DNA of 64,000 bases, from NCBI GenBank assembly GCA_031213475.1, contig JARUPZ010000027.1, forward strand, positions 5,836,132 through 5,900,131. The letters run 5' to 3'. This DNA is from Nereocystis luetkeana. Taxonomy: Eukaryota; Sar; Phaeophyceae; Laminariales; Laminariaceae. The position numbers were made by a program, and so were the translations under genes. The stretch's first letter is position 1, and each line of letters starts with the position of its first letter. Shown piece after piece: positions 1-64,000 of this stretch. Under the pieces are notes generated by a model, which saw only the letters and a program-made list of their open reading frames with translations, had not been told where the DNA came from and ran no database searches.

Positions 1-65
1 CCCCCTCCTGGCCACGCACGCGCGCGCGTGCACCCTGCCCCCCCGCCCGCACTGTGTGTCGCCAG

Positions 66-3000
66 GTGCAGGATGGGACGTACGTGAGCTCGATGGTGGA
101 GGACGCGAGCTTCCTCGTACACAAAAGCTTGCGGCGCTCGGTGTCGACTCGCAGCGAGCAGGCAATCATGGCTGTCTGCAACCGGGTGACGGAGGTAGGT
201 ATCGTGTCGGTCCGCTCCGCTCCGCAGCCAAGAAAAGGGCGCCAACACACGGAAAACACAGGACAGCACTCAACGTACAGCTATAAACCAATAACGCAAC
301 AATACACACCAACGCACAGGACAACACAGCACAGCACGAAAGTGCCACACAGCACACAACGCGTAGCAACGCACAACACACAACGACCCCCCTCCCCCGA
401 TACACAACATACACACCATAGGGCAGCACAGGACATCGAGCAGCATGCACCCCCCCCCCCCCCCCCCCCCCCCTCCCCCTCTACAGTTGCTGGAACTATA
501 CTACACAGAATATGCTCGGGAGTGTTTATACAGCAGCAGTACAAGGGTAGCAGCCCAGAGGGCGTGTGCCTCACGCCCGCCGAGCGTGCAGCCATGCGAA
601 TACGAAATGTTTAAGAAGGCGGGCATCCACATCTGCCGCGCCGGGCCGCGGTAACCCAATATTTTGTATTTATTGTCGGGTCCCTCTGTTGCGGACTCCT
701 TGCGCGAGTGGACGAAGCACACAAGTCAGTCCCGACGACCCCCCTCCTCCCCTCTGCCGCTACACTGCCATCGACGCCCCGCTGCCACCGACGCCCCGCT
801 GCCATCGACGCCCCGCGTCGACTCGGTACACGGTTCCTCCCTCACCGCCGCCACCGCCGCCGCCACCACCACCACCACCACCGTCGCCCGTTGTTACCGC
901 ATACGTTCCTGTACGAAGTATCAAGATCTGTCCGTAAATACCCTGGTATTTTAAGTATGGAAGCTTGGGTCTTCATACTTGTGCGGTCCTTTTGTATTTT
1001 TCGGACAGACCGGTACGTATATATACAGCGGTAGTTGCAGCAGACCAGGCCCCCTTCTTCTAAACCTGGTATACGACTATTATGGTATCATTGCCTTCCT
1101 CGCGCGAAACAAAACGCGTCTTGCTTCTCGCTCCGGACACGTATTCGCGAACACGCACGCGCTCATGCGCTGCGGCTTGTTTGCGTTTGCCGCCCCCGCC
1201 GCCGCCGCCACCGTCGTTGGCGTCGCAGATCCTGGACCCACACGCGCCGGAACCGTCTTTCTACGGCGGCTTGGCGACGGAGGCGGACCACAGAGTCCCC
1301 GTGGGCGCCGCCGCGGGCGCTAGCGAGGAGGAGGAGAGAAATCGGCCGCCGGACGACTTTTCGACGGCTCTTGCAAAGTGGGTTTCGACACACAGTCAGT
1401 GAATTTTGCGGGAGGGGGAGGGGAAGGCAGAGGGGGAGTGTACTCGATATCATGCATGGCCGTAGTCGCATGACCATAGACCCTCGCATCCCTACGATGC
1501 CCGGACGGAGCACGTCGGGTTTTCACCGACCAGGCAGGCATTGCTTGCACCAAGCGCGATTTTCGCCGTGAGGTGTACGGCGATTCGCGTGAAGGGTGAG
1601 CTGCATCCTAGTAAGAACCGCTTGTGAGGCGGACTTGCATATGGATGGCAGCGTTAATGAGTTGATGTATTTTCCGGTGTGTGAGGGGAGGTAGGGGGGG
1701 GGAGGGGTAAACCAACAGGTTTTTGGTTTCGTAGAGCGTTCGGCCCTGGCGCCGAGGGGAAATATTGAACAAAAAATATATGCACTCCGTGCCTTTCTTT
1801 TACTCCCCTGTTTTTTTCTTCCCCCCAGGACAGTCGTCGTAAAAGTTCGGAGTGAGGGATGGATTCCTTTTGGTATTTATGGTTTAGATGGCTGGTAGGA
1901 TTGGGTCGATTGGTTGGTTGAATTGGTTTTGTTGGTTGGTTGGTCGTGGATATACGATGATCGGTTGATGGTCGACTTTGTTTTTTTTGTAGATCGGTTG
2001 ATTGTTCTGCCTGCTTGAAAACAAATGGCACATACCATTAATATAGTCTTTGGCTGGTTCATCGAAGTGGCTGATTGATTGCTCGATTCGATTGGCTAGT
2101 GTGATGTGTCGTGCGTGCTTTGATTCGGTTGCGGCGATGCCTGCAAAGCCATGGTATACATATAAACTACGGACTGTCATATGATCGCCCCCAAGCGCTC
2201 GTGAGTAGCGCCTCTTCCCCTGCGCTCCGCCTCGCCTCAGCGCCCATCCAACCACACGGCCCGCGATGCCCCTTCCCCCTTAGGGCACTCGACGAAGCAG
2301 CTGATGCGGATTTAGGGCAGGGAGAAGACGGGGGCGGCGCGAACGGGGCGGGTGCGGGGCTCGGCGGGGTCGAGGGGGCGATGGTTGGGATCAACAGCGT
2401 GCACGTGGCGCTGTCCTCCGTTTCTGCCATCCAGGTGGGTGCTACATACGACGGGGATCGGCGCGGAAAGGGGTAAGACTTCCGAGGGTGAACGAACGTA
2501 GGGGGAGGGAGGGAGATGTAGCACCTCGCTCGCCTGGCCTACCGCCGAGTGGAAGCGCGTGCCGGTGCAGTTCTGCCACCACCGTCGCAAAGCAAAAACG
2601 TGGTGGTAGTGGCAGTGGTGGTGGACGGAGGGGCGGACGTAACAAGCGACACTTGAATAAGTATTTGCATCGCCACTGTAAACACGCACGCACGCATTGC
2701 GGCGGTGGCGGCACTGCCAGTGTTGGGATTATCGCGAGGAGTAAGAAGGGTTTCCGAGCATTCAAAGTTGGGCCCAAAAACAAACCAGCACACGCAGCGG
2801 ATCGACTCCCCCGACAAGGAGCGTGCGTGGGTGTTGCGGGGGGGGGGGGGGGGGGGGGGAGGGGGGGGGGGGGGTACTCATGTCATGCGTGGCCGTAGTC
2901 GTATGACCATAGATCCTCACATCCCTAAAATGCCGGGACGGACCACGTCGGGCTTTCACGGACCAGGCAGACATTGCTAGCACCAAGCGCGAAGCGCCGT

Positions 3001-6000
3001 GAGGTGTTCGGCGAGTCGCAGGGGGCAGGGGAGTACAACAGTATCGCGGGCGGCCAGACGCACATCGTGCAGTTTGTTGTTCCGCGGTCTGCTTTGAGCT
3101 TTGGCGTGTCGCGTCGATGTTTTTCTGGGGTGCCTGTTGCTTCCCGCAGCCCATGTTTTGTGCCCCCCGTCAGCTTTTTGTGGCGGTGAGATGTACTACT
3201 GTACATCACTCTACTTGCTTCGAGACATCGCGTGACGCTACATGCTGTCGTTCGGCGGCGGCGCACAGATGAAATGAGCCTCTCTCAAGCCTCTCTCAGA
3301 CCCTGTGCGTTCGATGTCTTATTGGTTCTCGTCTGCCTCGCCCACCCCCGTGTCCCATGTCCTTTATTCAATCAATATCGGCGGCGGCGGCGGCGGTGGA
3401 ACACAACCCTTGCTCCGCCCTCTACCTGCTCTCTTTTGACGATTGGCGCGGCGGCGTGGGCTGGTGCAGGATGCGCTGGACCGGTTCCTGGAAGCCAGCA
3501 ACCCACTGGTAAGGCTCATGCTGGACGAGGCGGCGCGCATACTCGGCGCGTACAAGGAGCTGAGAGACTTCCGCCTCAACGACGTGCTGGAGGTGGGTGT
3601 AGGTGTTTAGGATATCATGTCGAACGTTTCGATGAATCGCGCTATCGAAGTTTCTTTTTTCGATAATTTGATGTGTCGCAAATTGGATTCTTCGATGTAT
3701 CAAATTATCGAAGCTTCATATATGTTATCGAAATTTCGATATATCGAACTATCGAATTTTCGAGGTATCAAATTATTTCGATATCGACACATATAAAAAA
3801 AAATCGATAAAGTTTTGTTGATTGATCTCTAGATATATAAACGTAGCTGGCACGGGAACGCGTGGTTGACTCCAGGCAGAAACACGGAACTCCTCGAATA
3901 CTATCCTCGAGCTGTCGAGTGACAGCCCATGGCGAAACTTGACAGGCCATTATTCAGCAAACTGCTATTAATAGCACAATAAATGTCCCGTTTACCCCCG
4001 CAGAATATCCGCCTAAATATCCCGTTCCTATAATCCCACATCAATATATGGAACTCCCTCATACTAGATGGAACATCTCCGTCGTGCTCCTGAGCCTATT
4101 CAACATCTCCCCTGCTCACTATGCACGGCCATGTCAATATCCCCCCAGCTCTGTACATGTCGAGGCACGACATCGCAGGGTTGATATATCGGAATGCAAT
4201 TACCAACTCATATAAAACTCAGAAACACAATTTTTCAAGAACCAAAACTCAAACCATCAATTTCCGAAGCAACACTCGAAATCTCAAGCCAAGAAAGATG
4301 TAATACGAACCGCACGCGCCCCCTGGCGTTTCATAGTCTCTTCAGTCCTATCAAAAACCTCTCTCCCCATTCCATAAGAAATTACTGCAAATCATGGAAA
4401 ATATTACAAGTCATGCCCATCAAAATAAAAATTAAGGCATGGAACTATATTGCTAGAAATCTCAAGGAACCGCGTTCCTCCGGATAAAAGTATCCATCCC
4501 CTACTCCCGCCATAGATTCACAAATCGCGACGGGAAGGCGAGATAGCTTACATTCCTTTCCACTTGAATTTTATATGACGTCGAAACTACTCGAAATAAT
4601 GGTCGCTCAAGTTGAAAACACTAAAAACTCTCGAACTCCATCACCCGGAAAAAAACGGTATCATCTCCTCGAAATTAGCCAGTGAAAAAAACGGCAGTAT
4701 CTTCTGATTGATGGTTCAAACAAACTCTTCACTCTAAAATCATGGTGTCATAGCTCTTCTAACTCGGAAAAAAAAGGCATCAAAGATTCATCAGAAAATC
4801 CCGGCGGTAACGAAAAGCCGTGTTGTTGAGCGGCTTTGTCAAGAAACCTGCACGCTGCTCCTCCGACTCTGCCCATGGGCAATAACGAACTCCCCCTTGA
4901 AACTAAGCTCCCGCAAAAGGTGGTGTCGCGTATCGATGTGCTTTGATTTCGACGTGCGCGCTGGCTTTTGTGCCGGATGCCTTGCCCCTCGTTATCCTCG
5001 AGAGAACCGCAATGCCTCTCTCCCCAGAAACCGGAAAAAAACCCATACACCCACACCACTAGGTGGGTGGGAGGGGGGGCGCGAGGGCGTCGCCGTCAAC
5101 GCGACCGTTTTGCCTTCGAGAGCGCGCCCGCCACGTAGGTACCGGTGCTCGTTTACTGCTGCTGTTGTTCGGGCTTTGGCTTTGAATCCCACCCCTTGCA
5201 AGCAATGCCTGCCTTGTCGGTGAAAACCCGACGTGCTCCGTCCCGGCATTGTAGGGATGCGAGGGCCTATGGTCATACGACTACGGCCATGCATGATATC
5301 GAGTACACCCCACCCCCCATCTACCTACCCTCGTTCTGTCCTGTCTCCTACCTCTCTCGTCTCATACCGTTCCCTCCCGGCTCCGGGAAAAACGCTTTGA
5401 CATCTATATATTTTCGCGCCAGGCCCTTTCTCCCCCAGTTTCGAGCGCGCTCGCAAACGCCTTCGGGTCGTCCTCGTACGCCCTCGGCCCAAAGGAGTAC
5501 GAGCTTCGAGCGGCCGACCTTCCCGGAGCCCGGCGCGTCCTGCATGCGGCAACCCAGGCGATGGTTGGCGGAGGGGGAGAAGAAGAAGGAGGAGGAGGAG
5601 GAGGCGGGGGGGGCGGGGGGACAGGAACGGGGACAGGGGCGGCGGCGGCGGCTATGGAGGCCGGGGCGCAGGGGTGCCGGGCGGCGCTGCTGCAAGAGCC
5701 TTTTGAGGAGCTTGTTCGGCTTCTGGCGTTTAGGGTCGCTGCCGCCGTTGAGAGGGCTGTCAGATCGAAAGGTGGTGGTGGTGGTGGTCGGGTGGGGGGT
5801 GATGGGAGGGGGATGGCGGAGGGAGGCGGAGGTGGGGGAAGCAGAAGGGGGGGAGGAGGGGCGCAGGGGCAGGGGCAGGGGCAGGGGGAGGGGGATTCGG
5901 GGGGGCACGGGCAGGGGTTTACTGAATGGGGCGCTCTGTTGTTGAGGAAGGAAGTGCGGACGCTGCAGCAGGGCTTGGCGGCGCTCATGGAGACCGATTC

Positions 6001-7279
6001 TCTCAACGCGCAGTTCGATGAACTCAACGAGCTGGTGAGCAAACAAAACCGACTGGCGAGAGCGGCAAGGAGGGAAAAACAGGGAGATGGAACGAAAATA
6101 TTGATGAAAAAAAGAGTAGAATTTTCATCCACAGTACCGGTATTCAGTACCACGTGTGGGCATGTGGTGAGCGGGGCAGCATGCATTGTGACGAGAAGGC
6201 ACTTGTCGCGAAGAAGTGCGGGAGAGATGATGAATATATTAACCTTGTCCCAGCTTCGACAAAAAATGATTCAAACATGCCAATTGACTATAACCCCCAA
6301 CCCTAACCCCGACCGCCTCCGGGGAAATCCTCGGAAGGAAAACTCAACCAAGAGTTGTATTTATGGGCTTGTCCATAATTTTGTCGAAACTCTGTAGCCA
6401 CTTCTTGGGAAAGGGTGCAACATAGCCTGATGTTACCGTTGTTTTTAGGCGTTTTTTTGCGTTTATTTTTCCGTGGCCTTCTTGTCGAGACTTTGTTTTC
6501 CCACCCGGTCTTAACTTGTTGGACTGGCGAGTCAAGTGCATTATCCCCAAAGCTCGTCAGGCGGTTTCATCCTGAGATATTAGTACTTCCCCCCCGCGAT
6601 TTGTCACCTTACCCGGACCGAGCCCTTCGCTGTGCAATTGCGGCCCGTCACCGCCCACGCCGTATTCGATCCCCGCGGATTCCCCTAACCCGTACATACG
6701 TGTGATATGCACATAGAGACATGGTCTCCGCACACACGCGCACACTCTGTGCAGTCCCCACGACCTTAACAAGGTGCGGGTTTACACGGTAGTAGTTTCG
6801 AGTTTCGGGCTCATGGAGGTATTGAATAATATGTACCGGCTCATATCCAAGCTAACCGCCATGCAATACAGAACAAAACCCTACTACTATATGGTATCAT
6901 GTTGAGTTGCTCTTGCGCCACAAATATCCTGACAGAAACAAGTTACCGGCCGTAAGATGTCACATGCTCATGGTGGTAAATGTGTTACCGGCTTGTCGTG
7001 GCTTACGCTATCCGAAACTCATGGCACATCTTTCCCACGCAGGTCCGGCTGCTGAACTTCGAACGCCCGTCGGACGCGCTCGACTATCGACCGCCGCCAG
7101 CCCCGAGGCGGCCGGGAGAAAACGCGAGAAATACCGGCGAAGCCGGCGGCAGCGGCGGCGGCGGTGGTAGTGGTGGCCATGGCAGCAGGAAGCAGCCTCT
7201 GTCGCCGGAGAGAGTCAAGGAAGTGCTCCGCCTTAGGGTCGACTTCCAGAGGGACGCGATCGACGCCTTGGAGTTGTGA
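66..7279 (+). CDS. COG4: COG4, conserved oligomeric Golgi complex subunit 4 (5' partial, six exons)
   Basis: Proposed exons: 66-194, 1229-1377, 2284-2434, 3470-3592, 5423-6034 and 7043-7279 (stop TGA 7277-7279). All phases agree (0, 2, 0, 0, 0), giving 466 residues. Family landmarks in order: TYVSSMVEDASFLVHKSLRR, like the TSSMVDDVFF segment of COG4; INSVHVALSSVSAI, like the LNNVEV segment; LDEAARILGAYKELRDF; SSSYALGPKEYELRAAD; WGALLLRKEVRTLQQGL near the C-terminus; and a tail LSPERVKEVLRLRVDFQRDA, which matches the LTPxEVRQVLALRIDF ending of animal and plant COG4. COG4 is a lobe A subunit of the tether for intra-Golgi retrograde vesicles. Oddities: the fifth exon carries long Gly/Glu and Gly/Gln low-complexity inserts (about 5570-5640 and 5776-5915), and the last exon carries a Gly/Ser insert. 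The first acceptor is ambiguous (CAG at 65 or 71, both in frame). The N-terminal half lies upstream of the window. Confidence 0.86.
195..1228 (+). other. COG4 intron with low-complexity DNA
   Basis: No exon seen. Contains CA-rich sequence (about 240-430), a run of about 30 C (443-473) and a 17-base minisatellite (separate entry). The donor is GTAGGT at 195 and the acceptor CAG ends at 1228. Open frames here are low-complexity shadows. Confidence 0.6.
765..815. repeat. 17-base minisatellite, three units
   Basis: Three head-to-tail copies of CTGCCATCGACGCCCCG; the middle copy has one T-to-C change. It lies in a COG4 intron. Confidence 0.9.
1437..1642 (-). mobile_element. Family A short retroelement copy, 5'-truncated
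   Basis: Read on the minus strand, this ends in CATGCATGATATCGAGTACA followed by C-rich sequence. The body matches the copies at 17.8-18.6 kb, including the stretches CCTCACGGCG and TTGGTGCAAGCAATG. It sits in a COG4 intron. Confidence 0.75.
2835..3023 (-). mobile_element. Family A short retroelement copy with long C tail
   Basis: Minus-strand copy ending in GACATGAGTACC followed by about 38 near-pure C (seen as the poly-G block 2839-2874 on the plus strand). Homologous to 1437-1642 and 17.8-18.6 kb, and shorter at its 5' end. Confidence 0.75.
3630..3800. repeat. TCGAT-rich palindromic AT island in a COG4 intron
   Basis: About 170 bases saturated with ATCGAA, TTCGAT and ATCGAT words, including AAATTTCGATATATCGAAC. 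The words are mutually complementary, so the tract could fold on itself. No coding frame is visible. Function unknown; a decayed satellite or a hairpin element end is possible. Confidence 0.7.
3801..5180 (+). other. COG4 intron interior without recognised gene
   Basis: AT-richer sequence with only short open frames. Nothing recognisable until the family A copy near 5190. Confidence 0.5.
5190..5312 (+). mobile_element. Family A short retroelement copy, 5'-truncated
   Basis: Plus-strand copy starting near CCTTGCAAGCAATGCC and ending in GATATCGAGTACACCCCACC. It lies just upstream of the largest COG4 exon and matches the other family A copies nearly base for base. Confidence 0.78.
6294..6310 (-). 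repeat. Short CCCTAA-type interstitial motif
   Basis: CCCCAACCCTAACCCC in the last COG4 intron is equivalent to TTAGGG-type telomere repeat on the minus strand. It is very short and may be coincidental. Confidence 0.4.
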
Positions 7280-9840
7280 GAAGAGCGTACAGCAGAGGGG
7301 TACCGCAGTGTTATGACATCATACTATTATCCAAGCTGTGCTCTGTGGCGCAAGGTTTCCAGCTCCTAGAGTAGAGTTACTTATAGGTTCAGTTAGCAGC
7401 ACTCTGTCGTACATAGGTAACGGGTTAAGTTGTCGGTCGCCGCTTGTGGAGAGTGAGCAGACAGACAGACGTTTCGTACCGTGTACGTTTCTTCCCCCCA
7501 CTTTCACTTGTTTTCATTTATTTCTCTGCGACGATTGGCTTAGGATGGCGTATGCCGCAGGCCGCCGGCGGGCATGCATGCGGGAGAGGTTGTTCGCTAC
7601 GTGCGTTTTGCGCACGTGCCGGGTACTGCCGCCATATCGTGGTGCTCTACAGTGGAGAGGGTTCGTGGGTTGGTCCGTGGTGTTACCGGTACGGTGTTTT
7701 GTTGTGGTAGTTGGCGCGCAACCGAACTGCTTTTGGTTGTTGCTGTCCTCGTGTTTTGTTGTGCACGCACAACTGGTTTTTTTTCTCGTTTTTTTCCGGC
7801 AGATTGAAGTCTGCTCGATTGTGTCACCGGCCACCGAAGTTTTAACGAGATTTCCAGTGTCACCCTTCATTATGTTTACATATTTTGTCTAAGAAAAACG
7901 CCAGCTGTGAGCTTGACAAATTGGTCGGATTGCAGATTTTGCGTCTGCAACATTTTGGGCAACAGGCAGCTATGTCGACAGTTTTCCACAGTCCGCGATG
8001 GAGGATGCTGCCAGGCTCACATGTTTTGTCTCGGCTACTAAACGCAATACTACTGTAGGCATCAGCTCTCAAGCCGACGGCGGCTACGAAATGTTGCTGC
8101 TGTACACCAAGAGCAAAAGTAGCTTTGTAAGTCCATCAAAGAGCTTCCAAGTGAAGAGCCGTAGCCTGTCACTCTACGAATATAATAGACCTCTACTCTG
8201 CTGAGAGGTGTCATTATACCACGGGTGTACAAGGAGCTGCAGGGTAGAGATTTTTACAACGTTTCTCGCGAAAGGTAGATCCAAAGGTGTGCTACAACTA
8301 GCTACAACAAGTAGAGTCACACTTTAGCCGGTTCGCTGTGCTGTCAGATCCTTCGCGGAAGTGCAGAAATCCGAGGCCTGCCAGCATTAATTTTTCCTCT
8401 GTGGGTTGGCCACACCCAACCTTATTGCTGATTTCGGATCTGTCCATCACATACAGCCCTGGAGAGGAAAAATGAGGAAGCGGGAACAAGACCGTCTCTG
8501 ATCGCGCGTCCGTCCCGTGGAGCAGATCGGCAAACGCTCGCGCGGATGGACCACACTGACTGGTAAAACTCGTCTCGTGGATAGCAAGAGCAAGAATCGA
8601 CATCTACCCGACTCAGGCTCGCTTGACACGCTTGTAACTCGAACCCCTAAACCCCGACGTCCACCACCTACATTGACAAGTATTTGGGGACGCGGTCAGC
8701 TCTATGTGACCGTCAGCTGGAGCATGCCGGGCAGAGGCTCGATCGCTTCTGGACAATTCTCTGCACCTGTACGCTCTTTTTCGCCCCGCCTCTACATAAG
8801 CAAACGCGCACACCGCGTGCTCGTACTGCTGTACATGCTGGGGGAGTCGTAACATAAAACGACGCGCAGTTTAAAATGTGCGCCGTTCATGCTACGAGAA
8901 AGATTGAAGAACAAATCAGAACCGGGTGCGGTGAGGGTGCGGTGAGAGCAAACGTGAATCCGCCGAACGTGAACGTAGCCAGACCAGCTACGATGTAACA
9001 GACGCACACATGTGGCTTTCTCTTCCCCCCCATTTACTGTGCGTGCCCCTCAATACATGCGGAGGAGCACTATAATATTGTACGAGTATACCAGGTATAC
9101 CTGGTCGTCTCCATGCATACTCGTACCAGGTAGCTTATACCAGGTACCAGGTAAGTAATGCCAGTACTTCCTGCTACGTACGTACCAGTACCTGCTACCA
9201 GTATGCGTTTCAGTCACCTCGAAGCCCTCTTCACGTACGTACTGCAGCGTAGTGAAGCTTCACGTTCACCGCCGTCCTCCTGACCACTGCTGTAGGCGCT
9301 CGAGTTCGGCCATTCGGGCGCTCAACTGCACCATTAGACTGTGAGCCGGGTGAAGGTGAAGGTTATCACCGGCAGGAGGAGCTCATGCACGGCAGTCGCG
9401 ACGAAGGTGATCGGCTGAAGTTGACAAAATAATGCGGGGCAATTTGTTCATGTGTCTCACCATCCCATATCCAAAGACGATGCCAAAATTGACTGTGATT
9501 GCGGAACCCACCCGGAGACGATGGAAAGGAGGAATACCCACCGAATTTGGAACGCGTTCAGATAATCTCTAGCGCCTGAAGGGGCTTGTCAATAGCCGTT
9601 GCGGTGAGCCAGTGATGACTCGCGGACTGCTGTTGATGTGTCCTCGATCTGCGATTGATGCGGCGCAACTAGTTGCAAGGAAATAAATTCGGTCCCGGTT
9701 CAAAAAGACCTCTTTCCAATGGCACTCTTTCACTCGCTTGTTTGACAGACTGTGCCGAAGAAAAGAAAGCTTGGCCAGCAGAGAGCAGAGAAAAAGAGGG
9801 TGTATTCCCTGCGTGCGGACTAGGCTGCGCGGGTGCAAAC
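7280..9840. other. Intergenic: COG4 3' flank and POLR3F 5' flank
   Basis: No convincing gene. Open frames around 7338-7892 and 7998-8204 lack family features and splice support. A dense cluster of TACCAGGTA-type words lies at 9080-9200. The POLR3F 5' UTR and promoter must lie in the last part, but I cannot place them. Confidence 0.55.
9080..9200. repeat. Cluster of TACCAGGTA / TACGAGTA micro-palindromes
   Basis: Within about 120 bases there are four TACCAGGTA words plus TACCTGGTC, GTACGAGTA, TACTCGTA, TACGTACGTA and TACCAGTACC. Several abut or share a TA. See the findings for the evidence that these are inserted modules. Confidence 0.85.
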
Positions 9841-12800
9841 ATGACCAGCCTGAGCCCCGAGAAGTTCTCCAGCCTTCATGGCCGGCTAATGACCATCCTG
9901 TCCGCAGACACCAGCGTGAGCCAAGCGTGATTTTCGTCGATGACAGTGTCAAGCATTATGTACACCATGGTGTATACGTGTATCTACAGCAGCAGTGCGT
10001 CGTACCGTCAACACATGGCTAACAATAGACAAAGTGCAACAGGGGAGCTCTAGGGGGTGGACTCTGGCCGGCTACGGCTACGACAGGTGTACGACCATCA
10101 GTCCGAAAAACTCGCGCGTGGACGTTGAAAGCTTTCAAACTAAGCACCGACTCTGGGCTACGTGTACAGCAGTATTAATAATACCTGGTATTAATAGTAA
10201 ACTACTACGAACTGCCGTATACTCCTGGTGTGTGCGAAGCGAGAAAAGCGGCGAGTCTTGTGTCTGCGGCAACGGGCGGCAGAGCATAGGCAGATAGGCA
10301 GCGTACAAGTATTACCGGGGACCATAGTAAATAAGACAAAATATTGTTAGTAAAAATAGTGAAATATGTAGGTTTTTGTGTGTACGGTAGGTCCTATTTA
10401 ATATGGTCCCCCGATAATAGTGGATGTGGTTGATGTGGTTGAAATTCACGTGTCAACATTTCGCGTTGACGTTTTCCGATGTTACCATCTCTTCCTCCCT
10501 CCAGTCTCCTCAGTCTCGGCCCGCCCCCCCTCCGCATGGTCGGTGAGAAGCCGACGTCCTCCTTCCCGGCGTTGTTGGTAGGGATGCGAGGGTCTATGAT
10601 CGTATATGTGACAACAAACAGTACGGCCATGCATCGACATGATGTACACCCCCCCGCGCGCCAGGGCCCACCTACGCAGCAGTGTTGACGACTTGACCCA
10701 GCTTCGACGAAACCCCAGGCGGTCGGAGATAGGGGTCGGGGGTAGAGGGTTGTACATGTGTAATACAGAGGACCGGAAACCTAAAGGGTAGTAACAAGAA
10801 ACAAGAGAGCTGTTCCAGGCTGGATTTCTTATTTGAGAATGGGTGCGTTCTATATGATGCTCTCACATCAGCTCACGTCCCTGAAATCCTTCCTGTGGTC
10901 ACTACTGTAGACAGGCTGTAAAAAATATACGTACACTCAGGTACACTTGACTGTTTCCGATGCGGTTCGATTCCGAGCTTCATATTTGTATTTTCCGGTG
11001 CCAAAAATGAAAGCATCTTATGCAGTCAGAATACGCAAAATCCGAGCGGAATTTTTCGATTGGAGAATCCGATGACCCAAGTCGTCAGATTTTGGAGGTT
11101 ATCAGATTTTCAAATCGAAAAATGGCATGGTCTCTAAATTCAAGATCTTATCCATGACAGCAAGCAGCAGCAGAACGATCGATGAGATGGATGGTGACAC
11201 AGCTTTATAGCGACGTTGTTTCGCGCCCGACGCTCAGTCGGCGAGCTGTACGTCTCTCCGTGCCAGAATACAGTCGGCTGGCCCGGGCTCGGGCGCAGAG
11301 ACCAAGAGGAGCGCGCTCGGCCCACACCTCTCCGTGGATACGTACTCGTAGCCTACAGCAGTAGCAGCAGACAGTCACATTGTGAAATACACAATACCAA
11401 GGCACGTTGACTCTAGCGCACTCGGCACGTCTCTTCGCGACCAGGCCAGAGGCAGTCAGCGTGGGCTCGGATGCTTGGGTCCTACTCGCAGTGCTGCCTG
11501 CGCACTCAGCGTGTCTCTTTGCGGCGCCAGACCACAGCAGCAGTTGGTCTCGGCGTTTGCTCGAATCTCAGCACGGCCAGTAAATCCGATTTTCCGCGGA
11601 GAAGACTGTTCCGATTTGCGAAGTTCACAGCTGAAAATGCAATCGGGTCCAAATCCGAAGCTCAAAATCTGAACCGCACAGGAGACATTCCTTAGGCTGT
11701 TTCCTATGCGGTTCGATTTCGAGCTTCAGATATGTACTCTTCGGTCTCAAAAATGAATTACCCTGCTTATGCAGTCCAAACATGCAAAATCCGACCGGAA
11801 TTTTTTCGATTTGAGAATCCGATGACCCACGTCGTCGGATTTTGGGCCGAAATCCGACGACCTGGGTCGTCAGATTTTCAAATCGAAAAATGGCATGCTC
11901 TCTAAATTCAAGATGTTAGCCGCGACAGCAAACAGCAGCAGAACGATCGATGAGTTGGATGGTGACACAGCTGTGTAGCGACGTTGCTTCGCGCCCGACG
12001 CTCGGGCGGCGGGCGGCGCGTCCCTCCGTGGCCAGACTACAGTCGGCTGGCCCGGGCTCGGGCCTAGAGACCAAGAGAAGCGCAATCGGCATGTACCTCT
12101 CCGTGGATACGTACGAGTACTCGCAGACTACACTGCTGTACAGCAGCAGCAGTCAGTCACAAAATGGAACCCAAATTACCAAGACAGGTTAGCTCTAGCG
12201 CACTAGCCACGTCTCTTCGCCGCCAGGCCAGAGAGAGGCAGTCAGCCTTGGCTCGGACGCTTGGCTCCTACGCGCAGGGCACCGCACCCAGCGCGTCTCT
12301 TCGCGGCACCAAACCACAAAAACAGCAGTTGGTCTCGGCGTTTGCTCGAATCTCTACACACACAATAAATCTGACTTTTCCACATAGGAAGACTGTTTCG
12401 ATTTGCCAAGTTCACATCTGAAAATGCGATCGGGTCAAAATCTGAAGCTCAAAAATCGAACCGCGTAGGTAACGGCCTTAGTGTTTAATATGCGGTTCGA
12501 TTTCAAGCGTCAGATTTGTATTTTTCGATCCCAAAAACGAAACCTTCTGCTTATGCAGTCCGATGATGCATAAGCCGACCGGAAAAAAAAATGATTGGAG
12601 AATCCGATGGCCCAAGTCGTCTCAGCACGCACAATAAATCCGATGTTTTCACGTAGAGGAAGACTAGTTCTATTTGCGAACTGCACATCTGAAAATGCGA
12701 TCGGGTCAAAATCTGAAGCTCAAAGTCTGAACCGCATAGAAAAAACCTAACTTCAGTGTAAAAGTGTCTGCCGATTTTGTTTTTTACCCCCTTTGAATGT

Positions 12801-15800
12801 CAGCCCGCCTCTCTTATTGCTCCTTTGCTCGTTGCTCGTTTTTTTTATTTAATACCTGGTACTTGATAGTTATATAGGTGTCCTGTGCTACCGCTGTTTT
12901 GTGGGTTTGGTTGGTGCTTAACCCCTTTAGAACCGCTATCCCGTTTTGGGGACAAACTACTTGAAATTTGAATGGTTTGTCCCCAAAACGGGACTGCGGT
13001 TCGAAAAGGGTTTCTTTGGACTGCACACCCGGTTTTGGCACAAATTATTATTACATCTGTTTCTGTAGAGTGCAGTACTAAAAGGGATAAGGTCAGGTAT
13101 GTTTCATTTTTTTTTGTCGACGCTGGGCCAAAGTCTGTGAAGTCCATACCGATAATCTATGCAGCCCTGAAAATGCATGGCGTGTCTTCTTCTCCTGACC
13201 TACTCCTTACTGCGTGTGTATGTCTTCCCACCCTTGCCTTCCGTTACCTTGTCTACCGGCGTGTCAGGACATCGGCGTCAACAGCGAAGTTTTGTCAGAA
13301 AGTTTCGGCGACGAGTACCCACTGCTAGTCGACGTCATCAACTCCCTCCTCATCGATGTGGGTGCTACTGCTGCTGCTGCTGTTTTTATTGTTGGTGCTG
13401 CTGTGCTGTTGCTGCTGTGCTGCTACTGCGCTTGGTGGTGTGCTGTTAATGCTGCTGGTGCTATTGGTTGATGTTGCTGGTGGTAATTTTGCTGTTATCT
13501 CTGCGGCTGTTGTGTTCTTCACGCGTCGCTCGGCGTAGGGCTAGACTACGGCTACCGCTGCAGTAGCTGCTGCTGTGTGGTGTAACGACAGCTGTCTGTA
13601 GCGCCTATGATAGCACACGAGATGCTGAAACAGCAGTGATGCGCTTGGAAAGCAGCCTTCCAGTTATGCCCCTACCCCTATTGCTGCAATGATTACCCTG
13701 GGCTGGGTAATTGGTAGGTATTTTATCCCTAGGTCAGTTCGTAAAACCTTCACACTTGACGTCGTCGAAGACACAGGTTCGAATATCACTTTGAACGCTT
13801 CTTTTTTAGAAACGCTTTGTGTCCCTAAAAACGTGTCTCGCTGGTTCCTCGGTCATTAAAAAGAAGCGGCTAGGTCCACGTACGGCCGTATACCGTTGCG
13901 TCCCAAACATACCGCCGTTCACAGCAGGGGGGAGAGTGCTATAAGGATTACCTTGGGCTGGGTAATTGGTCGACCTTCTGCCCCTATAGCTCAGTAGGTA
14001 ACACGTTCACACTAGCCTCCTCACTCATAGGCAGACACGTACCGGTAGGACCTGCTCTGTGTCTGTAGGTATCCATAGCTTTCCTCGCCTGCGAACGGCT
14101 GAAAAACCTTCAGTTAGCTCCAGACCTTACTCCTACGGCTGGTCTTATTTTTCTCCTCCATAAAATTTGTTTTGATATCATAACAAGGTACTGCTTGCTG
14201 CAGTTCCACAATGAGCTCCCGAGCTCGTCTATATAGTTGGCGTGCACGAAAAACTCGTGGTGGTTCGCGAACAGCGCACAACGGGAGAGAGGGGTCCGCC
14301 CGAAGGCCGTCCACCCGCTAACCCCGCCCACCCTCGCACACGCGCTTCAGTAGCCGTGCAAACCTCGCAAGGACCGCGGAGGTAGAAAAGGAGATCATAT
14401 TATCTGATGCTGTGACTGATGTACTTTGTTTTCCCTGCTCCCCTGTTGCGATGTCATGGACGAAGAGACGGGTGTGAAGCGTGGATTGCGAATTGTAGGG
14501 TACGAACACAGACTGCTGATTTGATATATTTTGTCGCACGTTGAATTCCAACATGAGTTGGAGAAATTCGACTCTGGTCCATTCACTATGGCTTTTTTTA
14601 GTGCATGGGTCACCGTAATATGGTACCTGGTTCGAGTATTGTACGTGCTGCTGCTATGCGTGACTCTACCAGCTACAAGTATTAGTCGTCGCTTTCTCCG
14701 GGGTGATGTTTGTTTGACGCTAGGTTGTCGCCTCTCCCCCCCCCCCTCGACACGCCTATCGGGTTTCGCAGAACCGGCTGCAGCTGTCGAAGGGGGAGAA
14801 TGACACCATGTGGTATAAGCTGGTGCAGGAAGTGAAGGCCAAGAAGCTCGTGGGCCTGACGTAAGCCACAAAGCAACCCGCCCCGCCCCCCCCCGGTAAC
14901 CGTGCGACCCTTACTACGCAATGGATCACGGCGGTAGAAGTAACAACTTTCCTCCGGCCCGTTAGCGCGTCGCACCCACGGAAACGGGAAAGTCGTGCCA
15001 AGAGGGCGAGCGGCGTTGAGAAACACAGGACGATTGTATGAGTACCAGCGCGTGGTGACCCCGCAGGCGAAGGGAAGGTGTTAAACGCGAGTACGAGCGA
15101 GTCCCCCCTGGCGCTATCCCCTGCAACGTGCGCAACTGGCATATATTTTTTCTTCTTAAAAGGGGTTTCCGTTCCGTGTTGGCGTTTCGTACTCGGCGGT
15201 GGTCTTGTTGCTTCCCCGTTTCTTGTCTCTTGATTCGGAAAGAGCCTTTCTTCGTCTGATGAGACTCAAAGTTTACAGAATCCGAGGCCCTTAACGTCGG
15301 GATCCTTTCCCCATGTGCCTTTCACAGTACTTTGTCGTCATTGCCCGCTCATCCAATGCCTGTCAACGGCGTCTGTGTAGACCACACGCCACGTGTTCTA
15401 TTAGCCGCATCTAAAGCGTGCTGCTATTGCCCCGTAGCGCCCCAAGAATGGTGTTGCTGCTTTTTTGGAGGCCCCAAAAGTCCTGGAGGTCCCGGGAGTC
15501 CCGGGGGGGGGGGGGTCTCAAGTGTCTTTGGTGGCGCGTGACAGCCATCCCGCCCACGTCGCCATCGTTGTTGTCGTCGTCGGCGGGATGGCTGTCACGC
15601 CTTACCCTTGCCTTAGCATCTATGCTGCTTCGAGCGAAGTCTGGGAGTTCGACGTTGGAGTGCCAAGAACGCCTCGAAGGGGTCCCTCGTGTGCAGTAGC
15701 GGTAGCGATACCGGTGAGGGGCGCGTCACGCAAAACGTTGCTGCCGTCTTGTGTCCACGGGTACGAGAGCTGTTTTGCTGCGCGACACGCGCGAAGAAAG

Positions 15801-18800
15801 TTATGACGGTGGATTTGTCCGTTTTGTCGGTTGCATCGAAATGATCAAGCGCAGGCCGGAGCAAATGATGATCTACCAGGTGATCGAGAAGGCGGGAAAC
15901 ATGGGCATCTGGACACGCGACATCAAAACGGGCACGAGCGTGAACCAGGCAAGAAAAACAAAAGTCGTTGCGTCCCCTCTCCCCCCTGCGCCCCCCCCAT
16001 CCCTTCCCAAGCCTAAAGTAAAAGCCCCCTATGGTTGAAAAGAGTAGGTCTTCGAGCAGTAAACGCGGCGCTGTCTGAATTCTTCGCGAGAAAAACGTGC
16101 GCCTTTTATCAAAACACCAGGTTTTGGGAACGGGTGCGGGCGTTCTTGTGTTGCGGATTTGCCTAGGCCAGCGTGAAGGGGGGACGCCTCGGACAATGAA
16201 AGGCTATCTGGTTAACACAACATTACCTCTAGATCACTCTCGCACCGTTCTCCTTGCGCGCGCGTTGACCGCTGCCGTATGCCGCGTTGAGTGGCTGGAG
16301 AGTCGTGTTGACACAAGCCTGTTGGGAAGGTGTTACCTGATTTTTTATATATTGAGTGCCGGCAACGACAGACGGACAGCGCCGTCTGGAGCAGTAGTAT
16401 ACGAGAAAGTCGTTCGGTTGAACAAAGACCGAGGAACCAATGCGCAGCACGGTGCGCACGCGATGCGATTTATGTTTTTGCTTTCGGCCAACAGCTAGTG
16501 CGCGTTGACCGCTGCCGTATGCCGCGTTGAGTGGCTGGAGAGTCGTGTTGACACAAGCCTGTTGGGAAGGTGTTGCCTGATTTTTTATATATTGAGTGCC
16601 GGCAACGACAGACGGACAGCGCCGTCTGGAGCAGTAGTATACGAGAAAGTCGTTCGGTTGAACGAAGACCGAGGAACCAATGCGCAGCACGGTGCGCACG
16701 CGATGCGATTTATGCTTTTGCTTTCGGCCAACAGCTAGTCAACGGCACACGTGTCGGCTCAGCCACAAACCGAGCAAAGCGTAAGATTGTGTCCTAGGTC
16801 CTGGCGCTCTTGACAGCTATATACTGTAGGAAAAATGCCTCCCCCATTCGGAATGGGTACGTAGGAAGTGCGTGTCCTCCGCCGGACGAATCTCTCGAAT
16901 AGATGCCCCGCCCGGGCGCCGAGAGCACTGCAAACCGTTCGCCGCCGTCGACAGGCTACTTGCGGCGCTCTCGATGCGGAGATCCCGCCCACCATATTGT
17001 TTATAACCTATGCCGTGTCAACGTCCGAAAACACGCACGGCGTTCGTCGTTCATGTAGCGACCTCTTTACACCGCGGCGATAACAATCAACCCGCCCCGC
17101 CTCGCCCCCCGTCACGACCTTGTGAACGTGTTGCAGGGGAATGAGTGTTATTTTCCAGGCAGTCGGATGCGCGCGTCGATTGCTTTCTTTTTCTGCTTGA
17201 TTTATAAAGTGAAGGGTTTTTGTTTGCGTTGTGCCTCGTTTTCTCCCTTGTTCCTGATGGTGTGACCCCCTGTGCGCAGAACACGCTGACGAAAACCCTC
17301 AAGTCTTTGGAGGGCCGCCACCTGATTAAGACGGCAAAGTCTGTCAAGAGCAAGAGCAAGAAGCTTTACATGTTGTACGAGCTCAGTAAGTTTATTGCAC
17401 AGGTGTCGTCAAACTGCCACGCGCGCGCGCACAAGCCAGTCTAGACGGCCTTAGTTTACCGTTGTACAGAGGGCTGCCGTCAGACAGGCATCCGGTAGGG
17501 CTGCTGCTGTTGTGTTTTTTTGTTTATCTAGTGGGGTAGCACGCAGGCCAGCCGTGTCAAACAAAGCACTAAGTCGATATCAGGCCACCTTGTTCGCTAG
17601 TTTTTGACCTTGACAAACGCGATATTACGTCCGCCCCCTTTGCCCCCCCCCCCCTATTTTATATAGGATGGGTTGGCGTCGGTTGGCAACGACACTGTAA
17701 AACATGCCGCTCACTACGTGAGCTAGACAACCAGGGTACCGTTTTTTTTTTTTTTTGGCGGTCGCCCACAGCCGGTTGTCGAGTTAGATCATTTGTGCGA
17801 GGTAAATAACCTTTACTTCGCACAATTGTGAATGATCGTATCACGTAGTGTTCAAGGTATGGCACCCAAGAGGCAGATACATAGTACTCCCATTGCTGTC
17901 TCTGGAAATGCCTACACCGGAAATGAAATCAACTCATTGAAGCTGTCGTCCATATGCAAGTCCGCCTCAAAAGTGGTTCTTAGTAGGATGCAGCTCACCC
18001 TTCATGCGACTCGCCAGACACCTCACGGCGCTTCGCGCTTGGTGCAAGCAATGTCTGCCTGGTCGGTGAAAACCCGACATGCTCCGTCCCGGCATTGTAG
18101 GGATGCGAGGGTCTATGGTCATACGACTACGGCCATGCATGAGATCGAGTACATCTCGCCTATCGAGTACACCCCCCTCATACGACTACAGTCATGCATG
18201 AGATCGAGTACATCTCTTCTATCGAGTACACCCTACCACGTAGTGTGTATACGGTAAGGCACCCACGAGGCAGTTACATAGTAAACCCATTGCTGACTCT
18301 GGAACTGGCCACACCACAAATTATATCAATTCGCTGACGCTGTCATCCATGTGCAAGAAAATCCGCCTCAAAAACGGTTCTTAGAACGATATAACTCACC
18401 CTTAATGCGACTCGCCCAACACCTCACGGCGCTTCGCACTTGGTGCAAGCAATATCTGCCTGGTCGGTGAAAACCCTACGTGCTCCGTCCCGGCATTGTA
18501 GGGATGCGAGGGTCTATGTCATACGACTACGGCCATGTGTGATAATGAATACATCATGCATGATATCGAGTACACCCCATCATACACACCCTCGCGCTTT
18601 TGGCGAATGTGATCGGTCTGGTTCGACTTCATCTCCCGCCACTTGGATGTTTTATGTCTTCTTCCAGCCTAAATGTACACCAGGTATATATGAAGTCTAT
18701 AGTTTTGTTTGCTCGTGTGATTCGGCTCGCTTCTCTCGCACAGCCCGCTTAATCCTCTCTCGTCGTTTTCCTTCTCCGCGTGGGGCGATTGACCGCGCCC

Positions 18801-20702
18801 GCCTTCCCTCGCTTCGTCGTCTGGTGTGGTGACGGCACGCACCGCTCGCTGAACCGCTCAAACCTGCGCTCTGCGGTGGCGCTGACAGCTCCGGCGAAGG
18901 AAATTACGGGCGGCCCGTGGTATACAGACCAGGAGTTTGACTACGAGTTTGTCAAGCACCTCTCCACCTACGTGCTCAGCTACGTAAAAGAGCAGGTGCG
19001 TCGAGTGTGCCTACCTTTCATAGGCGACCTACGTAGTGTGGGAGAGTCTATGTGCGCACGTACGGACATTCTTCAGGATAAGGGGGCGCAGGGGGAGGGG
19101 GAGGGGGGGCTTCGATCCAGGTGCCCAACTTGACACTATTATTGTCAGTGGGTTCATTCAGAGAACAAAGTGGCGAAGTCTTCAACCTGGCTGACGCCGA
19201 TCGCAGGGGTATTGGTTGACGCAATACTATCGTGCGATGTTGGGTAACTTATTTTGCTGCATGTTGCATGACATGGCAGAGGTGTAACGGCCTGCGCATT
19301 TGCTAACATGCAGCAGACCTGCCACCTCGGATGCTGCACTTTGCAGAAGCCTCCATTCCTTCGCGACACATCGCCCCACCCCCACTGTGTCACTAAGACA
19401 AGCCAATCAGATAAGAGATTTCTCGAATCGAACACAGCTGTGCCCCTCGCCCCAGGCCCCGCGGTTGTGACGGAGGAGGCTCCCGTTACCTGTTGACATA
19501 TCCTACACGTGCATTGCGGTCGGCGGAACCCGTCCTCCGAGGCCGTTGGTTCGGTCGGTTCGTGACTTCTGATTTGTTTCGCTCCGTCGTGCCGCTGAGG
19601 GTCTGCCCATGCGTCCTCGCTTGCGTTGCTTCTGCTTGCCCGTGCTGCTGCTGTTGCTGCTTCTGTTGCTGCTGTTGCTGCCGCCACTCTGCTGTGCAGC
19701 AAACTCCTCCTTTGAAAGATATCGCCGCCGCCATCAAGGTGTCCGGCATCTCCAAGATCGACCTGTCCATGGAAGAGGTCAAGCTGATAGTCAGCACCCT
19801 GGTGTACGATGGGCTGTTGGAGGAGGTCCGAGGGGCGGCGTCAAGATTCAACCGAAACGTGGGTGGCAACGGATGTACGAAGTATGAGCGTAAGGACGGA
19901 CGGAACACTCGCGTTCGTTCCGTGCGATGGAGAATCTTTAAAGCATCAGTAGTGTGTCTCGGGGCGCGGGCAGGGCCGCGCGCTGCTCCCGCTCGAGCGA
20001 TTCTCGTCACTCACCCCTTCTCTCGTTGAAGTGCCGTTGAGTTTGCAAGAGGGTTGGGGGGGGAGTGGAGGGGGGGGGGGAGGGGTGGGAGAGGGGTGCG
20101 GAGGGGAGGGAGGGACGCCCGCCTGTTCGTATTTTTGTGCGCCCGGCATTGTATTCTTGTTGGCCGATCCAAAAGTTGCTGCGTCACTACCATGTCAGCC
20201 AAGATTCAGTGCGTACCCTGAAGAAGGGAGTTCCAAGAGGCGTTCGCCGGTGGGCGTACAAGTGGGCCGAGAATAGCCGAGATGGCAGTGGTGTCTATAT
20301 CTAGTCGAACCCTCCGACGAATCGTGAATCCGTTACGTTCTGCTCGGTAGAGCGGAGGAGGTTACCAAAGGGACGGGGAGTAACCATATCATTCTTCTCA
20401 GGTGCCGTCTTGCCACTTTGACACTTCAGCAGTCGGAGTAAGGGAGGCGTGCGGGATGTATCGGCACCCTCTGGCCTTCACACCATTTTCTGTCACGATA
20501 ACCTTCTGGCGCTCGCCCCCACGCGCGCACGCCTCGCAGTTTCAGCAGAACCTCACCCGCCGACTCTCCTCCGTAGTTACCACTGTAAACTGAGCTGATT
20601 GCTGCGTTTTCCAACCGCTCCGTCCGGGTTGTTTTCTTGTTTTCCTCTCACTGTGTTCCACTTTCCTTTTCTCTCCCTCTTGATTTCTCTGTTTTTCTCT
20701 GC

Positions 20703-20774
<72 letters not shown>

Positions 20775-21685
20775 TTTTGATGGGTGGCTCGTCCGTGTTT
20801 GCGGGTAAAATCGACGCTTAAAAATACAGGCGGGTGATGGCCCTGTGTACAAAATGGCGCCCGCAGTCGAAACAGTGAATGCTTTTACGGAAGTGCCGTG
20901 CGGAACGTGTAAGGTGAGCGAGAGGCCAGTTCAACGATCCCGTTGCGTACGTTTTATGGGGTGAGCACATAGCACGGCAGGGCAGGGGTGACCATGCGTC
21001 CACCACACCTCTTGTGGCATGAGCGTGAGGCCAGAGACACGTATAATTGTTTTTCACCGTGCGCCGCGCGACGTCGTGCGCTTTTCGCCAAGGAAGGCAC
21101 AGGTTATTCGTCGCCAATCGGACTAATGGAGTTGTCCCAGCGTTTAATTATTGCTGCTCCTGTCGATGTGCCGATATTCTCGACTCGCGTGGATGCTTCC
21201 CCCTCATGTATACCGCTCCTGCCCGTGCCTGCGCATCTGTCTGACGGGGAATCAACTCTTTCCATGAGAGCCCTCAACGATACGTTATTGTGAGTGAACG
21301 ACATGTCACACCATAACGCCCCCTCTAACGATGCGTCAACCCTCGCGTCCTAGATGGCCCGGGGAGGTTCGACGACACTCTTCGCACAAACCGCGGCTTT
21401 ATTAATCTACAGTGGTAGCACCTTAAATTCCGTCCACTATATAACGGCAGACCTCGATCATTTTTTCGTTTTCCTCTTCGCTTCCATGCGGCCGGATTTT
21501 ACCTCCATATTGCTCACCTCCCTTTTTTTTCGGTCACGTTCTCGCTGTCACCACCCACCCCACCCACCCACCGCGCGCCTATGTAGGTAATGAGACACTG
21601 TTCGGAAGACGGGGTCGTGTCGCCCAAGACTTGCGTTTACCTGGCAGAGTGGCTCAACTTGCCGAACTCAGACGAGCTTTTCTGA
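9841..21685 (+). CDS. POLR3F: RNA polymerase III subunit RPC6 (POLR3F), nine exons, complete
   Basis: Exons: 9841-9915, 13268-13357, 14772-14860, 15768-15948, 17280-17385, 18889-18995, 19700-19858, 20830-20913 and 21587-21685 (stop TGA 21683-21685). All phases agree, giving 329 residues (human 316). RPC6 is part of the Pol III RPC3-RPC6-RPC7 initiation heterotrimer and has TFIIE-beta-like winged helices. Landmarks: MIYQVIEKAGNMGIWTRDIK (about 107-126), matching human VYQIIEDAGNKGIWSRDI; LTKTLKSLEGRHLIK; KKLYMLYEL; EITGGPWYTDQEFDYEFV, matching VTGGAWYSDQDFESEFV; and GISKIDLSMEEVKLIVSTL. The C-terminus has Cys293, Cys296, Cys302 and Cys313, with the same C-x2-C-x5-C-x10-C spacing as the iron-sulfur site of human RPC6. 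The start ATG at 9841 has A at -3; an in-frame codon at 9673 would add 56 unconserved residues. The fourth intron has a GC donor (CAG|GCAAGA at 15949). Confidence 0.93.
10312..10417. mobile_element. MITE, GGGGGACCATAGTAAATA type, copy 1
   Basis: Terminal inverted repeats: the left end TTACCGGGGACCATAGTAAA pairs with the right end, which reads ATATGGTCCCCCGATAA. The same element recurs at 50475-50607 and 60823-60927. It lies in POLR3F intron 1. Confidence 0.8.
10530..10665 (+). mobile_element. Family A short retroelement copy, diverged
   Basis: Contains GGGATGCGAGGGTCTATGAT and TACGGCCATGCATCGACATG, ending in GTACACCCCCCC. It is more diverged than the 5.2 kb and 18 kb copies. Confidence 0.7.
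10955..11692. mobile_element. TIR element, about 730 bases, copy 1 of a tandem trio
   Basis: Starts TGTTTCCGATGCGGTTCGAT and ends with the approximate inverted copy GAACCGCACAGGAGACA. No transposase frame, so it is non-autonomous if a DNA transposon. Followed at once by copy 2. Confidence 0.72.
11693..12479. mobile_element. TIR element, copy 2 of the trio
   Basis: Starts GGCTGTTTCCTATGCGGTTC and ends with its near reverse complement GAACCGCGTAGGTAACGGCC. The interior matches copy 1 over most of its length, with several short insertions (around 12105-12160) made of TAC-flanked palindromes. Confidence 0.72.
12480..12750. mobile_element. TIR element, copy 3, internally deleted
   Basis: Both ends (ATATGCGGTTCGATTTCAAG and CTGAACCGCATAG) are present, but most of the interior is missing, leaving about 260 bases. 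Confidence 0.65.
12918..13012. mobile_element. TTAA-type hairpin MITE, copy 1
   Basis: Begins TTAACCCCTTTAGAACCGCT and closes with its near complement GCGGTTCGAAAAGGGTT. Inner arms carry CCCGTTTTGGGGACAAAC and GTTTGTCCCCAAAACGGG. The whole folds into one hairpin. Three further copies: 27778, 43394 and 52068. Confidence 0.85.
13685..14075 (+). mobile_element. Two tRNA-like SINE heads in POLR3F intron 2
   Basis: Two related segments start at GATTACCCTGGGCTGGGTAA (about 13691) and GATTACCTTGGGCTGGGTAA (about 13947). The second has a good A-box-like TAGCTCAGTAGG. The first has a B-box-like GGTTCGAATAT. Neither folds convincingly into a tRNA. Related sequence appears near 41600-41660 and 58930-58985. 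Confidence 0.55.
16260..16739. repeat. Exact-register 240-base tandem duplication
   Basis: 16260-16499 and 16500-16739 are near-identical head-to-tail copies with only about three substitutions, in the fourth POLR3F intron. The few differences indicate a recent duplication. Confidence 0.95.
17825..18182 (+). mobile_element. Family A short retroelement, longest copy 1
   Basis: About 350 bases from ATCACGTAGTG to CTATCGAGTACACCCCCCTC. It contains all segments seen in the truncated copies and is followed by a small partial repeat of its own 3' end (18182-18232). No protein-coding frame. Confidence 0.75.
18235..18582 (+). mobile_element. Family A short retroelement, longest copy 2
   Basis: Second near-full copy directly after the first, from ACCACGTAGTGTG to GATATCGAGTACACCCC. 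It is diverged by many scattered changes, so this is not a very recent duplication. Confidence 0.75.
20707..20770. repeat. (TC)32 microsatellite
   Basis: Uninterrupted TC dinucleotides about 60 bases upstream of the POLR3F exon at 20830, placed where the intron pyrimidine tract would be. Confidence 0.95.
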
Positions 21686-24672
21686 TGAGAAATTAGTCAG
21701 ACAAGGTGGAAACGAGGAGAAGACTCCGACGTATTTAGTGCATGTACCCCCCTTCCCGGCGCACTTGACGGCAGAGGAGGGGCAGTACCGTGAGTGCTGC
21801 TTGAGGCTCGAGGCCGTTGGCTGCTGCCTGCCTGTCTTTTGCTGTTTTAGTTTGGCGCGAGAGATGGGGGGTGGCGCGGGGTTGCTGTGATTCCTCGCAG
21901 GTCATAATCCCCGTTTTTGGAGTGTTTCTTCACCCATAACGAGTACAAAAACGTGCCGGCCCTAGTAAGGGCATACCTGGTAGCATTTGCGATTCCGGAG
22001 AATACCGACCTCGGAATGGTTGGCTCCGAGGTATGGGATTCGGGCAGGGGGGTTGCCTTCGTGCGGCCCGTCAAAGCGAATGTCATGCGTTGCTACTGTG
22101 TCTTGTACATGGTGTGTTGCTGCGCCTGAGCTGCCGATACCCAAAGCTTATGCTCGTACTGTAAACTGGAAATCACTGGTATGTGGTGGGTTGGGAGCTC
22201 CCGTTTATAGAAGACCCCAGGCAAGCTTAGGGAATTAACACTATTGGTACTGGTATCCCAACGATTTTGGGTTGACGAGCCCGCTCAGTCAGCAATGTTC
22301 TGGACTAAAAGTTGTGCGTCTGTCGTACCACGCGTCTCTGTACAGTGTTTGTACTGTAGAAACATCTTCATTGATCCTGCAGGATCTATGGCTCCCACCT
22401 GGCAACATGAGCTACTGTAGATCCTACTGGTGCAAAATATATTCAGGGAAATGCCTACCCTGAAATCTCTGGATCACGGAAGTCGGAATCGATCATCTCT
22501 CCGAGGTGTGGACGGCATGTATGTAGGTATGCTACAGACCGTGGTCAAGAGGTCGGCGGCGCAGCAGCACGAAACCGCTGAAAGGCATGCGGGCTGGGCG
22601 CCGCAATCCATGGCGGTATTGCCGGCGCGATAAATAGTCCAGGGCTGAGCTGTGCCGACCAACCTCGAGAGGCGACTATTAATATTAAGATTCTTACACG
22701 TACTTGAGCCTTTCTTTTTCGGTTCCCGTGATGATATTATTCGGCGATGTTGTGTGGAACGCCGCTGCTCTCTCGTGATTTCCTTTGACGTACGCTCTTC
22801 CTGCCAATCTCCTGGGTTTCGAACCTGTCGGTGCGATCACACCAGGGATTGTTTTGCGCTTCCACCCCTATCCAATGTTTCATTTGCAGCCTTCTCAACC
22901 ATGGTCCCAAAGCGGAGCAAACCGTCCGTCATGCCCCGAAAAATTGAACCCATGCTCTCCCTTCACCTTACCCAAACTTATATTTCCTCGATCTATCAAC
23001 CCGCCCCCCCCCCTCTCTTGTCACCGCCTGAATACAATCTCGATCCATGCGTATCCCCCACTTTTTTCATGGCACCCGCCGGAAACAGAGAAGACCACTC
23101 CAACCTACAACGCTGTACGGAGCAGATTGTTTTTTATTGTCCAGATCACTGACATACATACCTCCTCATACTGGTGAACTACTATATACCCCCGGGCTCA
23201 ATTAGCATGACGACACCCGTCAAAACCCGACGCAGAAGTCGTCTAAGAATAAAACAAACAAATAGTCCCCCCCGAAACACGTCGATGACGAATAGCGACC
23301 ACATGATGTCTATCGCTGGCGCTGAAGGCGCGTCTAAATAGGCATCGCGGCGCGTCTAAAGCTTGCACGTCTCAGAGGCGTAATTTCTAGCGCATGAAGA
23401 GTATATAGCGTGAAGCGAGAGCTGTTGGGTCGCGGGGTGGGGTGCGCAGATCTTTCTGGATGGCGAACGTTCTTGAAGCCGCATACCCCCAGCGACGTTG
23501 GCACCACCCGCGGGCCCTGGGGGGCGCACGCACGGTTTTCATTGCCACAAAGCATTGGAGGCATCGTCCATCCTCGTACTCTGCATACACATATACAATG
23601 CAAAGAAAGATACAGAAACCGAGCGCCCGCCCCAGCAGAGAGACTTGCGCTTCGTAACGCGATGAAAACAAAACTGAGAACGTGAGATGCACGAATACAC
23701 TACACAGTATTACGATGTAAAAAACGTAAAAAATAAACAAAGACGGGCGCAATAAGCATTTGAGTATCTCACTCGTTGCCCCTTTTGCCGTCAAAAGTCA
23801 ACTAAATGTTCAAAGGAAGAGCTGTCTGTGAGATGATACCACTATCAACATACATAGCATACATCAACCAAGCCGGGCGAGGTCCGAAGCAGATACATAC
23901 GATTTCCACCAGTTGTGGTGCGTCCACGAACGCCTCCCATGACTCACTAGTGTCCTACGCCCTCTGATGTCTTGGTTATAAATCCCGAAAAATCCCAAAC
24001 GCCCTCCCTTCGCCGCCAAAACTATCACACATTTTTCATCACACTTTTTCGAGGGGGAAACGGAAAAAAGTCGAACCAGAAACACCACAAAATGGCCGAA
24101 TGGCGGCAAGTACGTATATACGGACGGTCGTTCCCTACCACGACTCGTCGGCACAACGCGTCGGAGCGTTCAACATCACGAAACACGCACCTCCTCCTTG
24201 TTTTTGCCCCGAGGCTATGTAAAAATCCACAAATAACGCATGTAAAGAGCCGTTCCAACTACTGTAAAATACAAAAAATAAATAAAATGGTAAATCTAAT
24301 GTAACCGCGATGCTACTTGTAGTGGCTACTAAAAGAAAATCACGAAACTAATGACTTCGCCAAGGGACGCGGGAGGCAGGGTGGGGTGGACGCGGCGAGG
24401 GGGGGGGGGGGGGAGGGACTTCGGCTGTTTTTCCGTTATTTCTCTACTACGTTTGCCGGTCCCCCTCGTCCCTACTCTGAGGAGCAGTATGCAAGGTTCG
24501 GCAGGAACTAGGAACAAAAACAGTACTTCAGGCAGAGCCGCTTCGTAAAATATCAGCAGCGTTCTGCGCTTCAGTATTTCTCGGGTTGCGAGTTCAGACT
24601 GCAGCTTGTTCGGGCAGCAACAAGTGCGGCGCTTACACAGAAACTCTCATGAAAGAGGCCGAAGTCGGCAAC
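21686..24672. other. Convergent intergenic region between POLR3F and the kinase
   Basis: Holds the 3' ends of two convergent genes. No open frame shows family features. There is a TACCTGGTA word near 21976 and a poly-G run near 24390-24412. Polyadenylation sites could not be placed. Confidence 0.55.
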
Positions 24673-27600
24673 TCATCCCAAACGGCCTGTCATGGACGAC
24701 GAGCAGCGCAGGGAGCTCGCGGCCGAGGTGGCGGCAGAAGCAGCTGCAGCAGCGGTCGACGCTTGCCCCGGCAATACCGAAGCGACGCGACAAACGTCGC
24801 CGCTACTACCACGAGCAACGTCACCGCCCGAACCCACCACCTTCACCCTTTCTCTCTGCATACCGCTGAAAATGCGCGCATCGGTCAAATCCGGGAAAAT
24901 CGCGTGCGCCGGACCCCACGCACCCAGCGGGCGAGAGGTGGGCATCGAGCGCGAGGGGAAGCCGCCATCGCCGACGCCTCCGACACCTCCAGACCTTTCG
25001 CCGCCGCCGCCTGTGCTTCTGGCGACGGATGCTCTATCGTCGGTTGCGGCCGCCGCCACCGCTTCTGCCGCCACCGTCGAGGCCGCCGCTGGCACTCTCG
25101 AACTCTGTGTGGAGGACGCTGAGAATAAGCTTGCGCGGATGGGAGCAAGGTTCGCGCGACGGCGAAGCATTCCTCCCTCTCGAGGGCTACCGTTGGCTGT
25201 CATCTTGACGGCGGCGGCGGCAGCGCTCGCAGCAGAAGAAGAGACCAAATCCGCAGCAGTGTAGGAGTCGTCAAAAACCTCGGTCGCATTCCTGTCCGCG
25301 GATCGATCGGTAGAACGCGCGACCGACCGGTCCGCTGGTTGGTCTGCCGCTACGCGATCCACAGAACACGAACCAGGCTCTTTTGAGGCCATGCCCGGTA
25401 GCATCACAGCCACGGCCGCAGCAGCGGCGGTCGGTGCAGTAGATAAAAATGATTCGACCGGCGTCGGGGCGGAGGTGACGAGCCGCATACCCACCGAGCC
25501 GCTCTTGAAGCCGCCCATCACCCCCCCTCCTCCCCCTGCATCTCTCTCCCCTGCGGCTCCACCCCCGGGTGCATCTCGTTCGAGTGGCGGTAGCTTAGAC
25601 GACGCTCCCAGCACGCCCGCGCTCTTGGTGCGCATGCTCGGCGACGGCATCGAGTTAGACCTCCAGCGTCCCCGTCCGTTGCCGCGAATTGGGACGCTGA
25701 AAAATTGTGATCCACCGGGTGGCAGTTGGGGGTGGGGAGGAGGTGATTTAATTTCCGCATGCAAACCGGTCGTCGAGGCGGGTTGACGACGAGGGGTAGT
25801 CGATTGGGGCGTATGTCAACGGTAAATCGACACACGTGACATGAACCTAACCCCAACTATAGCGGAAGGGCAGGCGCTTCGCAGAGCACAGCTTCCCGCC
25901 GTTCTGCATAACAGGAAATCGCCCCCGCCGGCCATGAGAGACGTACGGCCCGCGCGTACCCGCTTGAACAACATCCACTTGGTACTACTGGGCGCGCGAT
26001 TGGTTCAAATTGTTCTGCAGATTTCCAGGTCAAAAGCCGAACGCGTGGAGCATTGGCCATAAAGGCACCTTTTTCAACTCGCCAGTACACGAGTAACAAA
26101 CATAATCCCATTGAATGTATTTCTGCATCCTTGAAGAACGCCTCACCAAAGTGCGCTCATGTAAAGCAAACACGCTTTGCGTGTACTACGCCTTCTTTTG
26201 AAGGCGTCAACGAAAAAAACATTCCAGTACACCGAGAGACTCCTCAGCACGCGTTTCACATCTGGGTCCTGCCGACCACCACATCCCAAAACGCAGCAAG
26301 CAGCAAACCATGAATCAAGCCTAGCATATTGCTAAGCGCCAACACCATCAAAGATCAGCTACGTGGCACAGACGGCACCAACATCGCTACTGTCTGTCAT
26401 AACTCCTCTACACACACTGTTTGTTTACCATAACTTTATGACACACACTGTCTATCCTACCTATATCATGCATACACACGCACCTGCCGCCCGCTTGTAT
26501 TTGGAGTCCCCTCTGCTTCTCCAGCTTCATGAACTCCCCGGTGATTGGACCCTCCGGCCTCGGTTGGTCTCTCTCCCCCTCCCGCCCCATCACGTCCTCC
26601 CTCGCCGCCTGTACAACCTGGAACGGGCGGTTGTATGCCGATCCCTGCGAGCTCCGAGAAAAGCATTGGACGGACGTATGCATTCGTACTCAGAAAGAAG
26701 TGTATTTCAGGGCTGCGCCAAACACTACCGGGTTATCGCTTCTGGACGTGATGCCATGGAACGCTTCTCGCTGCACCGTACCAGCCAGGAACGGTAAACG
26801 CGCATTTTACAAGTGGGGTCAACGCGTCAGCCTTTTTGCAGCGTGCGCAACGACGTGTCCGGTAGCCTCGTGCATAGGGTGCGCCCACTACGTGACGGAA
26901 TAGCCCACTACCAGACTCCGTTTCGCACGAACGGCTTATAAACATGGAACACCAAGCCAAAACCACGCTCAAGAAATCGCTGAAGAAAAAATGTCCGATC
27001 GGCCAAGCCCGTGGAATAAGGGTATATATGCCATACACCAAACAATCACACAAGAAAATGCCACAACGACGTGTCTGGTTGCCTCGTGCGTAGAGTGCGC
27101 CCACTACGTGACGGACAAGCCCACTGCCAGATTCCGTTTCGCCCGAACGGCTTGTAAGTACAGAACACCAACCCGAAACCACACTCAAGAAATCGCTGAA
27201 GAATAAATGCCCCATCGGCCCAACCCGTGGAATAAAGGTATATATATACCGTACACCAAACAATCACACAAGAAAACACCGATCGTTTTTTTCGCAAGCT
27301 ATAGTCACGCCTCCCGATTTTGTGTGCCCCCTCTCCCTCTCACCCAGCGCGAGCTTGCGTTGTTCGAGGAACCAGATGGTCTTCGCCCGTTGCCATCATC
27401 GAACTCAGCAGCAGCTTGATTGATGGTACCCGTCAGTACGCTGGAAGACATTTGCCGCCCGAGGGTCACCACAGGCGACGTCACGATAGGCGAGTTGTAG
27501 CTGACGACTCGACTGCGTCGGTCGAGCTTGGACATCCGAGATAGCTCTGCCACCACGTTGGGGGAGGCGGTACATGGGGACGGGGTGGAAAAGGCTGCTA

Positions 27601-28763
27601 CATAGACAAAACACGCGGCTCGTGTCCTGTACTCAATCTGCCTGAGGGAGGACCAGCCGGTGCGCCGAAACCGATTCTTAAAAGGGCAGGAGGAGAAAGA
27701 AGGAGAGCGTAAGCGTCGCCGCGCAGTTTTGCGTTCAACGTATACTATGCTTCGTGAAACCCTGTACCAAGGCAAGCGCCTTTCAGGAGTGCAGTCCCGT
27801 TTTGGGGACAAACCACTCAATTTCTAAGTAATTTGTCCACCCAAAATGGGACTGCAATACTGAAAGGGCTAAGGCGTGCTACGATTGTGGTGGCACATTT
27901 CGACCAAAGATACGTCTGAACGACGGAGCTTCTAGACTGATAAAGTACCCAGTGTAACTGGGAATACAGGTAGTGTTTTGTAATGAGGCATGCCTTGTAT
28001 ACCTACCTAGGCCACGGCGTTGACTGTTTATCGGGTTCAGCTTTCAGCTTTATCTCAGAAATCAGTCTCTTGTTTGGGGGTGAGGTAGGTATAAAGCTTC
28101 TCTCGGGAGGTGGGAGCCTCAGAAAAAAATAGGTGGTACTCATACCCCTACGTACCGCCGTAGCACGCGTCGCCTGTCGACAAGCGACGAACGACTACGA
28201 TGTCTCGACCTCTACTCTTAAAACCTTCGCGCGCCCTCCTCCCTGGCGCTTGTTCGGGCGACTTACATCGTAGCAGCAACAACGCGGAGTCGGATATCGC
28301 CCATAAAAAAAACGTTTGCGACTACGGTAGTAGTTTTTCACCGCGGTGTCAAGTCTGGAGCCGACGCCGTCACCACCGCCGCCGCCGCCACATTAACGGA
28401 GCATCGATCATAGCAACAAATGTTTCCTTAAAATACAGCGACGATCATCATCACGCCACCGTATCACCTTTTCCCCTAGGGCGTAACGCATCGAGAAAGG
28501 AGAATGCTCGTGACATATCGATTAAGAGACAGGCATTGCAGAAAAATAAGTACACATCGCACGTACCGACAACAGGATTGAAGTCTTGCTGCTGCTGTTG
28601 CTTCTCCTCCTCCGACTGGTTGCCATCGTAACACGAGACCTGGTTCCAGCTGTCGGTGAATGTTAACGGGAGCCCTCCTACTGCAGTACCGGCGGGACTC
28701 TCCGATTCAGGTATCGTATGTCGCTCCGGAAACACCAGCTGCTGCTGTTGCTGCTGCTGCCGC

Positions 28764-28807
<44 letters not shown>

Positions 28808-30613
28808 TTGCTGCCGATTTTTCTGTGATTTGGAAAAGGTGTGAGTCGCGTTCGAGTTCTGCTCCCTATCTACGTGTCTACGTTCGAGCGGCGATATTAT
28901 GCCGCCGCTTCCGCTGCCGCTGCCGCTGCCCCTGCCGGCGATTGCGCCAAATCCTCTGCCCCCACTCATTGGGGAACCCCTGCCGCCGGTGCCGTTTCCC
29001 ATCGCCCACGCCGCCCTGTCCCTGCCGCCCCTGCCCGCCGACGAGCTGTACTCGATGGGGGCTTCTTCAAACCTGGGCGCGTAAATCGCTTCGCTGCTGG
29101 CCGGTGAGCCAGTGTTGTAGCGGAGCTTGCATATCGGAGAAGAAAAAGACGTAGGAGGAGAGCGGGAGGGGTCGAGCGGTGCGGGCGACAGTGCCGGGGA
29201 GTCGGAGCAACTTCTATTATTGCCGCTGCCTTTCATGCCGCACTCCAGCAGCTTGCACACGTCGGGATCATGCCTTCCAGTCTGCTGCTGCTGCTTCTGT
29301 CGCCTCCTGCTCCCATCGCCTTCCCCCCTCGGCGGCGCTCTAGAACGATCAGCGGTCCTAATCGGAGTTCCGACGGCATTGCCTCTCCAACGACGCTCCG
29401 CTTGCCCTCGATGCTGCTGCTGCCCTGTTCGACTTTGAACGTCTCCCTCCGCCTCGCCGGCGACGTCGCAGTTCCAGTCACCCTGCCCCTTTCGTGGCCA
29501 ACGACTTTGCTTGCTCTTGGCGGTCTCGCGAGACCGGCAAGGTGGTCTCCTTGTCAGACGCCCGCCTTGGCTACTCGAACTCGCACCGCCCCCTCCGTGC
29601 TCCGCTGCTTCCTGGTTGCTCCCGTTGCAGCTCTCCTCGGCACCCCCGCTGTTGCCTCCGCCCCGAGCGCCGATGTTGTTGTCGTCGCTGCCATCGCTTC
29701 GGCCAGAGTTGGGAGACGACGGCGAGCTGATGGGCTGCGGGCGCTTCCAACGCCATTCGCGGAGCTGTACCTGCCGTTCATCGGTGCTAGCTGGGCTCCA
29801 GGGTCCTCCCCCGCCGTGCCGGCTGCCGTCCTCGAACCGATGAAGACGGGGCGACGTACATCTACGGGATCGGACGGGGGGCGTCATCAAAGTAAAGTAT
29901 AGGGCTACCCATAGCTACAGTAGGAACGCATGTGCGCTGGTGCATTATTGTAACTACCATTAACCGCGCTGTGGTAGAATGAATTCAAGACAAAAATAAA
30001 CGGAGATTTTGGCTGGACGGTGCGGAAATCTCTCCGGTTTTCAGAGTTTCTATACCATCTCCGGCTTTACCCAGCGCAAAAGTAAGGCATCAGGGCATCC
30101 CCTATCCCCTGCTATTCTTAGGCTGGCGTGTAAACTGGCAACTTGCTCTACTGTAGTAGTTACAAGGGAGGGGGGGGGGGGCGTACTCATTTGTTGCTTG
30201 CCTAAGTCATTCAACCATTGACCACGCATCCCTTTCGAGACGGAGCACCGGTCCTACTCCTAATAGACACCTCCAACAGTTGGGCGCTCATCACGTTGTT
30301 TCCATGTATTACATAGAAACGTTTTGCTAGTCTTATCCCTTCCTGTTTGGGCGCCTGTGGCCACCATCTATCTCCTAGGATAGCGATCGTTTTTCTCGCT
30401 GCTATCTGGTGTACCAAACTCCTCCATGTCACATTCGTCTATTTTCCTCAGTTCCTCTTTTAACACATCCCGTTCCTCCTTGTACATTTCACATTCTCCT
30501 ATTATGTGAGTTCTATTCTCTCTTGATTTGCCACACGGGCACATCTGTGCATCTACTTCCTCCTCCGGGGGGGGAGGCGAAGCGAAGAAGTTGTAGCTCG
30601 TGAGGGAGAGAGA

Positions 30614-30675
<62 letters not shown>

Positions 30676-33600
30676 GGGGGGGGGGGGGCAGACGCCGGCC
30701 AGTCTAAATAACGTCACGCTCAGCGGTCCAGCAAGAGCCCAGAGTTCAACAGAGTACAGGATGAGCTACAGCAGTAGTAGGTACGCAGGTGCATCACGTA
30801 ATCGACAGTGTTTCCAATGCCTGCCCCTCATATACGAACGACAAACGCGCGCGCACGCGCCACTCGCAAACACACGCACTCACGCTGTCTGCACCGCGCC
30901 TCTCGGAGGGGAGCGAGGCCTGGCAAGGAAGGGGTGGTTTATCAACTGCTCCACCGTATACCGCTGCGAAGGTTCCGGGCAACAGCAGGCAGCGATGAAC
31001 GATCTAGCCTCCGGCGATATATGCCTGAAGGTTTGAGGCGGAGCAAGAGCGGAGAAGGGGGAGGCGCTCCTACTGTAAGGACACCATGAGGGGAGGGAGT
31101 AAAGAGGTCCTGAGTCCCGGGGGGAAGCTGGTCATCTCCCACCCCTTCATGAGTGTTTTTTTTAGCCGTGGGTTTACCCGCAACCGTAAAGTACGTAAAA
31201 GAGCGACACGATCGGAAGGGAGTGCGGGCGGCGATACAATGGAGGTTGCGGCACAACAGTCCGGCACACACGCAAGCAGTGAAATCCATCCAGCGAAAAA
31301 TGCTACTATTTGCGGCCGTACAGTGAGCGATTCGTCCGCGCGGAGTGGGTTCTACTATGCTGACCGTACAGCAGCGACACGATTCTTCCTGTTAGTAGCC
31401 CTCAGTCAGTGAACGGACTCCCCGTACTCCCCCAACGAGCGATATGTTTTCACCGGTCGATCGGAGGCTTCTCCCCCAAGCCGATCTTGTACATCGCGGA
31501 CAGAGGATGGGGCATGTCCGGCCACGGCACCTTTCCCGTCAGCATCTCGACCACCGTGCACCCCACGCTCCACACGTCCGCCTGGAGCCAGCCCCCCGGT
31601 CGAAGCTGATTCCGGATCACCTCGGGCGCCATCCACTTCGGCGTCCCCTTGAGGCCGCTCACGATGCTCGCTTGGTCCACGAGCTTGCTCGTGCCGAAGT
31701 CGGCCAACTTGACTGCTCCGTTCTGTGAGAGGAGCACGTTGGCCCCCTACGTGCCCAACGCCGCGGCAGAAGGCGGGAAAACAAACGATCGGACGTGTTG
31801 GGGCGATGCGTTAGTCGCATTTATCGTCTCAGAAGGTTGATCCCCTTCGACCCGCCCACCGCCCCCCGGCAGCGTGCGTCAGAGCGGCGCCAAGCAAGAA
31901 TAGAACCTTGGGGTACACCTTGGGGGAGGAGAAAAGGAAAGGGAAAACGTTTCAATTCTGTTTTTCCCGGGGGTTGGCTCAGACGCTGTGCGCCAAAAAC
32001 AAACGTGTCAACAAGCGGGAAAAGAGAAGAATACGCCAAAGTGGTGCATGTCTCCCCTTCCCCCTCCCCTTCTCCTTCCGCTTCCCCGCCCTCTTCCCCT
32101 TCGGCATTGTCGTACTCCCCCTCCCTTACACCCCGAGAAAAACTCGCACTATCTGTGTGTCGCCTCTAAACGTCGTCGCCTCCAACATCACCGTCGCCCT
32201 TACCTTAATGTCGCGGTGCGTGATGTCCTTCGAGTGAAGGTAGGACAAGCCAGACAAAACCTTCCTCGTCGTGTTAGCCGTCTGGTCCTCGGACATGGGT
32301 CCATCTCTCTCCAGGCGCCGGCGCAGGCTCCCACCATCGAGGTACTCCAGAAAAATATTGAGGTGCTCCCCCGCCTGGTGTTTCCGTGTAAAGGTTTTCG
32401 AATGGAAGCCAAGAGGCGTGCGAGTGAGGAGGCTGGGGGGGGGGCCCGGGGCTAAAACGCCGCCCTTCCTACCAGGCGCGAGAAGATATGTGCGCGTGTA
32501 AGGGGGCGGGCGCGGTGAGCAGCGCTAAAACTCCCCTTACCCTACCCGACGCAAAGTATTGCGTCCAGGACTATTGGAGCGGCACACGCGCTTGAAGCTC
32601 GCTCTTGCTAACAGCAGGGCGTTTCTTTCTGCATGTTCAATCGCCTTTGCTGTAGCTTTGGTGCATTGTAGGAACATACCAACACACTTGGGTGGGTGCA
32701 ATTGCTGCTCGGGTTCAATCCGACTGTTTGGATTTCGGTGCATGGCTCCGTTGACGTGCCCGCCCGCTTCCGAACCGAAGACAGGTTGGGTACCACCCCG
32801 GTATCGTCGCAAGCGACAAGGGTCCCGCAAAATTATTATGCCGGTGGGTGGCGAGTGCGTAGATCCTTTCCGCCGCCACCACCACCACCACCACCACCAC
32901 CACCACCACCCACCACCACTACCACTACCACAGTCTTCAAAATACGCCCCGGGCGGCGGCACAACACAAAAAAGGTTCCTGCAATAGTATTGCATCAACA
33001 CCGTGAAACAAGTACCCCCTGCGCAACGTACAAGTTTAAGGTTCTAGATGGCAGACGGTACGCGTAGACTTCTCGCACCACAAGAACACAAAAACGAAAG
33101 CAAAAAAGATGCAAGTGCATGAAGAGTCTCCCCCCCTCCACCCCCCCCACCCCCCCCCGTTCCCGGTCGCCCCCAAATCCCGACGGAGTGCTGGCCAGGC
33201 TGTCGGCGGTATCAAAAACTCACTCGCTCAATACCCAAGAAGCGCACGACGTTGGGGTGCCGGAACCGCGGTAACAGGCCAATCTCGTTCTCCGCCGCCT
33301 GGCACGGTGGGGGGTAGGGTAGAAACAGTACGACATAAAAAATGGACAAGAGAAACAAACGGTCTTGAGAACAAAAAAAAAGAAGAGAACAAAACAGCGG
33401 AGCGAAATAACTCGATACTAAGTCCCGCCCATCGGTGTATTTTCGAAGCGACAGCAGCGTGCCTACTTTTCTGAGGAATCAAAGATGCTGTAGAGCTGCT
33501 GTGGGAGACCCGTGGTTTGACCCCTCGGCTGACCGCCCCCATTTCACTGAAAGTAGTAAATGTACACCAAAAAGAGGCCTTGAGCAAAAGGACGGGTCTT

Positions 33601-36600
33601 CTAGCATCTTCGATACAGCACAAAGTATAAACACACTTTACATAGGAGCCAATCCGGCTGTCAAGTTTCGTGGCCTTCATACTGTTCATATTGCATAAGT
33701 CGACAGCTTTGGCTGTTTTCGTTCCTGCTGGAACGTGCCTATGGTCGAAGCCTACATAAAGAGTCTACACTGTGGGAAAGGACAATTTGCGGTTCTGTGG
33801 CGTCGTGTGAACATATGCTGGGTGACGTGATGTCTATTGCTATACCTGGTAAATAATGCCGCATTTGACGCGGGGGAAACGGGAGGAGGACGTACTGCAA
33901 CCCCGCAGCTTGAAACCATAACAGTTTGAGGCATTCGTTTTGATTTGGAGCTGAGGTGCCCTCGAAACTACTTGTGCACTACCATGCATCATAACGAGCG
34001 CGCGGGTTAGGCCTCGCACGGTTTCCTAGGAGTATTTCTTGAACGCAGCACAACGCAAAAAGCAGAGAGGAAGCCGCGAAAGGAGGCGTACAACAACAGC
34101 AACAGCACCCTTTCTCTGACCCTACAGAATAACAACAAGAACAGCAGCGGCAGCAGCATAGGAATAGCAGCAGTAGCAGCGGTAGCAGTGACAGAGGCAC
34201 AGCAGCAACCAGCCTCGATTTTTTCATGCTGATCCGTGTTCTAGAAGAAGAAATAAGACATGATGTATCAATCGTGTGTGTTCGAGTCGGGGGTGTATCT
34301 CATTTGTACGCACGACACGAGCGTCAACTTTTACTTGACTTCAGCAGTGCTAGACAAAAACTACTTGATTTAAGAGCAGTCACCTGACATGCACGTCGAG
34401 GCGAGATGATTCAAGGTTGTGACAATCGACCTCCGATATCGTGAACCAAATTACCAGCAGCAGCAGCAGTAGCAACAGCGGCAGTAGCCTCTGCTCTGCG
34501 TTTTTGGCTGTGTCGTGTGTGGCGTTAAGTGCCCACCACACCTCTCTCGGCGACCCGGTCTCGACATTCGGGTAGTCCAATCTATCAGTACGACTTCTCC
34601 CAACTCGGAAACGCTAGGCTGCTGCTACTGTGTGTGTTTTTGTATGCGTTTTTAGGGACGTTTTGTACGATCTCAATCTCCAACACTCGGGTGATAAGCT
34701 ATTGCTACTGGCGATCCGATCTCGACCTCCACACTCCGGTTGTCCAACCTATCAGTAAGACTTCTGCAGGATAGAAAACACTACCGGGGACACGAGGTAA
34801 AAATCCCCGTCCAAGCGACGCAACAAGAAATACGACGAAGGCCCACGCTCCCACAGCTCCACACGAGGCGAACCTCAGCTTGTGCGGCACATTTCTGGTG
34901 GCGGGCTTTGATCTTGACGGCGTCATAGGGGAAGGGCGACGTTGCGATTATAACCCTAGATGGCTTCAGTGGCTGCTGTGCGCCTTTTCTACGGGTGATC
35001 TCAAAACTTGCAATTCACGTATCATGCGAGGTACGACTCCAGATGGAAACGCAAAGACCGTGTGGTCTTCATATTTACATCTCAATGTTTCTGACATTTC
35101 CGTCCAGAGGGGTGACGTACAGCTGGCCAGGTGGCATTGATAGATCGAGTGGGGTTGCAGGCACAAGGCGCCCCACGAGGTGGGAACTGGGACACGCGGC
35201 TGGCGCATGCAGTCGGCCTGTGTGTCGGCTCTCGGTACTTTTTGGTGTAAAGACGTAGCGTACAACGTTGAAAATATCGCGTGAGTCAAGCTTGAGACCG
35301 ATCGTGCTCAAAATTTTCAGGTTCTGGTTGAAGAGGTTTCTCTCAAGTGTATTTGCGTTATAACACAGGACTGTACTTCAACATTCGCTACGTAGTGTTT
35401 CGCTTTGCTGGCGGTGGAGAACCAAGTAGCAAAATCTTGGGAGTCAAGTACCCGTCTGTACAGCTGACAGATGTGTATTATCCTGTGGTATTATACATGC
35501 GTAGTACGTACCAGGGACGTACCTGGTGCCCAAAATCTTGTACCAATACCCGGTAGCTCGTACAGACAGTATGCAAGTAAGTGCAAGCGACCCTTCCTTT
35601 TGTTGCGTGCGGAAGGGGTCCTTCTCGTAATCTTATTCGTGATTTGAGATACGGGGCAACTTAAGATCGATGTGCATGTCTCTCTGTCTGCATCCCCCCC
35701 CCTGAACTAGTGCGCGGACAGCTATCGCGACTCGCGACTCGCACGAGCGACCTTCGTGCCTGAGATAACGAAACTGCCTGATGAGCGGCGGGCGGCCTTC
35801 TGCAAGGGAGGGAGCCTCGTCACATCTACCTGAGAGTTTATGAATGATGTTCATCGAGAGAAGGCTGATCCTGACAAGGGGATGTCATGTACCCCGCTCT
35901 CGCAAGGTTTCGTAGTACCAACTTTGGTTGGTCACCTGTCACGCATGCCGGAGGGATGAGCGACCCTCCTCGCGATCCTGGCGATATTGAGGTAATAAAA
36001 CCTCCCCGAGAACGGCGGCCCTGCTATGATATTCCTGGTACCTGGTACCTGATGTATACGTTTGATATGATCCGTGGAGCTACTGGTATCGACAAGAGAG
36101 CGGTTGATGATCTCGTCAAGGAAGCAAGTGTATCCACAGCTCGCGCGAAACACCTCAGGAAGAACAACGAACGAGAGAGCCTGGGGCACAACTGAACACA
36201 GTCGGAGGATGTCGCCCATGGTTTCTGGATCGTGTTGCCTCCCTTCAGCAGTGGAATAAATGGTCGCAGTCCCTCTCTTTCATACGCCCTTTATAGCGTC
36301 GATCTGGGGCTGGTGCCTCCGGTCACCTGGCGTGAGACTTCCCCTCGTTCTGGTAGTGCTGAGCATGCACCACAGAAAAAGGCGGCGAGCGATACAGCGC
36401 CACCTGCTAGACTACTCAGTCAGCGCTGACTGAGTGGTCTAGCAGGCGGTGCTATATAGTGAACAAGATATATGTTTTAGAGTTCGTGGAATCTCGTCAA
36501 CTTACAGGAACAGTGATCTCCAGGGCCTCTCCTCGCCAAAACGCTACTGGTGTCTAGAGGCAAACTACAGTGTCAAAACCATTCGTTTTGTCTCCAGCAC

Positions 36601-38974
36601 GCACGCTCGAAAACAACACAATACGAATTCGCCGAGATTTGAACTCACGACACATCCTTTGCTTTATAGCACTACCTGCTAGACAACTCAGTCAGCGCCG
36701 ACCGAGTGGTCTGTTCGAAATATTCAGGAAGTATTACATACAAAAGAAGTACCTTTGGGCTCGATACGGCCTCCCGCCGAAAACATCCTCCGGGGTTGAT
36801 CAAGCGGCTGTGTTTTTCCTTCAGAGTCCCACTCCCTGGTCGTGCGCTTTTTTACTCAAGTGGTTCACTCCACGTTCGACTCTCTGGTCGAGTGTTCTTT
36901 TATGGTGGTTCTCTCCACCTGACTTCCCTTTTTCTACCCACGGCAGAAAAAGCGGAAATACGACGTCTGGCGGGACTCGAACCCCGGACTTCTTTTGTCC
37001 GAAACATGAAGGTCAAATCACTGAGCGACTCAGTCAGCTGTTCGAAATATTAAGGTTAAATGTAATTCAGTGGGTTAACTTTCATATTTCGAACAGTAGA
37101 AGTCCGGGGTTCGAGTCTCGCCAGACGACGTATTTACGCTTTTTCTGCCGTGAATAGAAAACGGGAAATCAAGTGGAGAGGACCACAACAGAAAAGCACT
37201 CGACCAGAGAGTCGAACGCGGAGTGAATCACTTGAGTAAAAGAACGCGCGACTAGGGAGGGGGGCCATGTGAAGAAAAAAACAGACACTGGCTAGGGGCC
37301 TGATCAACCTCGGAGAATGTTGTCGGCTGGAGGCCGTCTCGAGCCCAAAGGGACTTCTTTTGTTCGAAATATAAATGTTAAACCACTGAGCTACTCAATC
37401 AGCGCGTTGACTTTTATTTTTCGAACAGAAGAAGTCCCGGGTTTGGCCCCCGCCAGACGTCGTATTTACGCTTTTCCTGCCGTGGGCAGAAAAAGGGAAA
37501 TCAAGTGAAGAGCTACACGATAACAAAACACTCGACCACAGAGTCGAAAGTGGAGTGAACCGCTTGTGTAAAAGAGCGCACGACTAGGGAGGGAGGCCAT
37601 ACGAAGGAAAAACCAGGCGCTGATTAGGGGCCTGATCAACCCCAGAGGGTGTTATTTATCGGCGGAAGGCCGTATCGAGCCCGAAGGTACTTCTTTTGTT
37701 CGAAATACAAAGGTTAGACCACTGAGCTACCAAGTCAGCGCTGACTGGGTAGCTCAGCGGTTTAACCTAATATTACGAGCATTGGCTATGAATAGTGATC
37801 ACTGATGCGAAGTCGACGACGTTTGAGCTCACGACACATCATTTGTCATTTGTTGATTATGTAGCACTACCTCTTTTCGATCGTGTGCGCTGGAGACAAT
37901 ACGATTGAATATGAAAGTGTGCCTCTAGACACCAGTATCGTTTGGCGAGGGGAGGGCCCTGGAGATCGCTGTTCCTGTAAGTCGACAAGATTCCACGAAC
38001 TCTAAAAGACATAGTTTGTTGATGGTATAGCACTACCTGCTTGACCACTCAGTCAGCGCTGACTGAGCCAAATCTCGTCGAATTCGTAATTTGTTACCAG
38101 GTATTTTCGAGCGTGCGCGCTGGAGACAATGCGAATGAATATGATAGTGTGCCTCTAGACACAATTAGCGTATGGCGAGGGGAGCGCCCCGGAGATCAGT
38201 GTTACTATTAATAAGTCGACGAGATTCTACGAACTCGAAAACATATATTTTGTTGATTACGGGTATACCTGGTATAGGTACAGCACTATCTGCTAGACCA
38301 TTCAGTCAGCAGCTGCTAGCTGACTGCTGCTGACTGAGTGGTCCACGATAGCAGGTAGTGCTTACAATAATCAACAGCAATTGCACCAGCTGCGAAATAC
38401 ACAGGCTGAACGCTAAACCCCGCTACATGTACTGTACGAATGATGATCATACGTACGTACGCATATACGTGCCTGCTGGGTATATATATACCTGGTACGA
38501 AGTACTACTGAGAGGCCAAAACACAAAAAGCCTGCATCGTACTGTAGCTCGCTCGCTCGCTCCGTTGCCTTCGAAGAGCAGTCATGGACCAAACGGGTGC
38601 GTATTTACCTTCAAGTCTGCACTTCCCGCCCCACTTCTCTGGAACTGCTTGACGGCGATGTTCTCGCCCGAGTCAGCCACCACCCCGCGATACACGATCC
38701 CGTGCGCTCCCCGCCCCAGCTCCTCGCACTTGGTCCACTCCCCCACCCCGTTCTCGTAGGATCCCGGACCCACCGACGTCGATGTGCTTTTCAGCCTCGT
38801 AGACATACTCACGGCGGCGTTCGCCACCGTCACGGTGGTAGCGCTGGTCCCCCTATTGCTGTCGCTGGCGTAGGAGGTAGAGGGGTGCTGTGCTCCGATG
38901 ACGAGGGTGGCGCCGGCGCTTTCGTCGACGCTTGCAGGCATCGAAGCTGCTGCTGCTGCTGCTGTGCGTATCAT
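24673..38974 (-). CDS. MAPKKK (STE11/MEKK-type) protein kinase with long polyQ tail, nine exons
   Basis: Exons, 5' to 3' on the minus strand: 38974-38609, 33298-33224, 32374-32204, 31746-31454, 31024-30884, 29861-28567, 27597-27344, 26608-26484 and 25696-24673. Every junction keeps phase, giving 1247 residues. Kinase domain about 81-340: glycine loop GRGAHGIVYRG (87), catalytic Lys109, helix-C Glu127, RHPNVVRFLG, EYLDGGSL, HRDIKGANVLL (Asp202), DFG (Asp220), GTPKWMAPE (238-246), DVWSVGCTVVEMLTGKVPW and INHPFL. This motif set is typical of MAPKKKs, which phosphorylate MAPKKs. Residues 350-1247 are low complexity: Gly/Ser/Arg stretches, about 16 Gln, RKR, then 7 Gln (28734-28814), Gly/Ser repeats and Ala runs. 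The start is the first ATG of the exon (38974); an upstream exon cannot be excluded. If the donor at 30883 is not used, a stop at 30880-30882 would end the protein just after the kinase domain. Confidence 0.83.
26840..27290. repeat. Direct duplication, unit about 217 bases
   Basis: The segment from CGACGTGTCCGGTAGCCTCG (26851) recurs from CGACGTGTCTGGTTGCCTCG (27068), extending through TCACACAAGAAAA in both copies. It lies in an intron of the kinase gene. Identity is roughly 85-90% by eye. Confidence 0.85.
27778..27872. mobile_element. TTAA-type hairpin MITE, copy 2 (diverged ends)
   Basis: Inner arms GCAGTCCCGTTTTGGGGACA and the complementary CCAAAATGGGACTGC are intact. Outer ends GCCTTTCAG and CTGAAAGGGC are altered relative to the CCCTTTTAG type. 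Confidence 0.8.
28734..28814. repeat. CAG/CTG trinucleotide tract encoding polyglutamine
   Basis: Read on the minus strand, this is in the frame of the kinase tail exon and gives two Gln runs split by Arg-Lys-Arg. It is nearly pure, so its length probably varies between individuals (inference). Confidence 0.9.
30160..30560 (-). mobile_element. 3' end of a non-LTR (LINE-like) retrotransposon
   Basis: On the minus strand, a frame from about 30560 reads MCPCGKSRENRTHIIGECEM, then YKEERDVLKEEL. This CxC..H....C cysteine-histidine motif with the downstream Y..ER is typical of the end of LINE reverse-transcriptase ORFs. Shortly after comes a second segment (AILGDRWWPQAPKQEG) in another frame, which suggests a frameshift. 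The copy ends in AACAAATGAGTACG plus 12 C. It lies in the fifth kinase intron and is 5'-truncated. Confidence 0.75.
30611..30692. repeat. (GA)n microsatellite with adjoining poly-G
   Basis: About 25 GA units followed by a GGAGG and poly-G run, inside a kinase intron next to the LINE fragment. Confidence 0.92.
32870..32932. repeat. CAC trinucleotide tract
   Basis: About 14 CAC units followed by degenerate CACTAC units, in a kinase intron. Not in a coding exon. Confidence 0.9.
36395..36456. repeat. Long palindrome, about 30-base arms
   Basis: CACCTGCTAGACTACTCAGT and its near complement ACTGAGTGGTCTAGCAGGCG meet at a CAGCGCTG centre with no spacer. The arms are also the terminal repeats of the elements to the right. 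Confidence 0.9.
36427..36714 (-). mobile_element. TIR/tRNA-like element, copy 1
   Basis: About 285 bases bounded by inverted ends CTGACTGAGTGGTCTAGCAG and CTGCTAGACAACTCAGTCAG. On the minus strand it contains GAGTTCAAATCTCG, which resembles a tRNA B box. Related copies at about 37850-38057 and 38058-38315. Confidence 0.7.
36716..37750. mobile_element. Three tRNA-headed SINE copies, about 340 bases each
   Basis: Copies at about 36716-37050 (inverted), 37085-37410 and 37415-37750. They share GACGTCGTATTTACGC, a glycine-like B box (GGGGTTCGAGTCCCGCC, minus strand near 36965) and an A-box-like TAGCTCAGTGGTT. The T-arm pairing is broken and spacing is abnormal, so I read them as SINE heads, not functional tRNAs. 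Confidence 0.7.
37850..38057 (+). mobile_element. TIR/tRNA-like element, copy 2 (without micro-insertions)
   Basis: Same family as 36427-36714. It includes GCGCTGGAGACAATACGA, CCTGTAAGTCGACAAGATTC and GTTGATGGTATAGCACTACC. It serves as the uninterrupted reference for copy 3. Confidence 0.75.
38058..38362 (+). mobile_element. TIR/tRNA-like element, copy 3 with micro-insertions
   Basis: Homologous to copy 2, but with TTACCAGGTATTTTCG at about 38091, CTATTAATAAGTCGAC at about 38214 and GGTATACCTGGTATAGG at about 38265 where siblings lack the extra bases. It ends in another palindrome (38316-38362). Confidence 0.75.
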
Positions 38975-41900
38975 GGATAGCGGGCCAAAGAAGGTCGTTC
39001 TATTTTCTGCCCTCACCCGCAGGGCAACTTACCCTGCGGTACGGCCTGGATCTGAACCACCGAGCGCACGTGCGCCGGCCTTTTGGTTCGAAGCTGCTAC
39101 AAAAAGTGATGCGAATGGCAGCGGCTGCCCATTTCACGTCGTTTGCGAATCGAGGATGGATGCTCCTGCCGAAAATCTCTCTCGGGCGCTGCAGCAGTCC
39201 AGGTGACGAGAAACGGAAACCCAGGTGACTTCGTATCTTGTCCTATTGTCACCCGTTGGTCTACCCCCTGTTACTCGCACGGGGACTGTGGGCACGTAAA
39301 ATGTTTGCCAATGCCACGAGGGAACAGCCAGAGTGGGACGACGGCTGCTGCGGTCGCATTCGGCCTTGACCTGAGGTCGTAGCTTGGATGATGATGCAAC
39401 ACAAAATGTATCACGGGGGGTTTCGCTTCAAGAGGGCGTTTTTATACCGGGCAGTAGGGGGATGTTTGTGATATTGGTACCATCTATTAGTAGCATCGAC
39501 GAACCCGGTAATCTAGCGCTGGTTACCTCTTCTCCACCAGACCACGTGCTTGCTAAGTACAATCCAGAGGATGGTGCCCGTAAAAAGGGCGAAGAAAGGA
39601 GGTGGTACGGCTGTAGTGTGCCCGAAAGCAATAAAGTCATATTGTGCGTCCTATGCCACACGCCTCTTCGTGGGGAACTCCTTGCAGGGTGATATCTTGA
39701 TATCTTCGGGGTGGTCAGACGTGTAGTGCTGTGACGCGTGCTGCTGCTGCAGCATGCTGCGGTTTGTCAGGTTTCGGTGTGGAGAACGGCCTGACGCTGC
39801 TTTTCACTCCGAGATAGAGATCGTCCCATCCCGACGCTAGGTTCGGAGGCGAAAGCAACCAAGCAATCACGCGGTGTATAGGTCGACGCTCAAAGATCTC
39901 CGCCCTGACGACGCCCACGAGTCCATCAGTTGAGGAGTTTCTTGTCAAGTCGTGCGCGTCGACAGGAAGAAGAAGCAGTTAGTACCTTGAGAACGTTCGA
40001 ACCGCCGGCTGGTCAAGTTCACATATCACACATCACATATTAATGTTCTCCTTGCAAGCTCCAGGCGTTGGCTGCTTTATTGCTGTACGACCGGCGGTGC
40101 TATAAGCCCCATCCGCACCAAAAAAACTCGTCGTCGTCGTGTGTCCGTGAAGAAACAACACAATTTATTTTACGATTGAGTGTGCCTGTTGTGGAACAGA
40201 GACCTTCCTTACCCCGGGGGGTACGACGCTTTTTTGTATGCGCGAATTCCCGCATTCCTGCCGATGACATGACGGTCTCGTGTACGCGAACTTCGGCCAG
40301 ACGGTGTCACGCGAACTTCGGCCAGACGGTGTACTTACTTATCGGAGAGATAGATGGAGACTGTGCGTGTTCGTTGTGTGTTTCCTGTGAAGGGTGGAGA
40401 CACACAGTAGTACGCACAGCATGCAGAATGTCGAGGTATAGTCGGCCACAGGCAGGAGTGCAAAAAAAAAAATAACATGGTATGATGTGATACCCGTTAT
40501 CTACGTACCGTGTATGTACTGTAGAAAGTCGAACAGACACTCACCGCGGTGATGTTGTACGATTGGCGCAGCTAGTATAATAATCGTTTTCCCACTCCGT
40601 TGTACGTACACAGTCTGTGGTTTGGTTTTATCACCACCAGACCAGGCCTACTATTCGGCTCCATATACTATTAATACTATTAATAAGTGGGGCCGTTAGA
40701 AAAACACTGAAAGCTAACGTTCAGGATTTTGGGTGGGTGCGGAGCAATCACCGACATATCGAACAGGGTCAGTTCAACCGCGCCCCCTCCTGGCCTCCTC
40801 CTGCATCGTCTGGATAAAGACAACATAAAAATCCCGCGCCGATACAGTGAGGGCCTCTTAATTATTATTATGCGTGCCTTCCGACAATATAGCGTAGATG
40901 CCATTCCAATACAAACCGAACATCCTTCCGTAAATCAGCAGCCTATTAACCTATCGACACTAAATAAGTGGACAGCATTGTACGAGTACTATATTATGCC
41001 AGGTACCTGGTGGTGGTGGAAGGCCAAGTCACAAGGTCGGAAGAGAGAGCATCGATACGACTGCGGTGGATCAATGGAGGACATTGATTGTTGTCGTGCA
41101 TGAGAGGGGGGGTATTGTATCTGGTATGAATATGTATATACTTCGTCTACCGCCAAAACGCGTTTCGGGGGCAAAGAGTGAGGGTGGAGCTACTCGAGCG
41201 CCCGAGGGCAGGCGTTTTTGATCCCCACTACTAGCGGTTGTTATGGATTATTGCCTTCGATGACCTGGAAAGGACGGTAATTACCTGGGTATATACAGGT
41301 ATTGGGATCATATTTGTATTGCTTCGGAGGCGTATCTAGGATGGTAAACCATGAGGGTTTCCCGGCGGGGCAACGAGAGCCAATAGTCTTTCAGTATTCC
41401 GTCGTGCGGAATGGAAATTGAGTGATTTTCTCCTATGTCTGAGCAATTGACACACGAGAGTAACAGCGAGGAACTGCTCAATATCGTAGGCAAAACCTGG
41501 AAATGAATGCTCTTCGTCCTACCCTGCATAATCTTACAATTGGCGTCGTCGACATGACGGTCAAGATTAATATCCCGCTATTCCGGAGGGGGCGAGTACT
41601 ATAAGTCTTACTTTGGGTAGGCGATTGGGCAACCCTCCACCGGTAGCCCAACATGATGTTGTGATCTCTCTATATAGGAGGTATCCCTTTTTTTGTAATT
41701 GGTAGGTGTTGCTGCCTCTCTTGAAAGAGGGTACACTCGCCCCTATTCTATCAGAAAGCGTCTGAGCGAGGCAAGCACCACTAACGATTGTGACGCAGCT
41801 TCGTGACGCATTAATCCAACCAAGTGAAGTCCATGCACCACGTGTGAGTGAATCCATCATTGGTTGCGAAAATAATCCCGCATGGAGGTCAGTCGTCGTC

Positions 41901-43393
41901 GCCGGGCCCTAAGCCCGTACTGACCTATATCCTATCCCCGGCGAGTTGTATAGCCTGTGCAAGGCGCACCCTCCTGAGTTATTGTTACATGTGTTCACCG
42001 TTCGACATTGTGCAGCATGAGCTTCAACGTTGATAACTCATGAACATTCCTAAAACAAAAAGGAAACTGATACACGTAGTCTACTGTAACCCCCCCTGCT
42101 GTACCTGCTTCCTGCTTTCTTCACCGTTATCAACTTCAATTGGTGTCCTTGTGCCCCTTCCTTATTATCAAAAATGCTCCTCTATATTCTACTCTGATTA
42201 TACTCTAAGCCGCGACCAGGTTCCATCCCCACTCCATCGATGTGTGTCTGTCCCCCCCCCCCCTAAGTTGTAGGTAAATGGTTAATATTGTATCCGAGGT
42301 ATATATATATTATTTTTCAGCTCTGGGTGGACGTAACCTTCACGCTAGCGTCGAAGGCAGGACGCGGGCTCGAACGTTCAGATCTCGCTTCGAAGTACTA
42401 TGTTTCAAGAACCTCTTCTTCTTTTTCCGCTCATTGCGTTTTTTGTGCCTCCAAACCGGACAAAGTCTCCCAGCGGCTCTGTCGTCGGAGATTGGTGAAG
42501 CGCGACCGTACGGAGGTCTGTCAACTGCCATTCAACGACCGGCGCGTCCCGAAGGACTCCGGTATCCCTACATACATAAAGGGGAAGTTTTTTATAAGTT
42601 ATGAATATATAAGGGTTATCCTGTGAATGCACTACTCATAGGTGGATATCTTACAGTAACTCTGCATTGGGCGTGTAGTGCGGGGCTCCTGTGATACGCC
42701 AGGCAGCCCGCAGTGGAGGTAAGCACTATCAGCTGAGCTTTGCCAGCTGGTTGCTGCGTATAATAAGCTCAAGCTCAGAAGAGCATATGAAAGAAAGACT
42801 CTCAGCATATGAAAGAAAGACTCTCAGGCCCTTTGTATTATTGTACTTCATGTGTGTATCCTATACACACAGGCGCCCGTGTGTAGCAGGCGACACGGCG
42901 GTAGTCGTACGTTGTCTTACAACCATGATAGTGTCTGCCCTGCGGCAACTGTGCCGCGTAAACTTGAACGTCGATCACTCACAATAAACAGCTATTTACC
43001 GCTGTATGTACTGTAGTAGTACTGCAGCAGCTGTTGCAGTCCACCATAAGAAGCAGAGCACATCGATTGTTCTGGTTTCACTCCCCCCAGGTTCACACCT
43101 ATATCTGGTTCTTCCACGTCGAGCCTGGGTTGGAACCATGCCAACTGGCTAGATTTCAGCTCGAAGAAGATGATGTTGATGATGGTGAGCGACAGCAGTA
43201 TAGTAATAATGTGACAACATCATCACCACTAATAACACCACATTGCCGTCATTTGCATATTGGTATTAGAGCGTTGCCCTCCAACAACTTGCAACATGAT
43301 GAGCTTCATCAACGTCTATCACTCAATGACGCGTGCTACCATAGGGGGGTAGCATTTTTTTTTGTCACAAATAACTCTGGCTGAACTGGCTTC

Positions 43394-43490
43394 TTAACCC
43401 TTTTAGGACTGCTCTCCCGTGTTGGGGGAAAACTACCTGGAATTGGAGTGGTTTACCCCCAAAACGGGACTGCGATTCTAAAAGAGCTAA
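43394..43490. mobile_element. TTAA-type hairpin MITE, copy 3
   Basis: TTAACCCTTTTAGGACTGCT at the left and GACTGCGATTCTAAAAGAGC at the right, with complementary inner arms around GGGGGAAAACTACC and GGTTTACCCCC. Confidence 0.85.
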
Positions 43491-46400
43491 TCCAATATCG
43501 TTGAAATGCCTCTACGAGAAAAATCTCAGCGCTTCTATTCGTGTGATATAGGTCCTGGGGTAAGTTCATCGGGCGCACTTTCGGTTTTGCAAAAATCAGC
43601 GTTAAAATTTTGGGTGATGTTAAGATCTCATGTATGGAGCCTCATAAATAGTAGGTGCACCTGTACTACCGTAGCACGCATAAAAATAAAATCTTCCCAG
43701 ATATATGGAAGAAAACCATCAATATTTACTGACAGTACATTGTCTCGTTCTCGTTATTATTAATTATTATTATGGTTGCCTTCCGACAATATAGTGCAGA
43801 CGCCGTTCCGATATAAACCGAGTATCCTTCCGTAAATCAGCAGTATGTCACTCATACGCTTCTCTGCGAGCCGTTTCCCAATTCATTCCCCGCATTATTT
43901 CAATTTAGCTACCGGTATACCTGGTAGCATATAATATCCTATTCCTTATCAACGTTCAATCCTCAGGTCATTGACCGCATCCCTCCAGCTTCTTCCTCCC
44001 TTCCCCTGGCGGCCTGGCGGCCCCTCAGGGCTAGTTTATACCTACGCACTCGGCGCGAAATCGCGACCTGGGTGGTCACCGAGATGATCTGGAAGAGGCG
44101 TTCTTTGCAGACGCCTTTCCGTGCTAGGGGCGATCCGTCCGTCCCTCCAATAATCTTGCCGCTACCTGATCAATCAGATCGCTGCCTTCCTTTCCGAGGC
44201 GCCCAAAGCTTTCCACCGCGAGAGTGGCGAGTTTATAGCTGCGCTGTGGTCGAAGGTAATAGAAAGGCAACACAATATTCACGTTGTATACCAGGTACCA
44301 TGTATGCATCATCATCAGCTGTGAGCATTCGGAACGGTTTGGGTGTTGACGAAGAATTTGGTTGGGTTGGGGGTTGGGTTGGGCATCCTCTGCTCTGTGT
44401 GCCACACAATAGTAATCCCAACCCACGAGAAGACCCACTTGCTGTGGGAAAAGTGGCCAAAATGACATTTTTAACGTGAGAATTATCGCGCTCTGGGTAA
44501 CTCGGGGGTTGGCTATTAATAGCAAACGGAGCAACTTCTGATTCACCTGTTGAAGCAATCAGCTCCTCGTGTTCGTCGGTTTCAAAGATTTTTGTACCCC
44601 AACCATAATTCGAACATCGCAAACACTCAATTCTCTCGGAATGATATCGAGCTGGGCGTAAATATAGATAGGTCGCCCAGACCTGATCTGAACACCCCCT
44701 TTAGTACTTACTTCACCCACGCTTTTGGTGACAAACTACTTGGAGACTGCAGTATTAATAGTGGCTGCAACGAATACAAATTTAACACAACTACCATTCA
44801 AATGCATATTTATATATTTATTGATATGAGCTACGTACAAATGAAACACACCAGTGATGAAAGGATGGTGACGTGAGGGCTATACACGATGTACAACGAT
44901 CGCTTGACGCTGCCGCTTTAGGATGAGGGATGATGGGCCTGAATCAACGTTCAAGTGTACAAAATCCCTTCGGCACTACGAGTATGGGCACCCACAATTT
45001 TCTGGGGGGGGGAAACGATTTTAATTTATATTACTGCCGTAGTAGCAAAACTTGATATAAAAAAACGTGCCAGCTACGAGAACATTTTACGCTGCAGTCA
45101 TCAGCAAATAAAAAACGAAACGCACCAGCCACACCGTCCAATACCCTCTAAGAATAGTAACCGAGGTGCCTACGGTATAGCATCATACTAGGGTATAAAA
45201 TATCAGCTGTAAATTATGTACGAACACAAATAAGACTTGTAGCACCAGCCGATGGGCTTCTTATTCTATGAACTTCACTTGCAGAATTGGCATTAATAAC
45301 TGTCAACGATCAAAACGATGATCGCAGATCGATCGGGGCCTCGCCAACTGTTGAATAACTACTTGCGGAATCGGCCTGTCATCGCAGACAAGAAACAAAT
45401 CAGGAAAACAAATGTTCGAATATTAAGAAAGGAAAAGAAAAGGCCGAGGGAATCTTCTATTATCAATAGTATTCACTACCCAGTACACAATACTGTACCG
45501 TTCTGTCCGGAAATGTATGGAACCCTTTGGTATCAACATGTTTGGGCATCAACACGAAATACTGAAGGATCTTTTTCATTTCCGCACAGAGCGGTAAGCT
45601 CTATAGCCGCAGAGTGTTATTTAGCTGCCTCGCCACATCAAAGTGAAGGGAATGCCGTTCGCTCTCGACCGAATGCTCCGCAGCACGACGTTCAGCTGGC
45701 AGCGCAAGCGATCGCAAAAAAAAACAAAACACGACGTTCAGTTGGCAGCGCAACCGACCGAAAAAAAAACAGGGTTCCTTGCCACGCAAGCGATGACGCT
45801 GACCGTCAGCTGCCATAATTACAGGTAGGTGCACATGCAACACCCACAGGTGCAGCGAGCAAGCGACCTTCCCCCCTGAATGTGTTTGGTATAAATAGAG
45901 CTGTATTTGGACGGCACAACATGCAACAACAGAAAAAAAAAAAAAAAAAAACAGACGACGACGACGACGTGGTTACTCCGTACGTGCGCCTCTAAAGCAC
46001 TTTTGCCTATTCCGAACCTGCTGGACAAGGGCAGACGCACAACGTGTTAGAAGAAATATTTACCTACGTACGCAGCAGCAACGGCAGCAACAGCAACATT
46101 GCAATAATACCGGGAAGATAGGGATACAGGCTGGAAAGCAATAAATACTACCTAGAGAGGTATATTACTGCTGTGTCACAGAAGCCTACTGCCGCACCAC
46201 AGTAGCTTCTACGAACAGGGCGACAGAGCACACCAATCTGTTGAGTGGCAGCGGTGGTGGCGGTGGGGGTGCGGTGACACTGTTGTAACGCACAGCAGCA
46301 GCGTAGCCACAACAACTGAACAGCGCCATTGGTACCATCGCCGGCCCGCTAAAACAGTACCTCTTGACACCTACCGGCAAGAGAGCTATGATACGACGTA

Positions 46401-46864
46401 GACGCCTCCGCGAAAAGGCCGAGGCAAAATTCTACCGCATGACTATCGGTGCTAACGAAACCACTAATGAACTAACTGTTGTTCCTCCAAAAAAAAAAAA
46501 AAGAGAAGGGAAAATGCGCACGAGGTTCGTTCGGGACTCGACTCTCGAGCAGCCTATTGTACAGATAGATACCTTGGAAAGGTCAACACACACAACTAAA
46601 CTAAAGCTGTGCAAGCGTCCTCCTAAACTTCATTACACTCTCTAAACAAATTGTGGCGACGCTTTTTTTTTTGCAGCCTGACGAGAACTCAGGTGGGGCC
46701 TGAGAATTCGTCAGCCGCATCGCGACAAAAACTCGAAAAAACAACGCGAATTGTAATTGTAACGAGTGCCGCAACGAGGAAATGCGGGCGGTCCTGCTCC
46801 GCTCCGTACCTTACACGACCTACGGACACCCACAACTACGACAAAACAACAAATACAGTAAAGC

Positions 46865-46945
46865 CCCCCCCCCCCGCATTACAGGGATGCGGGGGTCTAT
46901 GGCCATACGACTACGGCCATGCATGACATGAGTACACCACCCCCG
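46865..46945 (+). mobile_element. Family A fragment, 3' end only
   Basis: About 70 bases from CATTACAGGGATGCGGGGGT to GACATGAGTACACCACCCCC. The shortest copy, consistent with 5' truncation. Confidence 0.7.
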
Positions 46946-47269
46946 TCCCCCAACCCCCTAACACCTCCGCCCACCAGGTACATATAGCCCCAATCCCACC
47001 CCTAGCCCAACCGATTCAAACTCGAGTTTATAGCAGTAATACCTCGCACAAGCATCCCATCGCAACACATGCGAGAGAGTGACATGATACAACCTCGCGA
47101 CGCCCACCGCCGCGGCCGGCTAATTCCGCCCGCAAGTCCAAAGCAAACAAAAAGGCGCGCGTGTTTTAACATGAAAAATACGGCTTTACCACCAATAGTA
47201 GTGAGTGCGCCGCCGCCACAAGAAAGGAAAACGTCTCAAAGAACGAACAAACAACACCCCTCGGCGGCG

Positions 47270-47288
47270 GGGGGGGGGGGGGGGGGGC
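47270..47288. repeat. Poly-G run
   Basis: Nineteen-base G block just downstream of the unknown gene's stop codon (minus-strand sense: poly-C). Confidence 0.9.
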
Positions 47289-47376
47289 GAGGTCGCCAAG
47301 CTTCAACAATACTGCACCAAAAACAACGGCCAAAATACGTAGAATTAATCTGGGTAACTACTGTACCTAGCCGCCG

Positions 47377-50300
47377 CTAAAAGGGTGTCGGACCTCCCCC
47401 ATCGTGGGAGCTGCCGCTTATCGTCGTGGCCGGCGTAGACGGCGTGTCCCCGAACAGTCTGTCCGGACTGATGCTCGTCGTGGGAGGCGCCCACCCGCTC
47501 AAAGGAGCCGGTCCCGGCGCCTTTCCCGAGCTCCCGCCGCTTCCAAACGGACCGTCGCCGTTGTCGCGGGGCGGGGGCGTGTGCACCCGTCCCCCGGACG
47601 CGTCGAGCTGCGAGGAGGGGAGGTCCGGCGTGTCGACTCGGAGGTAGCGCACGTTTCGGCCGGTAAGGTAGTCGGTCTTTTCGACCACCATCGTGTCTAA
47701 ACGTAGCCAGGCCTGTGGTGTGTGCACTCGAAAACTCTGTGAACGGGTGTGAGAGCAAAAAACAGAAGGACGCGGGAAATTCACGAAGCCGAGGTTGAGA
47801 GCAAGTGCAAACAGGGCGCGCGCGAGCGGGGGGGGAGGGCGTAGTCATTTGTTGCTCGCCTTAGTCATTTCACCATTGACCACGCGTCCCTGTCGTGACG
47901 ACCTGGGGGGGCGGGGGGTAAGGACGACACCATGCGGTTGGAGGCATTTCTTCCTCAACGCTGCGTATCGATTCCCCCGTGCCCCGTCTTATAGAGCGGG
48001 ACGGAGTTGTGTGCATGACCAGCCGGCGAAATTTCTCACTTGTCTTGAGAACAAAAAACATATTCCGAGCGACTTCTATGTGGTGACTCGGTAATCCAAG
48101 CCGCGATACGCGTCGCCCTGAATAGAGGCCCGACCTACCAGCAGATGCAGCATTACCAGCTCGAAGCCGGTGTAGGAGAGGGCACGGCATCGCTCGGGTA
48201 TGGCGTGCCAGCACCATATGCCAACAGCGAAAATGCGACGCAAACGCCCAAAGTGCCGTGCGCGTGCCTTACTTCTTTTTCGGCCAGGCGGAAACAAGAG
48301 GGGGCCTAGAAAACGGCCACAACGCCCGCTGACGCCCTCCTGCGCTGTAAAACCAATACCAGATACCACTCGTCTGCAAATATAAGTACCGCTTTGGTAC
48401 TAATACAAATATCAAAACCTTCCATATATACAAGGACAGATTGCATACACCATGGGTTCCTCGATACTAGGAAAGGCGGAAAGGTTGCACTTACGTGCAA
48501 TGCTTTGCAGATTTGCACGTAAATTTAATGCGGTTGTACGTATAGCAGGAGTTGTTGTAGATATGTACGGCCTACATGGTACCAAATGGGATCCGGGTGC
48601 CAGGTGGGCCTCCAGCGGCTCCTGTGGAGGGCTGATTATATTTCTGCACCACGAAGTGGGAGCAGGGTGCCAAATGGGATGGGCAACCTGCGGGTTCAAA
48701 GTACCAAACGGGCACAGGGTGCCAGGTGGTCTACAAAATATGTGCAAATCTAAGTACCTTGCACGTACGTGCAATTTCTCCGTTGGTACGACATAGAGCG
48801 TCGGCATCGGTTATGATGATCGGCCGACGTCAATATGAGGGGGGAGGAAGCCGAATATCAATATCCTCCGAGGGCGCCCGACTGCTGTCCAAGTGTGCCC
48901 CCGGTTTGGGGGACATACAAAATGAATCGACTCCTCCAGCTGTGATTATTTTACGAGGCATATCATACGGGACGTTCGGTCATCATGAGCATAACTGCTG
49001 TTGCAAATGCGTCAATCCTCAATCTTCAATGCGTCAATCCTCCATTTTTCAATTTTCGATCTCCTCCGTTGAAATGTGATGACGTGATGGGAATCTTTAA
49101 ACTTCGACAGAATCAAAACCCGTCAACCGCAGAGTACTACTACTGTAGAACATCAGCGGGAGTAATGTTCACTACCACTAAAAATCATACAAATTCCCCG
49201 ACGGCAAAGTACCAGTTATTGAACTCCGTAACACATGCATTATACATGCTGCACCGTTCGATTCCCCGAAAAAAAGAATAGCAGCAAGGGCAGTCCGCCG
49301 GCATTTACTAAGAGTGCATGCAGTCAGTGCCTGTGTCATAAATAGAGCCACTTTACTCGCCTGCGACTCCGCCTCGATCTCGTCTAGGCTGAAGAGTCCG
49401 TAGTAATTTGCGCACGCAACGACGCTGTGTATGCTATTGTCCACCAGGAACACCTTCGCGAAGGGCGGCGGCGAGGGCAAGGGAGACGCACGGCGCGGCG
49501 TGGCGCGGCGCGGTGGACGGTCAAGACGTGCTAAAAACGCTTCTCTTCCGCAAGGGTCAGAACATCAGAACAATTCGAGCGAACAGGAACGAAGAGACAG
49601 CTGCAGCAGTGGGTGGCTCTATCCATCTTACTACAATATTGATGTTCAAATCTACTATCGACATATAAATAAATGTACTATTATAATAACGCCCTGGGAT
49701 CGTTTCAAACACTTCTTTATTAAGCACCCGCGAATTAAATCGACCATTGAGGCAACCATGGTTGACGGAAACACAACGTGCCCATTGCCATTCCGGATGC
49801 GACTGGTGAAAACTAGAACTGTAAATGAGGCAAACAGCAGCAGCAGCAGCAGCAGCAGCACCAGCAGCAAGCAGCAACATAATAGCTAGACTGCATATTA
49901 CATACGTATATACAGCAGTAGCACGTTCTGTTTTGCGTCGTGCAAGGTGGTCGTTGTGATAGTGATGCACGACAGGACGCCTGAATGCTGCGGGGGCAAC
50001 CAACAGCAGACTTGCCGTCGGACCGCCTGGTGCCTGTGCCCCGGTGCTTCGGTGCTTGGGCGAATTGGGGGGGGGTGGTTCCTCACCTCGACGTTGATCG
50101 GCGGCAATCGTTCCGCACGGGGCTTCAAGAGGTAGTCGCTGTTGGTGAAGAGCTGCTCCACGGTAAAGTACGAGTCCGATCCGCTTGTCGTTCGGCTAGC
50201 TTTGCACAACACTCGTTCGACGATCTCGCTGTTGTTGACGTGCGGCAAATGTCAACAAGGCAGGAGAGGAAACCAAAGCGGGTAGGCAGCAGACAGAAAG

Positions 50301-53300
50301 GGTAATGACGGGGCGGAGACATGGGGCAGGGGGCGAGGGGGGAGTTACGCGACTGGGGGACCATTCGTGTATGCACAACACCAACAGACATATTGAGGAC
50401 CGGTTGGCTTCTTTGTCTGTCCTTATATATGTGCCAGGGGTCGTCGTCGCCTCAATGTTGTCCTAATACTGTAGTACGGGGGGCCATAGTAAATACCAGG
50501 TAGGACCTATGGTACACACGAACACCATATATATTTACCTATTTTTACGAACAACATTTGGTCCTATTTACTACCAGGTACCAGGTACCTGGTATGGTCC
50601 CCCGTAATAGTATACCTGGTAAATAGCACATTCCAAAGCGACCCCCTGGTTCAATGCTGTCCTGTACGCGCGTGTTACATGATACTTGCTGAGGTCGGGC
50701 CCGGTCATAGATGCATACTCGCAGGCACAAATCAACGTGTAGTCCCGCTGCTCTACTGAAGTAAACATCAAATCCCAGGTGGCGCACGTAACCTTTGCGC
50801 TGGGCGCCAGATTCACGGAGCTGAGCAAAGAACCGCCAGGATTTGGTCAACTCGACCGTGCTACCTTCCGAGCAGGATTAACGGCGCGCTCTGGCCACTA
50901 CAAGAAATACCTAATCGATCCCGCAGCTGCCCGCTGCAGCTTGTCGGTTAGGGCCCATCTTATTGAGGACTTTATTCTTTCAATATTAATTGATTTTTGT
51001 TTTCTAGATTAATTTGCACCTGATTGGCCGAAGAGTTAATCACCAAGCAGCTATTCTCAAGGCGGATTATTTTGTTTTCATTTGAGTGAAAAATCTTTTG
51101 TTTTTTTTTTCGTGTGATAATTTACTTCAATTTGGAATTCGGGAGTTGATCAGCCTTGATGTAGCATTATCACGGTGGGTCAACACCCCCGGTGGAGTCT
51201 GGGGATGATTCTTGGCAGCTTCGGTGACCACGATCGAGCCGATAAAACGCGAACCTCAACGAGAGGCGACCTGAGCAATAGCCGCGCCCACGCCCACTGA
51301 CCAAAGCACATGGTACCCCTGCAGTGGCGCCTAAAAACTAATCGTGGCGGCCGCAAGCCCAATTTTTCGGCCTGCTCAAGCGGCCAACAATGACGAAAAC
51401 CGAGCAAGCGACCAAAAAAACGGAGGGTACGCTCGAGACCTCGATAGCTGCATCACCGCTGCTGTTCCGCACGTGGCGCTTGAGGGCTCCCTCCGCCCAT
51501 CCAAGACACCCTAAGAGTGATAGCTTCCTACTGCCCCACCAAAAAGAAAAAGAGGCTGGCGGCGGCGCGCACGCGACAACGCAAACCTTCGCTCTCCTCT
51601 ACGCTCGTCGCTGTTTGTCGGCTGGGTGTTGTGTGATGCGGTGCGTTAGTCCAGGTTATTCCGAATATTTTTTTGTTTGACAAACAATACGCCGTTCCCC
51701 GATAGGATACAAACACGTTTTTTTGTCGAATTCAAACTAAACTTCATTGATAATATTTTTTAACTCCCAAACAACGAAGTTTAGCGTCCCCCGTTAAGAT
51801 GGGCCCTAGGGGCCGTGCGTATCGCACCACAGGCTGCGAAGGTCGTTTTTTTCACATTTTTGTTTCTTGATTTCCAACAAAACGCAAAAAAAAAAAAAAG
51901 TCGAAATTTAGCAGGGTTCCAACAAACCTGACAGCTTAAATTTCCAAAAAATCCATTTTGCCGGAATTTACTTGAAAATAAAAGAGGTGCAATTTTTCGA
52001 CAAAATTTGGTTCGATAAGCACGGCCAATAATCTACGTACTAGCCTACTACTCAGTCAGCGCTGACATTAACCCTTTTAGGGCAAATTGCAGTCCTGTTC
52101 TGGGGAAAAACCAGTCGAATTATAAATAGTTTGTCTCCAAAACAAGACTGTGGTCCTAGAAGGGTTAAACTGCTGACTGAGTGCGATATTAATAGTAGGT
52201 TATCCCTCACGCAACAATGCCGCTGTTTGTGGTGCCGTGTGTGCTATCTGTAAGTTATTACATGTTTGTACCAACTACATCAGCAGCTTCCACGCCTTTT
52301 CCTTGGAGAGAGAAGGCCGAGCGAGGAACGGCAAGGAAAGCTAAACCTCCACACTGCTGTCGGCACAACGGCGGTGGGGTGGCATCGTTGCTCTGTCCCT
52401 ACTCACAGGCTCTGGGGCACAAACAAAAGCAGAATCGTCTGGAAAGCGCCGGTGGACTGCTGTTGTTCCATGATACTCGTACTACTTACGATAATATGGA
52501 AAAACAAAGAGATGGCAAAAGACAAGATTTCACGAACACGGGAAATAAGGCACAACACCGGTACTGCTTGTTACAGCAGTATTCAATTTGTCGAATGATG
52601 ATGTCGCATTGCTATAGTCCACCATACTGAAATCCTGCTGGTGGTCACAAAACAGGCTTTACTAACAAAAATGTATCTCGATGGGGGAAAACAGGCGAGT
52701 ACGAAATAGCCCGCACGGCAGGAATCATACCCGTCCGTAAGGGAAACGAAACTAACGAGCTACGTACCAGGTACTACAGAAGGGGTATATCCATGGTATT
52801 ATACCAAGACTCGACTAAAGAAAAAAGAAAAAAGAAAAACAAGAGGGTTGAAAAGAAAAAACAGAAAGAAAGAAACAACGGGAGAATGAAAGAAAGCAAA
52901 CAAAGCAAAACATGCGCTCAGGGCGCATGCCGAGTCCCGAGGACAAGGTTGCTGTTTTCTGGTGCGATCAGTCCTCCTATGATATATCCAGTTGATGGAC
53001 TAACATGAGGACGTCACGAGATGACCAGACGGAAGGCAAGAAGACAAGGAGGGGGTAGAGGTAGGGAGCCATTACACCAACAAACAAAAACGAGCACTCC
53101 CACGAATGCCCAGTTGGTTATTTGTCGAAGCAATACTTGTACCTGGTACCTGGTATATGTATATCTGTTGTCTTGTCTGCTGCTGTATGGTAGCCTGTAC
53201 GCTGGTGTGCATCAAGAACAGTATGCCCTTCTCGGCGTTGCTCCGTTTTCGGAACAGCCAAAGAGTCGGGTGTCTGTTTTCGGAAGGTCGATTGCTTTGT

Positions 53301-55460
53301 AAAACGGACGTTGAAAGAAAAAAACACATACAATGCAGCCTAATGGTCGTCTCGGTCTCGCGCACGTTTCGATCGAAAGCGCAAGATCACAGTGTGTGAC
53401 AAGGGAGTGCTTCGAGGCGTGCCTTTGGTATCATACATACCTGGTACTTGGTGTGTGGTATATGTATCATACTTTCACCTGTGCTTGTACAGCAGTAGTA
53501 CGTGTACGAACCAATTTCTCCTAACCAAGTTCTAACAACAGAGCGAAAGAAAAAAATGCACCAACCGAGTGTGCGAAACAGGTGTTCGGGAGTACCGGAC
53601 AGCAGAACATGTAGCAGAACGCAGTACCAGGGACTATTAATAGTACTAAAACATACCAGGTAGTATTATATTATACCAGGCATCACGCCTTCGACACAAT
53701 GCGCTGGCATAACACCAGTAACCGACCGCTTGCGGTGCGGTGGTTCTTGACAACTTGCGTGATCTGATCAGTAAAAATTGCAACAACAAAAATGCTCCAC
53801 CATGCGAATACAAATAAATTTACAAAAGTTCAAAAATTCAAAAATGAACTTCAATTTTGTACTGTATTTTGACGTTGTTCTTCGAAGGTCAGCACCGGTA
53901 GAAGATTGACTAACCTTCCGCTTCGGCCTCCCTTGTACTCGGGAGACTTGCTCAATATCTCCACCACTTGCCGTAGCGACTCCAGGAACAGCTCACCGTG
54001 CCCGAAAAATTTAACGCCATTAAGGATTACCTGCGTACGGGGTGGGGCATGAGATAATATACACTTTACTACTTGTAGCACAAGAACGCCAAACGAAACG
54101 AGAAAACAAAGAAAAACGCGAAAAGCCGCAAGAAAACGATCTCGAATGTTGTTGTGGCTGGCACCTGCACCGACAGAGCTCTGTGACGACTCGTACAAAC
54201 ACCAGTACAAAAACGAGTACCTGGTATCTATTATCATATGGTCAGCCGCCGCCGCCGCCGCCGCCGCCGCAGCAGCAGCAGCAGATGGATGATTATGTAC
54301 TCGTACTATGCACGGCGTATGTTAACATATACGCCGCGCGGCTTTCGCTCGAACGGCGAATCAACACCCGGATACCCCCCCCTCGACACCGACCGAGGCT
54401 CGACCAAGGGGAGCTTTGGCGGGGTAACGGGGGCAGCAGAGCCTGTGCGAGCGGGATGAATAGTGGAAGGAATAATATTTAATGCTTGACGCTACTGACG
54501 ACACTGGCACCGCGCACACGGCACCCCGTGCACACGAAAGAAGACAGTGAGAACCCATGCCGATAAAACCACACGACCACACGGCCGTCGTCGTTCGTCT
54601 ACTCTTGCACCACCGGTACTGGTGCTGCTGCTGCTAATGGTACGTGGTCCGCGCAGAATTTCCTGCCAGGTGCGGAACATCATTTCATGTTTTTTTTTTT
54701 GTAGGTGGGGCGATGGCGATGACGGATGATGCCGGTGGATAATTGGATTTGTTTTACGTGAAAAAACAAAACTCGAACGAAACACAACCCGCAACCAACG
54801 TGTGCGTACGCTGCTGCTCGTAACGAGTGGCGCGAGCGCAACGATGGTAGCGTTGTCAACGCGGCTCGAAGATGATTTGCGAGGGAGGGAGGGAGCAGAT
54901 GGCGCCGCCTTGTGCACTAATGTTTGTGTGTGCCGTACGTCCTGCTTGATGTCATTGCCCCCCGCTTGTGTCGTTTCGCGCCAACTCGACTTGTTCGCGA
55001 AAGACGCAAAGACCCATATTTCGGGGAGAATTAAGCCGTGCGCGGCGCGCTCTCTGCGCTGAACCCATTACGCGAGCACCTCGACGCATCGGTCCAAGTG
55101 GTCGGGGGGGTCAGCGAAGTCGTGAGGGGCGGACTTCAATAGGGTCGGCACGCTCAAAGCTGAAGCTGAACTCACATTCTCTCGAAGCAAGTCGTTGATG
55201 GCTTGCTTGGACTCGACATTGCTGTCGTTCAAGGGTATGCAACTGAAGTGTTCCGGAAAGTTCTGAAACGCGGTCAGCACGGAGTCGCGATTGCCCTCCC
55301 GGCAGAGGGTCTGTACCGTATCGATGACCTCTTCGTTCATGTGGACCTCCAGCCAGTCTTCCTTCGTGCTCGGGCCGTGCGTCAATAGTGCTGCCCTCTG
55401 CCAAAATGACAAAATGATCTGAATTGAAAAAAAAGCAAGGGTTTCTGCAACTGGAAGCAT
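47377..55460 (-). CDS. Unrecognised conserved-looking protein, six exons
   Basis: Exons on the minus strand: 55460-55176, 54030-53915, 50820-50616, 50224-50087, 49453-49361 and 47712-47377 (stop at 47377-47379). Phases 0, 2, 0, 0, 0 agree across all junctions, giving 390 residues. I do not recognise the family. The exons have ordinary globular composition: EEVIDTVQTLCREGNRDSVL, GVKFFGHGELFLESLRQVVE, CATWDLMFTSVEQRDYTLIC, SVVACANYYGLFSLDEIEAE and VVEKTDYLTGRNVRYLRVDT. The last 70 residues are Pro/Gly/Ser-rich. It may be helical-repeat-like in its first half (impression only). The fifth exon uses a GC donor (CAG|GCGAGT). The third exon's donor lies in a TACCAGGTA word. The ATG at 55460 is the first in the exon, but a CAG acceptor at about 55403 also allows this to be an internal exon. 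Confidence 0.62.
47825..47905 (-). mobile_element. LINE 3' end fragment
   Basis: Minus-strand GGCGAGCAACAAATGACTAC followed by GCCCTCCCCCC matches the last 70-80 bases of the LINE fragment at 30160-30560. Only the 3' tip remains. Confidence 0.7.
49836..49873. repeat. CAG microsatellite
   Basis: Eight to nine CAG units then CACCAGCAGCAAGCAGCAAC, inside an intron of the unknown gene. Confidence 0.9.
50475..50607. mobile_element. MITE, GGGGG(A/G)CCATAG type, copy 2, carrying micro-insertions
   Basis: Ends TACGGGGGGCCATAGTAAAT and TATGGTCCCCCGTAA. Compared with the copy at 60823-60927 it has extra CCAGGTA after ATA at about 50500 and extra TACCAGGTACCAGGTACCTGG before TATGG at about 50574. It abuts the donor of an exon of the unknown gene. 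Confidence 0.82.
50821..53914 (-). other. 3.1 kb intron of the unknown gene
   Basis: AT-rich tracts (51000-51150, 51700-52010), the nested hairpins at 52048-52185 and several TACCWGGTA words (52765, 53141, 53437, 53655). No supported exon. Confidence 0.55.
52048..52185. mobile_element. TTAA-type hairpin MITE nested inside a CTCAGTCAGCGCTGAC palindrome
   Basis: The MITE (52068-52168, TTAA at each end) interrupts a second hairpin whose arms are CTACTCAGTCAGCGCTGAC on the left and CTGCTGACTGAGTG on the right. The intact form of that palindrome is at 36395-36456. Confidence 0.85.
54241..54285. repeat. GCC then CAG trinucleotide tract
   Basis: Nine GCC units followed by five CAG units in the first intron of the unknown gene. 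Confidence 0.9.
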
Positions 55461-55594
55461 GTCGTGTCGATACGGGGATGTTTCAGATTTCAGAGTCCTG
55501 CAAGTCCACGGTGGCAGGCCGCTGGCAGGGGGGCCTCCCTATATTGCAGCCGCACCGCTTGTCGCCGCGACTTGCTACCACCACCAATCTAGCA
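55461..55594. promoter_or_regulatory. Divergent start region of two genes
   Basis: The likely ATG of the minus-strand unknown gene (55460) and the ATG of the WD40 gene (55595) are 134 bases apart. If the exon at 55460 is a true first exon, this is a shared bidirectional promoter. No TATA box seen. The assignment depends on the start choice. Confidence 0.4.
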
Positions 55595-58500
55595 ATGACT
55601 CATAGAGTTCGTCCAGCACCACCATTGCCGGTGACAGTACTGCGAGGGCATTCGTCCGGTGTCCAAGCTGTTTGTTTCCTTGGCGAAGATGTGCTGCTGT
55701 CCGGGTAAGACTTACTACTGCTGTGAGTACGGAGTAGGTTGAGGAAGCTTTTTTTTCTTGTACGTCCAATTATACCCCAGGCAGGCAGGTCTTGCGACAC
55801 CTGACCGACAACTGCCGACACGGAGAGAAGAGAGCATTTGAGGGTATGATATCCGAACAACTTTTTACGCGTGCGTAAATATGACGTTGTTTCTGTTTCG
55901 AGACCGAGCACCACAACCTCAGCATTAGACATCATGCGGAATGCGGATACTCTCGTTTGAGGCGTGGTGCCACCTGTTCCGCCTCCTTGTCTGTCGATCT
56001 TGTAGGTCAGTGTTCGGAGTCCAGAGCGGTCACCGTACGATGTTCGAAGCGCTCCGTATGATGGGCTGACTGATAGACCTTGGTGAAAACAACCTCTTGG
56101 TTGATCCTCGTACAGCAGCAGTACATACTCGTATACTTTTGTACCTCCACGAAGTGCAAAGCAAGGTAAGAACACCAGTAAGATGTATCTGGTAGGATTT
56201 CTCCGATGTGATCGTTGCTGGAGATAATTTCATCTTTTCCTCGTACGAGTACTCGTACACACTTCCCTCGTTCGATATGTTCTCAATCCAATTTCCAACC
56301 TCGCCAGTCAGTACGACTGAGAAATACGAGTACGGCAAGTGCCTTTACTCGTGAACTCTGTCTGTCTCGGCCGAATATTTGCGAGCAAGAGCGGTACTGC
56401 GTACTCCCAAGTAAAACGGAAGGAGGGTACAATACTCGTACGTACCTCTGACCTGCCATCCGAATCGCTGTAAAGACAACACCAAGCGGGCAGCAGTACG
56501 AGACTACCACGTAGCTGGTGTGTCTCTGGCAGTATCAACATCATACGTAAATTTGTATGATCACGTATCTAATGTCATTCATGTCACTGTTTCTCTTACT
56601 TATAGTCTGTTTCTATATTCATAGTCTGTTTCTACTAATTCGTGCTGATACCTGGAGTACGAGTGTACGAGGTACAAGAGTATTACCTGCGCTATGCATG
56701 TGTACCGTACTGCTGTTGTGCCTATGCCGCTCTGGAGTCCAGCCTCTTTCCGTCAGAAATGCACATATTCACCCCTCCCGGACCCCGCGCGCTATTGGTG
56801 GCTGAACGCGTATTTTGGTCGCCTGTCTGCCCAAGTTTCCGTGCCTCTGTGCCGCTATCGGCTATATCGGTCTCCCCCGCCTCGGCTGTCTCAGGAGGTC
56901 GAATATCGTAGCGTCGTGTAAATACGTACCCCAGGCACAAAGTATGTCTTCCCCACAGGGGCACAAAGTAGTGTAGATTCGGTTGTGTTTTCACGTAAAT
57001 CTGTAGGAGGGGCGCAGGTGAAGATACGGCGTTCGTATACATCTATCTTGAGGGAGATTGAGGTAAACGTGAAGATTATTATTTTTCGGGGGGGAAGATT
57101 ACCGGTATGTACACTCGTATATCAACCTCACGGAATGTGCTTGCAAGTACGGTGAGTACGAGTATCCCCCACAACGTGCGTCAACGAGCGGAGGGAGTGC
57201 TGGAACCTTTTATTAATAATAGTTTTTTTTTCAATGCTTTTTTTAGCACCAAGGTACACATTTCTCCTGGTCATGATACGTAGCCGATCGGAATTTCAAA
57301 CACCTTTGAAACGCTCATTTTTCCGCGAAGGTCTCCCTTGGCTGGATTTTATTTTTCCGTTTTTTCTGCTTCTCTAGTCTCTGACAAAATAATATTGCAA
57401 TTGAGTGGGATATATATTTTTCACAACATGTAGGCCATTTCCCATCGAAGGGTTTTGAGAACCGAAAACGAACGCTTTCGGGCCGCATGTAAAACGATTA
57501 TCAACCTTGTGGATACGCAACTGGTGATTTTTCTGGCATTTTTTTTCAGATATGAGTTTCGGGACGGCATCCAACCGCAAATAAATGGGGGTCCATTTTC
57601 GGTCAGCATCCGCGTCCGAAACTGGTGGCTGATTGGTCATGGGTTTCAACACATCGTGGGAGGCAACAAGCGTCCATGCCGAAAACAGCAGTACCGAGGG
57701 GGCGCATCTATCTGCCAAGCAAGCAACAGGATCTGTGCTGCTTGCAGTGCCCCGCTACCCACCCCCGCGTGCCTCACAGGCATCACCACGAGCCAATGGG
57801 ATCGGATTGTGACGGTGTCGACTACGAGAGCCTTGCCACTCTAGTAGCTGCGATCTTGGCTCGTCGAGGACGAGGATAGTGTAGTCACCGTTGGGATGAT
57901 AAATGTGATGAACGAGAGCAACACAGACAGCGAGCAGGAAAATACGACGCCGAAAGACAACCAGAGTAGTGTGCAGCGTACGCGTCATCTTTCCCTCGTC
58001 ACGACTACCAGGAACCATGCTTCCGCGTGGGCTGAGATGCTCCGGTGAGACGAACCCCACGTATTTTAGGGACGAAGCGAAACTCTCTCGGTGGCGCTTT
58101 CGCGTACATCACGCTGCAGCAGCTGTTTTCTCCCGTTGTACGTTGTTGAATACCTGGTATATGTGGCAACTTTATTTTCTGTCCAAATTCAATCTGAAAA
58201 AATCTGGGGCACGGTAAGGTTGTCGGCCAATTCTGCGTGTCTATTTTTGAGGGTCGATTCAATCATCAAGTTGTCGGTTCTTAAAAACCTTTCATAAGAG
58301 ATCACCAAATTTGAACGACTCTCGGATTTTCCAAGACCTAATGTTCTGATGTAATAGAAAACTAAAAATGACGAAAAAAGGGGCAAAACCCCGCCGCGGG
58401 GGCGTGTGGAAAAATTCAATCGGAATAAAAATATCCACCCAACAGATACTAAAATAAAGGGCGCCAAACGAATCCTTTCGTCGATCTGCAGACCTGACAT

Positions 58501-61500
58501 TTTTTCTTTTTATGATTTGAGACGAAATTTCGCGATACATTACATGCGTGTTTTCGTGAAAATTAGATGATCATGGCCCTTGACAAGATGTCGATTTTGG
58601 AGGAGGCGAACAAAAAAACTGCCGTGCAAGATATGTCCGCCCACCCCTGGCGATCACGAATATGGTCGTCCTGTATTGCAATTCGTCGTATTTCGAAAGT
58701 TCTTCGCCGAAAACCGATTAGATAAATTCACGTGCAAGGACTGCATTCGTACCCGCAATGAAAGTTTTAATGGGGAATCGGAGTGCGTTGGAAGAGGGGA
58801 GGGAAGTGTGATCCCGGAGGGGTGGGGGACTCTTTTGTTGCTTGCCTTAGCCATTCGACCATTGACCACGCATCCTTTTCAAGATGGAACACCTTTCCTA
58901 CTCCTAATAGAGTCATACCAGTACCTGGTAAGGCCTAGTTTGGGTAGTAGGCGATCGGTTAATATCTCACCAGTATGTAGCCCAACAGATTAATTCCTTA
59001 GCAGGTGATACCGGGTTGGTGTGTATTTTATGGTGGATAAAAGACGGATAGATAACAGCGAAAGAGCACAACAACACAACAAGCTTGTGATACCGCCTGG
59101 TAGCACAGCAGCAGCAGTTGTTACATTCGACGAGCGCATCCATACATTTCTCGTAGAATGCAGAGCTCGTATGCTCGAGTAGTTTATACATGGCGCTCCA
59201 CTTCGCGGGCGGCTATTCGCCGCCCGCTACGCTCGCTCGAGGGAGTAAGATAGAACAATGTGTCAAGGAGACAGGATGTTCATGACTTGGCGAATGGGCC
59301 ACTTGCGAATGCAAAGAGCTAAATGGCGTAGGAGAAGGCATGCCGGGCTCTGCATGTTTTTATCTTAAATTCAGTACCGAATGGAATATCTCGCTCAGAT
59401 TTGCCTGCTTTTCCAATCTGACTCGAGTTCTGAAGATCAATTTCTTGACTTTTTTTTACTATTTGAAAAAAAAAAAGTTAAAATTCGTGTGGGATTTTTC
59501 GTCTTCGATTTGTTGTCAGCTGAGCTGAGCTGGGTGTGATTTCGAAAAAAAAAGGAAAAAAAAAGAAAAGCCAAGCCTTTTATATTGACTTCAGTGTATG
59601 GGGGGTCATCTCGCTATTTATTTACTGCTTTTCGATCCTGACTCGAGTTATGAAGATCCATATCCTGATTTTTTTACGCTTTGATACGGTATAAAATAAC
59701 CTGATATTAGTGCTGGATTTTTTCGTCTTGGATTTAGTGTAAGCTGAACTAAACTGAGTGTGATTTTGGAAAAAGCGAAAAAATGTTCCCTAAAGTAATC
59801 GACGAAGGACTCCCGGAAGGTTCTCCGAGAGGTGGAGTTAGGCAGGCGTGTACCTGACGAGAGCTCCGAGGGCGCAGCAAGGTCTTTTAACCAACTGCGC
59901 CCAGGACAAATTACTTGCTGAGATAAATGGAATAATGCGTATTTTGGTACTGTGTCGCTTCTCGGCTGCACTCGATATTTTTTTTGCCGTTTTGCTGGAC
60001 TTTGCGGGGTTGTCTTAAACTTTTGACGTTCCGAGTTTTCGGGTCGAGGTTTTTTTACTCGGCATGCTTTAGCGCTTCCTTTTTTTTTCCTGCGCACGGG
60101 TCGGGGATGGTTTTTGCGTATGTCATCCTGCCGACCCCCCCGCTCAGTGTCGGGGCTGGTCTGGGCAATCGAGCCACTCATTTGTGGCACAGGACACGTT
60201 TCCGGAGTTTTTTGTCTGGGTTTAGGTGGTTTATGGCGTATTCCGTGTTGTTTTCCTTCTTCGTCTTGCCGTTCCCCCCCCGCTCGGGAGCCGGGAGCGA
60301 TCTGGATAAATGGACTACCCATACTGGGGCACAGGTCCGCCTCTCTTTTTGTGCTAACCTTTCGCTTTTCCGGGGAAACGTTCTTGCCCCACCCCCCTTG
60401 CGGGTGGTATGGCGATGGCTTTCGTTGACGATTTATTCCTGCCCCTTACGGCCAGGCCTTTCTTTCTTTTTTTTTTGGCGTCCCTTGTCGGCTTCGAAAC
60501 CTTGCCATTCAGAGGTGTGGGAGTGGGTGTTGAGGAGCCGCATCTTTGACTCATGTTCTAGCTCGTGGAATCGGGATTTTCAAGAATTCCCCAAATTTCT
60601 GCATATAAGGCTAATCAGAGTGGGCTAGTGTTATGGTATTGCTTCGAATAAGACCGAAAGGCCGGCAATTGCCTGGGTTCAGGTATTGGGATCGTACTTG
60701 TCGTACTTGGGAGGCGTATCTTAGATGGAAAACCAGGGGTTTTCCTAGCGAGGCACGAGCCTTGATCTCAGGCTCTCGTCATCGTTCTCGAAAGGAATAA
60801 CGCTACTATTCTACTACCTCTATTACGGGGGGCCATAGTTAATAGGACCTATGGTGTACATAAAAACCTATATATTCAACCATTTTTCCTAACAACATTT
60901 GGTCCTATTAACTATGGTCCCCCGTTATAAGCATTCAACACACGTGAGTACCAACGAGTACCTGCTCAATAGGCAAACCTAACAAGGGATACAAAGTGTC
61001 CCGGCCTTGAACTTAACATGTGCTCTACACCTTCGAAGGGATAGGTTTGCTCGATAAGTTTGTCGACACATTAAATACCGCCCGGTCTTTCCAGGCTCAC
61101 TGCACACTAACTCGAGCCTTCGTGTGTCAGTCAAAGTTTGACCCATGATGTTGCCCTTGAGACCTCTACGTACGATTAATCTCCTGCAGGAGAGCCCACG
61201 TACCAGAGGCATTCATTTTTCGTAGCAATTTATCTTCGTATTGCGGCGTGTTGCACAAAAAACTCCACGTACCAAGTAAATCAGCTCTCTGCAATCTTTC
61301 GCTCCGTCATCGTTTATGTCATAGGTCGCAGGATGGCGTTGTCAAGGTGTGGGACCTAGAGCGGCGGAGGGTCTGCGCTGAGTTCGAAGCGACCAGCCAC
61401 GGCATGGGCGTCCTGAGGCTTGACCGCCTAGGCCGGAATAGAGTCGTGAGGTGAGGTGAAAAGCAACATACGTTCATGTGTTTCCCTTGTGATATATGGT

Positions 61501-63458
61501 ACCTGGTATCCCACGGAACCTGCCTGGCCCCCAGGTCTTCCTGCATGAAGCCGTGACAGTGACACCGAGCGACATGATGCCTCCACGTGTGCCCGTCCAT
61601 GCATTTTTATGGGAAATGTGGAGCACGTATCGCATCTTGCGTTACCTTGCGAAGTCGATCCTGAAGTCGATATGGCGACCACTGAAGAAGTGAATAAGCG
61701 CATGTCCCTGGATGGTATTCTGCCTGCGCAGGCACGATTCTTATTTTGGGCCCGCACAGCGACCTAGACTTTTCTAAGCACCTCGACCTAGAGTCTTCCC
61801 GAAGCACAGCAACCAAGCAGACCTCCAGTTAGGGTTAGGGGTGGGGTTAGGGTTCCCGGTCGGGGTGGTCGGAGTGATGACTGCCGTGTGCCGAAACCTG
61901 AAAAAATCCTATGCACGGTAAAAAAATCCGGAATTTTTGTATCAAAGCCCTACTTCAGTGAAACGGCATCAATCTTTGCGGACACCAACAAGAATCGTGC
62001 GTGCACAGGCACATACAGTATACGGCAGCTGCCGCAACCCCCGTTTGCGCCCGTCTGCAAGTGTACCCAGTGTGAAAACGAGGGGTGGGGAGGGGGCGAC
62101 GGAAAGTGTGAAGCGAGATTTTTTTTCCCCACACCGGAGGTAAAGAATCCTAGTCTGGACTTGAACCGCATGAAATTTCTTCGTTAACGTGTTCAGCACA
62201 GTACGCAGACACGATTGTGTCGCTGATCAGAGCTGCCGGTATTCCTACATATGTCACACGACAGAGCTCCTGGTGTTCCGGAGCTAGATACAAGCAATGG
62301 AAGGGCGTCCTCCTTTCGAGATTTTTTTAGGGGGAGAGGGTGTACGAGTACAACGAAAATACCCTAGCGAAGAAAGGAGCGCACGTGAAACGCACACGTG
62401 AAACGTGCTTGAAAATCGAGATATCGCGTTTGCGTCCTGAAGTAACCAAACTCCATGCCCGCCGAACTGCCCCCGTCTTCTCGTTGATTTTTCCAACGGC
62501 CGGGGCGTGCACGACCCACACGCCTTGTGGACGAAAACGCTCGCAGCCAGGGCCGAGATGGCATCGTCAAGGTTTGGGACGCAGAAAGGTTCACTGGTGG
62601 TGGTCCAGGAGTAGCGGCAGCGAAGAACCAAAGAAGCGGCCCCGGTAATACCATGTCGGGGGCGCTCACGCCTGAGCCCCTTGTTGAGCTCTCTACCGGA
62701 GCTTTTCACTTTTGTCAGTTCGCATTGACGCGATGGCGAGAAGAACCGACTGCAAAGGACGACAGAGCTAGCGGCAGCAGTGTCCACGAGGAGAGTGGAA
62801 GTGAATCGCGGCAAGGGCGAGGTGCCGAGAGCAATCGCGACCCGCGTAGTAATACCTTGAACGATGTCGATCCAGAGATGGGTTTACAAGGGGTACCGCG
62901 AGAAGGATCGGGAGGTAGGAGTTTCTTGGGTGGCGAGGGACAAACGCGCGCGCAGTCGAGTGGGGAAGATCCGGGGTCCACTCGGGAGGGGACGGGGGTT
63001 GCTCCGGCGGCGACGGTGCCGACCGAAGAATGCCTATCCAGCGGATCCTTTGTGGAGAACGTCATGCTTGCGCCCTGCAACGAACAGCATTCGGTGAGTG
63101 TAGCGATGACACCTATCCACGCCCGGCCTTGCCCAATCGGAGCTTTCGGGGACAGGTGTTTTGTTTTGCCATTGCGGTCGGTAGAAATCATGCCGGCATC
63201 CCCAAAGCTATGCGCAACGCCCGAGGCGCGACATTGTCAGCATTCCGTTTGTTTGAGCCGTTTTTACGACATGGACATGTCCCAGGTTCATCAAAACGGT
63301 TGAAATATCTACTACCAGGTAGTTTACTGGAAGAGAGTTGTGAGTGGATATGCATGCTTGCTGTTTTTTGCGTATCGTGCGTGCACAGGTGTGCTTGTGG
63401 GACTTGCGAGCCAGAGCACCGTCGTTCACCATATCTCCTACCGACGCCGAGCGCAAAG
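55595..63458 (+). CDS. GNB1L: WD40 protein of the GNB1L/ASA1 family (3' partial, four exons in window)
   Basis: Exons: 55595-55704, 61325-61450, 62547-63093 and 63389-63458; the rest lies beyond the window. Phases (2, 2, 0, 1) agree; 284 codons are seen. Sequence order follows human GNB1L: a short N-terminus MTHRVRPAPPLP, LRGHSSGVQAVCFLGEDVLL, SGSQDGVVKVWDLERRRVC, then SQGRDGIVKVWDAERF (human LSQGRDLKLCLWDL), LSTGAFHFCQFAL, and VCLWDLRARAPSF. GNB1L/ASA1 proteins are seven-bladed propellers linked to the ASTRA/TTT machinery that matures PIKK kinases (family knowledge). Oddity: about 110 hydrophilic residues (Glu, Ser, Gly, Arg-rich) are inserted between CQFAL and SGSFVENVMLAPC, probably a loop. 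The donor at 63459 is GTGAAG. Intron 1 is 5.6 kb. Confidence 0.82.
58810..58915 (-). mobile_element. LINE 3' end fragment
   Basis: Minus-strand GGATGCGTGGTCAATGGTCG, then GGCAAGCAACAAAAGAGTCC and C-rich DNA. It matches the tip of the fragment at 30160-30560, including the upstream CTATTAGGAGTAGGA. Confidence 0.72.
59340..59790. repeat. Diverged direct repeat, about 200-base units
   Basis: Both units share CTGACTCGAGTT.TGAAGATC, then TTTTTCGTCTT.GATTT.GT and GAGTGTGATTT or GGGTGTGATTT. The source is unknown. Confidence 0.7.
60823..60927. mobile_element. MITE, GGGGG(A/G)CCATAG type, copy 3 (cleanest)
   Basis: Ends TTACGGGGGGCCATAGTTAA and TTAACTATGGTCCCCCGTTA, with inner GGACCTATGG and TTTGGTCCTA also complementary in part. 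No micro-insertions, so it serves as the reference copy. Confidence 0.85.
61829..61854 (+). repeat. Interstitial TTAGGG-like motif
   Basis: TTAGGGTTAGGGG followed by TGGGGTTAGGGTT: three TTAGGG units in 26 bases, inside the second intron of the WD40 gene. Confidence 0.7.
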
Positions 63459-64000
63459 GTGAAGCTCCGCGCATTTTTCCCTCGCCCCCTCCAGGCTGAA
63501 CATCCGCCGACCGTGCGACCTGTCTGCTCCTCACAGACTGCGCCCAAGTACTGTACGAAACGCAGAACGGGTGACCCAGCGACCAAGAAAACAGCCCACC
63601 ACCGCCGTTGTTAATGTTTTCTCGCGTTACGTATGGCTAGATTAGTGAGATGGGAGGGGACCCGTGCGATATCAATATTAACGTTGCCATGATGAACCAA
63701 AGCCAAGCCCTAATGTTTCCAAGAGATTGTTATCGTGTGCTGTATTTCTCTAGTGTCAGTCCTCCCTTCCAAGCCATGCCGCTTCGAAGTGTTCCCCGAC
63801 AGGCCGTTTTCTTCCCGTCTCGAAAACATTATCTCCTCACCTGAATTTGCGTCTACCCAACGTGGCGTATTGTCCTATTTTGCCAGACAGTATAGCTGTC
63901 GCTAGGAACTCGCGCATCAGGACATTTGTAACTCCCGACAACTTGTTGGCGTTGGTGGGAAGTAAATACAAACTTAAATCGACCCAATCGAGCAGATGTT
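63459..64000 (+). other. Window end inside an intron of the WD40 gene
   Basis: After the donor at 63459 I see no exon that continues the WD40 propeller in the required phase, so the next exon is taken to be outside the window. Confidence 0.5.

Follow-up and report, generated by a model that had tools for sequence, protein, structure and literature searches.

The closest described systems are Tc1/mariner-type transposons and the footprints left on their excision. In the literature considered here, the footprint of Sleeping Beauty is given as TAC(A/T)GTA (PMC3432063), published Tc1/mariner footprints measure 2-4 bases (PMC7913693), Stowaway, a Tc1/mariner MITE, is described in Triticeae as re-inserting beside an old footprint (PMC1925063), and footprints in rice are reported as often complex (PMC4423477). 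The word TACCWGGTA of Nereocystis luetkeana was compared with these systems in a window of 64,000 nucleotides (the whole stretch of DNA analysed), in a 200-kb sample and in the 465-Mb genome. Coordinates are those of the window, and features are given without strand unless stated.

The core of the finding is a genome-wide excess of TACCWGGTA. The window contains 29 copies against 0.29 expected from shuffles, and Markov models of orders 2, 3 and 4 expect 0.47, 0.59 and 1.25, respectively; at orders 5 and 6, where the model already includes most of the word's bases, the expectation rises to 4.7 and 12.4. It is the top-ranking window word when a length of 6-12 bases, a minimum of five copies and the absence of a 1-3-base period are required, and the genome contains 182,395 copies of it, compared with 1,744 of the reversed pattern used as control. 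Window and sample together, the latter taken by fixed coordinates and therefore not random (18 of 20 pieces lie 100-110 kb from a contig start, two on C1), harbor 89 exact units in 79 arrays, so that most units are single; the central base is A in 48 and T in 41 of them, near 1:1. One-mismatch words are likewise in excess there (128 against 56 expected). The window arrays are not clearly clustered, since their count of four gaps below 150 bases was matched or exceeded in 305 of 5000 random draws.

The state before insertion is seen in a small inverted-repeat element at 50472-50609, with ends CGGGGGRCCATAG, which carries four units and serves as empty-site reference. One unit of 7 bases (50494-50502) lies in its left arm and three head-to-tail units of 21 bases (50572-50594; W = A, A and T on the + strand) in its right arm, and a further unit (50613-50621) stands immediately outside its right end. 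Two other copies (10310-10423 and 60817-60929) have both arms empty at both sites. In the alignment of the six arms of these three copies, each of the two sites is a single TA in five arms, the filled arms being longer by 7 and by 3 x 7 bases, respectively. Because the other arms of the window's element are empty, the filled state is derived at both sites, within this one repeat family. The sequence-only reading had proposed an insertion process with duplication of TA and a short palindrome as its remnant, and had named deletion in the empty copies as the contrary outcome; empty siblings with one TA and the derived state of the element bear out the former, and five of six empty arms at each site tell against the latter. 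Insertion at TA, TA duplication and derived polarity in one repeat family are thus direct observations. Genome-wide, a first look gave 3,012 candidates for the element, the best 40 of which were scored. The four 8-base TA-flanked insertions of the indel survey described below represent one variable stretch within it.

Sibling repeats extend this picture to the sample. In 276 kb of window and sample, a sibling repeat covers eight TACCWGGTA places and is empty at six of them; for other TA-5-TA words this holds at 3 of 160 places (Fisher 8e-8). L073 and L076, both among the six, are one place in one repeat family, leaving about five independent events, and the remaining two covered places (L065 and L075) show gaps of other sizes. 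When all enriched words are pooled, 11 of their 20 covered places have an empty sibling, whereas other TA-X-TA words reach 11 of 670; the excess is specific to the enriched words. L054, L055 and L057 were left out of these sibling counts, of the indel survey below and of the search for CCWGG ends in the sample, L053 being taken to cover the first two, and L057 adjoining L056. A survey of indels in repeats found TA duplicated at only 24 of 186 insertion places, and at 10 of 20 seven-base against 0 of 39 five-base places (a few of these 186, 24, 20 and 39 places may be counted twice, as L050 overlaps L058). The suggested check of such indels for an excess of the word came out positive, TACCWGGTA being present at 6 of the 20 seven-base places. 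One 6-base TA-flanked insertion in the survey was a telomere repeat.

Within the window, 5 of 25 arrays have a match across the junction. The script-made empty sites of units 38095, 50494 and 50572 align gap-free at the junction with empty siblings, which have a single TA except for the TG in the sibling of 38095; 38266 matches siblings that lack the whole composite described below, and the match at 10182 consists of 20 bases of TATTAATA words and says little.

The three examples from which the proposal started lie in a repeat with copies at 36427-36714 (copy 1, other strand), 37850-38057 (copy 2) and 38058-38315 (copy 3), and are weaker evidence than the inverted-repeat element and the repeats on other chromosomes. 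TACCAGGTA at 38095-38103 and TACCTGGTA at 38266-38274 are both present as claimed. The three TA-duplicating insertions read into copy 3 are not equivalent: the first is a nearly clean insertion of 7 bases, the second is part of a composite, and the third involves a different word. At 38095, copy 3 does have 7 extra bases relative to copy 1, but the empty site of copy 1 is TTG, with TG in place of TA; copy 2 lacks homology leftward of this point. The supposed 7-base insertion at 38266 is in fact a 19-base difference (GATTACGGGTATACCTGGTATAGGTACAGCAC in copy 3 versus GATGGTATAGCAC in copy 2), with the word inside a composite insertion at about 38258-38276. The third example, given as CTGTAAGT changing to CTATTAATAAGT, is a gain of 4 bases over both siblings accompanied by a substitution, and the word there is TATTAATA (38206-38213), which is itself the second enriched word.

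Further single units of the window lie at 9089-9097, 9124-9132, 12853-12861, 21974-21982, 33843-33851, 38489-38497, 44289-44297, 52765-52773, 53438-53446, 53654-53662, 54218-54226, 58151-58159, 61500-61508 and 63313-63321. The unit at 10182-10190 has a TATTAATA word on either side, that at 36039-36047 a one-mismatch unit on either side, and that at 43918-43926 adjoins TACCGGTA. The unit at 58922-58930 stands shortly beyond a repeat whose other copy lies at 30172-30267; as the repeat common to 30172 and 58816 stops short of it, no empty site is obtained from that source. Two joined units each were identified at 9138-9153 (W = A, A) and 53140-53155 (W = T, T). Window and sample together contain 10 joins among the 89 units, with W equal in six and different in four, as expected of separate events. 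The 16 flanking bases are AT-rich, with 260 of 400 in the window (208 +- 11 at nearby TAs; 0 of 5000 draws) and 521 of 848 in the sample (449 +- 16; 0 of 2000 draws). Like the insertion at TA, these features are direct observations: the almost even split of the central base between A and T, the richness of the target surroundings in A and T, the joining of units and the abundance of the word across the genome.

TACCWGGTA is accompanied by other words of the same layout. TATTAATA occurs 12 times in the window against 0.27 expected, and 93,112 times in the genome against 10,689 for its reversed pattern. In 264 kb, the TA-X-TA cores CWG (86 against 34), TTAA (48 against 1.7), CGAG/CTCG (45 against 8.3) and CCGG (18 against 3.8) are enriched, and for each of them one place or more has an empty sibling; the cores CCTCG and CTTCG insert in the same way. 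In the window, flanks are AT-rich for CCWGG only, and not for CWG, TTAA or CGAG, so that the words may have more than one cause. The enrichment of TACWGTA is only 2.5-fold, with an empty sibling at one of two covered places; TATAATA and TATCATA, whose cores neither start with C nor close with G, are also enriched about 2.3-fold. At 12112-12119, TACGAGTA has 6 bases at a TA that a sibling repeat at about 11343 lacks, either by gain here or by loss in the sibling. As a possible origin of TATTAATA, the inverted repeat at 12917-13012 was rejected together with its relatives: the sequence of the copy at 52067 is TTAA-CCC...GGG-TTAA and lacks TA-TTAA, so that it resembles a piggyBac-type element.

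With a probability of roughly 0.52, in our estimate, TACCWGGTA is what remains after a cut-and-paste transposon of the Tc1/mariner superfamily type, inserting at TA and duplicating it, has excised and left its footprint. Among the mechanisms offered by the sequence-only reading, the excision footprint is thus preferred and the nano-element is kept as an alternative. An element with ends TA-CCWGG...CCWGG-TA would enter a TA; on excision, its transposase would make staggered cuts, so that the outermost bases of both ends stay behind with the flanking DNA; the overhangs could then anneal (C:G, C:G, a like-base mismatch at W, G:C, G:C) and be joined; and repair of the central mismatch to A or T would convert TA into TACCAGGTA or TACCTGGTA. 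The fresh TAs might be targeted again, giving joined units in which each W is set independently. What we infer is the element with its ends, the length of the overhang and the annealing step. The core starts with C and closes with G, as two C-starting ends would produce. Its length is 5 bases in the main word and 3 and 4 in other enriched words, so that the main word departs from the 2-4 bases of published Tc1/mariner footprints, and its relative uniformity counts against the footprint reading, given the often complex footprints of rice. The two covered places with gaps of other sizes, the small share of insertion places that duplicate TA and the enrichment of TATAATA and TATCATA likewise weigh against it; the empty siblings, the AT-rich flanks, the joined units and the other enriched words speak for it.

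Neither the window nor about 279 kb of window and sample yielded an element with CCWGG ends in searches of stretches of 3-10 kb for ends of 13-14 bases with 1-2 mismatches and a spacing of up to 5-10 kb. Facing CCWGG half-sites and large insertions in repeat siblings yielded nothing with CCWGG ends; after these searches the roughly 180,000 scars are without a known parent. One candidate end, CCAGGCGGATTA, was recurrent and was rejected as internal to a repeat. Three redundant contig stretches, tried as a second haplotype, were identical over 6 kb. In viral contigs, nine stretches match two joined units, eight of them without a further site and one (L002) with one more; the element end and the CTCAGTCAG palindrome have no match in viral contigs, and the inverted-repeat element has none in phages.

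As for transposase genes, DDE_3 (PF13358) has no match in the genome. DDE_1, a marker of pogo-type elements, has 28 matches, of which nine loci were read: four (the family L085-L088) have TA-CAGTACCGG ends, another four have no TA-flanked inverted ends, and at L089 none were present among the five best pairs. The genome has DDE_1 genes whose open frames are long but near which no TA-flanked inverted ends lie. The DDE_1 element at L085 comprises 2,184 bases, with one stop in the DDE_1 match and inverted ends CAGTACCGGCC with TA on both sides. By the Sleeping Beauty rule it would be expected to leave a TACWGTA footprint, and it is a proof of principle within the same genome. Like the scars, the family with CAGTACCGGCC ends is TA-flanked, and its expected TACWGTA is also enriched here; unlike them, its ends cannot yield CCWGG.

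The alternative that survives best, although we consider it unlikely, is direct micro-insertion, in which a TA-specific enzyme, be it a transposase that has been domesticated or one whose transposition reaction aborts, would insert the 5-base core at cuts staggered by 2 bases, with no larger element at most sites. It is favoured by the 182,395 words without a parent element in about 279 kb and by the long-frame DDE_1 genes that lack such ends nearby. Against it, the insert is 7 bases in all, too short for a transposase binding site and for the inverted ends of a MITE or nano-transposon, and we know of no enzyme that inserts such a core. Moreover, CWG, TTAA, CGAG, CCGG, CCTCG and CTTCG cores insert in the same way, a pattern more readily expected of several element families than of a single enzyme with a single oligonucleotide.

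It is improbable that repair alone wrote the palindrome, without a transposon, through templated or microhomology end joining of breaks in TA-rich places. The AT-rich context and the several palindromic cores agree with this reading, but repair templated by the flanks should give flank-dependent inserts, yet the same 7 bases stand in unlike flanks, and TA duplication is tied to insert length (10 of 20 seven-base against 0 of 39 five-base places).

Very improbable, too, is slippage of a heptamer microsatellite resembling bacterial (TACCWGG)n arrays, which share the heptamer but are tandem and mostly of one W. The 10 joins, and arrays of at least three units at 40 bacterial places (where 13 single words occur in 287,551 bases), speak for it; the units here are mostly single, the siblings in the six-arm alignment have no seed copy, and W differs in 4 of 10 joins, against one W throughout in 35 of 40 bacterial arrays. 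That the most over-represented word of the window merely hitch-hikes in abundant repeats, or is a selected site that could in principle bind a protein, is similarly improbable, given that 20 of 25 window arrays have no junction match, that three match empty siblings, and that joined units and TA duplication are unexpected of a binding site.

If the words are footprints, about 180,000 scars would form a fossil record of cut-and-paste activity, with the resident element not found in the searched parts, and excision, target preference and repair outcome would be open to study by sequence alone. Each scar adds 7 bases, which makes the process a steady source of small insertions; arithmetic on the one-mismatch excess in window and sample gives a rough clock of about 0.1 substitution per site, on which one scar would correspond to some 300 substitutions. 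Should the words instead be direct insertions, a nano-insertion mutagen would have written a fixed palindromic 7-mer into TAs about 180,000 times, a mutational process for which we know of no counterpart.

Among the matches listed in open-licence PubMed Central, the TACCWGGTA finding has no counterpart in print. Tc1/mariner footprints share the TA target and a short core with the words reported here, whose main core has 5 bases. Stowaway footprints, as here, consist of short end fragments between duplicated TAs, with re-insertion next to an old footprint, but in Stowaway several footprints occur at one locus, whereas here one main word prevails genome-wide. The Sleeping Beauty footprint, set against 182,395 copies of the word in this genome, has a core of 3 bases rather than 5 and a known parent, which is not the case here; it has the same TA on both sides, the same core from C to G and the same central A or T.

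The nine-base word TACCWGGTA (W being A or T), in which CCWGG and a duplicated TA form a 7-base insert at a TA site, is a genuine, genome-wide and specific TA-duplicating micro-insertion in Nereocystis luetkeana. The window (C27:5836132-5900131 in the assembly) contains 29 sites in 25 arrays (central A in 12, central T in 17), compared with 0.29 expected from shuffles. The word ranks first among all 6-12-mers of the window (at least 5 copies, low complexity left out), its runner-up among odd 9-base pseudo-palindromes having 7 copies. Twenty 10-kb stretches of the same genome, picked at fixed coordinates outside the window, contain 60 units, and the 465,085,209-base assembly holds 182,395 occurrences versus 1,744 of the reversed pattern, a density of one per 2.55 kb. 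The 16 flanking bases are AT-rich both in the window (260/400 vs 208 ± 11 at nearby TAs; 0/5000 draws) and in the 200-kb sample (521/848 vs 449 ± 16; 0/2000 draws), a property not seen for other enriched words of the window. Ten joins occur among the 89 units, with W the same in six and unlike in four.

Empty sites were provided by the six arms of an inverted-repeat element (50472-50609, with copies at 10310-10423 and 60817-60929). At the first site, five arms have a single TA following CCA and one has CCAGGTA-CCTGGTA-CCTGGTA following TA (in that arm's reading direction); at the second, five read AATA-GGAC or AATA-AGAC and one carries CCAGGTA. When the units of the 25 window arrays were deleted by script and the resulting sequences aligned to siblings (other copies of the same repeat), those emptied at 38095, 50494 and 50572 matched with a gap-free junction; among the remaining 22 arrays, 38266 was composite and 10182 gave a 20-base match only, an across-junction match being absent for 20 of the 25. 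The sequence-only reading had described three alike insertions in one repeat copy (38058-38315; siblings at 37850-38057 and, on the other strand, 36427-36714). That was right only in part, since alignment gives one near-clean 7-base insertion at 38095, where the empty sibling site reads TG, a 19-base composite rather than a simple 7-base insertion near 38266, and, at 38206, a change of 4 bases where the word is TATTAATA.

An audit of indels in the window and the sample turned up insertions of 4-30 bases at 186 places, with TA duplicated at 24. Duplication was found at none of 39 places with 5-base insertions, at 5 of 19 with 6-base and at 10 of 20 with 7-base insertions. Six of these ten are TACCWGGTA, so that the word sought among repeat indels makes up 6/20 of the seven-base class; an audit restricted to the window and to insertions of 5-30 bases gave TA duplication in 3/10 places. 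Specificity was assessed on all TA-X-TA words (X = 3-8 bases) covered by sibling alignment, by asking whether the sibling lacks X plus TA, five word classes having been chosen beforehand by window enrichment. The sibling was empty at six of the eight places covered for CCWGG, the other two showing gaps of different sizes; two of the six (L073 and L076) share one common insertion, leaving about five independent events. The other chosen cores gave 2/4 (TTAA), 1/4 (CCGG), 1/2 (CGAG) and 1/2 (CWG), and all remaining words 11/670. Among the latter, 5-base cores account for 3/160 (TACCAGCTA, TACGAAGTA and TACCTCGTA) and 6-base cores for five of the 11, three of which are a single variable stretch within the inverted-repeat element. 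The arms with a single TA and the empty covered places support the postulated TA-duplicating process.

Several other words are enriched. TATTAATA occurs 93,112 times genome-wide (10,689 for the reversed control), and in 264 kb TACWGTA was counted 86 times (34 expected), TACGAGTA or its complement 45 times (8.3) and TACCGGTA 18 times (3.8). Also raised are TACGTA (121 vs 69), TATAATA (55 vs 24), TATCATA (56 vs 25), the telomere word and simple repeats (for example TACTACTA and TATATATA). CG, CWG, CCGG and CCWGG between TAs could form a series in which similar ends were joined at differing lengths. On the forward strand, the window's 25 TACWGTA sites read TACTGTA 21 times and TACAGTA four times, a bias that is unexpected because the two words are mutual complements.

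The window also harbors an inverted-repeat family of about 95 bases (12917-13012, 27779-27872, 43393-43490 and 52067-52168), whose copy at 52067 is flanked on each side by TTAA in a piggyBac-like layout, and large inverted repeats at 36828-37263 with stretches GGCGGGACTCGAACCC that we take to be tRNA-like. ARAGORN detected no tRNA in the window, and no Rfam family was found there. Exons lie at 15718-20026 (+) and 31453-32524 (-), with matches to Rpc34, a subunit of RNA polymerase III, and to a protein kinase. Elsewhere, one chromosome stretch and two small contigs (L078, L079 and L080) are identical over 6 kb, and the assembly therefore contains redundant contigs.

This layout results when a transposon duplicates its TA target and, on excision, leaves behind the initial bases of its two ends. 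If the ends started CCAGG or CCTGG and the overhang were 5 bases long, with four of the five paired, TACC(A/T)GGTA would follow by the same rule as for Sleeping Beauty. Mos1 ends start CCAGG; in a literature search, the 14-base and 10-base forms of its end letters had no occurrence among the matches listed. The Sleeping Beauty scar is given as TAC(A/T)GTA in passages of PMC3432063, and for Stowaway, portions of PMC1925063 describe end fragments that remain between TAs, with possible re-insertion beside them.

Neither the window nor the outside stretches searched, each of up to 10 kb, yielded an element with CCWGG at its ends, and DDE_3 had zero matches in the genome. DDE_1 had 28, of which nine loci were read. 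Four of them (L085-L088) form a family with ends TA-CAGTACCGG: L085 is an element of 2,184 bases that is flanked by TA on each side and whose inverted ends read CAGTACCGGCC, and its relatives each have one CAGTACCGG end, following TG in L086 and TA in L087 and L088. The rule-based footprint of the L085 element is TACWGTA, itself an enriched word. Four further loci (L081-L084, on contigs C1, C35, C2 and C31 of the source genome) are without TA-flanked inverted ends in the 6.4 kb read, and the DDE_1 genes there, whose open frames run to 331-425 residues, are possibly domesticated transposases; L089 has no such ends among the five best pairs. Because no CCWGG-ended parent was found in these stretches, the core is five bases long and the word is comparatively uniform, an excision footprint, the most likely mechanism, is given a probability of about one half; a direct micro-insertion in place of an excision scar is considered less likely.

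Three or more joined TACCWGG heptamers were observed at 40 places (L010-L049) in metagenome-assembled genomes that their titles assign to several bacterial groups, where fewer than one would be expected by our arithmetic with even base composition; these arrays also hold related heptamers in register, with cores CCAAG, CCTAG and CCGAG. One W runs throughout 35 of the 40 bacterial arrays, whereas W is unlike in 4 of the 10 joins in the kelp window and sample. With respect to excision footprints, the 5-base core of TACCWGGTA is longer than expected for the Tc1/mariner superfamily, for which PMC7913693 gives 2-4 bases, and it varies less than the footprints described for rice (PMC4423477) and for Hsmar2 (PMC3770610).
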